From Marinicella sediminis (lineage in GTDB: Bacteria; Pseudomonadota; Gammaproteobacteria; Xanthomonadales; Marinicellaceae), in the NCBI RefSeq assembly GCF_002000055.1, contig NZ_MVBD01000005.1, positions 186,001-250,000 on the forward strand: 64,000 nucleotides of DNA, in the 5' to 3' direction. Below the pieces are notes generated by a model, which saw nothing but the letters and a program-made list of their open reading frames with translations, searched no databases and was not told the DNA's origin. A program made the translations under genes and the position numbers. How positions within the stretch are numbered: the first letter of the stretch is position 1; each line of letters opens with the position of its first letter. Positions 1 through 64,000 of the stretch are shown in pieces.

Positions 1-1
1 T

Positions 2-3000
2 GTCACATCCATCACCAATCAAATGGAAGCAAGCGGTGACAATACAGGCGCCCTGGTCAATGACACCAACATTCTGAGTTTAACCCAGGCCAGCGCTAGC
101 CTGGTTCTTACCCAGCAACCCAGCCCGGTTGACCCCGGTGCCAATGTCACCTTTGATGTGCAGTTCAATAACACCGGTGGTATCAACCTCAGTGGGGCAC
201 AATTGAACGCCCAGTTACCAGTTGGTTTCGTTTATCAGGGATTCAATTCAGACCCCAGTACCAGTTGTACAGAAAACAACGGATTGGTCAGTTGTCTGTC
301 GAATAACCCCATCACTCCGGGTGCCAGCATGACAGTCAGTCTGGATGCCATCACCATAGGTGAGGTGCAAGCCAACCAAAATTACCAGTTGTCAGTTCAA
401 GCGAATGCTGCAGAGCTTTCAGTCCCGGTTAATGCCAGTTTGGTGACCCTGTTCTCTGGCAGTGATTTCAGGGTGGTGATGAGATCCATTCCTGCAGAAA
501 TCAATCCCGGTGATCCCATGACTCATCAGGCCGCCATCACCAACACTGGTAACCTGAATTTAAAATCAGTCAGGATGGACTTCAACGTGCCACCTAACGC
601 AACATTGTCAGCCATTCAACCACTGCAAATGACTTGTTTGTTGAATGACATGCAAGTGACTTGTGTAAATCAACGTGATGTGGCCCCCGGTGAGCGATTG
701 ATCGTTGATTATATGCTTCAATCAAATCCACAAAGCACCGGGCTGATCAGCAGCACGGTACAGGTCATGGCCGATGGCATCAGCCAAACCGCCAGTACCT
801 CAACCCAGGTTTCGGGTGCTCAGTTTACCAATGACCTGAGTTTGCAAAAAACGGCAAACCAAAACCAGGTGCGCCCGGGTGATCTGTTCCAGTATCAATT
901 GACAGTGACCAATCTTGGCAGCAATGAACAGGCGCCAGTGACGGTGACAGATGATTTGCCTGTTGGCGTCAGTTTGCGTTCAGTGAACGGAACCGGCTGG
1001 AATTGCCAGGGTTCGTCATCTTTGGTATGTACATACAGCAATACCCTGAATCCTGGTGCCAGCAGCTCATTGTTTTTAAATGTAGCCGCTCCTGATCAGA
1101 CTGGCATCATCACCAACACCGCCAGGGTCAGTGGGCAGGCGGATGATAATCCAGCAAACAATGAATCAGCAGTCAGTGTCCAGGTCAGTGATGGTCAGGG
1201 AGGTGGTGATGTACAGGCAGACATAGGTGTACTGGTAAGTACGAACCAACCTGAAGTCATCATTGGTGAACCTGTAACCTGGCGTTTCGAATTATTTAAT
1301 CAGGGGCCACAAACGGCACCTAACGTGCAATTAGACAATCTGTTTCCGAATGGCTTTTCTGCCGATAATGTGGTGGTCAACAACGGTGCGGAATGCATAT
1401 TGATGAGCAACCGATTGAATTGTCAGTTATCAGCATTGGCTGTGGGTAGTCCGGTGTTTATTGAATTGACCGGCCGTTTCAGCGCAGCTTCAATTGGCTT
1501 GTCCTTGAACCGGGTGACGGTGGTTTCAGATGCCACAGATACCAATTTGGATAACAATGAATCTGAGGTTGAGGTCAATGTGGTTGACACGCCAGAACTG
1601 GAGGCCGACGTGGCCATTGAGCTGTTGGCTGAAGTGCAGGATATACGTCAGGGTGAAGCCTTTAACTGGTCATTGCGCGCCACTAACCTGGGACCCGATC
1701 AGGCCGCTGATGTTCAGGTCAGTGCCACCATCAATGGACTGGTAAGTGATGTTCAGGTACTGAACTCAGCTGGCTGGGAATGTCAGGCCAGCAACAACAG
1801 TCTGCAATGTCAGTATCCAGGTGCATTGATGGTAGGTCTGGGTTCAACCATCGACCTGCGGGTGATCACTGATCAGGTGGTGCAGCAATCACAACCCATT
1901 GGCATCAGTGCATCCATTACCACTACTGCCACAGACAACAACTTGGCCAACAATCAGGCCACCATTGATAATGCTGTCAGAAGAACGCCAACCGAAGATG
2001 AGATATTCAACTTGTTTGATGGTGCGATTGGCTCCGGGGCCAGTGAAACAGTGAAAAACACCATTCGCAATGTATCCAGTTATTGTGCCCGCAGTTACTT
2101 CACGGCAATCGAAGGGTTGTGTGAAGAGTTCATTACTGCAGCCCGACCAGAAAACCGTGAAGACATCATCAATGCCATGGAAGAGATGACGCCGAATGAA
2201 GTGGTGGGACAATCAACATCAGCCGCTGAAATCATTACCTCACAGCTGCGTAATGTGAGCGCCCGTCTTGCCCAGTTAAAAGCGGGTGGTGGTTCAGGAT
2301 TCAGTATCGCGGGCTTGAATGGCCGTTATGGCAATGAATCCATACCGTTGGGCATGTTGGCATACCTGAATCAATCTGAAGAAGAAACAGGTTCGGTCAG
2401 TAACATCAATGATTTTGTTTCTCCCTGGGGATTCTTTGTCAACGGGACCATTTCCATGGGTGAAAGGGACGCCACAGGCCGTGAGTTGGGTTTTGATTTT
2501 GATACTTTCGGACTCACCGCCGGAGTGGATTATCGCTTCAGTCCTACCAAAGTGGCTGGCGTGGCCCTTGGTTATGCCCATTTTGATTCTGAAATACAAG
2601 ATGAAGCAGAAATGAAATCAACAGGGTTTACCCTGACTGGATATGGCTCTATGTACCTCAAAGACAACCTCTATCTGGATGCCAGATTGAGTTATGGCAA
2701 CCCTGACTTTGAACAACAGCGAAGAATTCATTTCTCACTGGATGACATTCAGATTGATCGGATTGCCACAGGTAAAACTGATGCCAGCCAATATTCGGTG
2801 GCCATGAGCATGGGCTATCATTTCAATAAAAACAGTTGGAACATCACTCCAAATGCTTCAGTGAATTATGCCAGAACCACAATCGACGGATTTGCTGAAA
2901 CCGGTGCCGGTGGCTTTAACTTTGCCTTTGCAGAGCAGGAAGTAAAAAGCCTGGTGTGGTCAGTGGGTGCCAGCGTTTCCAGAGCCATCAGTCTAAAAAA

Positions 3001-3271
3001 TGGGGTATTGGCACCACAGTTCGATTTCAATATCAGCCGTGAAACAGAAAACGATGGCGGCTTCCTGGAAGCCAGATTCATCGGCGCTCCGGACGATGAG
3101 ATATTCTTCATCGGAACCGATGAACCAGACAGAACTTATGGTTCTGCAGGCGTTGGTTTGGTCTTTATTGGGGCCAATGGCAAGCAAGCATATATCAATT
3201 ACAGAAGTATCTTTGGGTTAGAAGGATTTACACGAGGCACCATTAATATTGGCGCCAGATTTGAATTTTAA
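2..3271 (+). CDS. DUF11-repeat autotransporter, 5' end outside the window
   Basis: The reading frame is open to the first bases of the window, so the ATG at 23 is probably internal and the N-terminus with any signal peptide is missing. The visible part begins with about six Ig-like DUF11-type repeats of 110-130 residues, with recurring motifs such as VTNLGSN, TDDLPVG and DNNLANN. A linker of roughly 110 residues follows. The last ~270 residues alternate like an outer-membrane autotransporter beta-barrel and end in the terminal aromatic sequence GARFEF. The likely role is a surface-anchored or secreted adhesin-like passenger carried by its own barrel; the ligand is unknown. The caspase-like gene starts 9 nt after the stop and is probably cotranscribed. 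Confidence 0.85.
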   Translation, partial: VTSITNQMEASGDNTGALVNDTNILSLTQASASLVLTQQPSPVDPGANVTFDVQFNNTGGINLSGAQLNAQLPVGFVYQGFNSDPSTSCTENNGLVSCLSNNPITPGASMTVSLDAITIGEVQANQNYQLSVQANAAELSVPVNASLVTLFSGSDFRVVMRSIPAEINPGDPMTHQAAITNTGNLNLKSVRMDFNVPPNATLSAIQPLQMTCLLNDMQVTCVNQRDVAPGERLIVDYMLQSNPQSTGLISSTVQVMADGISQTASTSTQVSGAQFTNDLSLQKTANQNQVRPGDLFQYQLTVTNLGSNEQAPVTVTDDLPVGVSLRSVNGTGWNCQGSSSLVCTYSNTLNPGASSSLFLNVAAPDQTGIITNTARVSGQADDNPANNESAVSVQVSDGQGGGDVQADIGVLVSTNQPEVIIGEPVTWRFELFNQGPQTAPNVQLDNLFPNGFSADNVVVNNGAECILMSNRLNCQLSALAVGSPVFIELTGRFSAASIGLSLNRVTVVSDATDTNLDNNESEVEVNVVDTPELEADVAIELLAEVQDIRQGEAFNWSLRATNLGPDQAADVQVSATINGLVSDVQVLNSAGWECQASNNSLQCQYPGALMVGLGSTIDLRVITDQVVQQSQPIGISASITTTATDNNLANNQATIDNAVRRTPTEDEIFNLFDGAIGSGASETVKNTIRNVSSYCARSYFTAIEGLCEEFITAARPENREDIINAMEEMTPNEVVGQSTSAAEIITSQLRNVSARLAQLKAGGGSGFSIAGLNGRYGNESIPLGMLAYLNQSEEETGSVSNINDFVSPWGFFVNGTISMGERDATGRELGFDFDTFGLTAGVDYRFSPTKVAGVALGYAHFDSEIQDEAEMKSTGFTLTGYGSMYLKDNLYLDARLSYGNPDFEQQRRIHFSLDDIQIDRIATGKTDASQYSVAMSMGYHFNKNSWNITPNASVNYARTTIDGFAETGAGGFNFAFAEQEVKSLVWSVGASVSRAISLKNGVLAPQFDFNISRETENDGGFLEARFIGAPDDEIFFIGTDEPDRTYGSAGVGLVFIGANGKQAYINYRSIFGLEGFTRGTINIGARFEF

Positions 3272-3280
3272 GGTGAAAAT

Positions 3281-5257
3281 ATGAAACACAATATGATCAG
3301 TCATTCTCTGGTTTTCCTGGCTGTTTTCTCGATGGCTCTGGGAGACGCAGATGCCAAACGGTCGAAGAAAGTCAAGGAGGTAAAAGAAGGTCAGATCACA
3401 CCTGACCAACTGTACATTGTTGATTGTCTGCTGCCACCACAAATCAGGCAGCTGGGCCAGAATTACACGTACATACCACCCAGAAAACCAGCTAAACTGA
3501 CGGCCAAAGAATGTGCTTTGCGAGGCGGGGAGTACGTGGCTTATGATGAAGCAAATTTTGCCACGGTTGCCAAAGTCTGGAAGCAACAGGCAGATGGTGG
3601 TGATGCCACAGCGCAAAATTATATGGGAGAGCTGTTTGAGCGTGGCATCAACGGCACCCCGGATTATCAGACGGCCGCTCAATGGTACCAAAAAGCAGCG
3701 GAACAGGGCTTTTCACAGGCACAGTTGAACCTCGGTAATCTTTATGAAAAAGGCCTTGGAGTGCCCCAGGATTCGGTCAAAGCCATTAACCTTTACCGTC
3801 AGGCAGCAGGTGTTCCTGCAGAAGCCAAGCTGGAGTTGGTCACTGAGCAAGAGTTGCGTGAGCGCCGGGAAAAAGAATATCAGCGTATACAACTGGAAAG
3901 ACAGGTTTCTGACCTGAAAAATGAATTGACCAAGGTTAATGACAATTATCTGAAGACTCAGGATTACATCAAGACTGCCAACACTGAGTTACAACGCTTG
4001 CAGGCAGAATTGCGATCCAATGACAAGAATGACGCGGTTAAAGTCCAGATTGCTGAATTGGAAAAAGAAGTTGAGAGTCTGAGAGAACAAAATGAAGCTT
4101 CCAAAGCAATTGCTTCAACGCTGGTGCGGAAAATAGCTTCAGAAAGTGGTCAGGAACTGGCCATGATCGACGATCAGTTTGGCATCAATGTGATCACGCC
4201 GGACATATTGTTGACCCGAGGAATCCGCAGTATTCCAATCGCCAACGACAAAGCCGATTCGATGTCAATCATGGGCAGTGTTAACCCACCAGCAGAAGTG
4301 GCTGGTTTAACATTGAACAATCAGAACATCACAGATCGTTTGACCGATACCGGAATCTTCAGTGTAGATGTGCCTTTGATCGAGAATGATGACACCCCAG
4401 TCAGCATTGAAGCCGTAAAAAAAGATGGTTCCAAATCGGTTGAACAATTTGTTGTAGTGCGGCAGATTCTGGAACAAATCAAGCCCCGTTACCTCAGTGA
4501 CTTATTCGCTAAACGGTTCAGAAAAGACCTGGGTGAATACCATGCACTGGTGATTGGTAACAATCAATATGCTGATCTGGAAGATCTGGGCACAGCGGTC
4601 AATGATGCCAGAAAAATTGCGGCGGTATTGAGCGACCAATATGGTTATCAGACACGGGTACTGGAAAATGCCGGCCACCTGGAAATTGTTCAGGCATTGG
4701 CAGACTATCAGGAACAACTGGGTAAACTGGACAACCTGGTGGTTTATTATGCGGGCCATGGTTTAATAGACGAAAGACAAAATGGTTACTGGATACCAAC
4801 TGATGCCAGTATGACTGACAAAAAATCATGGATTCCTAATAAGGTCATCACAGAATTCATGTCCAGCATGCAAGCCAAACATGTGATGGTCATTGCAGAT
4901 TCCTGTTATTCCGGAACCATGTCAGGCTCAGCCATCAGGCCATTCCCTGATGATGTGGCGGAAAATGACATCCTCTTTACATCGCGGGTTAAGGCGCGAA
5001 CTGTGTTGACTTCAGGTGGCCTGCAACCTGTGTTGGACAGTGGCGGAGACGGGCATTCCATATTTGCATCAGCCTTGCTTGACGTGTTGAAAGAAAATGA
5101 CGGTGTGATGGAAGGTTACCGCTTATTCAAAGCCCTTGAGCAACAGGTACGCCTGCGTTCAAAATTATCAGGCATCCAGCAAATTCCAGAATACACTGCA
5201 GTGAAACATGCCGGCCATGAAGGCAGTGAGTTTTACTTTTTACCAGAAACCATTTGA
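3281..5257 (+). CDS. exported Sel1-repeat / caspase-like (peptidase C14) protein
   Basis: The protein has 658 residues. It starts with a hydrophobic export signal (LVFLAVFSMAL, then a small-residue cleavage region near residue 25). Two or three Sel1/TPR-like repeats follow at about 95-185 (AAQWYQKAAEQG, AINLYRQAA), then a charged coiled coil at about 195-285, a beta-rich segment, and a C14 caspase domain from about residue 420. The catalytic dyad is visible as His493 in YYAGHG and Cys542 in DSCYSG, so the peptidase looks active. Metacaspase-type enzymes usually cleave after Arg or Lys; the substrate here is unknown. The ATG is preceded by AAGGTG, 9 nt after the autotransporter gene. Export plus this position suggests envelope work, possibly on the autotransporter, which is inference. 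Confidence 0.85.
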   Translation: MKHNMISHSLVFLAVFSMALGDADAKRSKKVKEVKEGQITPDQLYIVDCLLPPQIRQLGQNYTYIPPRKPAKLTAKECALRGGEYVAYDEANFATVAKVWKQQADGGDATAQNYMGELFERGINGTPDYQTAAQWYQKAAEQGFSQAQLNLGNLYEKGLGVPQDSVKAINLYRQAAGVPAEAKLELVTEQELRERREKEYQRIQLERQVSDLKNELTKVNDNYLKTQDYIKTANTELQRLQAELRSNDKNDAVKVQIAELEKEVESLREQNEASKAIASTLVRKIASESGQELAMIDDQFGINVITPDILLTRGIRSIPIANDKADSMSIMGSVNPPAEVAGLTLNNQNITDRLTDTGIFSVDVPLIENDDTPVSIEAVKKDGSKSVEQFVVVRQILEQIKPRYLSDLFAKRFRKDLGEYHALVIGNNQYADLEDLGTAVNDARKIAAVLSDQYGYQTRVLENAGHLEIVQALADYQEQLGKLDNLVVYYAGHGLIDERQNGYWIPTDASMTDKKSWIPNKVITEFMSSMQAKHVMVIADSCYSGTMSGSAIRPFPDDVAENDILFTSRVKARTVLTSGGLQPVLDSGGDGHSIFASALLDVLKENDGVMEGYRLFKALEQQVRLRSKLSGIQQIPEYTAVKHAGHEGSEFYFLPETI

Positions 5258-5280
5258 CACAATTCATTGACGTTTATGGC

Positions 5281-5308
5281 AAAAAGCAGCTCTTAGGAGC
5301 TGCTTTTT
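5281..5308. terminator. bidirectional intrinsic terminator
   Basis: Two perfect 12-nt arms (AAAAAGCAGCTC and GAGCTGCTTTTT) enclose a TTAG loop. An A-run on the left and a T-run on the right allow termination from both sides. It lies between the convergent caspase-like and kinase genes. Confidence 0.85.
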
Positions 5309-5322
5309 TAATGCCCTGTGCG

Positions 5323-6507
5323 TTATTCGCAGGCCGCGATGATTTGATTAAGCTTTTCAGGGTTGATGATTTTTAAACGGCTGCGGGCGTCAGCTTCCTG
5401 ACAGTCATAATTGGTCAATATATCCATGTAGTGTTGTTCGGCAGCGTCAAAATTTTCCATGTTGAAAAAACTATTGGCGGCCGCTAATTTGTTGGTCATT
5501 TCTATTTTTTGAGCCGGTGTTAAATCTGCCAGGTTCACATCAATCTGGTTGGCTTGTTGGTTCATAAACCACACCCCCAGCAATACTGCCACAACCACGA
5601 CGACGCCTGTGATGATGAATGGCAGGGGACTGGATTTTTTCTTCAGTGCAGCCAATTCCGGCAATGGTGCGAATGAATGGGTGGTGTCAGTGACCGGCTT
5701 GAGCCTTCTGAGGTATTTTTTCAGTTGGGCAATCAGTTGTGTGGAAGTTTGAAACCGGTCATCTGGATTTTTGGCCAGTAACTTGTTCAGCAAAGCCTGG
5801 TATTTTTTCTTTTCTTCAGGCAGATCAGGTATTGGTTCATGCACATGAGCATAACTGATGGCAAAAGTGTCTCCGCCATCAAATACTTTTTTCCCCATCA
5901 ACATTTCATACAACACCACCCCCAGAGCATACAGGTCAGATCGTTCATCAATGTCTTTGCCCAGTGCCCGTTCAGGACTCATGTAATGTGGGGTGCCAAC
6001 CACGGCTCCTACCCGGGTGAATTCACTGACGGTGTTTTGAGCCTTGGCAATCCCAAAATCCACCAGCACCGCTTGCCCATCCTCGTGGAACAAAATATTT
6101 TCGGGTTTGATGTCACGATGCAGGGTACCTCGTTTATGGGCATGTTCGAGCGCTTTGGCCATATCCAGCATGATGTTAAAGGCTTCCAGTTCGGTTACCC
6201 CTGAATCTATTTTATTTTTGAGATCTCCGCCATTGAGGATTTCCATGGCAAGGTAATAGTTTTTTTCAATCACACCACAGGAAAAAACCGTTACGATGTT
6301 GGGGTGTGAAAATTGAGCTACGGTGTCGCCTTCTTTTTGCAGGTCTTCAAGGATTTTGGGGTCGTTGCCCTGGGGGGTAACGATTTTGATGGCCACTTTT
6401 CTCTTGGGTTCCAGCTGCTCACCCAAAAATACCCGGGCCATGCCGCCTCTGCCAATCTCTTTACCCAGATTGAAGTTGGGGATTTTCAGATCAAATGATT
6501 CTTCCAT
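5323..6507 (-). CDS. membrane-anchored eukaryotic-type Ser/Thr protein kinase
   Basis: This 394-residue protein is PknB-like. The kinase domain spans about residues 12-270 with glycine loop GRGGMA, ATP-binding Lys41 in VAIKIV, catalytic Asp132 in HRDIKPEN and Mg-binding Asp150 in DFGIAKA, so it should be active. One transmembrane helix lies near residues 296-316 (FIITGVVVVVAVLLGVWF). A short C-terminal domain of about 75 residues resembles one TPR unit and would lie in the periplasm. No PASTA repeats are present, so a cell-wall ligand is not implied. It converges on the caspase gene and diverges from the acyltransferase gene. Targets are unknown. Confidence 0.9.
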   Translation of the reverse strand: MEESFDLKIPNFNLGKEIGRGGMARVFLGEQLEPKRKVAIKIVTPQGNDPKILEDLQKEGDTVAQFSHPNIVTVFSCGVIEKNYYLAMEILNGGDLKNKIDSGVTELEAFNIMLDMAKALEHAHKRGTLHRDIKPENILFHEDGQAVLVDFGIAKAQNTVSEFTRVGAVVGTPHYMSPERALGKDIDERSDLYALGVVLYEMLMGKKVFDGGDTFAISYAHVHEPIPDLPEEKKKYQALLNKLLAKNPDDRFQTSTQLIAQLKKYLRRLKPVTDTTHSFAPLPELAALKKKSSPLPFIITGVVVVVAVLLGVWFMNQQANQIDVNLADLTPAQKIEMTNKLAAANSFFNMENFDAAEQHYMDILTNYDCQEADARSRLKIINPEKLNQIIAACE

Positions 6508-6545
6508 TAACTCAAGAGGGCTCTATCTTTATTCATGCTTTCTAT

Positions 6546-6551
6546 TATAAT
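6546..6551 (+). promoter_or_regulatory. -10 box for the wax-ester synthase gene
   Basis: A perfect TATAAT lies 38 nt before the ATG at 6590, in the 82-bp gap shared with the divergent kinase gene. The expected -35 position (CTATCT, 17-nt spacer) is poor, and there is no clear Shine-Dalgarno sequence before the ATG. Confidence 0.45.
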
Positions 6552-6589
6552 GAAGGCGACATAAATTAAAACTAAAATTAATTTCCTTC

Positions 6590-8044
6590 ATGTTTCAGTA
6601 CATCGACAGCCACAAAGAACCCATGCGCAAGGTAGATACAGCCTGGTTGCGGATGGAGTCACCCCATAATCTGATGATGATCACCGGGTTGATGTTTCTG
6701 GACAAAATGCCTGACCTGGCCCAATTCACAGAGGCGCTGGAAAAAAAGTTTCTGAAGTATCGCCGGTTTAAACAGCTGGCTCACCAGACTGCCAGTGGCT
6801 CTTATTGGCAGGATGATAAATATTTTGACATGGCTGCGCATGTTCGTCGTGTGGCTTTACCCGGACGGGCCGATTACCGCGAATTACAGGACTATGTCAG
6901 CAATCTGGCTTCGACTCCTTTGGATAAACACAAACCACTTTGGTCTTTTCATATCGTTGAAAATTATGACAAAGGACCGGTGGTGGTGTCACGCATTCAC
7001 CATTGTTATGCCGATGGCATTGCCCTGATTCAGGTGCTGTTGTCGATGACCAGCACCAGCAGAGAAAAGAGTCTCGATTTTGATGTCGATGAGTCACAAA
7101 AAGAACACCATCAAAAGTTGGGATTGTTGAAACAAGTCATCAATCCGGCTAAAAAGCAATTTGCCCATTCATTGAAACTGATGAATGAAGTCACAGAATT
7201 GGGCAAGAAGATATTTCAGGACCCGTCACTGATTGAAAAAGGTGTGGGTGACTCGGTAGATATTGCCGAAGAGCTGTTCAATGCCCTGACCCTGAGTGAT
7301 GATCCTGAAACAGTATATAAATCAGAGCTTTGTACCCGAAAAAGAGTAGCGTGGGCTCAATCAATTCCACTTGATGAAGTGAAGGCGATTGCCAAAGCCA
7401 CTGGCACAACGGTCAATGATGTTCTGATTTCAAATTTATCTGGTGCATTGCGGGAATACATGATTGAACGTGGTGATGATCCTGATGATAAGGTCATCCG
7501 TGCCACGGTACCGGTCAACCTAAGACCACTGAAGCATGCCAAAGAACTGGGCAATCATTTTGGCTTGGTGTTTCTGAATTTGCCAATTTTTGAACACAAT
7601 CCACTGAAAAGATTGGCATATGTGCATCACGAAATGAATGAATTAAAAAAATCAAAACAGGCGCTGGTTTCTCTGGGCTTGCTGAGCATGATTGGCTTGG
7701 CACCGTTGGCCGCTCAGAATGTTTTGCTGAATCAGTTTTCCAAGAAAGCCACTGCGGTATTAACCAATGTGCCCGGGCCATCAGTTCCTTTATACATAGC
7801 TGGTTGCAAGGTAGAAAAAACCATGTTTTGGGTCCCGCAGAATGGTACCATTGGTATGGGCATCAGTATCCTGTCTTACAATGGACAGGTTGAGTTTGGA
7901 TTGATTGTCGATAAAAACATGGTGCCACAGCCGCACCAGGTGATCGTGCGCTTTCCTGAACAATTCGCACAACTCAAGGAGTTAATGATGCTGCACCCCT
8001 GGGATGGAGAAGTGCATGTTGAGTTATTTGAGGATTTTGTCTGA
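6590..8044 (+). CDS. wax ester synthase / diacylglycerol O-acyltransferase (WS/DGAT)
   Basis: The 484-residue length is typical for bacterial WS/DGAT enzymes, which join acyl-CoA to fatty alcohols or diacylglycerol to make storage lipid. The catalytic HHxxxDG motif is present as HHCYADG at residues 137-143. The C-terminal half carries the family pattern PVNLRPL and the PGP segment NVPGPSVPLYIAG. The enzyme is expected at the inner face of the membrane or on lipid droplets. It stands alone, divergent from the kinase gene and convergent within 5 bp with the FG-GAP gene. Chain-length preference cannot be read from sequence. Confidence 0.92.
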   Translation: MFQYIDSHKEPMRKVDTAWLRMESPHNLMMITGLMFLDKMPDLAQFTEALEKKFLKYRRFKQLAHQTASGSYWQDDKYFDMAAHVRRVALPGRADYRELQDYVSNLASTPLDKHKPLWSFHIVENYDKGPVVVSRIHHCYADGIALIQVLLSMTSTSREKSLDFDVDESQKEHHQKLGLLKQVINPAKKQFAHSLKLMNEVTELGKKIFQDPSLIEKGVGDSVDIAEELFNALTLSDDPETVYKSELCTRKRVAWAQSIPLDEVKAIAKATGTTVNDVLISNLSGALREYMIERGDDPDDKVIRATVPVNLRPLKHAKELGNHFGLVFLNLPIFEHNPLKRLAYVHHEMNELKKSKQALVSLGLLSMIGLAPLAAQNVLLNQFSKKATAVLTNVPGPSVPLYIAGCKVEKTMFWVPQNGTIGMGISILSYNGQVEFGLIVDKNMVPQPHQVIVRFPEQFAQLKELMMLHPWDGEVHVELFEDFV

Positions 8045-8049
8045 AATTA

Positions 8050-9762
8050 TTACTGGCTGGCGTCAAAGCCATCTTTGAAAGAGTAACTGTCTTCATCTGT
8101 GATCACCAGGTATTGGTTAAGATCAACGCCAGTGATTGATTTTTGCTGATTATCCGGCCATTGGATGTGGATGTTGAGCGGTCCGGACCAATTTCCCAAC
8201 ATAAAATGTGCATTTGAGGGACTGGCAGAATTGAAATGGTTGCCGGCTTGAATGTCCTGAACCAATCGTTGGTTTTCTCCGTTTCCGCTCGAAGTCACTG
8301 TGATGCGCGCGCCTATGGCCAGTGAATTGGGGCTGTCTGAAATCAGTCGAAGGTTGATGAAGGCCGGTTGAGTCTGCAGGTCATTGCGGTACAGTTTGAA
8401 GGGGCCTTTGTGATTGGCAATGGCAATATCGATATCACCATCCTTGTCGAAATCAAAACAACTCACCCCACGACCTTCATGTTGATCATCGATACCCAAT
8501 AGTTCCGCTTGTTCAATGAAGGTACCATCTCCTTGAGCCATAAACAGCACTGCCGGGGTGTTGTCGTAACGGCCATCCGGGCTATTGGGGTCAGTGTTAC
8601 CAGGATAATAAAAACCATTGACGTGAAATATGTCCAGCCAGCGATCACCATTGAAGTCCGCGGCACAGGCGCCCCAGCCCCAATGGCCCTCTAGAATACC
8701 TGAAGCCTGTGATACATTAACGAAACGCCCATCACCCAGACCCTGGTACAACCGGTTGCCCAGATTGACACCGCCAATATTGGAACTGAACCAATCCATG
8801 TGTCCATCCTGGTTCAGGTCAGCAGTGAATGAACCCATGGCATCACGATCAGTTATGATCAGTCGGTCGGTCACATTGGCAAAGGTTTCGTCACCGTTGT
8901 TGAGCAACACCAGGCTGGTATTAATGTCGCCAGCGACCAGCAAATCCATGTGCCCGTCTTCATTCAGATCGGAAAACTGAGCCGAAAATGATTGATCACG
9001 GCGGGCATAGATGATATCCGGGTCGTCATACAGGTGAGCGATCTGCGCGCTGACTGAAACGTCGGTGAAGCCTCCTTGACAATCACTTTTCCACAGGTGT
9101 TGAGTGCTGCCATTGGGTGGTCTGAGTCGTGGAGACGGTCCGCCTGGCGTCAATGAATGAGGAAGGTACACATCCAGACACAGGTCATTGTTGAAGTCAG
9201 CCAGTGTCATGCCAAAGGTATTGGGTGCAAAATCCATGTCATAGTCGATGAATGCCTGGGTGAATACATCGGTAAAGGTGCCACTGTTATTCAGGTTGTT
9301 TTGCAGCAGCCTGGGCGCTTCATTCAAGACACCACCCAGGAACAAATCCAGATCGCCGTCGCCATCATAGTCAGCAAAAACAGCCCCGGCTACGCGGCCG
9401 GTTACCACAGAAAGTCCCATGGATTGGGTGGTGTTGGCGAATGTTCCGTTGCCTTGATTGATGAACATCGCTGACTGACCAGTATCACCCCCAATCACAA
9501 ACAAATCCTGCCAGCCATCATTATTGACATCACCCGCTGCCACACCACCGGTCAGCCAGGTTGACATCAGGTGGGTTCGGTTGTTGAGTGTGGATACATG
9601 ATTAATGGTATTGTGGTCAACATCTTCAATGGCAGTTACAGTCTGTGACGTGAAATGGGTCAACGTCAGGCCAGTTTCGTCAGTGACATCAGTAAACTCC
9701 TGAGAACAGATCTGATGGCTCAGCAACAGGCTGAAGAACACGGTCGGTTTTTTGGTATTCAT
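8050..9762 (-). CDS. secreted FG-GAP/VCBS-repeat protein with ASPIC/UnbV domain (CRTAC1-type)
   Basis: I place the start at the ATG at 9762, giving 570 residues; a TTG 27 nt upstream is less likely. The N-terminus (KKPTVFFSLLLSHQICSQ) looks like a short export signal. The body holds many FG-GAP/VCBS calcium-loop repeats, for example DYDGDGDLDLF, DLNEDGHMDLL, DFNGDRWLDIF and DFDKDGDIDIA, forming a beta-propeller. An ASPIC/UnbV-type domain follows near residues 470-545 (GARITVTSSG, IQWPDNQQ). The protein ends in FKDGFDASQ, matching the F-x-x-G-F-[DE] tag seen in other exported proteins of this window. The ligand is unknown. Confidence 0.85.
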   Translation of the reverse strand: MNTKKPTVFFSLLLSHQICSQEFTDVTDETGLTLTHFTSQTVTAIEDVDHNTINHVSTLNNRTHLMSTWLTGGVAAGDVNNDGWQDLFVIGGDTGQSAMFINQGNGTFANTTQSMGLSVVTGRVAGAVFADYDGDGDLDLFLGGVLNEAPRLLQNNLNNSGTFTDVFTQAFIDYDMDFAPNTFGMTLADFNNDLCLDVYLPHSLTPGGPSPRLRPPNGSTQHLWKSDCQGGFTDVSVSAQIAHLYDDPDIIYARRDQSFSAQFSDLNEDGHMDLLVAGDINTSLVLLNNGDETFANVTDRLIITDRDAMGSFTADLNQDGHMDWFSSNIGGVNLGNRLYQGLGDGRFVNVSQASGILEGHWGWGACAADFNGDRWLDIFHVNGFYYPGNTDPNSPDGRYDNTPAVLFMAQGDGTFIEQAELLGIDDQHEGRGVSCFDFDKDGDIDIAIANHKGPFKLYRNDLQTQPAFINLRLISDSPNSLAIGARITVTSSGNGENQRLVQDIQAGNHFNSASPSNAHFMLGNWSGPLNIHIQWPDNQQKSITGVDLNQYLVITDEDSYSFKDGFDASQ

Positions 9763-9979
9763 TGATCTTTTTTTTCTCCCCTGATTCAATATGAAACGGG
9801 TTCACCTGAATGATTATATCAGTCGTATATGGTCGTTCTGGAATTATTGTGTGCTCAGTGGTGTCTACAATCAACTGATTGTTCATGAATTTAAGCCAGC
9901 ATGGCACATCTGTTGAATTCTGTTCGGACGCTGAGACAATGGGAGGCTTTGTACGTGGGATGACCATCACTTGTGGCAC

Positions 9980-10008
9980 TTCATGTGGGCGCTGATTCAA
10001 GCTATAAT
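9980..10008 (+). promoter_or_regulatory. promoter of the LemA-DUF2207 pair
   Basis: A perfect -10 TATAAT lies at 10003-10008, 26 nt before the lemA ATG, with a weak -35 TTCATG at 17-nt spacing. A strong Shine-Dalgarno sequence (GGAGAG) lies between promoter and start. I see nothing else recognisable in the 245-bp divergent gap. Confidence 0.5.
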
Positions 10009-10034
10009 GTTGTTTTACAAGCAGGAGAGAATCG

Positions 10035-10598
10035 ATGCGAGGAGCCAATTTTTTGATGCTGGTGGTGTTGCTGGTCGGAGCCGCATTGTTTTGGGCAGTG
10101 ACCCTTTACAACCGTTTGGTTAAAAAACGAAATCATGTGGAAGATGGCTGGAGTGGCATTGATGTTCAATTGAAAAGACGTTATGACCTGATTCCGAATA
10201 TTGTCAATGTCGTCAAAAAATACGCTGAGCACGAACAGGAAACCCTGGAAAAAGTCATACAACTCAGAAATGCCGCTCAGGGGCCTCATACCCCGGGTCA
10301 ACAGTCAAAAGATGAACAAAAACTGACCCATGCATTGTCCGGATTGATGGTTCAGGTTGAAGCTTACCCTGAATTACGTTCCAATGAGAATTTCATTGAT
10401 CTGCAGAAACAATTGCAAAAAATTGAAGACGATATTCAGTATGCCAGGCGTTATTACAATGGTGCCGTGAGGGAGTACAACACAGTGGTTCAATCTTTTC
10501 CATCGAACCTGATTGCTGACAAATTTAATTTTCTCGAAGCGGAATTCTTTGAACTGGAGAACCCGCAGGAAGCCCAAAATCCTGAAGTCAGTTTTTGA
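10035..10598 (+). CDS. lemA: LemA family protein
   Basis: The 187-residue length is typical of the LemA family. One N-terminal transmembrane helix (FLMLVVLLVGAALFWAV) is followed by the family signature VEDGWSGIDVQLKRRYDLIP and a long helical bundle ending in a conserved region (YYNGAVREYN, FPSNLIA). LemA proteins are membrane-anchored and their molecular function is not firmly established. The DUF2207 gene begins 3 nt after the stop, a pairing that recurs in many bacteria and suggests a shared membrane complex. Confidence 0.93.
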   Translation: MRGANFLMLVVLLVGAALFWAVTLYNRLVKKRNHVEDGWSGIDVQLKRRYDLIPNIVNVVKKYAEHEQETLEKVIQLRNAAQGPHTPGQQSKDEQKLTHALSGLMVQVEAYPELRSNENFIDLQKQLQKIEDDIQYARRYYNGAVREYNTVVQSFPSNLIADKFNFLEAEFFELENPQEAQNPEVSF

Positions 10599-10601
10599 AC
10601 C

Positions 10602-12470
10602 ATGGCACGATTGATACTGACCGCTCTGTTTTTACTCAGTGCTTTTGGGGTTGTCGCCGATGAGCGCATCAACCATTTTGACAGCCTGATTAATGTGACC
10701 AGAGACGGGACCATCAATGTCACAGAAACCATCAAAGTACAGGTTGAACACAACAACATAAAAAGGGGGATTTACCGGGATTTTCCAACCATTTATCAAA
10801 CTGCATTACTGACGCGCTCAACGGTGGATTTTACCGTCATTGAGGTGCAGCGGAATGGGTTCCCTGAGCCGCATCATCTGGATGAGCTCAGCAATGGCGT
10901 CAGAATATACATTGGTGACCGGAACCGAATGATTCCCCAAGGTGAACATGTTTATCGGATCAGTTACCAAACCAACCGGCAAATTGCTTTTTTGGATCAG
11001 CATGACCGGTTTGCCTGGAACATCACTGGTAATGGCTGGATGTTTCCGATTGACCAGGTTCAAGCAACGGTTCATTTACCAGATGGGGTATCAATGGCCA
11101 TGGTTGAAACCGGTGTGTGGACCGGATTTTCAGATGAGAGCGGGGCTGCATTCAGCAGTGAAGTCAATGGTTCAGCACTGAGTATCAACAGCACACAGCC
11201 ACTGAAACCATATCAGGGCATGACCTTCAGTCTGGAAATTCCCAAAGGCTACATCCTTGACAACAGGAACTGGTTGCTGGATTTTTTATCTGACAATATG
11301 CTCTGGTTGTTAATGGTTCTGGCGTTTATTTCATTACTGATTTTTTATGTCATTGCCTGGCACGAGCATGGGCGTGATCCTGAAAGCGGTGTCATCATCC
11401 CGTTGTTTTATCCTCCCAAAGAACTTTCTCCTGCAGCCATGAGATACGTTGTTGAAGAAAAAAGTGACCACAAGAACATGACTGCAGCATTGATTAATAT
11501 GGCAGTTAAAGGAGCGGTTAAACTGGTTCAGAAAGGCAGTGGCTATCTGATCGAAAAAAAACAGGATCATCGCTCCAACTCTGCACAGATGTCATCCGGT
11601 GAAAAACTGATCATGAGGAAACTGTTGTCTGGTAAAAGCAGTTTGATCATCAACAAATCATATGACAAAAAAATCAACAAAACCAATCAGGCATTAAAAC
11701 GCCAGCTTGAAAAAGAGTACAAGAATAAATGTTTCAAAGACAACACCATGCTCGGCTATTTTGGCATCATGATCAGTGTGTGTATTTTGTTTTTTTATTT
11801 GCTGCATATGAACGTTTTAAACTCACACTTGTTCATGTCCGGAGCCATTGTGGCTGGAATCATAGGGGTGGCTATTTATAACATATACAATGCTTCGCCC
11901 AGTAAGGTTAATGTGGTGAATCTTGGATTTTGGGGATATGCCCTGATGATGGTTTTCAATGCCACCCGTCAGGATTTACCAATGGATGTGATCTTTCTGG
12001 CTGGTATATTGGTTGTTTTAAATGCCGTTTTTATTTACTTGTTGAAGGCGCCCACGCCTTTTGGTCGTGAATTAAAAGATGAGATTGAAGGGTTTAAGCT
12101 TTATTTATCAACCGCAGAGCAACATCGTCTCGACATCATGCACCCGCCTGATATGACCCCTGCATTGTTCGAAAAATACCTGCCATATGCCATTGCCCTG
12201 GGTGTTGAAAACCAATGGTCAAATAAATTTGCCCGGTACCTCAAGTCGTCAGGGCAGGATGAGTCAATTCATCACTACAGTCCCGATTGGTACTCCGGTG
12301 GTAACTTTAATTTACACAGTTCATCCAATGGCTTCAGTGCGCTCAGTAGTGGCATGTCTACCACCGTTTCTGCGGCTGCAATCCCTCCTTCATCCTCAGG
12401 CGGTGGCTTTTCATCAGGCGGTGGCTTTTCCGGTGGTGGTGGCGGTGGCGGTGGTGGCGGCGGCTGGTAG
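10602..12470 (+). CDS. DUF2207 family membrane protein
   Basis: The 622-residue protein has a signal peptide (LILTALFLLSAFGVVA) and a large exported beta-rich DUF2207 domain at about residues 22-210 (RDGTINVTETIKV, IKRGIYRDFPT). A transmembrane helix lies near 230-250, a cytoplasmic segment follows, and a cluster of further helices lies at about 385-490. The C-terminus is a serine/glycine tail ending in a run of glycines and a Trp, as is common in this family. It is immediately downstream of lemA and probably translated from the same message. The biochemical function is unknown. Confidence 0.9.
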   Translation: MARLILTALFLLSAFGVVADERINHFDSLINVTRDGTINVTETIKVQVEHNNIKRGIYRDFPTIYQTALLTRSTVDFTVIEVQRNGFPEPHHLDELSNGVRIYIGDRNRMIPQGEHVYRISYQTNRQIAFLDQHDRFAWNITGNGWMFPIDQVQATVHLPDGVSMAMVETGVWTGFSDESGAAFSSEVNGSALSINSTQPLKPYQGMTFSLEIPKGYILDNRNWLLDFLSDNMLWLLMVLAFISLLIFYVIAWHEHGRDPESGVIIPLFYPPKELSPAAMRYVVEEKSDHKNMTAALINMAVKGAVKLVQKGSGYLIEKKQDHRSNSAQMSSGEKLIMRKLLSGKSSLIINKSYDKKINKTNQALKRQLEKEYKNKCFKDNTMLGYFGIMISVCILFFYLLHMNVLNSHLFMSGAIVAGIIGVAIYNIYNASPSKVNVVNLGFWGYALMMVFNATRQDLPMDVIFLAGILVVLNAVFIYLLKAPTPFGRELKDEIEGFKLYLSTAEQHRLDIMHPPDMTPALFEKYLPYAIALGVENQWSNKFARYLKSSGQDESIHHYSPDWYSGGNFNLHSSSNGFSALSSGMSTTVSAAAIPPSSSGGGFSSGGGFSGGGGGGGGGGGW

Positions 12471-12683
12471 TTTGATAGATCACCAGCATCCGGAAAATCC
12501 ATGTCACTTCGGGTTTACAAACGATTTTCGATCACCCAGCAGGCCGGGCTGATTGCATGCTGTGTTGCTGAGAGCTCTTGCTCTGCATACAAATCGATCG
12601 TCTGGTCATAAAATCAATCGGAGCTTGACGCATCCTTAAGTCCATTTGATTTACAATAACTGCTTTGTCACTCATGCTCACTT

Positions 12684-14495
12684 ATGCCCAATATTTTTAA
12701 CCCAAGGGACCTGTCCTTTCAGCTTTACGAAGTTTTATCAACCTCAGCACTTTGCCAGTCCACCCGATATCAGGAACATTCCAGAGAAGTGTTTGATCAA
12801 ATGCTTGATGTGGTAGAGCGGCTGGCCGAAGAAAAATTTCAGCCACATGCCGCCAAAGTGGATGTCCATGAGCCTGAATTTGTTGATGGAAAGGTACACA
12901 TCATACCTGAGGTTAAGGCAGCACTGGATGCGTTCATCGAAGCCGGGCTGCCTGCTGCCGCCTTTGATGAAGCTCAGGGCGGCATGCAGTTACCCTATGT
13001 CATTTGTCAGGCCATGGCTTTTATTTTTGGAGCGGCCAATGTGTCTACTTCGGCCTATCCATTGTTGTCAGCGGGTGCAGCGAACCTGTTGTCGGCCTAT
13101 GGTTCAGAACAACAGCAATGCCTGTATTTAAAACCTTTACTGGAAGGCCGTTATTTTGGCACCATGTGCTTGTCTGAAACACAGGCGGGTTCTTCGCTGG
13201 CTGACATCAAAACCAAGGCTGAGTTACAAAGTGATGGCAGTTACCTGATCAGTGGTAACAAAATGTGGATATCAGGTGGTGAGCATGACATGAGCGAAAA
13301 CATCGTGCATTTGGTGCTGGCTAAAATTCCAGGTGGACCTGCAGGTGTTAAAGGCATTTCTTTGTTTATTGTGCCGAAATACCTGGTCAACGATGATGGC
13401 AGTCTGGGTGAACGCAATGACGTCAGTCTGGCTGGTATTAATCATAAAATGGGTTTTCGTGGCACGGTCAACACGGTGTTGCATTTTGGTGAGCACACAG
13501 GCGCCAGGGGTTACCTGGTTGGTGAGTCTGGTAAAGGCCTGAACTACATGTTTCACATGATGAATGAGGCCCGAATTGGAGTGGGTCTGGGTGCCACATC
13601 ATTGGCATATACGGGCTATCTGCATGCCCTGGCTTATGCCAAGGAACGCCATCAGGGGCGAGAGGTGACAGCCAAAGACCCAATGAGCCCGATGGTACCA
13701 ATCATTGAGCACAGTGATGTGAAACGCATGTTGTTGCAACAAAAAGCCTATGCCGAGGGCGGATTGGCATTGGGTTTATATTGTGCCTACCTGGTCGATG
13801 AACAACGCATCGCTCAGCAGGACGGGGTGTCAGATGGTGTTGATCAAGCCACCGCTTTACTGGACATCCTGACTCCAATCGCCAAATCATGGCCTTCTGA
13901 GTATGGACTGCAAGCCAATGATCTGGCCATTCAGGTTCATGGTGGTTATGGATATACCCGTGAGTATCCGGTTGAACGGCTGTATCGGGATAACCGATTG
14001 AATCCGATTCACGAAGGCACCAAAGGTATCCAGGGACTGGATTTGCTGGGCCGAAAAGTCACGCAACATCAAGGTGCTTCTGCCAAAGCTTTATATGCCG
14101 CCATGTCAGCCACACTACAGCAGGCTGGTTCAGACCAACTCAAACCCTATGCTGAGCAATTGAACAGCGCCATAGAGTCTTTGTTCAAGACCACCCAGAG
14201 CATGCAACAGCAGGTACCGGAAAAAGGTGTGTCGGCTTATCTGGCCAATGCCACTTTGTACCTCGATGTGTTTGGACATCTGGTGGTTGCCTGGATGTGG
14301 TTAAGACAAGCCATCGTTGCAGAGCAGGCATTGAGTAATGAGAAAACAGGAGCGGCGGATGAGGGCTTTTACCGGGGTAAATTACAGACCTGTCATTATT
14401 TTTACAGCTATGAATTACCTGGTATCCAGCCCCAGTTGACCTTGCTGGCACAAACCGATACCACCTGTATGGATTTTGATCCCCAATGGTTCTGA
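12684..14495 (+). CDS. acyl-CoA dehydrogenase
   Basis: This FAD-dependent enzyme has 603 residues, the long form of the family, and introduces the alpha-beta double bond into acyl-CoA in beta-oxidation. The N-terminal helical domain, a middle beta-domain (CLSETQAGSSLADIKTKA, ISGGEHDM) and a C-terminal helical domain are visible. The segment IHEGTKGIQGLDLLGRK carries the probable catalytic Glu. FAD-binding features such as VHGGYGYTREYPVERLYRD are intact. Substrate chain length is unclear. It is a single-gene unit; the 213-bp gap before it has a TACAAT at 12652 but no convincing -35. Confidence 0.92.
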   Translation: MPNIFNPRDLSFQLYEVLSTSALCQSTRYQEHSREVFDQMLDVVERLAEEKFQPHAAKVDVHEPEFVDGKVHIIPEVKAALDAFIEAGLPAAAFDEAQGGMQLPYVICQAMAFIFGAANVSTSAYPLLSAGAANLLSAYGSEQQQCLYLKPLLEGRYFGTMCLSETQAGSSLADIKTKAELQSDGSYLISGNKMWISGGEHDMSENIVHLVLAKIPGGPAGVKGISLFIVPKYLVNDDGSLGERNDVSLAGINHKMGFRGTVNTVLHFGEHTGARGYLVGESGKGLNYMFHMMNEARIGVGLGATSLAYTGYLHALAYAKERHQGREVTAKDPMSPMVPIIEHSDVKRMLLQQKAYAEGGLALGLYCAYLVDEQRIAQQDGVSDGVDQATALLDILTPIAKSWPSEYGLQANDLAIQVHGGYGYTREYPVERLYRDNRLNPIHEGTKGIQGLDLLGRKVTQHQGASAKALYAAMSATLQQAGSDQLKPYAEQLNSAIESLFKTTQSMQQQVPEKGVSAYLANATLYLDVFGHLVVAWMWLRQAIVAEQALSNEKTGAADEGFYRGKLQTCHYFYSYELPGIQPQLTLLAQTDTTCMDFDPQWF

Positions 14496-14612
14496 CCAAT
14501 GGCCTTAATGGTAAAAACATGGCTGATCAACAGGGTTGTATCATCTGTTCGACAGCATGACACCGGCCTGGTCGCTTAACTTAATTACTGGTTAAGCTGA
14601 GGAGGGGGTCCA

Positions 14613-14647
14613 TCAGCAAGGGCATGTGAATCACATGCCCTTGCTGA
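14613..14647. terminator. long perfect hairpin between convergent genes
   Basis: Two 17-nt arms (TCAGCAAGGGCATGTGA and its exact reverse complement) flank a single central A, so the RNA forms a ~15-bp stem. It lies between the convergent dehydrogenase and propeller genes. Neither side has a good T-run, so it may act as an mRNA-end stabiliser or a Rho-assisted terminator. Confidence 0.55.
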
Positions 14648-14671
14648 AAATCATTCCATAACCTGTGTGCA

Positions 14672-17600
14672 TTAATCCATTGCCGGTAAGCGCCCTGGTG
14701 TCCAGGGTGCACCCAGCTGTTCCATGGTATCTTCAAATGACTTCAGGTCAGCTTCCAGCATGTGCAGTGTTTTGCTGGCAGTGGCCAATTGCTCTTGGGC
14801 AATGGCCATGGAAGTCTGGTAGTTGCCGGGGACGTTTGCCTGTGACTCAAGTAAGCCACCATACAAGCTGCCCACCCGTTGAGAAATGGACCACGGCACT
14901 GCTTCCTGTCGTGAGGAAATGGTGCGGTCGCCACGAAATGCCACTTTCAGGTCTGCCAACCGGGACATCAAATCCCGAAGTTCACTGGCATGTTCTTCAG
15001 TGGCTGCTGTGGTGTTGGTAACCGCCACTTTCAAATGTTTGATCCGGTTATCGATCTCACCTATGGCCCGGTTGGCACCGTTGGTGCGGCGTTGTAATTC
15101 AGCCAGCTGTTGTTTAAAGGCCAATACCTGTTCAGGATTGGAGGTGATTTCCGGGCTGTTGTTGAGGGTTTTGACGGTGAAAGGCATGGCTTCACTCAAA
15201 GCCCGAAGTTCACCTTGTTCGCGAACCATCAGGGTGGCCTGATACTGCCCTGGTATGGCCATCGGACCCATCGGAGGCGATACCCAGTAAGGTACAAAAC
15301 CGGGTTTTTTCAGAGTCACTGGATCTGGTGCCGGATAGCGCATGTCCCACTGAACCTGGTTGAGGCCTTTGCCGTTTTTGGCGGGTACCCGTTTGACTAC
15401 ATTGCCACGACTGTCCTCGATTAAAAAGTGCAGGGCAGGGGATTCTTCGCGATCCTCTTTGCGCAAGTCATCCCAGCTCGGATATGGGGTATCGCCGCCT
15501 TCCTTCTCGATTTTGATTTCAGCAGTGCGCCGTTTTTTCTGTAGCGTTGTGAAGGTATTATTCAGGTAGTAAACAATGTTCACACCCAGAGGGGGATTGG
15601 GGGCGGTAAAAAACTCACTGCCGGAAGAGCCTTTTTCCCGGTCATCAAACAGATCGCCTTCAATGTATTGCCAGCTGTCTTTGATGGGAAACACTTTGGC
15701 AGTCCCGGTGGTAATTTGCCCCGCAGAAAACCTCAGAGGGGTGTAGTCATCAAGGATGTAAACCCCTCTGCCAAATGTGCCGATGATCAGGTCATTTTCA
15801 CGTTGCTGGATATCCAGGTCCCGAACTGCAATGGTTGGCAGGCTGGTTAACTCGTGCCAGTCATTTCCACCATTTTGAGTGAAGAACGCGCCAAATTCAG
15901 TGCCTACAAACAACAGGTTGGGGTCCACATGGTCTTCTACAATGGTGTGGGTGGATCCGCGACCGGGCAGGTTGCCAGTGATGGACTTCCAGGATTTCCC
16001 CTGATCTGTCGATTTCAGCACATAAGGCTGGTAATCGCCTCTTTTGTGGTTATCAAAAGTGGCATAGGCCACGTTGGCATCATGTTGAGAAAACAACACA
16101 TCTGATACATAAGACATGTCAGGTACTCCTTTGAATTTCTTCACCGAAGTCCAATCGTCACCACCATTGTTGCTGACGCTGATCACCCCGTCATCGGTAC
16201 CCACCATCAACAAATCTGCCTGGATAGGGCTCTCGGTGATGCCAATTAAACTGCCATACTGAGAAGTCGATACATTTTTTGCAATGGTGTCCACACCCCA
16301 AACCCGGCCCATTACATCCAACTGGTTGCGGTCAATTTGCTGGGTCAGGTCGGGACTGATGATTTCCCAGGAATCACCCCGGTCGTCAGACCTGAACAAT
16401 TGTTTGGCGCCATAATAGAGCCTGGTAGCATGATGCGGACTGAGTAACAGCGGGGTGTTCCAGTTCCAGTTATATGCGTCTTCATCAGCGCCTGGGTGAG
16501 GTGCAATGTAAACCCGTTCCATGGTGCGTTTATCATACCTGGCCAGGCCGCCATACTGGTATTGGGCGTAAATGATGTTGGGGTCGTTGGGGTCAAATTG
16601 TGGCTCATAACCATCACCACCTAAAATGATGCGCCAATCTGAATTGGTGATGCCATGAATGACTTCGGTGCGTGAGGGAGCGCACAAGGAATTGTTGTCC
16701 TGGGTGCCACCACAAATGTTGTAAAAAGGTTCGTCATTGTCAGCCTGAATGCGATAGAACTGACCCAGTGGAAGGTTGCGCACATGTCGCCAGGTTTGGC
16801 CACGATCGTAAGTTTCATAAACACCACCATCACCACCAATGTACAAATGATCGGTGTTGTCAGGATCGATCCATAAAGCATGGTCATCCACATGTCGGAA
16901 TTTCAATGAAAGTGGGGTCCAGGTTTTACCGGCGTCTTCGGAAATGTTGGTGAAGGTATTGAGTGAATAGATGCGGTCCGGGTTGTGCGGATCTACCACC
17001 AGTTCATTGTAATACTGAGGGCTGTTGGTCATGTATCCTGATTGTTTGTGCCAGTTTTGGCCAAAATCCAGTGACCGGTACACACCTTTTTCTTTGTCAT
17101 TGGCTTCGATGATGGCATAGATGGTCTTCGGAGCTGAGGGCGCATTGGCCAGACCAATCCGTCCCATGTGATCTTTGGGTAATCCTGCCTTGACTTCGGT
17201 CCAGCTGATTCCGCCGTCAGTGGACCGGTGAATGCCACTGCCAGGTCCGCCATTGATCAGTGTCCAAACGTGACGGCGCCTTTGGTAGCTGCTGGCAACG
17301 ATGTGGTCATGATTGTCCGGATCTATGACAAATTCATTGACCCCAGTGTGTTTGTTGATGTGCAGAATGCGTTCCCATTGTTCACCACCATCAGTGGTTT
17401 TATACAGGCCCCGGTCACCACCGTCGCTCCACAGCGGACCTTGTGCTGCCACAATGACCACATCTGAGTCATTTGGATTGATCCAGATCTGAGAGATGTG
17501 GTTGGAGTTTTTCAGGCCCATATTACGCCAGGTTTTGCCTCCATCGGTGCTTTTGTATACCCCATCGCCATAGGCCACACTGCGTTGAGAATTGTTTTCT

Positions 17601-17938
17601 CCTGAACCCACCCATATGACTTCGGGGTTGTTGGGGTCGATTTCGATCACGCCCAAAGAATAAGACCCTTCACCATCAAATATTGGCTCCCAGGTGATGG
17701 TGTTATTGGTGGTTTTCCACAGGTTGCCTGAAGACGTGGCCACATAGAATTGGTGTTTTTTTTCGGGGTGGAAGGCAAAGTCTGAAATCCGTCCGGATAT
17801 CATTGCCGGGCCGATGTTTCTCAGTGGCATTCCTGCCAGTGGATGGGGTTGATCAGTGTCATTGCTTTTGGCACTGACCAGGCCGCTGGAAAAAACCAGA
17901 GCGGCAGAAATGATGAGACTTCTGAATGATGGTCGCAT
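14672..17938 (-). CDS. secreted sortilin/VPS10-type BNR beta-propeller protein
   Basis: I choose the ATG at 17938 (1088 residues) because AAGAGGATC precedes it and a normal signal peptide follows (LIISAALVFSSGLVSA). Residues ~30-730 are filled with BNR/VPS10-like propeller repeats carrying Asp-box motifs such as YKSTDGGKTW, YKTTDGGEQW and FRSDDRGDSW. The C-terminal ~300 residues contain an Ig-like region and a helical segment (about 955-1075). Members of this group are annotated as glycosyl hydrolase-like, but I see no catalytic signature, so binding or scaffold roles are equally possible. It is exported and lacks the F-x-x-G-F-D tag. Confidence 0.85.
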   Translation of the reverse strand: MRPSFRSLIISAALVFSSGLVSAKSNDTDQPHPLAGMPLRNIGPAMISGRISDFAFHPEKKHQFYVATSSGNLWKTTNNTITWEPIFDGEGSYSLGVIEIDPNNPEVIWVGSGENNSQRSVAYGDGVYKSTDGGKTWRNMGLKNSNHISQIWINPNDSDVVIVAAQGPLWSDGGDRGLYKTTDGGEQWERILHINKHTGVNEFVIDPDNHDHIVASSYQRRRHVWTLINGGPGSGIHRSTDGGISWTEVKAGLPKDHMGRIGLANAPSAPKTIYAIIEANDKEKGVYRSLDFGQNWHKQSGYMTNSPQYYNELVVDPHNPDRIYSLNTFTNISEDAGKTWTPLSLKFRHVDDHALWIDPDNTDHLYIGGDGGVYETYDRGQTWRHVRNLPLGQFYRIQADNDEPFYNICGGTQDNNSLCAPSRTEVIHGITNSDWRIILGGDGYEPQFDPNDPNIIYAQYQYGGLARYDKRTMERVYIAPHPGADEDAYNWNWNTPLLLSPHHATRLYYGAKQLFRSDDRGDSWEIISPDLTQQIDRNQLDVMGRVWGVDTIAKNVSTSQYGSLIGITESPIQADLLMVGTDDGVISVSNNGGDDWTSVKKFKGVPDMSYVSDVLFSQHDANVAYATFDNHKRGDYQPYVLKSTDQGKSWKSITGNLPGRGSTHTIVEDHVDPNLLFVGTEFGAFFTQNGGNDWHELTSLPTIAVRDLDIQQRENDLIIGTFGRGVYILDDYTPLRFSAGQITTGTAKVFPIKDSWQYIEGDLFDDREKGSSGSEFFTAPNPPLGVNIVYYLNNTFTTLQKKRRTAEIKIEKEGGDTPYPSWDDLRKEDREESPALHFLIEDSRGNVVKRVPAKNGKGLNQVQWDMRYPAPDPVTLKKPGFVPYWVSPPMGPMAIPGQYQATLMVREQGELRALSEAMPFTVKTLNNSPEITSNPEQVLAFKQQLAELQRRTNGANRAIGEIDNRIKHLKVAVTNTTAATEEHASELRDLMSRLADLKVAFRGDRTISSRQEAVPWSISQRVGSLYGGLLESQANVPGNYQTSMAIAQEQLATASKTLHMLEADLKSFEDTMEQLGAPWTPGRLPAMD

Positions 17939-18025
17939 GGTGATCCTCTTTTTAAATTGTACACAGAATCTATCATAACTCATTCACTTTGCGACCTGTC
18001 AATAGTCATGGTTGTAACGCCTTAC

Positions 18026-18053
18026 TTGAACCAGTCAGCCAATCAGGTAAAAT
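18026..18053 (+). promoter_or_regulatory. promoter of the M48 protease gene
   Basis: A -35 TTGAAC and a -10 TAAAAT are separated by 16 nt. The predicted transcript would start near 18060. That places upstream in-frame codons at 17957 and 18008 outside the message and supports the ATG at 18074. Confidence 0.5.
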
Positions 18054-18073
18054 CGAATCATTCGACGGTTAAA

Positions 18074-19936
18074 ATGACAAGGATGAGACAAACAGCAACA
18101 GAAAGAAGGAATCATTTCAGACGCATTGCTGAACAAGCACAGCGCAAACACCAGCATGATCCTGCAGGTTACCTGCGTCAACTCCGCACTTTGGCCTGGT
18201 TGGGTTATGGCTACCTGATGCTGATACTCTGCTGCTGTCTCGGCGTACTGGGTGGTTTGATTTACCTGTCTATTCAATCCACGGCCTTTTTGTTGTTGCT
18301 GATCAAAAGTAAATTCATTGTGGTGGTGTTGGTGGTGATGTATGTGATCATTCGTTCATTGATGGTGCGCATTCCTCCGCCCGAAGGGGTTCGCGTATCC
18401 CGGGGTGAAGCACCTGTATTGTTTGCCACCATTGATGACATGCAAAAGACCTTAAAAACCGCAACCATCCATGAGGTTGTAATCACTCCTGAACTGAATG
18501 CCGCCATACAACAAACCCCTCGTCTGGGGGTGTTTGGATGGCAAAAGAACAGTTTGATACTGGGGATTGAACTGTTGATGTTCATGTCCGTTGATCAGGC
18601 CAAAGCAGTGATTGGCCATGAGTTGGGGCACCTCAGTGGTGGTCATGCCAGGTTCAATGGTTGGATCTACCGATTACGTATCAGCTGGATGAATATTTTG
18701 TATGTGGTTTCGCAAACCAATGGCGTGGCCCGGTGGGTGTTTGGTGTGTTTTTTAATTGGTATGCACCATATTTTAATGCCTATTCGTTTTCCCTGGCTC
18801 GCGCCAATGAGTTTGAAGCCGATCAGATTGCAGTTAAACTGACTTCAGCACAAGACCTGAGTGAAGGGCTGGTTGGCATGCATGTGGTGGCTGATGATTT
18901 TTTCAATTCTTTTTTTAAGCAGGTAGAGCGTGAGGCCATTGCCAACCCAAACTTAACACCAGAAGTGTATGTTCGGCTCAAAGAAGCCTTGTCACAGCAT
19001 CATTTTAGGCCTGAAGAGGTCCAACGTGTGATCACCAGAAGTCTGAAAATCAAAACCAGCTATGAAGACACCCATCCAGCGCTGAAAGACCGCATTGCAG
19101 CCGTTGATGGTCAACCCAGGTTCAGGTCATTGAGTTCTCAGTCTGCTGCAGCACAGTGGTTTGGTGATGGCTATACCGGCTTGCTCAGACAAACTGCTGA
19201 AGCCTGGTTTGCCTGGCATGGCCCGCAGTTAAAGGCTTTGCACGAACAGGCCAAAGAGGCCAGGCTGCGTCAGAGCAGTTTATCAGCCAAAGCAAACCTC
19301 AATGAGGAGGATTTGCTCGAATTGGGGCATATCCATTTGTTTTTAAGGGAAAAGAAGCTGGCCCTGCAACAGTTCAAAAAAGTTTATCAAAACAACCCTC
19401 AGAATCCTCATGCTTTATACCAATTAGGGGCCGCTTTGCTGGAGCGTCAACAGGCCAAAGGAACTGTGCTGCTGGAACAATTGATGGCACATGAGGATTT
19501 TGCCCAGGCAGCCGGAGCCTTGTTATATGCCTGGTATGAAACCCACGATCAAACGGAGCTTGCCAGGCAAGTGCAGATTAAAATGGAACACCACCGTGAT
19601 CTGGAAGCAGATTTCCACGCCGAGGTGTCGACGCTTTCCAGGCGGGATGTGTTCGGACCTGTCACCCTGACGGAAGATCAACAATTGCAATTACGTGATT
19701 CATTGAAAAAATACCGGGGCATTACGCACGTATGGCTGGCTGCAAAAAAACTACAGACCCGTCCAGATGTTCGGTTGTTGGTAATACTTTATGAATTGGA
19801 GCGCGGTGAAGATGATGCGTCGGTTTTTAGTGATGGTGAACATCCGGTCGCCTATGATGGATATTTTACGCTGGTCAATCTGGCCGAGAAAAAACTGAGC
19901 AAAAAGATTCGTCCTCATTGTTTTCAATTGTATTAA
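18074..19936 (+). CDS. M48-family membrane metallopeptidase with TPR region
   Basis: The protein has 620 residues from the ATG at 18074; an ATG at 18083 is also possible. Two transmembrane helices lie near residues 50-110. The zinc site is the HELGH motif at 182-186, with the third ligand likely in the downstream FEADQIAVK segment, as in the HtpX/Ste24 group. Two TPR-like units follow at about 420-480 (LALQQFKKVYQNNPQNPHAL). This architecture suits a quality-control protease at the inner membrane. It diverges from the propeller gene and converges on the symporter gene. Confidence 0.88.
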   Translation: MTRMRQTATERRNHFRRIAEQAQRKHQHDPAGYLRQLRTLAWLGYGYLMLILCCCLGVLGGLIYLSIQSTAFLLLLIKSKFIVVVLVVMYVIIRSLMVRIPPPEGVRVSRGEAPVLFATIDDMQKTLKTATIHEVVITPELNAAIQQTPRLGVFGWQKNSLILGIELLMFMSVDQAKAVIGHELGHLSGGHARFNGWIYRLRISWMNILYVVSQTNGVARWVFGVFFNWYAPYFNAYSFSLARANEFEADQIAVKLTSAQDLSEGLVGMHVVADDFFNSFFKQVEREAIANPNLTPEVYVRLKEALSQHHFRPEEVQRVITRSLKIKTSYEDTHPALKDRIAAVDGQPRFRSLSSQSAAAQWFGDGYTGLLRQTAEAWFAWHGPQLKALHEQAKEARLRQSSLSAKANLNEEDLLELGHIHLFLREKKLALQQFKKVYQNNPQNPHALYQLGAALLERQQAKGTVLLEQLMAHEDFAQAAGALLYAWYETHDQTELARQVQIKMEHHRDLEADFHAEVSTLSRRDVFGPVTLTEDQQLQLRDSLKKYRGITHVWLAAKKLQTRPDVRLLVILYELERGEDDASVFSDGEHPVAYDGYFTLVNLAEKKLSKKIRPHCFQLY

Positions 19937-19941
19937 TAAAA

Positions 19942-19963
19942 AAGCCCCGGCGAACCGGGGCTT
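19942..19963 (-). terminator. intrinsic terminator of the symporter operon
   Basis: A 9-bp GC-rich stem (AAGCCCCGG / CCGGGGCTT) with a CGAA loop. Read on the minus strand it is followed by a T-run (the plus-strand A-run at 19937-19943), as expected for the DUF4212-symporter operon. Confidence 0.8.
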
Positions 19964-19970
19964 GAGGAGA

Positions 19971-19997
19971 GAGCCGGTCAGTTGAGGTAACCGGCTC
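19971..19997. terminator. second hairpin downstream of the symporter gene
   Basis: An 8-bp stem (GAGCCGGT / ACCGGCTC) with an 11-nt loop lies between the symporter stop and the main terminator. It has no T-run and may only assist termination or protect the mRNA end. Confidence 0.4.
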
Positions 19998-20013
19998 ATG
20001 GGGTCATAGCGAA

Positions 20014-21756
20014 CTATGACAGGGCTTTGGGAACCCGGATTGACTCAACCAGGTGCTGGATTTCAGCGGGTGGTGGAGCGGTTACTTTGCTCACAATGAT
20101 GGCCACTGCGAAGTTCAGCATCATACCCAGGGTGCCGATACCTTCAGGTGAAATACCAAACCACCAGTGCTCAGCGTTGTTGAGTTCAAGGTGCATGAAC
20201 TTGAAGTAAATGATGTAGCTGAGGGTGAAGACAATGCCTACGATCATCCCAGCAATGGCTCCGGTTTTATTGGCCTTTTTACTGAAGATACCCAATAAGA
20301 TGGCAGGGAACAATGAAGAGGCGGCCAGCCCAAAGGCCAGGGCGACCACCTGGGCGACAAATCCCGGCGGATTGTACCCCAGATATCCGGCAACCAGCAC
20401 CGCAAAGGCAGCAGCCATTCGGCCCACCATCAATTCTTTTTTCTCAGATATTTGTGGCACAAATACCCCTTTGACCAGATCATGGGAGATCGCGGCGGAA
20501 ATCACCAGTAATAAACCGGCTGCGGTGGAGAGGGCTGCCGCGATGCCACCGGCTGCCACCAGTGCGATTACCCAGTTTGGTAGCTGGGCAATTTCAGGGT
20601 TAGCCAGTACCATGATGTCACGATCCACTTTCAGTTCATTGCCTTGCCAGCCATAGCTGTCGGCCTTGGCTTTGAAGGCTTCATTCTTGTCATTGTAATA
20701 CTGTATACGCCCGTCGCCGTTTTTATCCTCAAAAGTCAACAGTCCGGTTTGTTCCCAGGTATTGAACCAGGCGGGTTTCTGGCTGTACTCAATGTTACCT
20801 GTGGCAGTGCCCACTTCACCCGGTTGAATGGTTTCAATCAGGTTCATACGTCCCAGAGCGCCAACAGCAGGTGCTGTGGTGTAAAGAATTGAAATGAACA
20901 ACAAGGCCCAGAATGCAGATTTTCGGGCATCAGCCACCTTAGGTACCGTGAAAAAGCGCACGATGACATGAGGCAAACCAGCCGTGCCTACCATCAGTGC
21001 TGCGGTGATGAAAAACACATCAACGGTACTTTTGGAACCTTCGGTGTATTCGGTAAAGCCCAAAGATTGCACCACACTGTCGAGTTTACTGAGCAGATAC
21101 ATGCCTTCGCCCGTCATTTCACTGCCAAAGGCCAATTGTGGTATGGGGTTGCCTGTGGCTTGCAGCGAGATAAAGATGGCCGGTACCATGTAAGCGAAAA
21201 TCAATACGCAGTATTGAGCCACCTGGGTATAGGTGATGCCTTTCATGCCACCCAAAACGGCATAAAAGAACACGATCCCCATGCCAATGATCAGGCCGGT
21301 GAGGATTTCAACTTCCAAAAATCGCGAAAACACGATGCCCACACCACGCATCTGTCCGGCCACATAGGTGAACGAAATGATGATCAGACACACCACCGCA
21401 ACGATGCGTGCAGTTTTGGAGTAATAGCGGTCGCCGATGAATTGAGGCACGGTGAATTTACCAAATTTACGTAAATAAGGTGCCAATAGCAGGGCAAGCA
21501 ATACATAGCCACCGGTCCAACCCATCAGGTACACAGACGCATCATAGCCGGCAAAGGCAATGATGCCTGCCATGGAGATGAATGAAGCCGCTGACATCCA
21601 GTCGGCAGCAGTGGCCATGCCATTGGCGATCGGGTTGACGCCTTTGCCGGCCACATAAAAGTCACCTGTGCTGCGGGCCTTTGACCAAATGGCGATGCCA
21701 ATGTACAGGGCAAATGAAAGCACCACAACAACGATGGTTAATGTTTTGAGTTCCAT
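20014..21756 (-). CDS. actP: sodium:solute symporter, ActP-like (acetate uptake)
   Basis: The 580-residue protein belongs to the SSS/SLC5 family. It has a predicted 13-14 helices and the opening segment STGDFYVAGKGVNPIANGMA that is typical of ActP-type and VC_2705-type permeases. It carries short-chain monocarboxylates, most likely acetate, across the inner membrane with Na+. A charged insert of about 90 residues between helices (around 305-395, with KNGDGRIQYY) is also known from this subfamily. It lies 3 nt downstream of the DUF4212 gene and beside crbS, crbR and acs, which supports acetate as substrate. Confidence 0.88.
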   Translation of the reverse strand: MELKTLTIVVVVLSFALYIGIAIWSKARSTGDFYVAGKGVNPIANGMATAADWMSAASFISMAGIIAFAGYDASVYLMGWTGGYVLLALLLAPYLRKFGKFTVPQFIGDRYYSKTARIVAVVCLIIISFTYVAGQMRGVGIVFSRFLEVEILTGLIIGMGIVFFYAVLGGMKGITYTQVAQYCVLIFAYMVPAIFISLQATGNPIPQLAFGSEMTGEGMYLLSKLDSVVQSLGFTEYTEGSKSTVDVFFITAALMVGTAGLPHVIVRFFTVPKVADARKSAFWALLFISILYTTAPAVGALGRMNLIETIQPGEVGTATGNIEYSQKPAWFNTWEQTGLLTFEDKNGDGRIQYYNDKNEAFKAKADSYGWQGNELKVDRDIMVLANPEIAQLPNWVIALVAAGGIAAALSTAAGLLLVISAAISHDLVKGVFVPQISEKKELMVGRMAAAFAVLVAGYLGYNPPGFVAQVVALAFGLAASSLFPAILLGIFSKKANKTGAIAGMIVGIVFTLSYIIYFKFMHLELNNAEHWWFGISPEGIGTLGMMLNFAVAIIVSKVTAPPPAEIQHLVESIRVPKALS

Positions 21757-21759
21757 GGC

Positions 21760-22017
21760 TTATTCCTCCACGTCAAAATGCTTGTCCAGCGTGTTCATGC
21801 GCTTGACGTAAATCCAAATCAACAGCAGGAACACATACAGTGAACCTTGTTGGGCCATCCAGAATCCGAGCTTAAATCCAGCAAACTGAATCTGATTCAA
21901 TACATCCACCAGCAGGATGCCGCACACAAAGGAAACCACGAACCAGATCGACAGCAATATGCCCATCAGTTTTAGGTTGGCTTTCCAGTATTCGTCATGA
22001 TTGTTCGTTGATGACAT
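21760..22017 (-). CDS. DUF4212 small symporter subunit
   Basis: I start at the ATG at 22017 (85 residues) because GAGGG precedes it; a start 30 nt upstream would add a poor leader. Two transmembrane helices are clear (LLSIWFVVSFVCGILLV and GSLYVFLLLIWIYV), with the family feature FWMAQQGS between them. DUF4212 proteins are almost always encoded directly before an SSS symporter and are thought to be its small partner. This one sits 3 nt before the ActP-like gene. Confidence 0.9.
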   Translation of the reverse strand: MSSTNNHDEYWKANLKLMGILLSIWFVVSFVCGILLVDVLNQIQFAGFKLGFWMAQQGSLYVFLLLIWIYVKRMNTLDKHFDVEE

Positions 22018-22074
22018 GATACCCTCATAAAAATTAAGTGCCTTCAATGTATCAAAATCACCATGCCAATGATC

Positions 22075-22093
22075 TTAGACTTTGGTCTCAGAC
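22075..22093 (-). promoter_or_regulatory. proposed CrbR site 1, upstream of DUF4212-actP
   Basis: The 19-mer TTAGACTTTGGTCTCAGAC (plus strand) reads on the gene strand with the core ACCAAAGTCTAA, including an AGAC/GTCT inverted repeat. Its centre is ~35.5 nt from a -10-like TACATT (gene strand, plus positions 22046-22051). A near copy lies before acs and a weaker one before the porin, at matching distances. Confidence 0.6.
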
Positions 22094-22100
22094 GTTTGTG

Positions 22101-22130
22101 TTACACAGCATATGGTCACTGTGCTATGAT
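22101..22130 (+). promoter_or_regulatory. promoter of the crbS gene
   Basis: A -35 TTACAC (22101-22106) and a -10 TATGAT (22125-22130) are separated by 18 nt, about 63 nt before the ATG. The overlapping palindrome TGTGTTACACA and the CACAG...CTGTG repeat at 22104-22123 could bind a further regulator. Confidence 0.5.
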
Positions 22131-22193
22131 AAAACTCTTCTAACAAAGTCATTGGATTCAATCACTTGTCGGTTTTATTTAGGATAATTTGTC

Positions 22194-25100
22194 ATGCTTT
22201 CTGAATATGGTGTCTACGCCATTTTGGTGGTGTATATTGGTTTGATGTACCTCATTGCCCGCTGGGGCGATGGTCTGGATTTGCACCGCCGGCCAAAGTT
22301 AAGAACGTGGATTTATGGCCTCTCACTGGCTGTTTACTGTACGTCATGGACTTTTTTTGGCGCGGTGGGTACTGCAGCCAGTAAGGGCTGGGATTTTCTA
22401 CCCATTTATCTGGGGCCGTTGTTGTTGTTTACCATTGGTTGGCCGTTGGTGGTGAAAATCATCAAACGCAGCAAAGCCAACAACATCACTTCGATTGCGG
22501 ATTTCATCGCCAGTTTATATGGGAAATCACGACGCATTGCGGTGTTGGTGACTGTCATTGCGGTGCTGGCGGCCATTCCGTACATTACCCTACAGTTGGA
22601 GGCCATCATAGCCAGTATTGAAGTCATCAGCATTGACAGCAATACAGATCAATCGGCAAGTATCAGTGCTTTACTGGTAACCGCTTTGTTGGCGTTTTTC
22701 TCCACCGCTTTTGGTACCCGAAAGCTGGATGTGACTGAGCACCATCGTGGCTTAATGATGGCCATCGCGTTTGAGTCAGCCCTGAAAATAGTGGCTTTCA
22801 TTGCCGTTGGACTGTTTGTGTTTTTTGTGGTTTACGCCGGACCGGGTGAAGTGCTTCAGGCAGGAGCGAAATGGACAGCCATCGCCAACGGCCCTAACTT
22901 GTCGGTGAATTTTTTATCCCAGTCGATGTTGGCGTTGTTGGTTTTTATGTGTTTGCCCCGGCAATTTCATGTCACCGTGGTGGAAAATGAAAGCCTTGAT
23001 GACCTTGGTAAAGCCCGTTATATTTTCATTGTTTACTTATTGGTCTTCACCTTGTTTGTCATTCCCATTGCCATGGCGGGCAATGCCTTCTTACCGGCAT
23101 CAGTGGATTCTGATCAGTTTGTTTTGCAACTGCCTTTGGCCTTTGACAACAATTGGCTGACCTTGCTGGTATTTCTTGGCGGTATGGCTGCGGCATCAGG
23201 GATGGTCATCATTTCAACCATTGCATTGAGCACCATGGTCAGTAATGACCTGGTCTTACCGCTGTATCTGAAACTCAAGAACTATCATTTGCGCCGCAAA
23301 GACGGCCTTAAACATGTGGTACTGTGGAGCAGGCGAATCAGTATTTTTGCCATCAGTCTGGCCGCTTATGTGTTTTACCTGTTGGTTCACAACAGCGTGC
23401 CACTGGCGGCCATGGGGAACTTATCATTTCTATTGATGGTGCAGTTTGCCCCGGCCATGTTGCTTGGTATGTATTGGCGACGATCGAATAAGCAAGCCGC
23501 TTTTGCCGGAATGCTGGCAGGCGTATTGGCCTGGGCCTGGATGGTGATGATGCCTGCGCCGATAGCGGGTGTGCCCAGCATGAACGCCGGTATCATGACC
23601 AGCCTCGCTCAGTTGACCAGTTCCCAGCCCCCATTGTTTAAGTTATTTGCAGTGACGTTTTTATGCAATATGCTGGTGCACATTGGTTATGCATTGATTT
23701 CCGGGTGGTGGCAACAACGTCAGGACAATCACCACGATGACCGGCCAATGGATCTGGCTGGTGATCACATGACGGTGGCTGATTTAAAGCAAGTGGTGAG
23801 AAAATTAGTGGGTTTCCGTTTTGCCAATACGGCCTTTACCCATTTTGCACAGAATCTGGAAGGGTCAATGCAGGACACTGATCAGGTAACCACGCCAATG
23901 ATACAGTTTACTGAAAAGCTATTGGCCGGTTCCATTGGGTCATCATCCGCCCGTGCAGTGATCACTGCCATGCTGAAAAGCAAAGGACTGGCAGTGGATG
24001 AAATCATCGGCCTGCTGGATGAAACCAAAGCCGCTATCAAGTTCAACCGCAACCTGACTGAGGCCACGCTGGATAACATCTCCCAGGGGGTGAGTGTGGT
24101 CGATGACAACCTGCAGCTGGTGGCCTGGAACAAGCAATACATAGAATTGTTGAATTATCCAGAAGGCTTCATTAAGCGCGGCATGTCCATAGAGGAAGTG
24201 CTGTTGTTCAATGCAGAGCGGGGATTACTTCAGGCTGAATATGTTCGCCCTGAGATAGAAAAACGCATGGTTCATTTGCGACAAAGGCGACGGTATCAGT
24301 CAGAACGACAGTTTGATAATGGCAAGGTTCTCCAGATTGAAGGTCATCCGATGCCCAATGGTGGCTATGTGACCACTTATAATGATGTCACACAATACAA
24401 AAAAGCGCAGCAAGATCTGATTGAAAGCCGCCAGCATATTCAATTCTATACCGATCATTCACCTGCCATGTTGGCCTACCTCAGTGCAGATCAGACATTG
24501 CATTTTGTCAACAAAGCTTATGAACAATTTTTGGGGATGAACCGTGCTGAATTAACCGGTAAGAAACTGACTGATATTTTTGATTCGGTTGAGTTGGCCA
24601 AACGAAAGCCCTATCTTGATGCTGCATTTTCCGGACAAACCCAATCATTTGAGTTAGAGCTGGCTGATCCTGCCGGTGTTCAGCACTTTATGTTGGGGAC
24701 CTATGTTCCGGATGTGCAAAACCAAAAAGTGGCCGGGGTGTTTGTCATCATGCAAGACATCAGTACCCGTCGAAAAGCAGAGCTGGAACTGGAAAAAAGC
24801 CGGGCCAACCTGGAACAAAGGGTGGCGGAACGCACCGAAGAACTTTCACACATCAATGCAGAACTTGCAGCTGCCACCAGACAAGCCCAGCAAGCCAATC
24901 AGTCGAAAACCAAATTCATTGCCGATGCCAGTCATGATTTGCTGCAACCATTCAATGCAGCCCGTTTATTCACGGCCATTCTGGCAGAAAAAACCGATGA
25001 CATGACGGCGGATGTGGCCAGTACGGTCAATAGCCTGGATCAGTCATTGCGCTCAGCTGAAAATATGCTCAGCGCACTGTTGGACATAGCGAAGCTGGAT

Positions 25101-26015
25101 GCCGGTGGGGTGCCAATCAATAACAGTGATTTTTCATTACAACCGTTGATGGTACAGCTGACCAATCAATACCGAACCAGGGCGGGAAGGAAAGGGTTGA
25201 AGTTGAGGGTGAGGACCGGTGGTCATTGGGTGCATACCGATGAGAAGTTGCTGTATCGGGTATTACAAAACCTGACCAGTAATGCCATCCGTTATACCAG
25301 CCAGGGTGGCGTATTGGTGGCCAGTCGTCGTTCAGGCCATTCAGTCCAGCTGTGGGTGATCGACACAGGTGTGGGTCTTGATGAAGCGGAACAAGTTGAA
25401 ATATTCAATGAATTCAAAAGGTTGGACAAAACTGCTGAAATGGCTGATAAAGGTTTGGGCCTGGGGTTGTCGATTGTGGACCGCATCATCAATGAGCTGG
25501 GCTTGTCACTGACAGTCAGATCCATCCCAGGTAAAGGTTCAGCTTTTATGATCTTGCTGCCTGGAGCCAAAGAAATCCCTGTTGATCACAATGATGAATC
25601 GGTCATGCTGGACCAGCGAAACAGACAAACGATGGTTCAACGGGTGATGTGTATTGATAATGAAGACAGCATTCTTGAAGGCATGCATCAGTTACTGTCG
25701 GGGTGGGGTATGGAAGTGGAGACCGCCAAAAGTGGAACAGAGGCTCACAAATTGTTATTGGACGGATTCCGGCCTGAAATATTGCTGGTGGATTATCAGC
25801 TGGATCAAGAGCTGGGCACTGATCTGGTGGGGACATTGTGTGAAACTTATGGTTTGAATTGTCCGGTAGTCATCATCACCGCGAATCACAGCGAGTCATT
25901 GAAAAAAGCCAGCCATGATGCCGGTTATCACTTATTACTGAAACCGATCAAACCAATCAAGCTTCGACAACTGATGAATCGGTTGTTACTTAATGACAGG
26001 ACTTTAAAGGGTTAA
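22194..26015 (+). CDS. crbS: CrbS-like hybrid sensor histidine kinase with SLC5 transporter domain
   Basis: The protein has 1273 residues. An N-terminal SSS/SLC5-like domain with about 12-13 helices spans residues 1-505. It is followed by PAS-type sensor regions at about 620-735 and 745-860, a coiled coil, a HisKA domain with phospho-acceptor His914 in ASHDLLQPF, a HATPase domain (NLTSNAIRYT, LGLGLSIVDRI) and a C-terminal receiver with Asp1200 in LLVDYQL. This order matches CrbS/CbrA-type kinases; in Vibrio, CrbS with CrbR turns on acetate scavenging through acs. Its 3' end overlaps crbR by 4 bp on the opposite strand. Confidence 0.87.
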   Translation: MLSEYGVYAILVVYIGLMYLIARWGDGLDLHRRPKLRTWIYGLSLAVYCTSWTFFGAVGTAASKGWDFLPIYLGPLLLFTIGWPLVVKIIKRSKANNITSIADFIASLYGKSRRIAVLVTVIAVLAAIPYITLQLEAIIASIEVISIDSNTDQSASISALLVTALLAFFSTAFGTRKLDVTEHHRGLMMAIAFESALKIVAFIAVGLFVFFVVYAGPGEVLQAGAKWTAIANGPNLSVNFLSQSMLALLVFMCLPRQFHVTVVENESLDDLGKARYIFIVYLLVFTLFVIPIAMAGNAFLPASVDSDQFVLQLPLAFDNNWLTLLVFLGGMAAASGMVIISTIALSTMVSNDLVLPLYLKLKNYHLRRKDGLKHVVLWSRRISIFAISLAAYVFYLLVHNSVPLAAMGNLSFLLMVQFAPAMLLGMYWRRSNKQAAFAGMLAGVLAWAWMVMMPAPIAGVPSMNAGIMTSLAQLTSSQPPLFKLFAVTFLCNMLVHIGYALISGWWQQRQDNHHDDRPMDLAGDHMTVADLKQVVRKLVGFRFANTAFTHFAQNLEGSMQDTDQVTTPMIQFTEKLLAGSIGSSSARAVITAMLKSKGLAVDEIIGLLDETKAAIKFNRNLTEATLDNISQGVSVVDDNLQLVAWNKQYIELLNYPEGFIKRGMSIEEVLLFNAERGLLQAEYVRPEIEKRMVHLRQRRRYQSERQFDNGKVLQIEGHPMPNGGYVTTYNDVTQYKKAQQDLIESRQHIQFYTDHSPAMLAYLSADQTLHFVNKAYEQFLGMNRAELTGKKLTDIFDSVELAKRKPYLDAAFSGQTQSFELELADPAGVQHFMLGTYVPDVQNQKVAGVFVIMQDISTRRKAELELEKSRANLEQRVAERTEELSHINAELAAATRQAQQANQSKTKFIADASHDLLQPFNAARLFTAILAEKTDDMTADVASTVNSLDQSLRSAENMLSALLDIAKLDAGGVPINNSDFSLQPLMVQLTNQYRTRAGRKGLKLRVRTGGHWVHTDEKLLYRVLQNLTSNAIRYTSQGGVLVASRRSGHSVQLWVIDTGVGLDEAEQVEIFNEFKRLDKTAEMADKGLGLGLSIVDRIINELGLSLTVRSIPGKGSAFMILLPGAKEIPVDHNDESVMLDQRNRQTMVQRVMCIDNEDSILEGMHQLLSGWGMEVETAKSGTEAHKLLLDGFRPEILLVDYQLDQELGTDLVGTLCETYGLNCPVVIITANHSESLKKASHDAGYHLLLKPIKPIKLRQLMNRLLLNDRTLKG

Positions 26016-26677
26016 TTCTGTGGCAAATCAATGGCGGACACTTTCATCACTGCCTGGGTGCGGTTGTTGACATTTAACTTCCTCATGATGGCGGTTACGT
26101 GGGCTTTAACGGTGGCCTCAGAGATGTTCAAATCATAGGCGATCTGTTTGTTCAATAACCCTTGCTTGATCAAGCACAACACCTTGTGTTGCTGCGGCGT
26201 CAGGGAAGCCACTTGTGCAGTGATGTCTGCCAATTCCTGACTGTGCTCCATGAACAATGCTTCATTGAACTGATAAGGAAAATAAGTGTTGCCTTCGAGG
26301 ACTGTTCTGATGGCTTTTCTGATGTCATCTACGCTGGCAGATTTACTGATAAAGCCCAATGCCCCAAAGTGTTTGGCATGCATGATGGTATCTGGCTTGT
26401 CATTGGCTGATATCATGATGATGGGCAAATCAGGATACTTCTTTTGAGTGAAAGCCAGGGCGGAAAAACCTTCCACCCCAGGCATATTAAGATCCAGCAA
26501 CAGCATGTCGGCGTCATGGTGGCTGCGCAGTTGGGTTTTCAATGAATCTGAACTCTCCACTTCGATGATGACGCAATTGTTCAAATCAAGGCCGAGTGAT
26601 TGCCGCAAAGCATTGCGAAACATCGGGTGGTCATCGGCGATGATGATTTTGTCTGCCAAAGGCGCCTTGTCTCTCAT
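26012..26677 (-). CDS. crbR: CrbR-like LuxR/NarL-family response regulator
   Basis: The 221-residue protein has a receiver domain with acidic pair Asp15-Asp16, phospho-acceptor Asp62 (LLLDLNMPG) and conserved Lys in FISKSAS. A C-terminal LuxR-type helix-turn-helix follows (LTPQQHKVLCLIKQGLLNKQIAYDL, here cited as positions ~155-180, ending VKAHVTAIMRKLNV). Position decides the assignment: it starts 5 nt after acs and converges on the CrbS-like kinase gene, so it is probably the partner of that kinase and activator of acs. Confidence 0.85.
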   Translation of the reverse strand: MRDKAPLADKIIIADDHPMFRNALRQSLGLDLNNCVIIEVESSDSLKTQLRSHHDADMLLLDLNMPGVEGFSALAFTQKKYPDLPIIMISANDKPDTIMHAKHFGALGFISKSASVDDIRKAIRTVLEGNTYFPYQFNEALFMEHSQELADITAQVASLTPQQHKVLCLIKQGLLNKQIAYDLNISEATVKAHVTAIMRKLNVNNRTQAVMKVSAIDLPQN

Positions 26678-26682
26678 GGTGA

Positions 26683-28623
26683 TTAAGAGTTCAGCCGATT
26701 ATTGATCAGGTGAGTCACCACTTCGGGCTCAGCCAGGGTTGATGTGTCTCCAAGGTGATCATGCTCATTGGCGGCAATTTTGCGCAAGATGCGGCGCATG
26801 ATTTTACCAGATCGGGTTTTGGGTAACCCAGGGGCCCATTGTATTTTATCCGGGGTGGCAATGGGACCAATTTCTTTTCTTACCCATTGCGTCAGTTCTG
26901 CCAGTAAGTCATTGCTTTCACTGAAGCCGTTGACCAGCGTGACGTAGGCATAGATGCCTTGTCCTTTGATGTCATGTGGGTAACCAACCACCGCGGCTTC
27001 GGCCACAGCCTCATGGGCTACCAGGGCACTTTCCACTTCAGCGGTACCCATGCGATGCCCTGAGACATTGAGTACATCATCGGTTCGCCCGGTGATCCAG
27101 TAATACCCGTCTTCATCCCTTCTGGCTCCATCACCGGTGGTGTAAACATCATCAAAAGCTGAAAAATAGGTTTGGTAAAAGCGTTCATGGTCGCCAAAAA
27201 CAGTGCGCATCTGACCTGGCCAGGAATCGGTGATGACCAGATTACCTGCGCCTTCGCCGGTCAGTTCATGACCGTCGTTGTCCAGCAAGGCAGGTTTTAT
27301 ACCAAAAAATGGCCGGGTGGCTGAGCCTGGTTTGAGGTCAGTGGCTCCGGGTAATGGTGTGATCATGATGCCGCCGGTTTCAGTTTGCCACCAGGTGTCT
27401 ACGATGGGACAACGTTCATCTCCCACCACTTCATAATACCATTTCCAGGCTTCCGGGTTGATCGGTTCACCCACAGAACCGAGTACCCTCAGTGATGACC
27501 TGGAGGTTGAATGAACAGGGGCGTCTCCTTCTTTCATCAGCGCCCGGATGGCCGTAGGTGCGGTGTAACACACATTCACCTGGTGTTTGTCACAGATTTG
27601 CCAGAACCGGCTGTGGTCCGGATAGTTGGGCACCCCTTCGAACATCAAAGTGGTGGCGCCGTTGGCCAATGGTCCATAGACCACATAGCTGTGACCAGTG
27701 ATCCAGCCGACATCAGCCGTGCACCAATAAACATCATCTGCATGTATGTCAAATACATATTCATGCGTCATGGATGCGTAAACCAGGTACCCCCCTGAGG
27801 TATGCAACACCCCTTTTGGCTGTCCTGTTGAGCCTGAGGTATAGAGGATGAACAAGGGGTCTTCAGCATTCATGGGTTCAGCCGGGCAATCAGCTGAAAC
27901 CGAGCTGCTGAGCTCATGGTACCAGTGATCATGCTCTTGCCAGTCAATGACCTGATCTGAGGTTTTGATCACCAAGACGGATTGCAGATAATCTTTGACA
28001 CCTGGTTTCTCAGTTGCTTTGTCGACATTGGCTTTCAAGGGAATGGCTTTGTTGCCTCGAACACCGCGGTCAGCTGTGATGACCAGCTTGGATTTGCAAT
28101 TAATGATCCGATCACCCAAAGCATCAGGGGAAAACCCGCCGAAGACGACTGAATGAATGGCGCCAATCCTGGCACAAGCCAACATGGCATATGCTGCTTC
28201 AGGAATCATTGGCATATATAAGGTCACCCGGTCACCTTTCTCTACACCCAGTTTTTTCAGGGTATTGGCAAATCGACAAACTTCTTCATGTAATTGGGCA
28301 TAGCTGATGTGCTTTGCTGATGCCGGATCATCGCCTTCCCAAATGATGGCGGTTTGATCGGCTTTGTCTGGTAAATGCCGGTCAACACAGTTATGACAAA
28401 CATTCAGCTCACCATCGGCATACCAGCGGATGTGTAAATCATCCCTGGAAAAAGACACATCTTTGACTTCAGAATAGGGTTTGAACCAGTCCAGTCTTTT
28501 GCCTTGTTCTCGCCAAAAATCTTCATTATTATCAATGCTTTGCTGATACATTTTCAAGTATTGATCGTTGTCACATAAGGCGTCATTGCGGAAATCAGGA
28601 TTCACTGGATATCTTGTTTTCAT
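26683..28623 (-). CDS. acs: acetyl-CoA synthetase (AMP-forming)
   Basis: I use the ATG at 28623 (646 residues, the usual length); a GTG 30 nt upstream is less likely. The enzyme activates acetate with ATP and CoA through acetyl-AMP. Adenylate-forming motifs are intact: [41 protein letters not shown], and the C-terminal [11 protein letters not shown], whose Lys is the known site of regulatory acetylation in Acs. crbR follows at 5 nt and is probably cotranscribed. A predicted CrbR site lies 58 nt upstream. Confidence 0.96.
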
Positions 28624-28680
28624 GGCTATTCTCTGCGTTGATTTGTTGCTCACTATGCCACCGATTCTGTGCGGGACACA

Positions 28681-28699
28681 TTAGACATTGGTCTTAGAT
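28681..28699 (-). promoter_or_regulatory. proposed CrbR site 2, upstream of acs
   Basis: TTAGACATTGGTCTTAGAT matches the site before DUF4212-actP at 16 of 19 positions, with gene-strand core ACCAATGTCTAA. Its centre is ~35.5 nt from a -10-like CATAGT (gene strand, plus positions 28652-28657), so it would sit near -45, a typical activator position. Confidence 0.62.
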
Positions 28700-28707
28700 G
28701 CAGGTAT

Positions 28708-29112
28708 TTAATTCATCCCGGGAAATGAACTGACCTTTCTAACTTCAATGTCCGGGAACGAGTCCACCACCTGCACTGTGAAGTCTGGAAATGAAGTGAC
28801 TTCCTGCCATTGGCCACAGTCATCGGGAAAGGATGAAACGAACTGTACATCGATGTCACCGAATGAACTGACATATTTGATTTTCAAATCAGGAAAGGAG
28901 TCTACAAACTGAACCTTACCTTTCAATTCAATGCCATTGTGATGACAGTTCTGGGTTGATTGTTCCGCTTTTTTTGCAGCCGGTTTGGATGAGTTATTGG
29001 CCATCATTGATTTTCCCGGACTGACCGGTAATTGTCTGGATTGATTCTCACTGATGCCGATCAGAATGATGACAGCAATTACCGCTGCTGCAATTTTCAA
29101 GTCTTTGTTCAT
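28708..29112 (-). CDS. small exported or membrane-anchored SFPD-repeat protein
   Basis: This 134-residue protein has an N-terminal hydrophobic helix (IAAAVIAVIILIGI) and a polar linker. From about residue 62 there are six short repeats of ~11 residues built on V-x-S/D-S-F-P-D: VQFVDSFPD, IKYVSSFGD, VQFVSSFPD, EVTSFPD, VQVVDSFPD and VRKVSSFPG. A CGQW insertion falls between repeats three and four, with a second Cys earlier (NCHHNG). The pattern reminds me of the small family described as a 7(1) septoil knot, which I recall but could not verify. Function is unknown. It lies between acs and the exonuclease gene. Confidence 0.75.
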   Translation of the reverse strand: MNKDLKIAAAVIAVIILIGISENQSRQLPVSPGKSMMANNSSKPAAKKAEQSTQNCHHNGIELKGKVQFVDSFPDLKIKYVSSFGDIDVQFVSSFPDDCGQWQEVTSFPDFTVQVVDSFPDIEVRKVSSFPGMN

Positions 29113-29149
29113 TGGATGCCCCGCTTTTGGTTTGCTGGCTGAATGTTTT

Positions 29150-29839
29150 TCAGCTCAGTATGTGCTTTAATTTTAGCGGGAATCCATTGGCCTGTCGATG
29201 GCTGATTTGTGCCAGGAATAACTCAGCAGTGGCCACGGCGTCCTCCAGGGCATTGTGGGCATGGTAGCGTGGTAAATGGTAACTGGTGCGCAAGTTAAAC
29301 AGCCTCAATTGATTGACACTGATGGGTAGGTTAAGACGTTGCAGGCGATGCTGTTCAATTTTCAACGTGTCGGCCATGCGCATAGGCAGGTGGTGTCCAT
29401 ACAGATTGTGACTGAGGTGTTGGATGAACTGGTATTCAATGGCCTGGTGATGGGCAATGATAACCTTGCCGGCCATTTGTTGTAACAACACGTTCATCAT
29501 TTCTTCGACAGCCATGCCTTGTTGTAACTGATCATCGGTGATCTGGTGAATGCTGACGCTCTCGCTGGTCAGTTTTTTATCGGTACTGATCAACTGATGC
29601 AGACTGTTTTTTAATTGAATGCGCATGTCACTGATGTGAGTGTAGCCCATGCTGATGATGTGATCGGATTGGGCATTCAGTCCAGTGGTTTCAAAGTCAA
29701 GTACCAGGAACTGTGTTTTACTGATCGGTTGTTGCGGGTCAGGTAAAGGGGTCATCAGATAATTCTTCAGTTGACCACTGGGGCGGTTCTTCAAGGCCCG
29801 GTTGAGCAACTGTTGTTGTTTGTCCCTGAAAAAAAACAC
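29150..29839 (-). CDS. DEDDh 3'-5' exonuclease (DnaQ/PolC-epsilon-like)
   Basis: The 229-residue protein has the DEDDh active-site pattern: DFETTG (ExoI), an Asp/His region near IIAHHQAIEYQFI (ExoII) and HNALEDAVATAEL (ExoIII). These enzymes remove nucleotides from DNA or RNA 3' ends. It starts with GTG, 4 nt after the stop of the cNMP/CBS/DUF294 gene; no closer ATG would preserve the domain. The pair DUF294 plus exonuclease next to actP genes recurs in gammaproteobacteria as I recall, but why is not known to me. Confidence 0.85.
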   Translation of the reverse strand: MFFFRDKQQQLLNRALKNRPSGQLKNYLMTPLPDPQQPISKTQFLVLDFETTGLNAQSDHIISMGYTHISDMRIQLKNSLHQLISTDKKLTSESVSIHQITDDQLQQGMAVEEMMNVLLQQMAGKVIIAHHQAIEYQFIQHLSHNLYGHHLPMRMADTLKIEQHRLQRLNLPISVNQLRLFNLRTSYHLPRYHAHNALEDAVATAELFLAQISHRQANGFPLKLKHILS

Positions 29840-29843
29840 CTGT

Positions 29844-31706
29844 TCAGCCCAATTGCCCCTGGTTGTACTTCTGAGTCACCACATCCTGATACGTTCTGAT
29901 CAGTTCAAAAGCATCTTTGAGGTGTCGGCGTTCCAGGGATGACAGTTCATCAGGATTGATGTAATTGTTGGCCTCCTGACCGCGTTTGATGTTTCTGACC
30001 TGGTGTTGCAGCCTGATCAGGCTCAGCAATTCAAAACTGTCACGCAAGTCTACGGCTGCTTCATTTGAAATGACGCCGGATTCACTGGCCCGTTTGATGC
30101 GTTCCAAAGTGTTAATGACCTCGGTACCGGCATCCAGGGCAAAAACCCTGGCAATGTCAGTGCAGGGCATGATGCCGCGTTTTTTGATGTCCAGGGTTTT
30201 GTGTTCCGCACCATGTTGTTCAAGTACAAACCGGCGAAACAGACCCAATGGCGGTTTATTTTGTTGGGCATTGGCAGCCATAAAGGCCAGGAATAACCGG
30301 TTGTTACGGGTCAGTTCTCTGATGTGCTGCTGGAGCTGGTCAAACAAGGATTGATCACCATAAACACAACGCAAATCAAAGAAAATGCTGGAGTACATCA
30401 GGGCTTTGGGCTCGGGTGAATTGATCCAGCCGTCAAAATAGTGTTGCCACTGAGCCAGTGGCTGACGCCATTTGGGGTTGCTGGCCATCACATCACCAGG
30501 GCAGAACACATAGCCGCAGCGGTTCAGGTGTTCACTGACCTGTTCACTTAACTGGGCAAAGTATTCACCGTGCAGACTGGCATCGAACTGATCAGACAGC
30601 AACAGACCATTGTCCTGATCTGAATGAGCAGTCTGGTCATTGCGGGCCAGTGAACCGGCCACCATGTAGGCAAATGGTACCGGTGCTGGCCCCAGTTCCC
30701 GGACGCACAATTCAATCACTTTGCTGGCAAAGGCGCGGCCGATGGAACTGATGGAATATGCAATGTCGCTGGCATTCAGGCCTGCATCCACTTGTTTGGT
30801 CAGAACCACTGGTAATTGCTGGCTGAGTTGTGGTAATTGTGACAGTGATTGACTCTTATGAATTTGGTTAACCAGGTATATGGGGTTATGACTTTGGTGA
30901 TGCATCAGGTCAGTTGCTGTGACCATTCCAAGCAGTTGTCCGTCTTCAACCACTGGTAAATGCCTGATGTTCATCCGGGTCATCAGCAGCATGGCCTCCA
31001 GACCGCTGTGCCGTCGATCAATGCTGATCGGCTCTGGTGTCATTACGCTGGCAATCGGTTGTTGGGTGTCCAGACCCATGGCCACCACTTTGGTGCAAAA
31101 CAGCCGGTCTGTGACAATGCCTTTGATACCGGTTTCATCGATCACCAGCGCCGCGGTTTGATGGCTGTTCTTCATTTGCAATGCCGCATCGGCGATGCTG
31201 TCTTGCTGTTGTAATGTCAGCACTTCCTGGTGCATGAAGTCAGCGGCTTTGGATTTAATCAGGCTGTTTTCAGGTGGGCTCCTGAGTAACTGCAAGGCGC
31301 TTTTCAGGCGCTCATGCTTTTGTTGACTGAAATACTGATTGAAGGCTTGGTTGTTCTCCATCAATTTGCGGTATCGGGCTTTGGGAATCAGGTAAAACAA
31401 ACTGTCTTCAATTGTGCTGACCCGGTTTTTGATGATGCCACCACGCTCAATGGCGCGGTGTCCGAAAAAATCTTTTTGGCCAAACTGGGCAACCAGACCG
31501 TCATTGTGGTCAGTGCGGGTCACCGCGCCAGACCTGATCAGGTACAGCCATTCGTTGTGCTGACCTGGTTCCAGAACCGTTTGGTTTCTGGAGAAATAAG
31601 TGATTTCTATGTTTTCAGCCAGTTCTTTTAATTCATCAGAGGATAATTGATTAAGTGGGTGGCAAAGCAGTAAGAAATCATGAATTTCCAGTTGTTCAAT
31701 TTCCAT
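29844..31706 (-). CDS. cNMP-binding / CBS / DUF294 nucleotidyltransferase-like protein
   Basis: The 620-residue protein shows a cyclic-nucleotide-binding domain at about 8-125 (LEPGQHNEWLYLIRSGAVTR), two CBS motifs at about 155-275 (SIADAALQMKN, GIVTDRLF, MNIRHLPVVEDGQLLGMVTA), a DUF294 nucleotidyltransferase-like domain with GSLARNDQTAHSDQDNGLL, and a helical C-terminal domain. GlnD-like chemistry is possible but the reaction is unproven. It starts within TGATG, overlapping the upstream stop by one base, so translation is probably coupled. Nucleotide sensing that tunes acetate metabolism is an inference from position. Confidence 0.85.
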   Translation of the reverse strand: MEIEQLEIHDFLLLCHPLNQLSSDELKELAENIEITYFSRNQTVLEPGQHNEWLYLIRSGAVTRTDHNDGLVAQFGQKDFFGHRAIERGGIIKNRVSTIEDSLFYLIPKARYRKLMENNQAFNQYFSQQKHERLKSALQLLRSPPENSLIKSKAADFMHQEVLTLQQQDSIADAALQMKNSHQTAALVIDETGIKGIVTDRLFCTKVVAMGLDTQQPIASVMTPEPISIDRRHSGLEAMLLMTRMNIRHLPVVEDGQLLGMVTATDLMHHQSHNPIYLVNQIHKSQSLSQLPQLSQQLPVVLTKQVDAGLNASDIAYSISSIGRAFASKVIELCVRELGPAPVPFAYMVAGSLARNDQTAHSDQDNGLLLSDQFDASLHGEYFAQLSEQVSEHLNRCGYVFCPGDVMASNPKWRQPLAQWQHYFDGWINSPEPKALMYSSIFFDLRCVYGDQSLFDQLQQHIRELTRNNRLFLAFMAANAQQNKPPLGLFRRFVLEQHGAEHKTLDIKKRGIMPCTDIARVFALDAGTEVINTLERIKRASESGVISNEAAVDLRDSFELLSLIRLQHQVRNIKRGQEANNYINPDELSSLERRHLKDAFELIRTYQDVVTQKYNQGQLG

Positions 31707-32140
31707 CAGAACCTCACAGCAGTCTCAGTATAAAGGGCGTCGCCAGACAGATTAAAGGCCAGTCTGAGTTGGTTAAATGACTTCAACTGGTCCTCTGGAG
31801 AAAGCTTGATTTGCCAATATTTTCCATCATCGCTTTTCATCAATGGGAATTGTCGGAACGTCTGGTCACTGCCAAGTGCCACACTCAGATCGTTGATGGG
31901 TTGGTTGCTGATGAAGGCCAGTTGCTGCTGTTGTTGCTTGTCAGCACTGAGTAATTTAAGTTCAAACTGACCGTGGGTCATCAGGCAGGCATTTTCTGTG
32001 GGCTGGCAGGAGCCAATAACCAGTAAACGGCCTTTTCCGCGCTCAGTTTGTTCAGGCGTAACCAGTAAGCCAGTGATGGCATAAGACAACAATGCCAATA
32101 CCGGGGCCATGAAAAATGCAATTTTTAAATGTCTGTTCAT
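31706..32140 (-). CDS. membrane-anchored hypothetical protein of the actP/DUF294 cluster
   Basis: The 144-residue protein has one N-terminal helix (IAFFMAPVLALLSYAITGLLV) and an exported beta-rich domain with two Cys (GSCQPTENAC) that might form a disulphide. I do not recognise a named family. Its stop shares a base with the ATG of the DUF294 gene, so it is the first gene of a three-gene unit. The Shine-Dalgarno region is weak. Confidence 0.75.
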   Translation of the reverse strand: MNRHLKIAFFMAPVLALLSYAITGLLVTPEQTERGKGRLLVIGSCQPTENACLMTHGQFELKLLSADKQQQQQLAFISNQPINDLSVALGSDQTFRQFPLMKSDDGKYWQIKLSPEDQLKSFNQLRLAFNLSGDALYTETAVRF

Positions 32141-32171
32141 CTGGTTATTTTATGTCAATTTTAAGTGCAAA

Positions 32172-32195
32172 AAGAGGCTCAATAATGAGCCTCTT
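32172..32195 (-). terminator. terminator of the porin gene
   Basis: A perfect 10-bp stem (AAGAGGCTCA / TGAGCCTCTT) with an ATAA loop. On the minus strand it is followed by a short T-run. It separates the porin from the DUF294 unit. Confidence 0.75.
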
Positions 32196-32220
32196 GACTG
32201 GTGATCAGCTAAAACCTGTA

Positions 32221-33507
32221 TCAGAATGCATATTTGGCACTGAAAATCAGCCGGTTTAACTCACCATCAGTGCCATTTTCCAATTCCCGTTTACCGTGCA
32301 GAAAACCAATACCTAAGGTGATTTTACTGGCTGGTGAATACATCAGGTTGAGCTGTGCGCTTTGTGAAGATTTGGTCACACCCAATCCGGTGTAATCCCG
32401 GTTGTTATCAATGTCTATGCGGGAGAGGATGAAGCTGGAGCGCAGTTTGTCATTCCAGTGATGGCGGTAAGCCACTGCCACAGCTGTAGAGTCAATGGCG
32501 TCCAGCGAACCATTGTCGGTAATCACTGCACCGTTGGCTGTGTTCAAACCAACGTAACGACCCATGCCAGATCCCGAAGCCAGATTGAATTTCAAGTCAT
32601 CTTTATCGCCAATATTGAATTTGCCGGTCAGGCTTAAGCCAAATGAGGTTTCACTTTCGTTATTGCCTACCACATCGTATTCCAGGCTTCTGACCAATCC
32701 GGCCACAGCCACATGGCCCCAATCGGCTTTGTGGGTGTATTTAGCCACCAGATCAGGCATGCCATTGTCGTCTGAAACGATGCGGCCACCACCGCCAAAC
32801 GGGGTGATGGTTGATTCAGGGTTTTCCAGGGCCAGTTGCCAGGGACCATTGGTGTATCGAACCATGGCTTGTCTTTCAAACACAATGCCATCTGATGCAG
32901 CCAGAAAATCTGCTGATTCAGGCAGGGCGCCGACATCCTGAAAGGTACTCCAGGTTTGGCCAAACAACCAATTATTGTAGGTCAGGAAAGCATGTCTCAT
33001 ACGTGGTTGATAGGAATTACTCACCCGTTCATTACCACTTGGTGGGAGCAGGAAATCCATTTCTATGAACGTGCCTAATTTATCACCATTGGCCAGCACA
33101 TGACTGCTTTTGAAATTGATTCTGGATTCTTTGGCGCCCAAATCAAAATCTGTGCTTTCGCCTTCACCACCCACTGGTATGGTGCCAGGAATGTAAAAGT
33201 CCCTGCCGGCTGAACCACTGGCCAGATCACCATCGCTGTAGGCAGAAAAAGAGGCAGTGGCTTTGACAAATCCGCCAAAAGAATAATTATGTTGTTCTGC
33301 GCTTTTGCTGTCCTCTTTGGCGGTGGATTTGGCAGCCGGAGCGCTGTCTGGTTTGTCAGCCACCTCCTTCTTCAGTTCCATCAGCATGGCTTCCAATGAA
33401 GCAATTTTGGCTTCCAGCTGCTGGTACTTGCTGTCTTCAGCCAGGGCGCCACCACTGAACAGAGCGGTAGATACGGCCACAGCCAACAGTTTTTTATTGA
33501 ATTTCAT
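32221..33507 (-). CDS. DcaP-like trimeric outer-membrane porin
   Basis: The 428-residue protein begins with a signal peptide (KLLAVAVSTALFSGGALA), followed by a coiled coil (YQQLEAKIASLEAMLMELKK) that would form a trimeric periplasmic extension, then a 16-stranded-type barrel opening with YSFGGFVKATASFSAYSDGD and ending in the terminal Phe of AKYAF. These match DcaP-like porins, which admit negatively charged small molecules such as dicarboxylates. GGAGG precedes the ATG. A diverged copy of the proposed CrbR site lies upstream, which would tie it to acetate use. Confidence 0.85.
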   Translation of the reverse strand: MKFNKKLLAVAVSTALFSGGALAEDSKYQQLEAKIASLEAMLMELKKEVADKPDSAPAAKSTAKEDSKSAEQHNYSFGGFVKATASFSAYSDGDLASGSAGRDFYIPGTIPVGGEGESTDFDLGAKESRINFKSSHVLANGDKLGTFIEMDFLLPPSGNERVSNSYQPRMRHAFLTYNNWLFGQTWSTFQDVGALPESADFLAASDGIVFERQAMVRYTNGPWQLALENPESTITPFGGGGRIVSDDNGMPDLVAKYTHKADWGHVAVAGLVRSLEYDVVGNNESETSFGLSLTGKFNIGDKDDLKFNLASGSGMGRYVGLNTANGAVITDNGSLDAIDSTAVAVAYRHHWNDKLRSSFILSRIDIDNNRDYTGLGVTKSSQSAQLNLMYSPASKITLGIGFLHGKRELENGTDGELNRLIFSAKYAF

Positions 33508-33564
33508 AACATCCTCCAGATAAACGATGATGTCATGTTATGCAAAAGGACAGGTGACTGACTA

Positions 33565-33583
33565 TTAGCCTTTGGTTTATACG
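33565..33583 (-). promoter_or_regulatory. proposed CrbR site 3, upstream of the DcaP-like porin
   Basis: TTAGCCTTTGGTTTATACG keeps the gene-strand core ACCAAAGGCTAA, a diverged form of the two stronger sites. Its centre is ~34.5 nt from a -10-like CATAAC (plus positions 33537-33542), the same geometry as the acs and actP promoters. Confidence 0.45.
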
Positions 33584-33595
33584 ACTAAAGGCTAA
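33565..33595. repeat. inverted repeat downstream of the small membrane protein gene
   Basis: Arms TTAGCCTTTGGT (33565-33576) and ACTAAAGGCTAA (33584-33595) match at 11 of 12 positions around a 7-nt centre. It abuts the stop of the small membrane-protein gene and overlaps the proposed third CrbR site. It could be a mRNA-end hairpin or a doubled operator. There is no T-run. Confidence 0.6.
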
Positions 33596-33596
33596 G

Positions 33597-33884
33597 TTAT
33601 TTTCTGAAGACCATTGTCAGAATGGCAACGGCATATGCGGCCATGATTTTTTCATCCAGCAACAATTGCTTGCCATTCAGCATTTCAACGGTATCAGATA
33701 CCAGTTGGAGTACCACGCCCAGTAACAGCAACATCCCTGCGGCGTGGATCTTTTGTCTGGAGAAGAACCGGCCATTGATTTCATACTGTTTGCCATCCGG
33801 TTGTTGCAAAGCCTGTTTGATGGCCACACCAGCGATGATCAGGGCGATAAATAAACTCAGGTATTCACTGTAAAAATCCTGCAT
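33597..33884 (-). CDS. small integral membrane protein, unknown
   Basis: The 95-residue protein has about three hydrophobic helices (LSLFIALIIAGVAI, AAGMLLLLGVVLQLVSDTV, MAAYAVAILTMVF) and no motif I recognise. It diverges from the arsR gene, whose predicted operator region it shares, and lies upstream of the porin, separated by the inverted repeat. Its composition is normal for the neighbourhood, so I treat it as a real gene of unknown role. Confidence 0.65.
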   Translation of the reverse strand: MQDFYSEYLSLFIALIIAGVAIKQALQQPDGKQYEINGRFFSRQKIHAAGMLLLLGVVLQLVSDTVEMLNGKQLLLDEKIMAAYAVAILTMVFRK

Positions 33885-33923
33885 CTCATTGACCTAAAGA
33901 AACGGGTCATAATGATAACAAAA

Positions 33924-33954
33924 TTGACAAATAGATAATTAGATGATAATCTAA
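33924..33954 (+). promoter_or_regulatory. arsR promoter with overlapping operator
   Basis: A consensus -35 TTGACA (33924-33929) and a -10 TAATCT (33947-33952) have exactly 17 nt between them. The palindrome TTAGAT-GATA-ATCTAA (33939-33954) overlaps the -10, as expected for ArsR autorepression. The predicted start site falls at or next to the ATG at 33959, and there is no Shine-Dalgarno sequence. Confidence 0.65.
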
Positions 33955-33958
33955 ATAA

Positions 33959-34246
33959 ATGCATGAACAACCCCATCATGAATCCATGTTTCAGGCTTTG
34001 GCAGATGTTCAACGACGAAAAATATTACAGATCCTGAAACACAAAGAGCAATCGGTGGCTGAAATTAAAACGCACTTTGATTTCAGTGGAGCGACTTTGT
34101 CGCATCACCTGAATGTGCTCAAACAGGCTGATCTGGTTAGGGTCAGAAGGGAAGGGCAAAAACGAATTTATACCTTGAACCTGAGTGTGGTAGAAGAGTT
34201 GTTGCTGATGTTTAATGAAATGTTTAAGCGAGGACAAAATGACTGA
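33959..34246 (+). CDS. ArsR-family repressor, SdpR-like
   Basis: The 95-residue protein is one winged helix-turn-helix domain (ADVQRRKILQILKHKEQSV, FSGATLSHHLNVLKQADLV, RREGQKRIYTLN). No ArsR metal-binding Cys-x-Cys is present, so it is probably not a metal sensor. The next gene encodes an SdpI-family protein, and ArsR-SdpI pairs are known as SdpR/SdpI autoregulated units, with repressor sequestered at the membrane in Bacillus. It overlaps the next gene by 8 nt. Confidence 0.88.
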   Translation: MHEQPHHESMFQALADVQRRKILQILKHKEQSVAEIKTHFDFSGATLSHHLNVLKQADLVRVRREGQKRIYTLNLSVVEELLLMFNEMFKRGQND

Positions 34247-34895
34247 GAAAAAAGACCGTAAAACCCTGTTTGCAGTGGTTGCAGTGGTGCTTGTCACCTG
34301 GTTAGTGGCTTTTGTGTACGAGCCTGGATTACCAGAGCAGGTGCCCAGCCACTGGAACATACATGGTGAAGTTGATGGTTATATGGCCAAGCCATGGGGG
34401 GTGTTTTTTATGCCATTGCTTTCCACCGGTATGAGTATTTTGCTGTGGATTTTGCCGATGATTGCCCCCAAAGGATTCAAGCTGGACAATGCCCGTTCAG
34501 TGTATGAGTTGCTGGTGTTAATCATTGCTTTGTTTATGCTGGGCGTCATGGTATTGACTTTTGAAGCAGGTCTCAATGACCAGGTGGATATGAATCAATG
34601 GATGATGGTTGGCATAGGAGCCTTGTTTTTAATTCTTGGAAATTACCTGAGTAAGGTCCCAAAAAATTTCTTCATAGGTATCAAAACGCCCTGGACCCTT
34701 GCCTCTGATGAAGTTTGGTATAAGACCCATCGGCTGGGATCATGGACGTTTTTCATTGCCGGTCTTTTGGTGATCTTGGGCGGATTTTTGCAATGGCCTT
34801 TTGGCTGGATGATCGGCTTGCTGGTGGCAGCTGGGGTGATTCCGTTGATCTATTCACTGGTGATTTATAAAAAAATAGAAGGATTTAAAGAATGA
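34239..34895 (+). CDS. SdpI-family membrane protein (DUF1648)
   Basis: I start at the ATG at 34239 (218 residues), which has AGGA upstream and overlaps the arsR stop. An N-terminal DUF1648 region carries VPSHWNIHGEVDGYM. The C-terminal SdpI part has NYLSKVPKNFFIGIKTPWTL and TWxxTHRLGSW-like residues (VWYKTHRLGSWTFF), with about six helices in all. SdpI gives immunity to the SDP toxin in Bacillus; here no toxin gene is near, so a general envelope or signalling role is more cautious. Confidence 0.85.
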   Translation: MTEKKDRKTLFAVVAVVLVTWLVAFVYEPGLPEQVPSHWNIHGEVDGYMAKPWGVFFMPLLSTGMSILLWILPMIAPKGFKLDNARSVYELLVLIIALFMLGVMVLTFEAGLNDQVDMNQWMMVGIGALFLILGNYLSKVPKNFFIGIKTPWTLASDEVWYKTHRLGSWTFFIAGLLVILGGFLQWPFGWMIGLLVAAGVIPLIYSLVIYKKIEGFKE

Positions 34896-34941
34896 GCCTG
34901 GGTGACTGAAGGCGAGTCAATGCTACAATCAGTCTTTTTCG

Positions 34942-35472
34942 ATGGAAACAGACTTGTTGCACGCTTATTTTTACCTGATTCTGGCGTTTCTGGCCACCGC
35001 TGCAGCCAGCTATCTGATGTTTTACCTGATGCTGAAGCAGCAACATGAGCAGATGAGACATGCCATGGAGCAAAAGGACAAAAAAGCCATCAAAGCAGCC
35101 AGGCAGGACCTCAAAAAGCAACCCTGGTCCTGGCACCAGATTCTGATGGGTAAATGGATGGAGTTTGGTGGTGGTTTTTATGGTGTGATTGCGGTTTTGA
35201 CCTATGTGGTGGTCGAAAGCCGTGAGGTTTATGATTTTTTAACCAGTGAAGAAACCATCATGTCCACCATAGCCGCTTTGGGTGTAGGGGATGTGGTACA
35301 GTTTTTCATCAATTCCCTGATGAACTTCATCACTGCCATCACCTGGCCGGTTTACTGGATGAACAAAACCACCTATTTTTCTACCTGGATATGGTTTCTG
35401 GTGGTTTATGCCGGCTATGTTAGCGGACAGTACTTAGCGAAACACAATCAAGCTGCTGACTACGGGGAATAA
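34942..35472 (+). CDS. polytopic membrane protein, unknown
   Basis: The 176-residue protein has an N-terminal helix (FYLILAFLATAAASYLMFYLML), a highly charged cytoplasmic segment (EQKDKKAIKAARQDLKK) and two or three more helices near 75-95, 105-135 and 145-165. I do not recognise a family. A TACAAT at 34924-34929 lies only 12 nt before the ATG, so the leader would be very short, and no good -35 is present. It may be transcribed with arsR-sdpI. Confidence 0.6.
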   Translation: METDLLHAYFYLILAFLATAAASYLMFYLMLKQQHEQMRHAMEQKDKKAIKAARQDLKKQPWSWHQILMGKWMEFGGGFYGVIAVLTYVVVESREVYDFLTSEETIMSTIAALGVGDVVQFFINSLMNFITAITWPVYWMNKTTYFSTWIWFLVVYAGYVSGQYLAKHNQAADYGE

Positions 35473-35485
35473 TACTCAGATTAAA

Positions 35486-35510
35486 GGGGCGCTGGCCTGT
35501 CCAACGCCCC
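35486..35510. terminator. weak hairpin between convergent genes
   Basis: GGGGCG and CGCCCC form a 6-bp stem around a 13-nt loop. The minus-strand side continues TTTAAT, suggesting termination of the large repeat-protein gene. The loop is long, so confidence is low. Confidence 0.4.
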
Positions 35511-35524
35511 GGAGCCGGTGATTT

Positions 35525-38500
35525 TTACTGCCAATTCATAGCCAGTGAGTGCCCCCGAAACGTTAACACTGCCTTCAGCCATTGTCGGATGTATTCCTGA
35601 GTGACAGATTTGCTGGACTCTGGATTTAACCTGAGTGTCATGCCCAGGAATCTGATGCGACCACTGGCCGCGTCAAAAGTGGGTCCATTGAGTCTGACTG
35701 AGCGGTTTGGATTGACAGGATCATAAAAACTCAGGCGGTTGAGGTATTCATTTAATCCGACAACCTGACTGGCTTCAAAACCATTGCGGAAAATAATATC
35801 CAGATTGGCCACAGAAAACATTTGAGTGGCTGAAGTGTCTTCACCGCCGTCGGTGGTCCCACCATCATCCTGCATGCTGATTTCAACCAGAGCAATGCCC
35901 AGGTTCTGACTCAGCTCCAAGATCAGGAATCCATCAGTGTTGGCAATCACCTGGTTTAAGACCCCATCAGGATCGGCCACAATCTGGCTGTTAAAAGTCA
36001 ATACTTGTTGTGAGGCCTCATCTGCGGGGCCAAACACATAATCATAGGTGTAGTTTTCAATGGCACGAAAAACCGGCGTGTTCCCATCCAGGTCGGTGTA
36101 CAACACATCACCAAGTATCGAAAAGTCTGGCGCATCATTGACGGGTGTGACAGTAATTTGCAGGCTTGAAGGCACCACATTGACACCATCAGTGACTTGA
36201 TAATTGTGGTCATCTGTGCCATTTAAATCGGTCGGGGGCAGGTAAACAAAACTGCCGTCACCAGCCAACATGAGTTCGCCACCCATGCCATTCATGGTGA
36301 TTGTTTCCGGGGTGGTTAATCTCAGGGTATCAAGGTCGGCATCGATGTCATTGATCAACAATCCACTGAATGCATCAACCACCAACAACTGATCTTCAGG
36401 AATGGAGTATTGGTCTGGCGTGGCAACCGGAATGGTGTTCTCCTTCGCGCCACCTATCAAGACCTGAATATCCGTCCTGGCCAGCACTTCTTCACCGTCT
36501 TTGACCGCCAGGTAAACCACGTAATTACCGGGCACATCTGGGTCATACTGATCCAGTGGAGGAATGCCATTAAAAAATGCATAACGCCAGGAATTTTGCG
36601 CCACATTGTTATTCGCGATCAGCCCAGGGTATGTTCCGGCATCACCAACCGTTCCGCCACCGTTACCGGTGTTGTTGTCTCCTATGGCATGATCAAAGAA
36701 AGGTGCCTGAGCCGATGGTGTGATTGGATCGAAAGTCACAAAATCAGTGCCTGGACCGGGATCACTGTCCATGCCCAGTTCATAAGTGTAGGCCGTGATG
36801 TTTTGATTACTCTGGCCATTGTAGTCCGTATTAACTGTCCAATCAAAATTCCAGCGGTTGTCAGTACCAGGATCGTTGTCATGATCGGTTTCAGCCAAAG
36901 AATAACTGTAGGTGCCATCACCATTGGAATTGGTGGTGCCAATAAACGGAATCTTGGCCCGCAATCCAACTTCGACAGAATCATTTCTGCTGATGGCGAA
37001 CAGCTCATTGACGTTACCTGATCCAAAGATGATGTCTGGTGTCACCAGGTCATCATAGGTTTGGCCGATGATCACGACAATTTCTGTCCTGACCAGGGTG
37101 TTACCCTGTTGATCCTTGATGGCGAGGTACACCTGGTAGGTGCCAGGGACATTGGGATCATAGCCATCCAGTGGCGAAGTCGGAAAGAAGGCGTATCGCC
37201 AGGACTGTTGCAATACGTTGCCGGTGGCCAGTAAATTCAGGTATTCGACTTCATTCGTGGCCTCAGTGCCTTGACCGTTGCCAGTGTTGTTATCACCAAT
37301 ACTGTGATCAAAAAACGGTGCCTGGGCACTCGGTGTAACCGGGTCAAAGATCAAATAATCGGTACCTGGCCCCGGGTCAGCATCCATCCCCATTTCATAA
37401 GTGTATTGGTTAAGTTCAGATCCATTGCTGTTGTCAAAATCTGTGTTCACTGTCCAGTCAAAATTCCAGCGGTTATCGGTGCCAGGATTGTTGTCGTGAT
37501 CAGTGTCTTCCAGGCTGTAAAAATAACGGCCGTCGCCAGCTGAATTGATCTGTCCGGAGAATGGAATTTTCGCACGTAAGCCCAGTTCCAATCCGTTGTT
37601 GCGATTAATTGTGAACAATCCGTTGCTGTTGCCTGTGCCAAAAATGACCTCGGGAGTGACATTGTCATCATAGCTGGTGCTGATGATGTTTACGACAATT
37701 TCATTGCGGGCTATTTCTACACCGTTGAGGTCTTTGATGGCGAGGTAAACATTGTATGTCCCAGGGCTATTCGGATTGTAACCATCCAAGGGTGCCAGAG
37801 GGAAAAAGGCATATCGCCAGGACTGTTGCAAAACATTATTGTTGTCCAGTAAATTCAGGTATTCTGTGGCATCAGTTGCTTCATTTCCGCCGCCATTTAA
37901 TGTGGTGTTATCACCGATGCTGTGGTCAAAGAAGGGTGCCTGCATGCTCGGTGTGACCGGATCGAAAACAAGGTAGTCTGTGGCCGCAGTTGGGTCTGCA
38001 TCCATACCCAGTTCATAGGTGTATGCGCTGAGTTTAGAACCGTTGCTGTTGTCAAAATCTGTGTTGATGGTCCAGTCAAAATTCCAGCGGTTGTCGGTAC
38101 CTGGGTTGTTGTCATGATTGGTTTCATCCAGGGTGTACAGGTACCGGCCGTCACCAGTCGAGTTGATGGTGCCGGAAAAGGGTATTTTCGCCCGCAGACC
38201 CAACTCAATGCCAGTCACTCTTTTGATTGTGAAGTTACCATTGCTGTTGCCTGTGCCAAAAATCACTTCCGGTGTTACCAGATCATCAAAAGTGGGGCCA
38301 CCAATCATCACTTCGATTTCAGTGCGGGCCAGGGTCAGGCCCATGGTGTTTTTGATTTCCAGGTAAACACTGTATTGGCCAGGTTGATCGGGGTCATAAG
38401 TGTCCAGTGGTGCGAATGGGAAAAATGAGTATCGCCAGGATTGTTGTAACACATTTTGGGTGGTCAACAAGTTCAAGTAACTGGCTTCATCGGTGGCTTC

Positions 38501-38980
38501 GATGCCTTCGCCATTGGCTGTTCCATTGTTGCCAATGCTGTGATCATAGAATGGCGTTTGTGCTGTGGGCGTCACTGGATCAAAGATAAGATAATCTACC
38601 CCCGGACCCGGGTCGGCGTCCAGTCCCAACTCATAGGTGTATTCATCCAGCTCGCTGCCATTGCTGCTGTCAAAGTCGGTGTTGATTGTCCAATCAAAAT
38701 TCCAGCGATTGGCAGTCGCGGGGTTGTTGTCATGATCGGTTTGGGGCAGGGAATAATGGTAACGTCCATCTCCCGAAGAGTTGATTAAGCCGCTGAATGG
38801 CACCTTTGCCCGCAGTCCCAATTCAATGCCATTGAATCTAGAAACAGTGAACTCCCCATTGCTGTTTCCGGAACCATATATGGTATCTGGTGTGATGTTC
38901 TGGTCATAAGTCAGTTGTCCCCATGCCGCAAATGAACACCCACAACATACCAAAGCCATGAAAAATGCATTTCTGATCAT
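35525..38980 (-). CDS. large secreted protein with four tandem ~205-residue repeats
   Basis: The 1151-residue protein has a signal peptide (FFMALVCCGCSFAAWG). Four repeats start near residues 24, 230, 437 and 642. Each opens with VTPEVIFGTGNSNG, continues with GIELGLRAKIPFSG, NRWNFDWTINTDFD, YTYELGMDADP and FFDHSIGDN, and closes with a strand like YNVYLAIKD. Similar GLRAK domains occur in exported sorting-signal proteins as I recall, without known function. A cadherin-like domain (about 845-940) and another Ig-like segment follow. The tag IIFRNGFEAS lies near residue 1070 but is followed by about 80 more residues. Surface or extracellular location is likely. Confidence 0.75.
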   Translation of the reverse strand: MIRNAFFMALVCCGCSFAAWGQLTYDQNITPDTIYGSGNSNGEFTVSRFNGIELGLRAKVPFSGLINSSGDGRYHYSLPQTDHDNNPATANRWNFDWTINTDFDSSNGSELDEYTYELGLDADPGPGVDYLIFDPVTPTAQTPFYDHSIGNNGTANGEGIEATDEASYLNLLTTQNVLQQSWRYSFFPFAPLDTYDPDQPGQYSVYLEIKNTMGLTLARTEIEVMIGGPTFDDLVTPEVIFGTGNSNGNFTIKRVTGIELGLRAKIPFSGTINSTGDGRYLYTLDETNHDNNPGTDNRWNFDWTINTDFDNSNGSKLSAYTYELGMDADPTAATDYLVFDPVTPSMQAPFFDHSIGDNTTLNGGGNEATDATEYLNLLDNNNVLQQSWRYAFFPLAPLDGYNPNSPGTYNVYLAIKDLNGVEIARNEIVVNIISTSYDDNVTPEVIFGTGNSNGLFTINRNNGLELGLRAKIPFSGQINSAGDGRYFYSLEDTDHDNNPGTDNRWNFDWTVNTDFDNSNGSELNQYTYEMGMDADPGPGTDYLIFDPVTPSAQAPFFDHSIGDNNTGNGQGTEATNEVEYLNLLATGNVLQQSWRYAFFPTSPLDGYDPNVPGTYQVYLAIKDQQGNTLVRTEIVVIIGQTYDDLVTPDIIFGSGNVNELFAISRNDSVEVGLRAKIPFIGTTNSNGDGTYSYSLAETDHDNDPGTDNRWNFDWTVNTDYNGQSNQNITAYTYELGMDSDPGPGTDFVTFDPITPSAQAPFFDHAIGDNNTGNGGGTVGDAGTYPGLIANNNVAQNSWRYAFFNGIPPLDQYDPDVPGNYVVYLAVKDGEEVLARTDIQVLIGGAKENTIPVATPDQYSIPEDQLLVVDAFSGLLINDIDADLDTLRLTTPETITMNGMGGELMLAGDGSFVYLPPTDLNGTDDHNYQVTDGVNVVPSSLQITVTPVNDAPDFSILGDVLYTDLDGNTPVFRAIENYTYDYVFGPADEASQQVLTFNSQIVADPDGVLNQVIANTDGFLILELSQNLGIALVEISMQDDGGTTDGGEDTSATQMFSVANLDIIFRNGFEASQVVGLNEYLNRLSFYDPVNPNRSVRLNGPTFDAASGRIRFLGMTLRLNPESSKSVTQEYIRQWLKAVLTFRGHSLAMNWQ
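36460..38911 (-). repeat. four tandem coding repeats of about 615 bp
   Basis: Unit boundaries fall near 38911, 38292, 37671 and 37058, with the last ending near 36460. The second and third units look most alike at DNA level (for example around the segment encoding NRWNFDW), while the fourth is most diverged. Recent duplication or gene conversion is likely. Confidence 0.8.
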
Positions 38981-39135
38981 TATTTTCCCCTGTTTTTGAA
39001 TCGACCCTTTAGCTTAACTTAACGCGGTGTAAGTAAACGTAAAAAAGGGCCGTTCATTGATGTGGCACCGGTTTTGATGCAGTCCCATACGCACATGCTT
39101 TATACTCTTGAACTGTTTTTTTTATTGGAGCAATC

Positions 39136-41178
39136 ATGTCGAAGTCAATTCAATGGCCTTGTTGGGTGTTTTTCCTGATTCTTGGCAATCATTCTGTGGC
39201 ATCAGCAGACGATCATCATCTGCAGCTTTTGGACGTGTTCAATCTGGAGTACATCGCTGACCCACAGATATCACCAGACGGAAAGCAGGTGCTTTATTCC
39301 CGTCACTTTAAAGACATCATGACCGATAAAAACCACTCCAATCTCTGGTTGGTGGATGCAGATGGGAAGAACAATCGTCCATTGACCACAGGCAACCACA
39401 GCGATTACGCTGCTCAGTGGTCTAATGACGGAACGAAAATAGTCTATCTTTCCAACCAGCATGACAACAAAGTTAAGTTGTACCTCATGTGGCTGGATAC
39501 CCGGCAAACCTTGGCGCTGACCAACACAGTCAACCCACCTGCCAATGTCAGTTGGTCAAAAGATGACCAACAACTGGTGTTTACCCAGTTTGTGCCCGGT
39601 AGCCAAAACTCACTGATTAAAATGCCTGCCAAACCGGAAGGTGCCATCTGGAATAAACCACCTGTGTACATCAATGACATGAACTACCGGGCAGACGGAC
39701 GTGGTTTTTTGCAGCCCGGCCATCGTCAGATTTTCACACTTCCGGTTTCCGGTGGCACACCAAGACAATTGACTCACAGTGATCATGATCATCAGTCTCC
39801 GGTTTGGTCAGCTGATCAAAAATCCATTTATTTTGTGGCTAATCTGCATGAAAACCATGAGTTTGAACCGTTGAATTCAGAGGTTTATGCCTTGCAATTG
39901 GATGACTTATCCATCAAGCCACTGACCAATCGTTTTGGCCCAGATGCGGCCATCAGTCTTTCACCCAATGGCCGGCAACTGGCATACCTTGGTTTTGATG
40001 ATACTTATCAGGGCCACACAGTCAGAAAATTGTACGTCATGAATACAGACGGCACTGATTCAAGGTTGGTATCCGGGCAATTGGATCGTTCCATTCAATC
40101 TTATCAATGGGCCAATGACTCTAAAGGATTTTATGTGCAATACACCGATCAGGGAGATGGCAAACTGGCTCGCATGAAACTCAGCGGTTCATATCAGGTC
40201 CTCACCGGTGCATTGGGTGGATTGTCGCTTGGACGGCCATACAATGCAGCCGCTTTTTCAGTGGCAGATGATGGGCGGGTGGCTTACACCCTCGGTGGTC
40301 CGGATCACCCGGCTGACCTGGCTGTTTGGAAATCAGGAAAGACCACACAACTGACATCTGTCAATGCTGATTTGTTGAATCACAAGCAGACCGCCCAGGT
40401 TCAGGAGCTGTGGTGGCAGTCTGACATTGATCAACGTAACATTCAAGGATGGCTGGTGACCCCGCCTGATTTTGATGCGAATAAAAAATACCCAATGATT
40501 CTGGAAATTCATGGTGGTCCTTTTGCCAGTTATGGTTCTGTGTTTTCTGCAGAAGTCCAATTATTTGCTGCCGCTGGGTATGTGGTGTTGTATGCGAACC
40601 CACGTGGCAGCACCGGTTATGGTCAGGAGTTTGCCAATCTGATCCATCATGACTATCCCAATCATGACTACCATGACCTGATGTCAGGTGTTAATGCGGC
40701 CATTGCCAGGGGTTTTGTTGATGAGGATCAGTTGTTTGTCACCGGAGGCAGTGGCGGAGGGGTGCTCACCGCCTGGATTATTGGTCACACCGACCGGTTC
40801 AAAGCCGCTGTGGTAGCCAAACCAGTGATCAATTGGATCAGTTTTGTGTTGTATGCTGATAACCCGGGGTTCTTTTATAAATACTGGTTTCCAGAAAAAC
40901 CATGGGAGGCTCCTGAACATTACCTGAAGCGTTCGCCGTTGAGTTATGTGGGTAATGTCACCACACCCACCATGCTGTTGACAGGTGAAGAGGACCACCG
41001 CACACCCATGGCCGAGACAGAACAGTATTATGCAGCCCTTAAGCTGCAACAGGTGCCATCAGCCATGGTCAGGATACCTGGAGCCAGTCATGGTATTGCC
41101 GCCCGGCCCAGTAATCTTGTGGCCAAGGTTGTCAGCATCCTGGCCTGGTTTGAAAAATACCGGACGCCAGCTATGTAG
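39136..41178 (+). CDS. exported S9-family peptidase (acylaminoacyl/dipeptidyl peptidase type)
   Basis: The 680-residue protein has a signal peptide (WVFFLILGNHSVASA). A WD40/PD40-type propeller spans about 35-420, with repeats such as DPQISPDGKQVLYSR and ISLSPNGRQLAYLG. An alpha/beta-hydrolase domain follows with triad Ser539 (TGGSGGG), Asp620 (GEEDHRTP) and His652 (GASHGI). Such enzymes release dipeptides or acyl-amino acids from short peptides in the periplasm, fitting a protein-degrading heterotroph. TATACT at 39101-39106 is a possible -10. It is a single-gene unit. Confidence 0.92.
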   Translation: MSKSIQWPCWVFFLILGNHSVASADDHHLQLLDVFNLEYIADPQISPDGKQVLYSRHFKDIMTDKNHSNLWLVDADGKNNRPLTTGNHSDYAAQWSNDGTKIVYLSNQHDNKVKLYLMWLDTRQTLALTNTVNPPANVSWSKDDQQLVFTQFVPGSQNSLIKMPAKPEGAIWNKPPVYINDMNYRADGRGFLQPGHRQIFTLPVSGGTPRQLTHSDHDHQSPVWSADQKSIYFVANLHENHEFEPLNSEVYALQLDDLSIKPLTNRFGPDAAISLSPNGRQLAYLGFDDTYQGHTVRKLYVMNTDGTDSRLVSGQLDRSIQSYQWANDSKGFYVQYTDQGDGKLARMKLSGSYQVLTGALGGLSLGRPYNAAAFSVADDGRVAYTLGGPDHPADLAVWKSGKTTQLTSVNADLLNHKQTAQVQELWWQSDIDQRNIQGWLVTPPDFDANKKYPMILEIHGGPFASYGSVFSAEVQLFAAAGYVVLYANPRGSTGYGQEFANLIHHDYPNHDYHDLMSGVNAAIARGFVDEDQLFVTGGSGGGVLTAWIIGHTDRFKAAVVAKPVINWISFVLYADNPGFFYKYWFPEKPWEAPEHYLKRSPLSYVGNVTTPTMLLTGEEDHRTPMAETEQYYAALKLQQVPSAMVRIPGASHGIAARPSNLVAKVVSILAWFEKYRTPAM

Positions 41179-41217
41179 GCAGGCTTGACATGTTGGCTGG
41201 TTGAGTTCAAGGTGGCA

Positions 41218-41814
41218 TCATTCCTGGCTCAAGCCAGCCACAATGTGGCCACTCCAGTTTTCCAGTTCATCTGGTAAATGATTGATTTCATCAGCGCTCA
41301 GCAATCCCAATAAGTGAATTTCCTCTTCATTGCTCTGAATGTGTGGGTCTGACAGCTCCCATTGTTCCACCACGCCAATGTGTACCCGACCAACTGGATT
41401 GCTGTTGTCAACGATGTAGCCCAGCTTTTGTTTGTTGCTGATGCCGGATAAGTTCAACTCTTCACCGATTTCTCTCTCTGCAGAGTTGGCAATGGTTTGA
41501 TTCAGTAAAATGATTCCATGCTCATCATACGCCAGATCGAAGGCATCAATGTGTCCACCAAAGCCAATGGAATTCATCTGGTGCAAGCGGTTTTCACCGC
41601 CTTTCTTGGTGCGTTGGTAGACTGCCAGTTTGCCTTGAAAAGAAAGCACGATGTATGGAATGATTTGTTTGAATTTCTCATCTTCTTCAAGCAGTGATCG
41701 GGGGCCAATCCAAATGTGTTGCAAGTCGAAGATGTCTTCAGTGGTGCGAATGAAACCTTCACCAGTCAGTTGTTTCTCTACCTGTGAATGATGGGTGCAT
41801 AAAATGTGTTGCAT
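41218..41814 (-). CDS. Nudix hydrolase-like protein with altered Nudix box
   Basis: The 198-residue protein has a Nudix-type fold with box G-x5-Q-x7-REIGEEL, in which the usual first Glu is Gln (NQTIANSAEREIGEEL). The catalytic REUXEE part is intact, so metal binding may persist. Flanking strands include FGGHIDAFDL and VGRVHIGVVEQWEL. I recall a phosphoesterase-like Nudix subgroup with this same NQTIANSA pattern, so the change may be family-wide. The substrate is unknown. Confidence 0.75.
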   Translation of the reverse strand: MQHILCTHHSQVEKQLTGEGFIRTTEDIFDLQHIWIGPRSLLEEDEKFKQIIPYIVLSFQGKLAVYQRTKKGGENRLHQMNSIGFGGHIDAFDLAYDEHGIILLNQTIANSAEREIGEELNLSGISNKQKLGYIVDNSNPVGRVHIGVVEQWELSDPHIQSNEEEIHLLGLLSADEINHLPDELENWSGHIVAGLSQE

Positions 41815-41873
41815 GGGACGATCTGTTGTGATGAATGACTGGCAGACATTCTAGCAAAGAACTCAAGTGTGGG

Positions 41874-43079
41874 TTAGTTGGTGTTCTGATGATTTTTGAA
41901 GTATTCGTATTTTGCCTGATACAACGAGGTGGTTTGTCGGGTGTGGGCATTTTCCAGGGCTTGCTGGATGGCTGTGATGGCTTCATTGGTCCGGCCCAGA
42001 TAAAAATTTGCTTTTGCCAGTCCCGCATACGGCTGGTGAAGATAAGGGGCTTTTTCTGCTGCTTTTTCATACAAGCGAATGGCTTGCCGGTAATTATTTT
42101 TGCTCAGTTCTTTGTTGGCCAAATCCAGCCATTTAAATGGATTGGGGTCATCATAGTTCTCCAGTTCTCTGGCAATCACAGCGGCATCCTCAACGCGGTT
42201 ATTCTGTGTCAGGTAGTTGTGGTAATTGGTCAGCAGTTCCAACTGATCAAAGCCCAGGGATAGACCATACCTGTATGCTCTTTCGGCCAATACTTGCTGG
42301 TCAATACGCTGATAAAGCACGCCAAGCATGTTGATGGCCACCAGGTTATCGTCTTGTATTTCCAGTGCTTCTTTGATGTGCCAGTAAGCCAGGTTATTCT
42401 CACCCCTGATCAGCGCTTCGGCGGCCCGATTGCTGTAAAACATGGAATAGAATTCTTTTTTATTGACTGTTCTGAGGGTGCGTGATCCGGCGGTGGAGAA
42501 GTAGTCAATCCGCACTTTCATATTGGGTCTGATGAATTGTTTGGTATTGCGGGTGTTTTTATTGAATACCACCGTGCGGATGTGTTGAGAACTGAGCTCC
42601 AGGTCTCCTTCACGTTGAAAGATTGACGGAGTGCGGGCCAGCTCAAAACTGATGCCTGCTGAAGTTAACTTGGTGAGCGCTCGTGTCAGTATGGCCAGCG
42701 ACAGGCAATTCCCGGCGTTTTGCTCCATGGCTTCCGTTGCCGTCAAGGTTTCTGAATAGAAATTAAAGTACTGTAGTTGATTTTTGAGGTACTTATATAT
42801 CCGGTGGCTGTCAGATAAATCGCGGTATTCAACACTGTGATAGGCTTTCAAAAACCGTTCTTTTTGTTCTGCTGTCAGGTAAAACACCTCATCCAGTGAA
42901 AGGATTTTTTCCGGTTTGCCAAACAAATCATCCTGGTAAAGGTCCTGTTCGGTGTGTTGGGTTTTCAGCACATAGCGGGAAGGTGCACCACAGGCTGTCA
43001 GCAGAAGAATCAGCATGAGCAGTGGCAGCAAAGCAGTTGAGGATGCCGGGTGTCTATGCATCACATCAGTATATCTCAT
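41874..43079 (-). CDS. TPR lipoprotein with transglutaminase-like core
   Basis: The protein has 401 residues; a start at the ATG at 43061 is also possible. The N-terminus has a lipobox (LILLLTACGAPS), so the mature protein is lipid-anchored. Residues ~110-200 resemble a transglutaminase-like fold: Cys in NAGNCLSLAIL, His in SSQHIRTVVF and Asp in RIDYFS. TPR units run from about 215 to 390 (AYWHIKEALEIQDDNLVAIN, AIRLYEKAAEKAPYLHQPYA). The role is probably envelope protein interaction or peptide cleavage, not decidable here. Confidence 0.75.
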   Translation of the reverse strand: MRYTDVMHRHPASSTALLPLLMLILLLTACGAPSRYVLKTQHTEQDLYQDDLFGKPEKILSLDEVFYLTAEQKERFLKAYHSVEYRDLSDSHRIYKYLKNQLQYFNFYSETLTATEAMEQNAGNCLSLAILTRALTKLTSAGISFELARTPSIFQREGDLELSSQHIRTVVFNKNTRNTKQFIRPNMKVRIDYFSTAGSRTLRTVNKKEFYSMFYSNRAAEALIRGENNLAYWHIKEALEIQDDNLVAINMLGVLYQRIDQQVLAERAYRYGLSLGFDQLELLTNYHNYLTQNNRVEDAAVIARELENYDDPNPFKWLDLANKELSKNNYRQAIRLYEKAAEKAPYLHQPYAGLAKANFYLGRTNEAITAIQQALENAHTRQTTSLYQAKYEYFKNHQNTN

Positions 43080-43144
43080 TTCTGGTCAATTGATAAGCAG
43101 ATATCACCATTACCGCTCTTGTCTGAGCGAAGTGCAATGAATGG

Positions 43145-43178
43145 AAACAGCCAATCACTGACGAATTGGCTGTTTTTT
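43145..43178 (+). terminator. orphan intrinsic terminator on the plus strand
   Basis: An 11-bp stem (AAACAGCCAAT / ATTGGCTGTTT) with a 9-nt loop is followed by further T residues. No plus-strand gene ends upstream within 1.9 kb, since both neighbours are on the minus strand. Confidence 0.6.
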
Positions 43179-43365
43179 CAAACACAGAACGGGTGCTTTT
43201 CCGTCCAGGTCTAGCTGAACTTATAGGAATGACCTTGGGACTTCATTCACTTTTGTTCCTGACAAAAGTGAAAGCCGACTCTACGGATGGAGGAGTCAGG
43301 GTCTCGTCTGGAACAGAGCCCGAGGCCTCGGCGATCATGTCGTGTGATCAAGCGCTCGACGCTCT

Positions 43366-43486
43366 GATTCACTATCGCTCACGGCTTATCGATCATTCCA
43401 TTATGGCTTCTTGACTTCGTCAAACCGCCATATCTGCATGATCTGCCTAACCAAGTCGGCGGGTCGAGCTGATCATCAGCTCTCCA
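43366..43486. repeat. dispersed intergenic repeat, copy A
   Basis: Two blocks shared with the gap after ribA: a 17-bp block at 43366-43382 (GATTCACTATCGCTCAC) and a 38-bp block at 43449-43486, the latter matching copy B at 36 of 38 positions. The 66 bp between the blocks in this copy are missing from copy B. Related sequence may extend left to about 43190. Confidence 0.75.
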
Positions 43487-43495
43487 TCGTTGAAC

Positions 43496-45820
43496 TTAAT
43501 CGCTGATGTCAAAGCCGTCCTCGAAAATCAGATCTATGATGGTAAACAGAGGCTCGTATGAAAATGTGCCTCGCCCCAGGGTGTTGATGAACAGTTCATT
43601 GATATCATGATCATAATTCAGGCCAAACACCGGAGAATTCGGCAGACTGACATTCAACGGCTCCCAGTCAGTGAATCCGGTTGATTCACTGGCGACAAAA
43701 ACCCCACGATCTGCCCCTACAATGATCAGGTCTGTTTGCACATACAAATTAGACGCATATTCCACTGCATTGAGTCTGCCCGGATTAAAGCTGTTCAGGT
43801 TACCAGTGACATCTGTCCAGTTGTCTCCGCTGTCACTGGTGATATGAACCCCGCCAAACCATTCGACCAACACGGCTTTGCTGGCATCAGATTGACTTTG
43901 TGAGACATTGAAAATCCGGTTGGCTGACGAAAACACTGAAGTCAGATTTCCACCCGCAGTTGTTCTTCTGAACAAATCGCTGTCAGCGGCAATGTAAAGT
44001 TGTTCTTCATTGCCAGGGGCGCCTGCTGCAATGGAACCGAAACCAAAGCCAAAAGCAGTGATGCCGGAAGGTGATAATTCAATGAGGGTATTGCCCTGAT
44101 CAAAAGACTCATAAACACTGTTGGCGTAACCAAAAATGATGCGGTCAGGGTTTTCACTGTTGATGTCTACCGGGGTCACAAACTGTGGTGACTTGTTGAC
44201 GTTACCACTGGTCACAGTCAGAGGTGGGAAGGAAAATGAGTCCAGGGAATTATTCTGATTGTAAACCAGCCTTAAAAATCCACCCAGGTTTTGTGCGCTG
44301 GTGTATCGAATGGATTGGTCATTACCAGCCAGGGACTGGGTATCCACATCAAAGTCTCCACCATCACCACCCAGCAGGACATCCCATTGCGGGAATGCAG
44401 TAACAAGTTGACTGCCTTGCGAGTTGTCCTGGGTGCCACCACCAAGGATGTCGGCATTGTCATCGTAATCTGCAGAATGGACTTCGGTGTTTTGCAAGTC
44501 TCCATTCAGAGAAGACCAGTCTCCGGTGTCATCGATGGCAGATGTTCTGACATAAACGCCGCCATCATCACCCTCGATCAGCAGCCCATTGGCCGCGAAC
44601 ATCATGTCTCTGGAATCAGCATGTGGGGCCGTGTTGTTGGCCGTTCCTGAATGGGTCAAAGAAGTCCACTGGTTGCCTGCCAGGGCGGTGGCATCCCCCC
44701 TGAATAAGCGACCACTGAAGGTATTGGCGCCCAATGAATTTGGAAAAGCAAATGGGCCGGTGCTGCCATCATTGTTGCTGGCTGGTTGGCGGTCTCCGCC
44801 CACATAGACCACATGATCCACATTGGGGTCCACCGTCATTGACATGTGAATACTGGCTTGACCACCGGGGTGAATGCCAAAAAAGTCATTCGGCTCGAAG
44901 GTGCCTGGCAATTCCATGGAGGTGAAACTGTTACCGCCATTGGCCGAGTAAAATACCCCGGTCAATCGCCCCAGGGCGATCCCAACGAAGACATTGTCGT
45001 TATTACCAACCGCGATTTCGACGTGCAAACCAGAGTTGTTAACAAACAAGGCATCAATGGCCGCATCACTGATTTTAGTCCAGCTGACACCGGTGTCTGT
45101 ACTTTTAAAAATGCCCACATCGTTTGAACATCCACTGACATCACCTTGCAAACTGGCATAAAGGGTACTTGGATCGCTTGGATCTGAAGCCAGGGCGTCG
45201 ACCAGGCCGCCACTGATGCCATTGGTCACTTGCGTGAACGTGGCTCCGGTGTCAGTTGAACGAAAGATGCCGGTACCCGCACACGAACTGCCGAAATCAT
45301 CAGAGTCGGCTGATGCCACTATGACACTGCCCCTGGGAGCCACGCCGGAAATGTTGCTGCCAGTTAAAGAGGTCAATGTGGCCCAGGTGCTGCCACCATC
45401 TGTGGTTCGCAACATTCCGGTGCGGTCGCCACCGAGGCGGGCGAAGCTGCTGACCCGGCCAATTCCGGCCACCAGTGTTTGGTTGCTTTGGTCAGTGGGG
45501 TCAAACTCCAGTGCCTGTATTGACAGTGACTGCTGGTCATCTGTCAGTGCTGTCCAGTTTGGGTTTGAGCTGTTGTCCGTGGCATTGGTGGTTTTCCATA
45601 CGCCACCGTTGACTGTGCCGATATAAAGGATGTCAGGGTCTGTGGGGTGGGCAGCAATGGCATTGACCGCACCCACCTGATTGGGGTTCAGGGCTTCAGA
45701 CTGGCCTTGTTCAAATGGCGCCGGGCCCTCTGCATTGAGGTTTTGAGAAAAACCGGGGGTGGTTGTGCCAAGCATCGCCAGGACAACCATTGAACAGATG
45801 TGTTTTTTTGATAAGTACAT
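43496..45820 (-). CDS. secreted BNR/sortilin-type propeller protein with GFD tag
   Basis: The 774-residue protein has a signal peptide (SMVVLAMLGTTTPGFSQ). BNR/Asp-box propeller repeats fill most of it: VWKTTNATDNSSNPNW, LRTTDGGSTW, FRSTDTGATF, FKSTDTGVSW and ITSDSGDNWTDV. It ends in DLIFEDGFDISD, the same kind of tag as in the FG-GAP protein. No hydrolase residues are evident. It is followed on the minus strand by the repeat-bearing gap and preceded by another exported propeller-like protein, 29 bp away. Confidence 0.82.
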   Translation of the reverse strand: MYLSKKHICSMVVLAMLGTTTPGFSQNLNAEGPAPFEQGQSEALNPNQVGAVNAIAAHPTDPDILYIGTVNGGVWKTTNATDNSSNPNWTALTDDQQSLSIQALEFDPTDQSNQTLVAGIGRVSSFARLGGDRTGMLRTTDGGSTWATLTSLTGSNISGVAPRGSVIVASADSDDFGSSCAGTGIFRSTDTGATFTQVTNGISGGLVDALASDPSDPSTLYASLQGDVSGCSNDVGIFKSTDTGVSWTKISDAAIDALFVNNSGLHVEIAVGNNDNVFVGIALGRLTGVFYSANGGNSFTSMELPGTFEPNDFFGIHPGGQASIHMSMTVDPNVDHVVYVGGDRQPASNNDGSTGPFAFPNSLGANTFSGRLFRGDATALAGNQWTSLTHSGTANNTAPHADSRDMMFAANGLLIEGDDGGVYVRTSAIDDTGDWSSLNGDLQNTEVHSADYDDNADILGGGTQDNSQGSQLVTAFPQWDVLLGGDGGDFDVDTQSLAGNDQSIRYTSAQNLGGFLRLVYNQNNSLDSFSFPPLTVTSGNVNKSPQFVTPVDINSENPDRIIFGYANSVYESFDQGNTLIELSPSGITAFGFGFGSIAAGAPGNEEQLYIAADSDLFRRTTAGGNLTSVFSSANRIFNVSQSQSDASKAVLVEWFGGVHITSDSGDNWTDVTGNLNSFNPGRLNAVEYASNLYVQTDLIIVGADRGVFVASESTGFTDWEPLNVSLPNSPVFGLNYDHDINELFINTLGRGTFSYEPLFTIIDLIFEDGFDISD

Positions 45821-45849
45821 GATGTGCTCCTAATAGGTTGTGAAGACGA

Positions 45850-46782
45850 TTAAACAGGTAATGGGCCAAAGTAAGCGATGGGTCGGACTTTGATAGACCA
45901 GCTCTCTTTACCAGTGCCCAGGTTGACGGCTTTCAAAAGTGGCGCATTCCTGACCAATTCGCCGTTGACCAATTGACCGGTTGCTGGTTCAAGCAACAAC
46001 AACTGGCTCCCTGAGATCACAAATGGAGCATATGAGTGAGGGGATTCCAGGCTGGACAGTAACTGACCTGTGCGATCAAATATTCGCCACTGATAGCTTA
46101 CTTTTTGATCACTGGGGATGCGGTTACTGATCAGGACGTGGGATTCGTCCTGTGAAAGGAATTGACGCCCTTCGATGCCAGTCATCACGGCTTGTTCAAT
46201 ACGGGCTGTGGTATTGACGACCTGGAAAGTACGGTTGCTTATGGTGGCTGTGCGGTTTTTGGTATCCAGATCAATTGTTCCGGACAATGAATCGTTCAAT
46301 TCCTGGTTTCGGGATTGAGTCAAATCTTTGACCGGTGCAATGCCCTGCGCAGTGCCTCCGGAAAATGTCCATTGCAACTGATGGGGTGTGTTTTCATTCA
46401 GTTGTTGTACGTTAAACCGGTGTGAAGCGCCATCTACGACAGTTGCTTTTACCTGATCAGGTAGTGTGAGTTGGATGTTATTCAGGCTGTCACCACTGTT
46501 CAGATCATGATATACCAATGACATGACAGCAGATTGAGTGGATTGTTGTTGACTGATGAGCAACCCGTCAACAATACCCAATGGTTTATCTGAGGCTGAT
46601 GATATCCACTTGTAGGTGCCATCTTGTGTGTTCACTGCTGCAATGCCACCATCAGGCAACATGGTTACAATACTTTGTGATTGAGGTTCATACAAAATGC
46701 CACTGCGAATTTCAGTGTTTTCACTGGCAAAACTGCTGTTGATAAAAGCAGCTGCACAGAGGGTCAATATTGATTTTTTCAT
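45850..46782 (-). CDS. exported PQQ-like beta-propeller protein, unknown function
   Basis: I use the ATG at 46782 (310 residues) because GGGAG precedes it and a signal peptide follows (KKSILTLCAAAFINSSFA). The body has propeller-like blade signals such as GGIAAVNTQDGTYKW, DRTGQLLSSLESPH and LEPATGQLVNGE. This resembles PQQ-type blades, but no cofactor site is recognisable. It is 29 bp upstream of the large BNR protein and probably cotranscribed. Confidence 0.7.
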   Translation of the reverse strand: MKKSILTLCAAAFINSSFASENTEIRSGILYEPQSQSIVTMLPDGGIAAVNTQDGTYKWISSASDKPLGIVDGLLISQQQSTQSAVMSLVYHDLNSGDSLNNIQLTLPDQVKATVVDGASHRFNVQQLNENTPHQLQWTFSGGTAQGIAPVKDLTQSRNQELNDSLSGTIDLDTKNRTATISNRTFQVVNTTARIEQAVMTGIEGRQFLSQDESHVLISNRIPSDQKVSYQWRIFDRTGQLLSSLESPHSYAPFVISGSQLLLLEPATGQLVNGELVRNAPLLKAVNLGTGKESWSIKVRPIAYFGPLPV

Positions 46783-46807
46783 GCTTACTCCCATAAGTAC
46801 ATTAATG

Positions 46808-46833
46808 AAAACCACTTTTTGATTGTGGTTTTT
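46808..46833. other. hairpin in the leader of the PQQ-like gene
   Basis: An 8-bp stem (AAAACCAC / GTGGTTTT) with a 9-nt loop lies 26 bp before the start codon. On the plus strand it looks like a terminator followed by T residues. On the minus strand it would be in the 5' leader. The remaining gap to 47021 shows nothing recognisable. Confidence 0.4.
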
Positions 46834-47021
46834 TTCACTGGTTCAGATGCCGGTTAAAGCCATTGCATCATATCACCAGTCAATGATTTTATCTTTGGTC
46901 ATGGCAGTACAATGTGAAAAAACAGTTGTTGTGTCAGCGGTAATTCAATGGCGCTGTTGTGTCAGGTAAAAGCAGCAATGAAAGACAGAAAATGGGTTGC
47001 TTGGTCATTGCGTGACGGATG

Positions 47022-47687
47022 TCACCGGCGCTGATAAAGGGCATGCGTGATGACGTAATCAAGGACACCTGGATTAATCAGGGATGCAGCTGGCAGTTTC
47101 CCGCGGCTCAGAATTTGGCGTAAATGGGTGGACGATACGTTAACCGCAGGTTTTCCGCTCACCACAAACACACTTGAATTGATTTCTTGCAGCTGTTTGA
47201 TGAAACTGTTGTTGATGGAATGGCCCGGGCGCTGGTGAATCAGCAAGCCGTTTTCTCTGACCAGATTGTGCCATTGGTGCCATTTTCTGAATTTAGGCCA
47301 GCGGCCGCCAAAGTGATCGGCACTGAGTACAAATAGCCGGCGTTTTGCGGCAACCCGCCGGAGGGTGTCAACGGAAAAACTTTTGGTGCCTGTTTCCTTG
47401 AATAAATGTTTCTCAACATCAGACACTTCGGCTCGAAACTGATGTTCATTGCTGATGTGCTCAGCAAGTAATTGGCACATTGTTAGGCGATGTGTAAACG
47501 CGGTTCCCGGCTGTTGCTTGCCGGCAATCAGGTTGGGTTGATATGTGGGCACCAGGACAAATCGTTCAATTCCGAGGCCATGATCCTTTGCCCATTGGTA
47601 ACTGTTGATCACCACTTGTTCATGTCCGGCGTGCGGGGGATCGGCGGTTAAGCCAAAAATCAGTGTGTATTGTGATTGAGGATTCAT
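47022..47687 (-). CDS. nadD: probable nicotinate-nucleotide adenylyltransferase
   Basis: The 221-residue protein has the nucleotidyltransferase signature GLTADPPHAGH near its N-terminus (usual form GGxFxPxHxGH) and the C-terminal VSSTHLRQ, equivalent to the family ISSTxIR. It would convert nicotinate mononucleotide and ATP to deamido-NAD. It overlaps nadE by 4 bp (ATGA) and follows nadC, giving the last three steps of NAD synthesis in one operon. The first motif departs from standard NadD, so an NMN adenylyltransferase role is an alternative. Confidence 0.75.
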   Translation of the reverse strand: MNPQSQYTLIFGLTADPPHAGHEQVVINSYQWAKDHGLGIERFVLVPTYQPNLIAGKQQPGTAFTHRLTMCQLLAEHISNEHQFRAEVSDVEKHLFKETGTKSFSVDTLRRVAAKRRLFVLSADHFGGRWPKFRKWHQWHNLVRENGLLIHQRPGHSINNSFIKQLQEINSSVFVVSGKPAVNVSSTHLRQILSRGKLPAASLINPGVLDYVITHALYQRR

Positions 47688-49360
47688 TCAGAACGCGCTG
47701 AGCGATGCCGAAAACCATTGGTGATTGGCATGCGCCGGTCTTTACCAAAAGCCATTTGTGTGACCCGGGGACCTGGGGCACCTTGCTGGCGTTTGTATTC
47801 ATTGCGATCAACCAGAGTGAGCACCCGGATCACTTCAGCCAGATCAGCTTGCAGTGACCGGGCAATTTGTTCAGCGTCCTTGTGCTGATGTAAATAGGAC
47901 TTGAGAATGCCATCAAGCACGTCGTACTCTGGTAGAGAGTCAGAATCTTTCTGATCTGGACGGAGTTCAGCTGAGGGCGGTTTGGTGATGGTGTTTTGTG
48001 GTATCACCGGTCCGGCCGGATCGATGTTATTGCGGTATTCACTTAAGGCGTATACCTGTAACTTGAACAAATCTTTGATCGGCGCAAATCCACCGGCCAT
48101 GTCACCATATAAAGTGGTGTAGCCAACTGCGGTTTCGCTTTTGTTACTGGTACACAACAAGATGGCATTGGAATTGTTGGAGAAGGCCATTAACAACACA
48201 CCACGGATACGGGCCTGGATGTTTTCATCGGTTTGCCGGTGAAAATAATCATCATAATGCGCATTGAATAAGGGCTCCAAAAACTCATGAAACGATTGGT
48301 GCATCGGTTTGATCGGTACCACATGACTGTGGATGCCCAGGGTGTCTGCCAGCAGTTGTGCATCAGTGACTGAGTGATCTGATGAATATTTAGAGGGCAT
48401 CAATACGCCGGTCACATTTTTGGCACCAATCGCATCAGCCGCAATCACCGCAGTGAGCGCCGAGTCAATGCCACCAGACAAGCCCAGCACGGCTTTTTTA
48501 AAACCATTTTTCTGAAAATAATCGCGGGTACAACTCACCAGGGCAGCATACAATTCTGCATGGGGAGATGCCGTATCCTGAATGTCTGCAGCAGGCTCTG
48601 AAAAGTTAAATATGGTCAGTGCCGCTTCAAAGGAGGGAGCCAGGGCATGCAGTTGACCACAGGCATCGATGGCACAACTGGTGCCATCAAAGATCAATTC
48701 ATCCTGGCCACCCACCAGGTTACAGTACACCAGTGGAGTCTCAAATGTTTTGGCACGCCGTTGCAGCATGGCAATTCGGCTGTTGATTTTGTCGGCAGCA
48801 TAGGGTGAGGCTGAAATGTTAATCAGCAAATCGACCCCTTGATTGGCTTGATGGGCAACTGGTTCAGCTTCGTACCAGATGTCCTCGCAAATGGTGATGC
48901 CCAGCTTCAGTGTTTGTTGATTGAGGGTAATGCTGGCGATGCCATCATGCGACCCAGGTGTGAAGTAGCGTTTTTCATCAAACACCAGGTAGTTAGGCAG
49001 TTTGTGTTTATCGTAGATCATTTTGATCTCGCCGTTTTGAATCAGCGCAGCCGAATTATGCAGTAGTTCCGGCTCATTGGGGTGATTGCGGGGGAAGCCC
49101 AGCACCACGGCGATGCCATCAGTGGCTTCGGCAATGGTTTTCACTGAGGCATAACAGTCATCCAAAAATTGCTGGTGAAACAGCAGATCCTCAGGTGGGT
49201 AGCCACAAATTGACAATTCAGTGAGCACCAACAGGTCGACTTGTTCATTTCTGGCGTGCAAAATGGCGTCCAGAATCAACTGTTGATTGCCGCTTAAATC
49301 GCCCACTTTGACGTTCAGCTGTGCCATGGCGATTTTGATGTCGGGGTTAGTCTGTTGCAT
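47684..49360 (-). CDS. nadE: glutamine-dependent NAD+ synthetase
   Basis: The 558-residue protein combines an N-terminal nitrilase-type glutaminase domain (Glu48 in LTELSICGYPPEDL, Lys in YDKHKLPNY, Cys in GITICEDIWYE) with a C-terminal NAD synthase domain with P-loop SGGIDS (LGLSGGIDSALTAVIAADA). It amidates deamido-NAD using glutamine and ATP. It lies 3 nt after nadC and overlaps nadD, so the three genes are one operon in pathway order except that NadD acts before NadE. Confidence 0.95.
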   Translation of the reverse strand: MQQTNPDIKIAMAQLNVKVGDLSGNQQLILDAILHARNEQVDLLVLTELSICGYPPEDLLFHQQFLDDCYASVKTIAEATDGIAVVLGFPRNHPNEPELLHNSAALIQNGEIKMIYDKHKLPNYLVFDEKRYFTPGSHDGIASITLNQQTLKLGITICEDIWYEAEPVAHQANQGVDLLINISASPYAADKINSRIAMLQRRAKTFETPLVYCNLVGGQDELIFDGTSCAIDACGQLHALAPSFEAALTIFNFSEPAADIQDTASPHAELYAALVSCTRDYFQKNGFKKAVLGLSGGIDSALTAVIAADAIGAKNVTGVLMPSKYSSDHSVTDAQLLADTLGIHSHVVPIKPMHQSFHEFLEPLFNAHYDDYFHRQTDENIQARIRGVLLMAFSNNSNAILLCTSNKSETAVGYTTLYGDMAGGFAPIKDLFKLQVYALSEYRNNIDPAGPVIPQNTITKPPSAELRPDQKDSDSLPEYDVLDGILKSYLHQHKDAEQIARSLQADLAEVIRVLTLVDRNEYKRQQGAPGPRVTQMAFGKDRRMPITNGFRHRSARSE

Positions 49361-49363
49361 GGT

Positions 49364-50191
49364 TTATACCACCAGTAAGCTGTAGTCCATGGCTTTCACT
49401 GAGTGAGTCAGGGCGCCAATTGAAACATAATCCACACCGGTCAGCGAGATGCCTTCAATGGTGTCCAGGTTGACATTACCGGAAGCTTCCAGGTCAATTT
49501 TGCCGGCAGTGATTTTAACGGCTTCAGCCATGGTTGTATTGTCCATGTTATCCAGCATGATCCGGTCGACCGGACATTGCAGGGCTTCACGTAATTCATC
49601 GAGGTTAGTGACCTCGACTTCGATGGGACGTTGGTGATTGTCATAGGCCAGCAGTTTATCTACCGCCTGGGTGATGCCACCTGCGGCTTTGATGTGGTTT
49701 TCCTTGAGCATGGCCATGTCGTACAAGCCATGACGGTGATTCATGCCTCCGCCCAGTTCTACTGCCCATTTGTCCAATACCCTCAGATTGGGTGCTGTTT
49801 TGCGGGTGTCGAGGATTTTGCATTTACCTTGTGCCAATTGCACAAACTGATTGGTCAGGGTGGCTATGCCACTCATCCGCTGTAATAAATTCAACGCCAC
49901 CCGTTCGGCGCCTAACACCGATAACACCCGGCCTTTGATGCGGGCAATGACATCGCGGTTCTTGCAGTGATCGCCATCATTGTGGTTCAGTGTGACTTCG
50001 ACGTTGGAGTCAAACAACAGAAAGCTCTCCCTGAACACTTCAAGTCCGGCAATGACACCGTCCTGTTTAGCGATCAGCTTGGCTTCGCAGAGTTGCTGGG
50101 TATCGAAAATGGCTTCGCTGGTCAGGTCTCCAGTCTGGATGTCTTCCAGCAATGCACTGGCGATGATGTGGCGGTATTTAACGGGTTTCAT
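49364..50191 (-). CDS. nadC: nicotinate-nucleotide pyrophosphorylase (carboxylating)
   Basis: The 275-residue protein is the usual length for quinolinate phosphoribosyltransferase, which makes nicotinate mononucleotide from quinolinate and PRPP. The family signature is intact: LDTRKTAPNLRVLDKWAV, GGGMNHRHGLYDMAMLKENH, and the C-terminal IDLEASGNVNLDTI. It is the first gene of the nadC-nadE-nadD operon. It diverges from ribD, with an 83-bp shared promoter region. Confidence 0.96.
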   Translation of the reverse strand: MKPVKYRHIIASALLEDIQTGDLTSEAIFDTQQLCEAKLIAKQDGVIAGLEVFRESFLLFDSNVEVTLNHNDGDHCKNRDVIARIKGRVLSVLGAERVALNLLQRMSGIATLTNQFVQLAQGKCKILDTRKTAPNLRVLDKWAVELGGGMNHRHGLYDMAMLKENHIKAAGGITQAVDKLLAYDNHQRPIEVEVTNLDELREALQCPVDRIMLDNMDNTTMAEAVKITAGKIDLEASGNVNLDTIEGISLTGVDYVSIGALTHSVKAMDYSLLVV

Positions 50192-50274
50192 AGTCTATTT
50201 GTCTCGCAGCTGTTGTCTGAGGCTGGTAAAATGCCTGTCCTGATGACAGGATTGACATTATCTTTGACCCACCT

Positions 50275-51402
50275 ATGAAGCACAAGAGCCGACATAAAAA
50301 ATACCTTAAAAAAGCCCTTCGTCTGGCTGCCAAAGGGATGTTTACCACAGGTGCCAATCCCCGGGTGGGTTGTTTGCTGGTCAAAAACGGGCAGGTGATT
50401 GCTGAGGCTTATCACCAACGCGTGGGTGAGCCCCATGCTGAGGCGCTGGCTTTACAACAGGCTGGGAGCAAGGCAGCAGGAGCCACGGCCTATGTTACTT
50501 TGGAACCTTGCAGTCATCAGGGGCGGAACCCACCATGTGCTGATGCGCTGATCCATGCGGGTATCAAGCGGGTGGTGGTTTGCAATGATGACCCTAATCC
50601 ATTGGTGGCAGGACAGGGCTATGACAAACTCAGAAATGCGGGAATCAGTGTGATCAGTGGTTTGCTGGCTGAACGCGGTGATGAATTGAACAGGGGTTTT
50701 TTTCATCGCATGCATACCTGCTTACCCTGGGTGCGTTGCAAACTGGCACAATCCATTGATGGCCGCACCGCCATGGCCAGCGGAGAAAGTTTTTGGATCA
50801 CCGGTAAACCAGCCAGGTCTCATGTGCAATATTGGCGTGGTCGCAGTGGCGCCATCATCACTGGCATTGAAACGGTGCTGGCAGATGATTGTCAGTTGAC
50901 TGTGAGGCCAGACCAATTGCCTCAAAAATACCGAAAACTCGGGCATGACTTTGCTCAGCAGCAACCCTTGCGGGTGGTGATCGACAGTGAATTGCGCATC
51001 CCCCCTGCAGCCAGAGTATTCGAACACGCTGCAACTGTGCTGGTGGTGACAGCCAGTGAAAACAGACAAAAAAGCCAACAATTGGAAGCCTTGGGGGCAC
51101 AAGTTAAAGTGCTGCCTGATCAACAGGGCGCTGTTGACCTGGGTGCGGTGATCCGTTATCTGGGGACGATTGAAATCAATGAGGTACTGGTGGAAAGTGG
51201 CCCCACCCTGGCCGGTGCCATGCTGCAACAACAATTACTGGATGAATTGTTGATTTTTACCGCACCGGTGATCATGGGATCTGCCGCCAGACCTTTATTC
51301 AAAATAGACATTGAAGAAATGGCAAAGCGGCTACATATAAAGCCCATTCAATTTAAAGCATTGGGAAATGACTGGCTCATCAGAGCCCTGGTCAAACAGT
51401 AA
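50275..51402 (+). CDS. ribD: bifunctional riboflavin deaminase/reductase
   Basis: The 375-residue protein has an N-terminal zinc deaminase domain with His54 and Glu56 (HAE), Cys79 and Cys88 (PCSHQGRNPPC), and a C-terminal reductase domain (LPWVRCKLAQSIDGRTAM). It performs the second and third steps of riboflavin synthesis. It begins a five-gene rib operon with gaps of 1-22 nt. I see no FMN riboswitch in the 83-bp upstream gap, only a small CCTGTC/GACAGG hairpin at 50234-50250. Confidence 0.95.
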   Translation: MKHKSRHKKYLKKALRLAAKGMFTTGANPRVGCLLVKNGQVIAEAYHQRVGEPHAEALALQQAGSKAAGATAYVTLEPCSHQGRNPPCADALIHAGIKRVVVCNDDPNPLVAGQGYDKLRNAGISVISGLLAERGDELNRGFFHRMHTCLPWVRCKLAQSIDGRTAMASGESFWITGKPARSHVQYWRGRSGAIITGIETVLADDCQLTVRPDQLPQKYRKLGHDFAQQQPLRVVIDSELRIPPAARVFEHAATVLVVTASENRQKSQQLEALGAQVKVLPDQQGAVDLGAVIRYLGTIEINEVLVESGPTLAGAMLQQQLLDELLIFTAPVIMGSAARPLFKIDIEEMAKRLHIKPIQFKALGNDWLIRALVKQ

Positions 51403-51404
51403 TT

Positions 51405-52004
51405 ATGTTCACTGGTATTATTCAAAAAGTCGGTAAAGTTATTGAAAAAAAAGAACTTTCTGGCGACATTCAATTCACCATAAAAACCCATTTTGATGAA
51501 CCTGAGCAAATCAAGTTGGGCGATTCCATAGCCATGGACGGGGTGTGCCTGACAGTCACTGACAAACAGGATGATGTGGTCAGGGTGGATGTTTCAGTGG
51601 AAACCATGAACAAAACCACGGTTAACCATTGGCAAAATGGCAGTCAGGTTAATCTGGAACCGGCCATGACATTGCAAGATCAACTGGGAGGCCACTTGGT
51701 TTCCGGACACGTGGATGCGGTGGGGCAATGTGTGGGCCGCACCCCCAGTGCCCGTTCTGAAGTGTTCACCTTTGAAATACCCAAAAATTTGCAACAATTC
51801 GTTGTAGACAAAGGTTCCATCACCATCAATGGCGTCAGTCTGACGGTGAATACCATCAATGAATCAATCATTTCCATTAATCTGGTGCCTCACACCATGA
51901 GCCACACCAATCTGGGTGCGCTGAACGTTGGTGACCCGGTTAACATCGAAGTGGACACCATCGCCCGCTATGTGGCCAAAATGCTGCAGCCTCACCAGGC
52001 TTGA
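51405..52004 (+). CDS. ribE: riboflavin synthase alpha chain
   Basis: The 199-residue protein has two lumazine-binding repeats, beginning with the signature MFTGIIQKVGKV and continuing in the second half with VFTFEIPKNLQQFVVDKGSI. It dismutates two 6,7-dimethyl-8-ribityllumazine molecules to riboflavin, the final step. It lies 2 nt after ribD. Confidence 0.95.
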   Translation: MFTGIIQKVGKVIEKKELSGDIQFTIKTHFDEPEQIKLGDSIAMDGVCLTVTDKQDDVVRVDVSVETMNKTTVNHWQNGSQVNLEPAMTLQDQLGGHLVSGHVDAVGQCVGRTPSARSEVFTFEIPKNLQQFVVDKGSITINGVSLTVNTINESIISINLVPHTMSHTNLGALNVGDPVNIEVDTIARYVAKMLQPHQA

Positions 52005-52026
52005 TCAGTCAACACAGAGAATACGA

Positions 52027-53118
52027 ATGAGCTTACAACTGAACAGTACCGAAGAACTGATTGAAGACATCAAAGCAGGCAAAATGGTCATCCTGATGGA
52101 TGATGAAGACCGCGAAAATGAAGGCGATCTGGTCATTGCTGCCAATGCCATCACCCCTGAGGTGGTTAATTTTATGGCCCGTTATGCGCGCGGCTTGCTG
52201 TGCCTGACCCTGATGCCAGAGCATTGTCGGCAGTTACAATTGCCCCTGATGGTAGACAACAACACCGCCCAATTGGCCACCAATTTCACGGTTTCAATTG
52301 ATGCCGCTGAGGGCATCACCACAGGCATTTCTGCTTATGACCGCTATAAAACCATCATCGATGCGGTTCAGGTCAATGCCAAACCTGCAGACCTGGTGAT
52401 GCCTGGCCATATTTTTCCTTTGATGGCACAACAGGGTGGGGTTTTGGCCAGGGCCGGACACACCGAAGCAGGTTGTGACATTGCCAAGCTGGCCGGTCGC
52501 ACTCCGGCGGCAGTGATTGTGGAAATCATGAATGACGACGGCAGCATGGCCAGACGGGAAGACCTGCTGACTTTTTCACAACAACACGACCTGAAAATCG
52601 GTACCATTGCAGACCTGATTGAGTATCGCATGATGAATGAAACCACAGTGTCTGTGGTTGATGAATTCACCTATGACACCCAATGGGGCCCGTTCACGGT
52701 GAAGAAATTCATCGATCGCATCACCGAAACAGAACACCTGGCTTTTTATCAGGGGGCGCTGAATTCACAGGAGTCGGTTCCTGTGCGGGTCCAATACGGG
52801 CATTTCTTCAGGGAGCTGAGGGGCTTGGATTCCAGTGACCAATACTGGACGGCACAACGATCCATGAAAACCATCGCTGAGCGGGGCAAAGGTGTGATGG
52901 TTATACTCAATGCCAGCGAATCGGTACCCATAGACATTGATGACACCGGTGCCCGCAAAAGCAAAGACAATTATGCCTACCAGAATGTGGGCATCGGATC
53001 GCAGATTCTGCGCCACCTTGGGGTGGGTAAAATGCAGTTAATGAGTCCGGAAATCAGGTTCCCTGCCTTGTCAGGGTTTGGATTGGAAATCACAGAATTT
53101 ATTACATACCAGGGTTAA
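52027..53118 (+). CDS. ribB: DHBP synthase with degenerate cyclohydrolase-II-like domain (RibBX type)
   Basis: The start at 52027 has AGAGA upstream and gives 363 residues. The N-terminal ~200 residues are a complete 3,4-dihydroxy-2-butanone-4-phosphate synthase (MDDEDRENEGDLVIAA, RAGHTEAGCD). The C-terminal ~160 residues keep the GTP cyclohydrolase II fold, but the zinc motif (SECLTGD...RCDC in RibA) is replaced by VQYGHFFRELRGLDS, so cyclohydrolase activity is unlikely. Such RibBX hybrids are known in Proteobacteria. A functional RibA is encoded downstream. The retained domain may regulate or assist, which is inference. Confidence 0.93.
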   Translation: MSLQLNSTEELIEDIKAGKMVILMDDEDRENEGDLVIAANAITPEVVNFMARYARGLLCLTLMPEHCRQLQLPLMVDNNTAQLATNFTVSIDAAEGITTGISAYDRYKTIIDAVQVNAKPADLVMPGHIFPLMAQQGGVLARAGHTEAGCDIAKLAGRTPAAVIVEIMNDDGSMARREDLLTFSQQHDLKIGTIADLIEYRMMNETTVSVVDEFTYDTQWGPFTVKKFIDRITETEHLAFYQGALNSQESVPVRVQYGHFFRELRGLDSSDQYWTAQRSMKTIAERGKGVMVILNASESVPIDIDDTGARKSKDNYAYQNVGIGSQILRHLGVGKMQLMSPEIRFPALSGFGLEITEFITYQG

Positions 53119-53123
53119 AGCAC

Positions 53124-53558
53124 ATGAAAGTTGCCATCATCACAGCCCCTTTTTATCGTCACATCAATGACGGTTTGTTCCAGGGAGCCACCATTTATCT
53201 GAATCGTGAAAACATTGAATTTGAACGGTTTGATGTGCCAGGCGCACTGGAAGTGCCGCTGGCTTGTCAAATGCTGGCAGAAACCGGTGAATACGACGGC
53301 ATCGTTGCCCTGGGTGCTGTTATCCGTGGTGAAACGGCCCACTTTGATCATGTCTGTGAACAAAGTGCCCGGGGCATCATGGATGTTTCCTTGCAACACA
53401 AGCTGCCTATTGGCAATGGCATCATCACAGTTGAAAATGAAAAACAAGCGCTGGCCAGATCCAGTGTGGATGAGTCATTAGGCAAAGAAAACAAGGGCAA
53501 GGAAGCGGCACAGGCTGCCGTAGCCCTGATCAGATTACGCAAAGAGCTGCAGAAGTGA
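53124..53558 (+). CDS. ribH: 6,7-dimethyl-8-ribityllumazine synthase
   Basis: The 144-residue protein is near the usual 150-160 and carries lumazine synthase features: GATIYL, FDVPGALEVPLA, ALGAVIRGETAHFDHVC with the catalytic His, and a C-terminal NKGKEAAQAAVALI helix. It condenses the ribD product and the RibB product into lumazine. It lies 5 nt after ribB. Confidence 0.95.
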   Translation: MKVAIITAPFYRHINDGLFQGATIYLNRENIEFERFDVPGALEVPLACQMLAETGEYDGIVALGAVIRGETAHFDHVCEQSARGIMDVSLQHKLPIGNGIITVENEKQALARSSVDESLGKENKGKEAAQAAVALIRLRKELQK

Positions 53559-53559
53559 T

Positions 53560-54147
53560 ATGAGTCGTAAGCCCGCCATTTTTATCACCCAGGCCACTTT
53601 GCCAACAGAATACGGTGAATTTACCATCCATGTGTTTGATGACAATGGTCAGGAGCACCTGGTGCTGACGATGGGTCACCTGAGACCAGAAGATGTGATT
53701 CTTACCCGGGTTCATTCTGAATGTCTGACAGGGGATGGATTATTCAGTTTACGTTGTGATTGTGGACCGCAACTGGCTTTTGCCATGGATCAGATCGCTC
53801 AACGCAAGCAGGGCATGTTGGTGTATTTGCGGCAGGAAGGTCGTGGCATTGGCCTGACTGAAAAAATCAAAGCATATCAATTGCAGGATCAGGGTTTTGA
53901 TACCTTTGATGCCAACGTCAAGCTGGGCCATTTACCGGATAATCGCAGCTATGACATGCTGGAAGATGTGTTTGCTCACTTCGGTGTTAAACAAATTGAA
54001 CTGATGACCAACAATCCGGATAAAATCCGCGCCATCGAAGCTCATGGTGTTGAGGTTAAAGACCGCATGGCGGTCAAGGTCGGTCACAACCCGCATAACA
54101 TCAATTACCTGAAGACCAAAAAAGACAAATTCCTGCACCTGGATTAA
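53560..54147 (+). CDS. ribA: GTP cyclohydrolase II
   Basis: The 195-residue protein has the intact zinc triad Cys55, Cys66 and Cys68 (SECLTGD, RCDCGPQL) and the catalytic region YLRQEGRGIGL. It opens GTP to start riboflavin synthesis. It begins 1 nt after ribH and closes the operon. A stand-alone RibA fits the loss of cyclohydrolase residues in the RibB hybrid. A dispersed repeat begins about 50 bp after the stop. Confidence 0.96.
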   Translation: MSRKPAIFITQATLPTEYGEFTIHVFDDNGQEHLVLTMGHLRPEDVILTRVHSECLTGDGLFSLRCDCGPQLAFAMDQIAQRKQGMLVYLRQEGRGIGLTEKIKAYQLQDQGFDTFDANVKLGHLPDNRSYDMLEDVFAHFGVKQIELMTNNPDKIRAIEAHGVEVKDRMAVKVGHNPHNINYLKTKKDKFLHLD

Positions 54148-54196
54148 GCTGGTGCTTTTTATGCTCATTGGTTTTGCTGCTGGCCATAGATTTGGT

Positions 54197-54252
54197 GATT
54201 CGCTATCGCTCACCAACCAAGTCGGCGGGTCGGGCTGATCATCAGTTCTCCA
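54197..54252. repeat. dispersed intergenic repeat, copy B
   Basis: A 56-bp shortened copy made of the same two blocks as copy A, brought together: GATTCGCTATCGCTCAC (one mismatch) and a 38-bp block with 36 identities. It lies just after ribA. The rest of the 284-bp gap up to the cytochrome gene shows TATAAC at 54406 and a strong GGGGGAG ribosome site. Confidence 0.75.
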
Positions 54253-54431
54253 AAGAAAAAGTTCCAGCAGCCTGAGACGGATCAAACCGCATAACGGCCT
54301 GACATCTGTGCCGTTGCCAATGGTATTTTCAGAAGCAATGCGCTGATACCAACAACGTGCTTGCCAAAAAAATCACAACCCGTTAAGATAAATGCGTGTG
54401 TGTCGTATAACTATAACAAAGCGGGGGAGAC

Positions 54432-57400
54432 ATGCGCACACATCAAATTCATCAATCATTTCTGGCACTTATCGCCATATTTTCAACTCATTCTTTATCA
54501 GCACAATTGCCTGATGATCCGGCATCCTGGGTTTGTTCAGCAGATGATGCGGCTGAAGTGGCTAACTTAACCACTGCCTGGTGTGATGCCAATAAACCCT
54601 CAGACACGGATTTGAACTGGCGAGCCAATATTGGTTTTGACCTGGAACCAGGTCAGATGACTGATCTCCCAGCCAAAAATGCGTTTGATGTCCAGATGCG
54701 CGATTTTTTGAGGGCCAGGGTCTATGACCACAAACTGGATTGGGCGCATGATCTCAACTGGCGGATGACCGGTCCATACGTTGGTGAGTTTGGCTCAGGT
54801 GAATCTTATGGAGTGCATCCTGCCGTACGGGTCTATTATTCACCTGAAATGGTGGTCTGGATGTGTTCTGATAGAAAATCAGAATTGCCATCAGGGGCGA
54901 TGATTATCAAAGAAATGGCCAACATTGATGAAAAACTTGGCATTGTCAAACCAGATAATTGCATGAGTATCCCTGATGATCCTAAACGCTTGCCAGGATC
55001 CTGGACAGTGATGTATCGCACCGATGTGACACATGATCGCTGGTACTGGGCCAACCCGACCATGAAAGGCGATGGTAACCCACCAGTCAGTGACCGTTCT
55101 GCATTCACCGTAGCATCTGATGTGCCACAGGCACCGGTTAAGCGCAATCAACATTGGTATCCAACTGGTTATGTCTTCAGTGACAAGCAAAAAATTGATA
55201 CCGTGATATACCCATATAACCTGTATGGCGCAGCCTGTATCAACTGTCACGCCACAGCTGAATCCAACCTGACGTTCTCTTCGCTTGACAACATCGTCAG
55301 TGAGGGCCTTCAATACAAATGGTATCCGGCCAGTAAGAATGCCGATCTGTCACAGCGTGAAAGCCTGCACAGTCAGGAGCTTGACGATGCCACTGGAACA
55401 TCAGGTTCCAATACCAATCCGTTTTCTCAACCCCTTGCAAAAATGAATCCAGCCTTTGTTAAATACTTTGGTGAGTTGGGTATTGACACATTTGACCAGG
55501 CATGGGATCTGAGGTTGCCGGCTGAATCTTTCGATCATCATTTATCTCGTTTGGATGATCTTGATCAGTACCTGACCTCAGATCAATGCATCAATTGCCA
55601 CGATGCCACTTACGCCAACTCTGCTGAGGCTAATATGCTCATTAACAAAGCAAATACCGATGATAAAGTGAAAATCAATGTTTCACCGTATGGAGAATGG
55701 CGGGTATCACCCATGGGCTTGGCAGGCCGTGATCCGATCTTTTTTTCACAACTGCAAAGTGAGACCAATAACCTGCCTGCTGATCAAAAGTGCATTGAAA
55801 ATACCTGCCTGCATTGCCATGGGGTGATGGGGCAAAGACAACAGGCCATTGATACCGGCCCTTCTGATGAATGCAAAGACATGTTTGCCATCGCTCCACC
55901 AGAAGGTGTGCCATTTGGTCAGCCATTTGCCAAATCCACTGTCACCGCCTGGCAGGATACCCTGCCAAATAACCATGATGCTCAATACGGCGCACTGGCC
56001 CGTGATGGTATTTCCTGCATGGTCTGTCACCAAATCGATGAGGAAGGTTTGGGTACAGAAGCCGGTTACACCGGTAATTTCGTCACCGGTGAGCCTGGCC
56101 AGGTGGTGGGTCCTTATGACTCATCTGAGGTGATCACCAAGCCCATGCAGAACGCCCTGAACATCACCCCGGAATTTGGTGCGCAAATCAAAAATTCAGA
56201 CATCTGTGGCTCCTGCCACAATATCCTGCTGCCTACGCTTAACAATGATGGTACACCACACCAACACAAAGCGCCCAATGGCCAGCTGGTGACGGCCACT
56301 TATGAGCAAACCACCCACCTGGAGTGGGTAAACTCTGATTTTTCCAAAAAAGACAGCTTCCAAAGTTGTCAGGATTGTCACATGCCCACTGATTTCAAAG
56401 TCGGTGACACCCACAATCCGCTGAAGGGTATTAAAATAGCCAATATTGAAAGCAATGACATGCCACCCACAACCCATCGTTTACCAGACAAGGACATTAC
56501 CCTGACGCCCAGAGACACGTTTGCCAGGCATTCACTGCATGGCTTGAATGTTTTTCTCAATGAAATGTTTCAGCAGTTTCCGATGATTCTGGGCCTCAGA
56601 CAAATGGATTATATGGTCAATACCAATGTGCAGCCTGCGTTGATCACTGGCCGGGACTCAATGATTGAAATGGCTGAGTGGCAAACTGCTGATGTGTTGA
56701 TCCATGACTTGACAGTGAAAGATGGTAAAACCTTGAATGTGGAAGTCGAAGTGGTCAACAAGACCGGTCATTTTTTGCCATCGGGCGTCGGTTTTAGACG
56801 GGTCTTTCTGGAAACCATAGTCTATGACAAAAACCACCAACCCATGTGGGCTTCGGGTCGAACCAACGAGTTGGGTGTGATACTGGACGGCTTGACCAAC
56901 AACCCCCTGGAGACAGAGCAGGGCGGTGCTGGCAAGACGGCTTACCAGCCACATCACGAAGTCATTACCCAATCCAATCAGGTGCAGATCTATCAGGAGA
57001 TCATTCAGGATTCTGATGGTCACAACACCACATCATTTTTGCGACGTGTGGATGACAAAAAAGACAACCGCATCCGTGGTAAAGGTTTTGACCCCGCTTT
57101 TTATTTGCACAACAAGTCACCTTACATCCAAATGCTGGGCGTGTTGGTTGGCAAAGCCGCCAAAGATGAAGATTATTTTGATAAGAACAAAACCGGCAGT
57201 GATCATCTGAGCTACCAAATTAACATGAGTGAAGAACAATTAAAATCAGTGGCTTATGTTAAAGTCAATTTGTTCAATCAATCCATTCCTCCGGTTTATC
57301 TGCAAGACCGCTTCAGTGACGCCAACATCGGTCCCGCTGAGAAACAGGATATACAGCGTCTGTATTACCTGACCAGTCATTTGAATACCGAAACCACCAC

Positions 57401-57488
57401 GGCAGAAGGAAAGCAGCCCATCAAGGACTGGAAGTTTTACATCAATGGCCAATGTAAAAAACTGGACCAAACCAGCTGTACAGATTGA
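54432..57488 (+). CDS. exported six-haem c-type cytochrome
   Basis: The 1018-residue protein has a signal peptide (FLALIAIFSTHSLSA) and six CxxCH haem motifs: CINCH 269, CINCH 386, CLHCH 459, CMVCH 529, CGSCH 592 and CQDCH 646. The C-terminal ~300 residues form a beta-rich domain with the recurrent pattern NKTGHFLPSGVGFRRVFLE seen in multihaem cytochromes. It would act in the periplasm as an electron carrier or oxidoreductase; partner and substrate are unknown. No cytochrome maturation genes are in the window. It converges on the amidohydrolase gene across 48 bp. Confidence 0.88.
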   Translation: MRTHQIHQSFLALIAIFSTHSLSAQLPDDPASWVCSADDAAEVANLTTAWCDANKPSDTDLNWRANIGFDLEPGQMTDLPAKNAFDVQMRDFLRARVYDHKLDWAHDLNWRMTGPYVGEFGSGESYGVHPAVRVYYSPEMVVWMCSDRKSELPSGAMIIKEMANIDEKLGIVKPDNCMSIPDDPKRLPGSWTVMYRTDVTHDRWYWANPTMKGDGNPPVSDRSAFTVASDVPQAPVKRNQHWYPTGYVFSDKQKIDTVIYPYNLYGAACINCHATAESNLTFSSLDNIVSEGLQYKWYPASKNADLSQRESLHSQELDDATGTSGSNTNPFSQPLAKMNPAFVKYFGELGIDTFDQAWDLRLPAESFDHHLSRLDDLDQYLTSDQCINCHDATYANSAEANMLINKANTDDKVKINVSPYGEWRVSPMGLAGRDPIFFSQLQSETNNLPADQKCIENTCLHCHGVMGQRQQAIDTGPSDECKDMFAIAPPEGVPFGQPFAKSTVTAWQDTLPNNHDAQYGALARDGISCMVCHQIDEEGLGTEAGYTGNFVTGEPGQVVGPYDSSEVITKPMQNALNITPEFGAQIKNSDICGSCHNILLPTLNNDGTPHQHKAPNGQLVTATYEQTTHLEWVNSDFSKKDSFQSCQDCHMPTDFKVGDTHNPLKGIKIANIESNDMPPTTHRLPDKDITLTPRDTFARHSLHGLNVFLNEMFQQFPMILGLRQMDYMVNTNVQPALITGRDSMIEMAEWQTADVLIHDLTVKDGKTLNVEVEVVNKTGHFLPSGVGFRRVFLETIVYDKNHQPMWASGRTNELGVILDGLTNNPLETEQGGAGKTAYQPHHEVITQSNQVQIYQEIIQDSDGHNTTSFLRRVDDKKDNRIRGKGFDPAFYLHNKSPYIQMLGVLVGKAAKDEDYFDKNKTGSDHLSYQINMSEEQLKSVAYVKVNLFNQSIPPVYLQDRFSDANIGPAEKQDIQRLYYLTSHLNTETTTAEGKQPIKDWKFYINGQCKKLDQTSCTD

Positions 57489-57502
57489 ATGACCTTTGAA
57501 TG

Positions 57503-57528
57503 AGGCAGTGGGGTTAAACTCACTGCCT
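57503..57528. terminator. hairpin between cytochrome and amidohydrolase genes
   Basis: An 8-bp perfect stem (AGGCAGTG / CACTGCCT) with a 10-nt loop. It has no strong T-run on either side, but it is well placed to end both convergent transcripts. Confidence 0.55.
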
Positions 57529-57536
57529 GATTGGTT

Positions 57537-58994
57537 TCAGCACCAACGCATCAGGTTAAGAAACTCCCGTCGGGTTTTTGGTCCATAGGTGTTGAAGTGT
57601 GGGGTGGGGTTATTGAGGTAATTTTCTTTTTGTCTTGCCAGACCGTCGTGTTGGACAAACTGATGCACTTCACTGGCACTGATTTGATAGGGTTTTGTGG
57701 CATTCAGCCCAAAAATCCTGGCTCTCAGATCAGCATCCATCGCCCTGTAGCCATGTTGCTCTTGAAACTCTTCGGAAATCTGGAAAGCCCGGAACGCCTG
57801 AATCTGATCCTGTGGAGAACCGTACCAGATGGAATCAGTGCCCCACAAAACGTTGTGTTCACCAATGTGGGTGATCATTTTACCCAGCGCATGGGCCGCC
57901 TGATTGGGGTCACGCATCAGAAAACGCCAGGTGCTGCCGAGCTCTGCATAGACATTGCTGTTAGGTCTTACGTCATTTTTAATCACCGAATGAATCAGGC
58001 TGTCGATTCCACGGTTGGTATTACCTGAGTGATAAGCGGTTTCTTTGTGCGCCGGATCAAAGCCGGAATGATAGATGATGAAATTGATGTCCGGATACAT
58101 TTTGGCGGCCTTTCCCACATCGTCACACAGACTGTGTTCAAAAGATTTGGGTCCAAATGGAATGCCTTTGTGGATGCAAATGTTTTTCACGCCTAATGTG
58201 CGGGCCTTTTCAATCATCGCCAGACCATCATCGTCTGTCAGTGCATAGCCTTTACCATCAGGTCCATACTGGGTATAGGTTTTGAAGGCGGCAATGTCCC
58301 ATTCTTCAGCCAATGTGTCCATGCCTTCGAGATCACCCGGTTGGTTGGGGTTAATCCGGCCATGCAACAGCAAACGATGATCGCCTTCCATCCTGGCAAT
58401 GATGTCTCTGGTGGCGGCGGCTTCTTCGATGGTCAGGGGCTCGTTTTCCAGCGCAGATGGTACAAATGACAAAACCATCAGATCAGTGTCAGAATCCATA
58501 AAAACGTCTTTGATGAATTCTTCACTGCCCAGGCAATTCAAATAAGCCCGGTCTCCTGGTTGATTTGCCAGATCACATTGACTCTTTGGCATGAATGACA
58601 GGGGTTTGGCGCCTGGTGGGAGTTTATTCAACCAATTGCCCTGGGGATTAACAAAATGGCCCTGGATGTCAAAAATAAATTCGTGCTTACCCAATTCCGC
58701 ATCAGCCAGGTCAGTTTCCATCGCTGCGTCTGCTGACAGCTGATAAAAACCACCACTCAATCCTGTTTTGGCAAATGCTGTGTTGAAAGCCAGCAGCGTG
58801 GACGCCACACCACAGCTGGTGGTGATGAATTGCCGGCGTTGAACATTGAGCCTGGCGGCATCGTTGGTGGTGCTCAAGATGGCTTGTTGATTGGCTTGTT
58901 TTTGTGCTGGTTGCAGATCGACTGGGGCAAATTCGCCATTGCTGGTGGTGTCTATCTTGATGGGCAGTTTTTGATGTTCATTGTTGTCTGACAT
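57537..58994 (-). CDS. Tat-exported amidohydrolase (Amidohydro_2 type)
   Basis: The 485-residue protein has an unusually long N-terminal extension (~52 residues) before a twin-arginine signal (RRQFITTSCGVASTLLAFN). The TIM-barrel hydrolase region begins FDIQGHFVNPQG, where the usual D-x-H-x-H is reduced to Q-G-H. Later pieces such as NICIHKGIPFG, INFIIYHSGFDP and NVLWGTDSIWYG suggest metal ligands remain in part. Members are decarboxylases or hydrolases of aromatic or lactone substrates; the substrate here is unknown. It converges on the multihaem cytochrome, and both are exported. Confidence 0.82.
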   Translation of the reverse strand: MSDNNEHQKLPIKIDTTSNGEFAPVDLQPAQKQANQQAILSTTNDAARLNVQRRQFITTSCGVASTLLAFNTAFAKTGLSGGFYQLSADAAMETDLADAELGKHEFIFDIQGHFVNPQGNWLNKLPPGAKPLSFMPKSQCDLANQPGDRAYLNCLGSEEFIKDVFMDSDTDLMVLSFVPSALENEPLTIEEAAATRDIIARMEGDHRLLLHGRINPNQPGDLEGMDTLAEEWDIAAFKTYTQYGPDGKGYALTDDDGLAMIEKARTLGVKNICIHKGIPFGPKSFEHSLCDDVGKAAKMYPDINFIIYHSGFDPAHKETAYHSGNTNRGIDSLIHSVIKNDVRPNSNVYAELGSTWRFLMRDPNQAAHALGKMITHIGEHNVLWGTDSIWYGSPQDQIQAFRAFQISEEFQEQHGYRAMDADLRARIFGLNATKPYQISASEVHQFVQHDGLARQKENYLNNPTPHFNTYGPKTRREFLNLMRWC

Positions 58995-59317
58995 GTGACC
59001 CTCTTTGGCTGTGTTGTCATTTAATATAGCTGTTCAATACTGTATTGCCCTGTGCCATAAGTCAGTCATCTGGTTGCTATGCGTGACTTTTGGCCTACGA
59101 AAGGGCCTGTAATGGGTGACCATCAGCCCATGAAATCACCTGTCTTTTCATGCTCAAATAATAATGAAACGTAGCTGGGTAAACATCTAAAAATCATCAT
59201 CATTTTGCAGAAAACAGGCCTTCTAGGCCAAAAGTACTGATTGTGAAATATTTTGTAACCATTGTCTTCCTGCCTCGTTAATCAGCCAAACAACTAACTT
59301 CTATTGAGGAACCAACT
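58995..59317. other. 323-bp divergent gap with a long inverted repeat
   Basis: Arms at 59086-59110 and 59214-59235 are inverted copies sharing ACAGGCC and AGGCCAAAAGT around a short variable centre. A nested hairpin (CATGAAA / TTTTCATG) lies between. No gene is visible. Confidence 0.6.
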
Positions 59318-60508
59318 GTGAAAAAATTAATCAAAATTGTTGCCCCTGTTTCGGTACTGGCCATCAGTTTTTTTATTGTTCAGGCACTGGCTGCTGCCAA
59401 GCCACAACCTGAGAAAAAAGAAAACACCCAGCGATTAATTTCACTGTATGTGGATGAAGTCACTTCAGAAACAATCACTCCTGATGTGGATTCTCAGGGA
59501 GAAGTGAAGCCCAAAACTGAAATAGACCTGACCTCCCGGGTATCTGGACACATTGTCAGTATCTCAGATGCTTTTGCTGAGGGCGCGGAGTTTTCACCTA
59601 CCACAACACTGATCAAAATCGATGACACCGATTACAGAATGGCAGTGATCCGTGCAGAAGCCAGTGTGGCTGCCGCTGAAGTTGAGCTGGAGCGTGAGCT
59701 GGCCAATGCCAAGATGAAGAAAGACACCTGGTTACAAAAAAGAGGTGATGTAAAACCCACTCCTTTTGCTTTGAACAAGCCACAGGTACTGCAGGCAGAA
59801 GCCAACCTGAAAGCCGCTAAAGCTGATTTGCAGGAAGCCAGACTGAATGTGGCACGAACTGAAATCAAAGTGCCTTTCAGAGGCCGTGTGGTCAGCAAAC
59901 AAGTGGGCCTGGGTCAATACATTTCAGCAGGAACTCAATTGGGTAAAGTTTTTGCTGTAGATAAAGTTGAAGTGAAATTGCCTTTGACTGACATGCAACT
60001 GACCGAGTTGGATTTACCAATGGGTTATATGGCGCCTGAGGGAGCAGGTCCCAAAGTTAAATTCACTGCTCAAATGGGTCGTTCACAACACAGCTGGAAT
60101 GGTCGAATTATCCGCACCAATGCAGCGGTCGATCAGGAGACCCGTTTAATATATGCCACCGCTGAAGTCGAGGACCCCTATGGTAAAGGAGCAGATTTTG
60201 GTGTGCCATTTGCGGTGGGATTATTTGTTCATGCCAGCATTGAAGGTGTCGAAACCAAAGATGCCATGGTGATTCCACGTGAAGCTTTACGGAATGCCGA
60301 TAAAGTCTATGTGGTGGATGGCGAAAACAAACTTGATATTCGAACAGTGGAAGTCATCTCGACTTCTGAAGATCAGGTATTGATCAGTGCTGGTTTGGAT
60401 ATTGGTGAAAAGGTAGCGGTTTCGACCTTGCCAAACCCAGCCCAGGGCATGTTGGTGCAACCCATTGACAAAGGGGTGGTTACTACTGATCTGGTTTCAC
60501 AATTGTAA
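59318..60508 (+). CDS. RND efflux periplasmic adaptor (membrane fusion protein)
   Basis: The start is GTG, supported by TGAGGA 8 nt upstream; the product has 396 residues. An N-terminal signal or anchor (APVSVLAISFFIVQALA) is followed by biotinyl-lipoyl halves and a helical hairpin (VSGHIVSISDAFAEGAEF, AEASVAAAEVELERELAN, LNVARTEIKVPFRGRVVS), then beta-barrel domains. It links an inner-membrane RND pump to an outer-membrane channel. The pump gene follows after 39 bp; no TolC-like gene is in the window. Confidence 0.92.
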   Translation: MKKLIKIVAPVSVLAISFFIVQALAAAKPQPEKKENTQRLISLYVDEVTSETITPDVDSQGEVKPKTEIDLTSRVSGHIVSISDAFAEGAEFSPTTTLIKIDDTDYRMAVIRAEASVAAAEVELERELANAKMKKDTWLQKRGDVKPTPFALNKPQVLQAEANLKAAKADLQEARLNVARTEIKVPFRGRVVSKQVGLGQYISAGTQLGKVFAVDKVEVKLPLTDMQLTELDLPMGYMAPEGAGPKVKFTAQMGRSQHSWNGRIIRTNAAVDQETRLIYATAEVEDPYGKGADFGVPFAVGLFVHASIEGVETKDAMVIPREALRNADKVYVVDGENKLDIRTVEVISTSEDQVLISAGLDIGEKVAVSTLPNPAQGMLVQPIDKGVVTTDLVSQL

Positions 60509-60547
60509 ATCCATACAACAAGCGACAACAACTGAGGTAAATAAGAG

Positions 60548-63500
60548 ATGAATCGATTGATCGCCTGGTGGGCAAATAACACCGTCGCCGCGAACTTGAT
60601 GATGATTGGCATATTCATTGCCGGTGTCATTGGCTTCAATTCAATGGAACGGGAAATGGACCCTCAAGTGAGGTTTCCTGGCCTGCAAATCAATGTCAAT
60701 TGGCCAGGAGCTTCTCCACAAGACGTGGAAGAGCAACTGGTGGCCAGGATTGAAGAGTCGGTCAGTGACATGGATGCCATAGAATGGGTCCGGTCTTATT
60801 CGGCAGAGGGTTTTGGTACCGTCAGCATCCTGGCAGAACAGCAGGTGGATTTCAACCAGTTCATGAATGATGTGAAAATCCGCATAGATTCCATCTCGAC
60901 ATTTCCCAGTGACATGGAACAGCCGATTGTGCAGCAATGGATCAACCGTGATGAGTTTATTCGCATAGCTGTACATGGTGACATGACAGAGCGGGAACTG
61001 AAACGACTGGCAGAAACCCTGCGTCGTGAAGTGGCTCAGTTACCTGCCATTACAGTGGTGCAATTGTTCGGAACCCGCAATGAAGAAATATCCATTGAAG
61101 TGGGCGAAGATGCCCTGAAACGATATGGTCTGACTTTTTCAGATGTGGCCACAGCGATCAGGAACAGTTCCATGAACCAGTCTTCTGGTACCGTGCGTAC
61201 TGAAGTGGGTAGTTACCAGTTAAAAGTCCGTAGCCAGGCTGATACCGAAGCAGATTTTTCCAACATCATAGTCAAAGAAACCGCTGATGGCGGCGTGATC
61301 CGTGTTGGCGATGTAGCCACGGTGATTGATGGCTTTGAAGACAATCCGATTCTGGCCACTTTGAATGGTGAGCCAGGTGTCTTGATACAGGTGATGACCA
61401 CCGAGATCATGGACATAGTTCGTGCTTCTGAGTCAGTACGTAAATGGATTGCTGAGCGTCAGAACAGCTTACCTTCGAATGCCAAACTGACGTTGTGGAA
61501 TGATCAGGCTGAAGATTTTAAAGGACGGATGGAAACCATTGGCGGTTCAGCGTTCATGGGTTTGGTTCTGGTGTTGTTTATCCTGATGTTGACCCTGCGG
61601 CCGAAAGTGGCTTTCTGGGTGGCGGTTGGAATCGGTACAGCATACGCCGGAGCTTTTGTGTTTTTGCCATCTGTGGGTGTTTCATTGAATATGCTGTCTA
61701 CCTTTGCCTTTCTGTTGGTATTGGGGATTGTGGTGGATGATGCGATCGTGGTTGGTGAAGGTATTCACAGTGAGTCCAATCGTTTGGGCGGCGGACCAAA
61801 ATCAGCCATTTCAGGCGCTCAACTGGTTGCTAAACCCGTTATATTTGGTGTGTTGACCACCATCATGGCATTCATGCCATGGTTGTTTCTGGGGGGATCA
61901 ACCAGTGAGTTTACCAGGCACATCACCTGGGTGGTGATTCTGGCGTTGACATTCTCTTTGATTGAGTCTTTGTTTATTTTGCCGGCGCATTTATCGAAAA
62001 TGCGTCCCAGAAAGGACCAGAACCGCATTGGCCGGATGCAAAAGGCCATTTCCAACAGCATCGTAAATTTTGCCCAGAATCATTATCGCAGGATTGGTCA
62101 GTTTTCATTGAATCATCGCTACCTGACTGCCAGCGTATTTGTGGGCATACTGGTGATTGGCTTTGGTATGTTCGGCAATGGGTTGGTGAAAAAGAGCTTT
62201 ATGCCGGACATTGAATCTGATGAAATCATTGTCAATGTGGTGCTGCCTGAAGGCGCGCCTTACAGCCGGGCCCTGGAAATCCTTGCTCAGTTGCAGCATG
62301 CAGAAAAGGCCCTGGAAGAAGAGGTTAATCAGAAAACCGATGGCCAGGGAGGTTTGATAGAAAACTGGTACACCCGTTCAAGGCGTGACAGTGTTATTGC
62401 AATTGTGAAACTCACTCCACCCGAAGAACGCCCGGTGGCGGTTCAGAATATGTCGGCCAAAGACGCCTCAGTGCGCTTGCGGGAATTGATGGGTGATGTG
62501 CCGGATGCCAAAGAGGTGTCAGTGCAATATACCCAGGGCAACCGTGATCCGGCCTTCGAATTGTCCATCAGACACCCTGATCTGGATGTTTTGCGCTCAG
62601 CAACAGCTGAACTTGAAGATCAACTGCGCACTTATGAGAACCTGTATGATGTGAGAAATAACCTGGAAGGTGCTTCTGAAGAAATCCGTATCACCCTGAA
62701 GCCGGGGGCCACCAAAATGGGTTTGACCCTGGCTGACGTCAACCGACAGGTCAGACAAGCATACTTTGGAGAAGAGGTGCAGCGTGTGCCACGCAATGGT
62801 CAGGATGTGCGGGTCAAAGTCCGCTACCCTGAGGCATCCAGAAGATCCATAGAATCATTGAATAATTTCTATGTGAGAACCAGTGAAGGTCGCGAAGTAC
62901 CCTTGCTGGCGGTGGCCAACCTCGAATATGCTCCGGGCATCAAGAGCATTCAGCGATGGAACGGCAGCCGTGCTGCCAGAATCAGTGCTGACCTGAAAGA
63001 CGATGTACGTGGTGACATCAACAAAGACCTGGAAGAAAATTTTTATCCAGCCTGGGAAGCCAAATACCCTGGTATCAGCAGGGGCTCTGTGGGTCAGGCT
63101 GAAGGTGAGGCGCGCTTCCTCAAAGAAGTGATGGGTTTGTACCTGATGGCCTTCTTTGCCATGTATACTTTGCTGGCTGTGGCATTCAAGAGCTACTCGC
63201 AACCCATCCTCATTTTGATTGCCATTCCTTTTGCCTTTGTTGGGGCCATAGTTGGCCATGCAGCACTGGACATGACCATGGCCATCTTCAGTTACTTCGG
63301 GATCGCTGCCGCCGCTGGGGTGGTGGTCAATGACAACCTGGTGTTGATGGATTACTGTAATAAGCTCAGGGAAAAGGGCATGGCGGCCAAAGAAGCCATT
63401 GTGGAAGCTGGTGTGGCTCGTTTCAGACCGATACTGTTGACTTCAGTCACCACCATTGTGGGTTTGATGCCAATGATGATGGAGCGCTCCATCCAGGCAG

Positions 63501-63694
63501 CCTTCCTGCAACCCATCGTGGTCTCTCTGGCCTTTGGTGTGTTTATGGCATTCTTTGTGACCTTGTTGATGGTACCGTCTCTGTATGGCATCGGTCTGGA
63601 CATCAAAGCGGGATTCCGTCAATTGTTTAAACGTCAAGCCATCAGCAATGAATCTGCAAGTGAAGTCACTACAGCTGTAACCAACAACAGCTGA
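60548..63694 (+). CDS. RND efflux pump, inner-membrane permease
   Basis: The 1048-residue protein has the usual RND layout: a helix near residue 15-30, a large periplasmic loop, helices 2-6 near 330-480, a second loop, and helices 8-12 to the end. Family segments include FPGLQINVNWPGASPQDVEE and LGIVVDDAIVVGEG, the latter carrying the proton-relay acidic pair in helix 4. The long aromatic-rich porter motifs of metal pumps are not evident, so I class it as an organic-compound pump. It is probably cotranscribed with the adaptor. Confidence 0.93.
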   Translation: MNRLIAWWANNTVAANLMMIGIFIAGVIGFNSMEREMDPQVRFPGLQINVNWPGASPQDVEEQLVARIEESVSDMDAIEWVRSYSAEGFGTVSILAEQQVDFNQFMNDVKIRIDSISTFPSDMEQPIVQQWINRDEFIRIAVHGDMTERELKRLAETLRREVAQLPAITVVQLFGTRNEEISIEVGEDALKRYGLTFSDVATAIRNSSMNQSSGTVRTEVGSYQLKVRSQADTEADFSNIIVKETADGGVIRVGDVATVIDGFEDNPILATLNGEPGVLIQVMTTEIMDIVRASESVRKWIAERQNSLPSNAKLTLWNDQAEDFKGRMETIGGSAFMGLVLVLFILMLTLRPKVAFWVAVGIGTAYAGAFVFLPSVGVSLNMLSTFAFLLVLGIVVDDAIVVGEGIHSESNRLGGGPKSAISGAQLVAKPVIFGVLTTIMAFMPWLFLGGSTSEFTRHITWVVILALTFSLIESLFILPAHLSKMRPRKDQNRIGRMQKAISNSIVNFAQNHYRRIGQFSLNHRYLTASVFVGILVIGFGMFGNGLVKKSFMPDIESDEIIVNVVLPEGAPYSRALEILAQLQHAEKALEEEVNQKTDGQGGLIENWYTRSRRDSVIAIVKLTPPEERPVAVQNMSAKDASVRLRELMGDVPDAKEVSVQYTQGNRDPAFELSIRHPDLDVLRSATAELEDQLRTYENLYDVRNNLEGASEEIRITLKPGATKMGLTLADVNRQVRQAYFGEEVQRVPRNGQDVRVKVRYPEASRRSIESLNNFYVRTSEGREVPLLAVANLEYAPGIKSIQRWNGSRAARISADLKDDVRGDINKDLEENFYPAWEAKYPGISRGSVGQAEGEARFLKEVMGLYLMAFFAMYTLLAVAFKSYSQPILILIAIPFAFVGAIVGHAALDMTMAIFSYFGIAAAAGVVVNDNLVLMDYCNKLREKGMAAKEAIVEAGVARFRPILLTSVTTIVGLMPMMMERSIQAAFLQPIVVSLAFGVFMAFFVTLLMVPSLYGIGLDIKAGFRQLFKRQAISNESASEVTTAVTNNS

Positions 63695-63716
63695 TCACGC
63701 TGAATCAAATGTTGCC

Positions 63717-63750
63717 AAGCCATGAGTCGTTCGCCGGTTCATGGCTTTTT
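63717..63750 (+). terminator. terminator of the RND operon
   Basis: A 9-bp stem (AAGCCATGA / TCATGGCTT) with a 13-nt loop is followed by TTT. It lies 22 nt after the pump stop and overlaps the last codons of the minus-strand gene. Confidence 0.65.
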
Positions 63751-64000
63751 CAATTGTTGCAATGTATTATTCACCAGATTTTGGGTGAACGTCAGATCAG
63801 AAGACTGGCAAATATTGCTGACACAACTGACTGTGCGTTTACTGTAAGGGTTGATGGCAGTTGAAACCTGAATGAAAACCTCCTGCGGGCATAACTCAAT
63901 GGTCTTTCTGCTGTGGTTTAGGTATTGAATGCGGTTGTTATTGGTCATTGCCTGACCTTTGGCAGTCAGAGGTGAGCAGTCAGCATCAATTTCACACCAT
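63739..64000 (-). CDS. 3' end of an unknown gene, truncated by the window edge
   Basis: The minus-strand frame is open to the last base, so the Met at 63948 is not necessarily the start. The ~87 visible residues are Cys-rich (CEIDADC, CPQEV, SCVSNIC) and resemble the end of a small exported protein with disulphides. I do not recognise the family. Confidence 0.5.
   Translation of the reverse strand, partial: WCEIDADCSPLTAKGQAMTNNNRIQYLNHSRKTIELCPQEVFIQVSTAINPYSKRTVSCVSNICQSSDLTFTQNLVNNTLQQLKKP

Follow-up and report, generated by a model that had tools for sequence, protein, structure and literature searches.

The gene for a DcaP-family outer-membrane porin in the analysed DNA of Marinicella sediminis (64,000 nucleotides, termed the window) is very probably under direct control of the CrbS/CrbR acetate switch. 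The evidence for the porin site is comparative and supports the proposal of the initial annotation that a CrbR regulon includes this DcaP-like porin. A modified control site precedes the porin in many relatives, at the distance from a -10 sequence that is also found before acs and the DUF4212-symporter genes.

The features of the locus are compiled in Table 1. In the CrbS-like kinase, Pfam recognized an SLC5 symporter domain fused to PAS, HisKA, HATPase and REC, and reported no linking STAC domain. The best NCBIfam match of the CrbR-like regulator, encoded directly after acs, is the ErdR model NF041830 (E=1.9e-70), which is typed 'exception' and whose cut-off of 390 lies above the 236.9 bits obtained. 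The porin matches the DcaP profile PF19577 from position 55 to 410 of 410 with 86.6 bits (cut-off 27). Of the former gene label "DUF4212-actP", the first part is retained; the second gene scores as a VC_2705-type symporter and not as ActP. No Pfam or NCBIfam match was obtained for the small protein between the porin and DUF294 genes.

Table 1. Coordinates of genes, ACTU-like sites and -10-like hexamers in the window (offsets in nt from the site centre).
Feature	Position	Strand	Remarks
Sodium/solute symporter, VC_2705 family	20014..21756	-	TIGR03648 869 bits, cut-off 321; under ActP cut-offs
DUF4212 symporter small subunit	21760..22047	-	TIGR03647 114 bits, cut-off 26; likely start ATG 22017
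DUF4212 -10-like hexamer TACATT	22046..22051	-	offset 31
Canonical ACTU site before DUF4212-symporter	22075..22090	-	gene strand TGAGACCAAAGTCTAA; score 19.0, best in window
CrbS-like hybrid kinase (SSF symporter domain, PAS, HisKA, HATPase, REC)	22194..26015	+	Pfam
CrbR/ErdR-like response regulator (REC + LuxR-type HTH)	26012..26677	-	Pfam Response_reg, GerE
acs, acetyl-CoA synthetase	26683..28653	-	TIGR02188 1017 bits, cut-off 725; likely start ATG 28623
acs -10-like hexamer CATAGT	28652..28657	-	offset 31
Canonical ACTU site before acs	28681..28696	-	gene strand TAAGACCAATGTCTAA; score 17.3, second in window
cNMP-binding/CBS/DUF294 protein	29844..31706	-	Pfam; same domain kinds as CrbR target PFLU5625
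Small protein between porin and DUF294	31706..32140	-	homologue at same place in 8/9 family loci
DcaP-family outer-membrane porin, 428 aa	32221..33507	-	Pfam DcaP E=2.4e-24; solved DcaP-like protein 6eus E=3.3e-22
Porin -10-like hexamer TAACAT	33535..33540	-	offset 32; 31 in the other 8 family genomes
Porin proximal ACTU-like site	33565..33580	-	gene strand ATAAACCAAAGGCTAA; promoter-side half GGC, not GT[C/A]; score 5.1, sixth in window
Porin distal ACTU-like site	33580..33595	-	gene strand TTAGCCTTTAGTCGTA; centre 15 bp upstream of proximal site; score 12.9, third in window

The three related 19-bp stretches which the initial annotation had noticed before DUF4212, acs and the porin gene (22075-22093, 28681-28699 and 33565-33583) were confirmed at exactly these coordinates, each with a perfect gene-strand core ACCAA[AT]G[TG]CTAA. 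Their spacing from the -10-like hexamers had likewise been read correctly, the hexamers starting 31 nt (DUF4212, acs) or 32 nt (porin) downstream of the site centre. The motif derived from the three sites had been published before as ACTU: the sites of acs and DUF4212 match it, and the porin site is a weaker relative. The distance from site centre to ATG is 65.5 nt in all three genes, presuming for DUF4212 and acs the likely starts given in Table 1 and not the longer open reading frames.

Counting the core over the whole genome (3.99 Mb) was set aside as evidence. The exact 12-mer occurs four times, three of these being the window sites from which the pattern was derived, so that the count is circular, and with up to one mismatch there is no enrichment, the 104 matches being fewer than the 140 of the reversed control. 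With a degenerate 16-mer, 25 palindromic places turned up in the genome, 3 of them within the window; its control value of 329 offers no fair comparison because the reversed pattern differs in composition. At up to one mismatch, 4 places were seen, including the window's 3, against about 8 expected by a rough estimate. Among the 22 palindromic places outside the window 20 were retrieved, of which 12 lie inside open reading frames of at least 100 aa.

More informative is the scan of relatives proposed in the initial annotation, with a matrix derived from 4 published seeds together with 27 acs/DUF4212 upstream regions. No porin upstream region was included, and the acs upstream regions of G036, G040, G057 and G065 and those of genomes outside the CrbR-positive list were omitted from training. 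Of 37 close porin homologues, 34 have an ACTU-like site upstream (the exceptions being L029, L030 and L130), compared with none of 12 distant ones, which bears out the proposal. One search of the analysis covered matches up to 1e-50. No control tile among 437 (256 from the window, 181 from DUF294 coding regions) reached 7.4, and 8 of the 437 scored at least 5, which weighs against the proximal porin site of the window with its low score of 5.1. In a third control set, composed of gltA loci, 4 of 330 tiles scored at least 12, all arising from two sites. With regard to gltA itself, an ACTU site is present in G000 and G003, weak in G005 (4.5) and missing in the other 4 of the 7 CrbR-positive genomes in which gltA was found, as well as in all 10 CrbR-negative genomes. 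The -10 distance differs at gltA, which we keep as a lead.

The porin promoter differs from the other two by a tandem arrangement of sites, the distal one of which had been overlooked. Alignment of the porin upstream regions of nine family genomes revealed that 12 of the 19 invariant columns constitute the porin-side site ACYAAWGGCTAATA, and the proximal site is kept in all nine. The distal site is found at the 15-bp spacing in six of them; it is absent from G004 and G028, and in G030 the second site lies at 114 bp. A second ACTU-like site was detected at 34 of 40 porin promoters, and it is positioned 15-42 bp further upstream in about two thirds of those having one. Since the spacings extend from 15 to 167 without a single phase, helical phasing of the two sites was rejected. 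In the promoter-side half of the proximal site, GGC replaces the canonical GT[C/A] in 29 of 40 genomes and in 12 of 14 families (GTC being retained in 4 of the 40), compared to none of 32 acs and DUF4212 sites. The proximal porin site thus departs from the canonical GAC...GT[C/A] halves. This comparison comprised acs/DUF4212 sites scoring at least 10 and porin sites above 4.5, with 11 named loci left out; when porin sites were restricted to scores of at least 10, GGC was still found in 19 of 27. In the window's genome, each of the two porin sites lacks one canonical half.

The geometry relative to the promoter is shared by all promoter classes, in which the -10 sequence peaks at the same distance from the site. 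Of all offsets from the site centre, 31 ranks first in four promoter sets (z 3.5-4.3; L031-L033, taken as the same contigs as G005, G015 and G008, and G068/G074, near-identical to G053, were excluded). With its -10 hexamer at offset 31-32 in the family, as before acs and DUF4212, and a predicted transcription start, the porin site fits the published ACTU placement at about -52 to -36.

The distribution of porin and sites largely follows that of CrbR. Within the family, the porin occurs in 9 of 10 CrbR-positive genomes and in none of 23 CrbR-negative ones, although this co-occurrence partly reflects joint gain or loss, because the two genes are physically linked. A site precedes acs in all 9 CrbR-positive family genomes read (10 have CrbR; G018 was left out), compared to 0 of 10 CrbR-negative genus members read. 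In a class-level sample, 6 of 8 CrbR-positive and 0 of 6 CrbR-negative genomes have the site immediately in front of the porin (Fisher p 0.0097; L175, L176 and L186 were skipped as repeats of genomes already scored), and one further CrbR-positive genome contains two strong sites before an acs-porin pair. In the CrbR-positive genome G356, where the porin adjoins crbR, no site was found before the porin. Sites in genomes apparently devoid of CrbR were encountered in G029 (acs site 12.3), which is 74% complete, and in G047 (DUF4212 site 18.3), for which 36 of 62 candidates were scored. Even far beyond the order, the porin often adjoins acs, crbSR, the symporter or DUF294, as judged from a survey in which weak actP, crbS and crbR matches (e.g. 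a 33% symporter match beside L028) were dropped.

The proximity of these genes raises the question of which one the site serves. It might mainly belong to a DUF294 operon or, elsewhere, to the divergent acs, with the porin as a bystander; PFLU5625 is a verified CrbR target, the window's DUF294 lies downstream of the porin without a site of its own (best score -9.1 within 350 nt upstream), and 21 of the 34 site-positive porins diverge from acs, so that one site there may, and probably does, belong to acs. We regard this as unlikely, since two or more sites precede 20 of these 21 porins, a site is likewise present at 13 of the 16 porins without a divergent acs, and the distance between proximal site and porin -10 is unchanged in lineages in which DUF294 is located elsewhere. 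A DUF294 gene with its own site was also considered and rejected, the best score being 5.1 among the 19 of 28 matches whose upstream region was read. The order porin-hyp144-DUF294 is found in 7 of 9 family loci (L002 stops at the contig edge and G008 is devoid of DUF294), and the porin probably heads an operon including DUF294, for which co-transcription is predicted.

The GGC half, which separates most porin sites from those of acs and DUF4212, could alternatively be read by a different regulator, either CrbR-related or sharing one half-site, and a second NarL-type paralogue with 38% identity is indeed encoded in the genome (C7:47775). This appears very unlikely to us, as the site agrees with ACTU in its left half and in its distance from the -10 sequence, a second ACTU-like site accompanies most of the porin promoters, and the porin sites of the class-level sample go along with CrbR. 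That the porin sequence is instead the stem of an intrinsic terminator or another RNA hairpin, resembling the acs site by chance, is hardly credible and was rejected: 33565-33595 does form a 12-bp inverted repeat with a 7-nt loop just past the stop codon of the gene at 33597-33884, but it is flagged as terminator-like on the + strand only and not on the strand of that upstream gene, comparable sites recur at porin promoters of other families, many of them between divergent acs and porin genes, and the far arm is lost in G004, G028 and G030 while the porin-side arm is retained in 9 of 9 family genomes, which largely refutes a hairpin.

The assignment of the porin to CrbR can be compared with characterized systems. 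In Pseudomonas fluorescens, CrbR requires ACTU, which is located in acs at -52 to -36 and loses activity upon four point mutations (PMC5715377); the window's sites agree with it in sequence and position. The CrbS/CrbR (MxtR/ErdR, AcsR) regulon of strain SBW25 (PMC5715377) shares with the present locus the SLC5-domain hybrid kinase, the LuxR/NarL-type regulator, acs and symporter genes as targets (predicted ones in the present locus), the promoter-adjacent ACTU palindrome and a gene product with cAMP-binding, CBS and nucleotidyltransferase domains, which in SBW25 is the target PFLU5625. In contrast, a porin is absent from its proven and predicted targets (Table 4 of PMC5715377, where 'porin' occurs only in the reference list), and the tandem porin sites with a usually non-canonical proximal half are a feature of the genomes studied here. 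The related regulators ErdR of P. aeruginosa (AIDmut-Seq, PMC9927353) and EmaSR of A. baumannii (PMC9603970, PMC10891947) likewise act on acetate, ethanol or symporter genes, although the EmaR motif (CTTATxxxxAT type) is unlike ACTU; the word 'porin' is not contained in the main texts of these three papers. CrbR relatives do not always activate: most of the tested P. aeruginosa ErdR targets rose upon erdR deletion and are thus repressed (PMC9927353), and ErdR caused no observed shift of the P. putida acsA-I promoter. The DcaP-family porins of Acinetobacter (PDB 6eus; preprint PMC12338516) belong to the same sequence family and are outer-membrane channels for carboxylic acids; they serve di- and tricarboxylic acids, whereas the present clade is found in acetate clusters, and 'acetate' appears nowhere in the main text of that preprint. 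For the porin of the window, it is the gene neighbourhood that points to possible carboxylate transport. Our literature search found no report of CrbR activating an acetate-cluster porin.

On this basis we propose the following scenario. CrbS would activate CrbR, whose dimers would bind ACTU palindromes with the core GACNNNNGTC, their centre lying ca. 44 bp upstream of the transcription start, and CrbR would recruit RNA polymerase to promoters with a recognizable -10 but a poor -35 element. The acs and DUF4212-symporter genes would be served by a canonical site at the activating position, and the porin by a conserved, weakened site at that position plus, in most cases, a stronger one further upstream, an arrangement that probably serves cooperative or higher-threshold activation. 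Transcription from the porin promoter probably extends, in the window's genome, into the downstream DUF294 gene, the counterpart of PFLU5625.

A more far-reaching proposal, which we put forward tentatively and consider possible rather than probable, is that this DcaP-type porin clade is specialized in admitting acetate (or short carboxylates) through the outer membrane and is maintained within acetate clusters throughout the Gammaproteobacteria, whether or not the genome encodes CrbR. In CrbR-positive genomes, its promoter would combine a conserved strong distal ACTU site with a proximal half-site that is selectively crippled (GGC), so that the outer membrane opens only when CrbR activity is high and the switch gains an ordered, cooperative output.

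In the literature consulted, the CrbS/R switch governs inner-membrane uptake and cytoplasmic activation, to which a porin target would add the outer membrane. Shared CrbR control would mean that entry through the outer membrane, symport across the inner one and activation to acetyl-CoA are switched on together. The outer membrane is usually taken as freely permeable to acetate; a porin target would point to regulated permeability in bacteria that live on scarce acetate. The conserved GGC departure would offer a clean and testable case of a regulon setting promoter thresholds by one base, and a group of DcaP-like porins so far characterized by family membership alone would acquire a function. 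As the modified control site is conserved before the porin in so many relatives, the same switch probably opens the outer membrane to food.

The 19-bp sites that the initial annotation had recognised before the DUF4212-symporter, acs and the DcaP-like porin are all present at the coordinates in the table with their shared gene-strand core, ACCAA[AT]G[TG]CTAA, and each site centre lies 65.5 nt from the ATG if the likely starts are assumed. The exact 12-mer core has four matches in the genome, three of which are the defining sites, with up to one mismatch there is no genome-wide excess (104 versus 140 in the control), and the core by itself is weak evidence. ACTU, the site of the response regulator CrbR, is an imperfect inverted repeat described by Sepulveda and Lupas (PMC5715377). 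Of 112 promoters belonging to four acetate genes, 91 contain it; in acs of P. fluorescens it is positioned at -52 to -36 and is required for activation of acs by CrbR. Because the published strings (acs, TACTACCATCGTCGAAT; cheV, TACTACCAAAGTCTAAT, the latter a prediction) share their core, the acs and DUF4212 sites are, as far as sequence can tell, ordinary ACTU sites. The ACTU list in PMC5715377 contains no porin. The porin here carries an ACTU-like site, which on its own scores 5.1 and ranks sixth within the window.

Features in the window and at one further locus of the genome
Feature	Coordinates	Strand	Likely ATG
DUF4212-symporter site	22075-22093	-	22017
acs site	28681-28699	-	28623
Porin site	33565-33583	-	33507
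Second porin site	33580-33595		
Symporter pair ("DUF4212-actP")	20014-22047		
SFPD-repeat protein	28708-29112		
Small protein-DUF294-exonuclease module	29150-32140		
Small regulator and membrane-protein genes	33959-34895		
Tandem-repeat protein	35525-38980		
Site before citrate-synthase-like gene	L161:2061-2076 (G000:C23:76460-76475)		

A palindromic 16-bp matrix, seeded by four published sites and then by 27 acs and DUF4212 upstream regions of CrbR-bearing relatives, with every porin upstream excluded from training, was applied to all 49 porin matches (37 close, 39-100% identical; 12 distant, 24-32%). An ACTU-like site precedes 34 of the 37 close porins (each at a shuffle p of 0.01 to 0.03, with 0.01 the lowest value attainable) and none of the 12 distant ones. 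The close porins lacking it are those of loci L029 and L030, which have no acetate gene alongside, and of L130, whose sequence is too short to judge. The acs upstreams serve as a built-in control: the site is present in 9/9 CrbR-bearing family genomes read (the tenth, G018, lies outside this count), in G005 about 290 nt from the aligned start, and scores do not exceed 5.1 in any of the 10 read of the 11 genus members without CrbR. Exceptions are sites without a detected CrbR in G029 (acs; genome 74% complete) and G047 (DUF4212; the CrbR search there scored 36 of 62 candidates). None of 437 control tiles (256 from the window, 181 from DUF294 coding sequence) reached 7.4, and 4 of 330 gltA-locus tiles reached 12 or more, stemming from two sites, the gltA site of G003 and a stretch of G004 remote from the start of gltA. 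The site TTAGACCAAGGTATGA (score 17.0) precedes by 134 nt a citrate-synthase-like gene which, from reading its protein, we take to be gltA; it recurs in G003, weakly in G005, and in none of four other CrbR-bearing and ten CrbR-lacking genomes read.

Since 21 of the 34 site-positive porins diverge from acs, the site there could belong to acs. Such divergent promoters carry at least two sites in 20 of 21 cases, one of them probably acs's own, and 13 of the 16 porins not divergent from acs also have a site. Among 369 genomes drawn from the class, the porin was detected in 19 (E<=1e-50), fourteen of them new, eight of which encode CrbR (E<=1e-30). A strong site directly precedes the porin in 6/8 of these versus 0/6 of those without CrbR (Fisher p 0.0097), where the best upstream score is 5.5. 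In the seventh CrbR-bearing genome, G218, acs and the porin share a strand, acs coming first and itself preceded by sites scoring 21.9 and 16.5; in the eighth, G356, the porin adjoins crbR with no recognisable site. Eight further named loci (Aliikangiella, Pseudoalteromonas, Cellvibrio, Arenicella, Pseudomaricurvus, Ferrimonas and two MAGs; 11 minus three taken to duplicate sampled genomes) all have a site scoring at least 8 in the 420 nt preceding the porin and an acetate-cluster gene within 7 kb.

Across 33 family genomes, porin and CrbR occur together in nine, CrbR only in one (G018, 48% identical), neither in 23 and the porin only in none (Fisher p 2.6e-7, taking genomes as independent and ignoring shared ancestry and linkage). 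Eleven members of the genus (G001, G002, G006, G007, G009, G011-G014, G016 and G017) keep acs, and CrbR, porin and DUF294 were not found in them at the cut-offs used; we read this as loss or gain of much of the acetate cluster as a block. At 26 of 30 loci acs, crbR, crbS, the DUF4212-symporter or DUF294 lies within 1.5 kb of the porin. An acetate role whoever regulates the porin is pointed to by the class genomes without CrbR, because it adjoins acs (L179, L180), DUF294 (L182, L183) or the symporter (L207) in five of six; none of these was found beside it in L185.

The single -10 distance initially proposed for the three sites holds as a general geometry, the mean -10 score being highest at an offset of 31 relative to the site centre in each of the four promoter sets (family porins, n=9, z 3.7; other porins, n=35, z 3.5; acs, n=13, z 4.0; DUF4212, n=19, z 4.3). 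The window's porin is placed at 32 by one base absent from the other eight family members. The -35 region, read by eye, adjoins the site and matches poorly, as is commonly seen where an activator sits beside polymerase. Activation of the porin is not to be assumed, since ErdR repressed most of its tested targets in P. aeruginosa (PMC9927353). An alignment of nine family porin upstreams (mean identity 57%) has 19 invariant columns, of which 12 belong to the proximal site including its TA tail (ACYAAWGGCTAATA) and four to the -10. In G004, G028 and G030 the far arm, which a terminator would require, is missing.

A second ACTU-like site, unnoticed initially, lies upstream of the porin site, and together they form one inverted repeat. 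Such a site occurs in 34 of 40 porin promoters at a spacing of 15 to 167 bp and outscores the first in 30 of these 34; in the family, where porin and acs are not divergent, it is kept at exactly 15 bp in 6/9. In the promoter-side half, acs and DUF4212 sites scoring 10 or more have T at one position in 32/32 (GTC 25, GTA 7), and porin sites above 4.5 read GGC in 29/40, GTC in 4/40 and GAC, GGT, ATC or GAA in 7/40. GGC, found in 12 of 14 families, is not a product of the search, because the matrix penalises it; with a cut-off of 10 for both classes it occurs in 19/27 porin versus 0/32 acs/DUF4212 sites. Among the eight named loci the nearest listed site has GGC in L034 and L039 only. That a weak half is conserved beside a strong site may point to a set threshold.

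The porin belongs to the DcaP family (Pfam; PDB 6eus match), CrbS has the domain architecture of its family, and among NCBIfam models the regulator matches ErdR best, with a score under the cut-off. The symporter pair is a VC_2705-family symporter with its small subunit (TIGR03648/TIGR03647); an ActP identity was rejected, the score being well below ActP models. Porin, small protein, DUF294 and exonuclease genes follow each other with gaps of at most 80 nt, DUF294 lacks a separate upstream site, and the porin promoter probably drives the small protein-DUF294-exonuclease module. The DUF294 protein has domains of the same kinds as PFLU5625, a proven CrbR target with cAMP-binding, CBS and nucleotidyltransferase domains (PMC5715377). 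The module lies 3' of the porin here and 3' of the symporter in Pseudomaricurvus (L040), and thus seems to have switched promoters between two CrbR-type operons. The gene between exonuclease and acs encodes a protein of 134 aa in which an SFPD motif recurs; it matches no Pfam family, and its aligned portion shares 87-92% identity with counterparts in two relatives (L031, L033). The window also encodes a 1151-aa protein that contains several similar repeats in tandem, each about 200 residues long (VTPEVIFGTGNSNG...). Divergent from the porin's upstream neighbour is a small gene, presumably for an ArsR-like regulator judging from sequence appearance, which a presumed membrane-protein gene overlaps.

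In the openly available texts covered by the search (CrbR/CrbS, ErdR/MxtR, ACTU, DcaP and acetate uptake), no report of a porin under CrbR was found; a review of the ped cluster names the porin PP_2662 within an alcohol-oxidation cluster. The CrbR regulon including the porin, as initially proposed, is supported and extended: this porin is very likely under CrbR control, and the predicted tie between the two is widespread.
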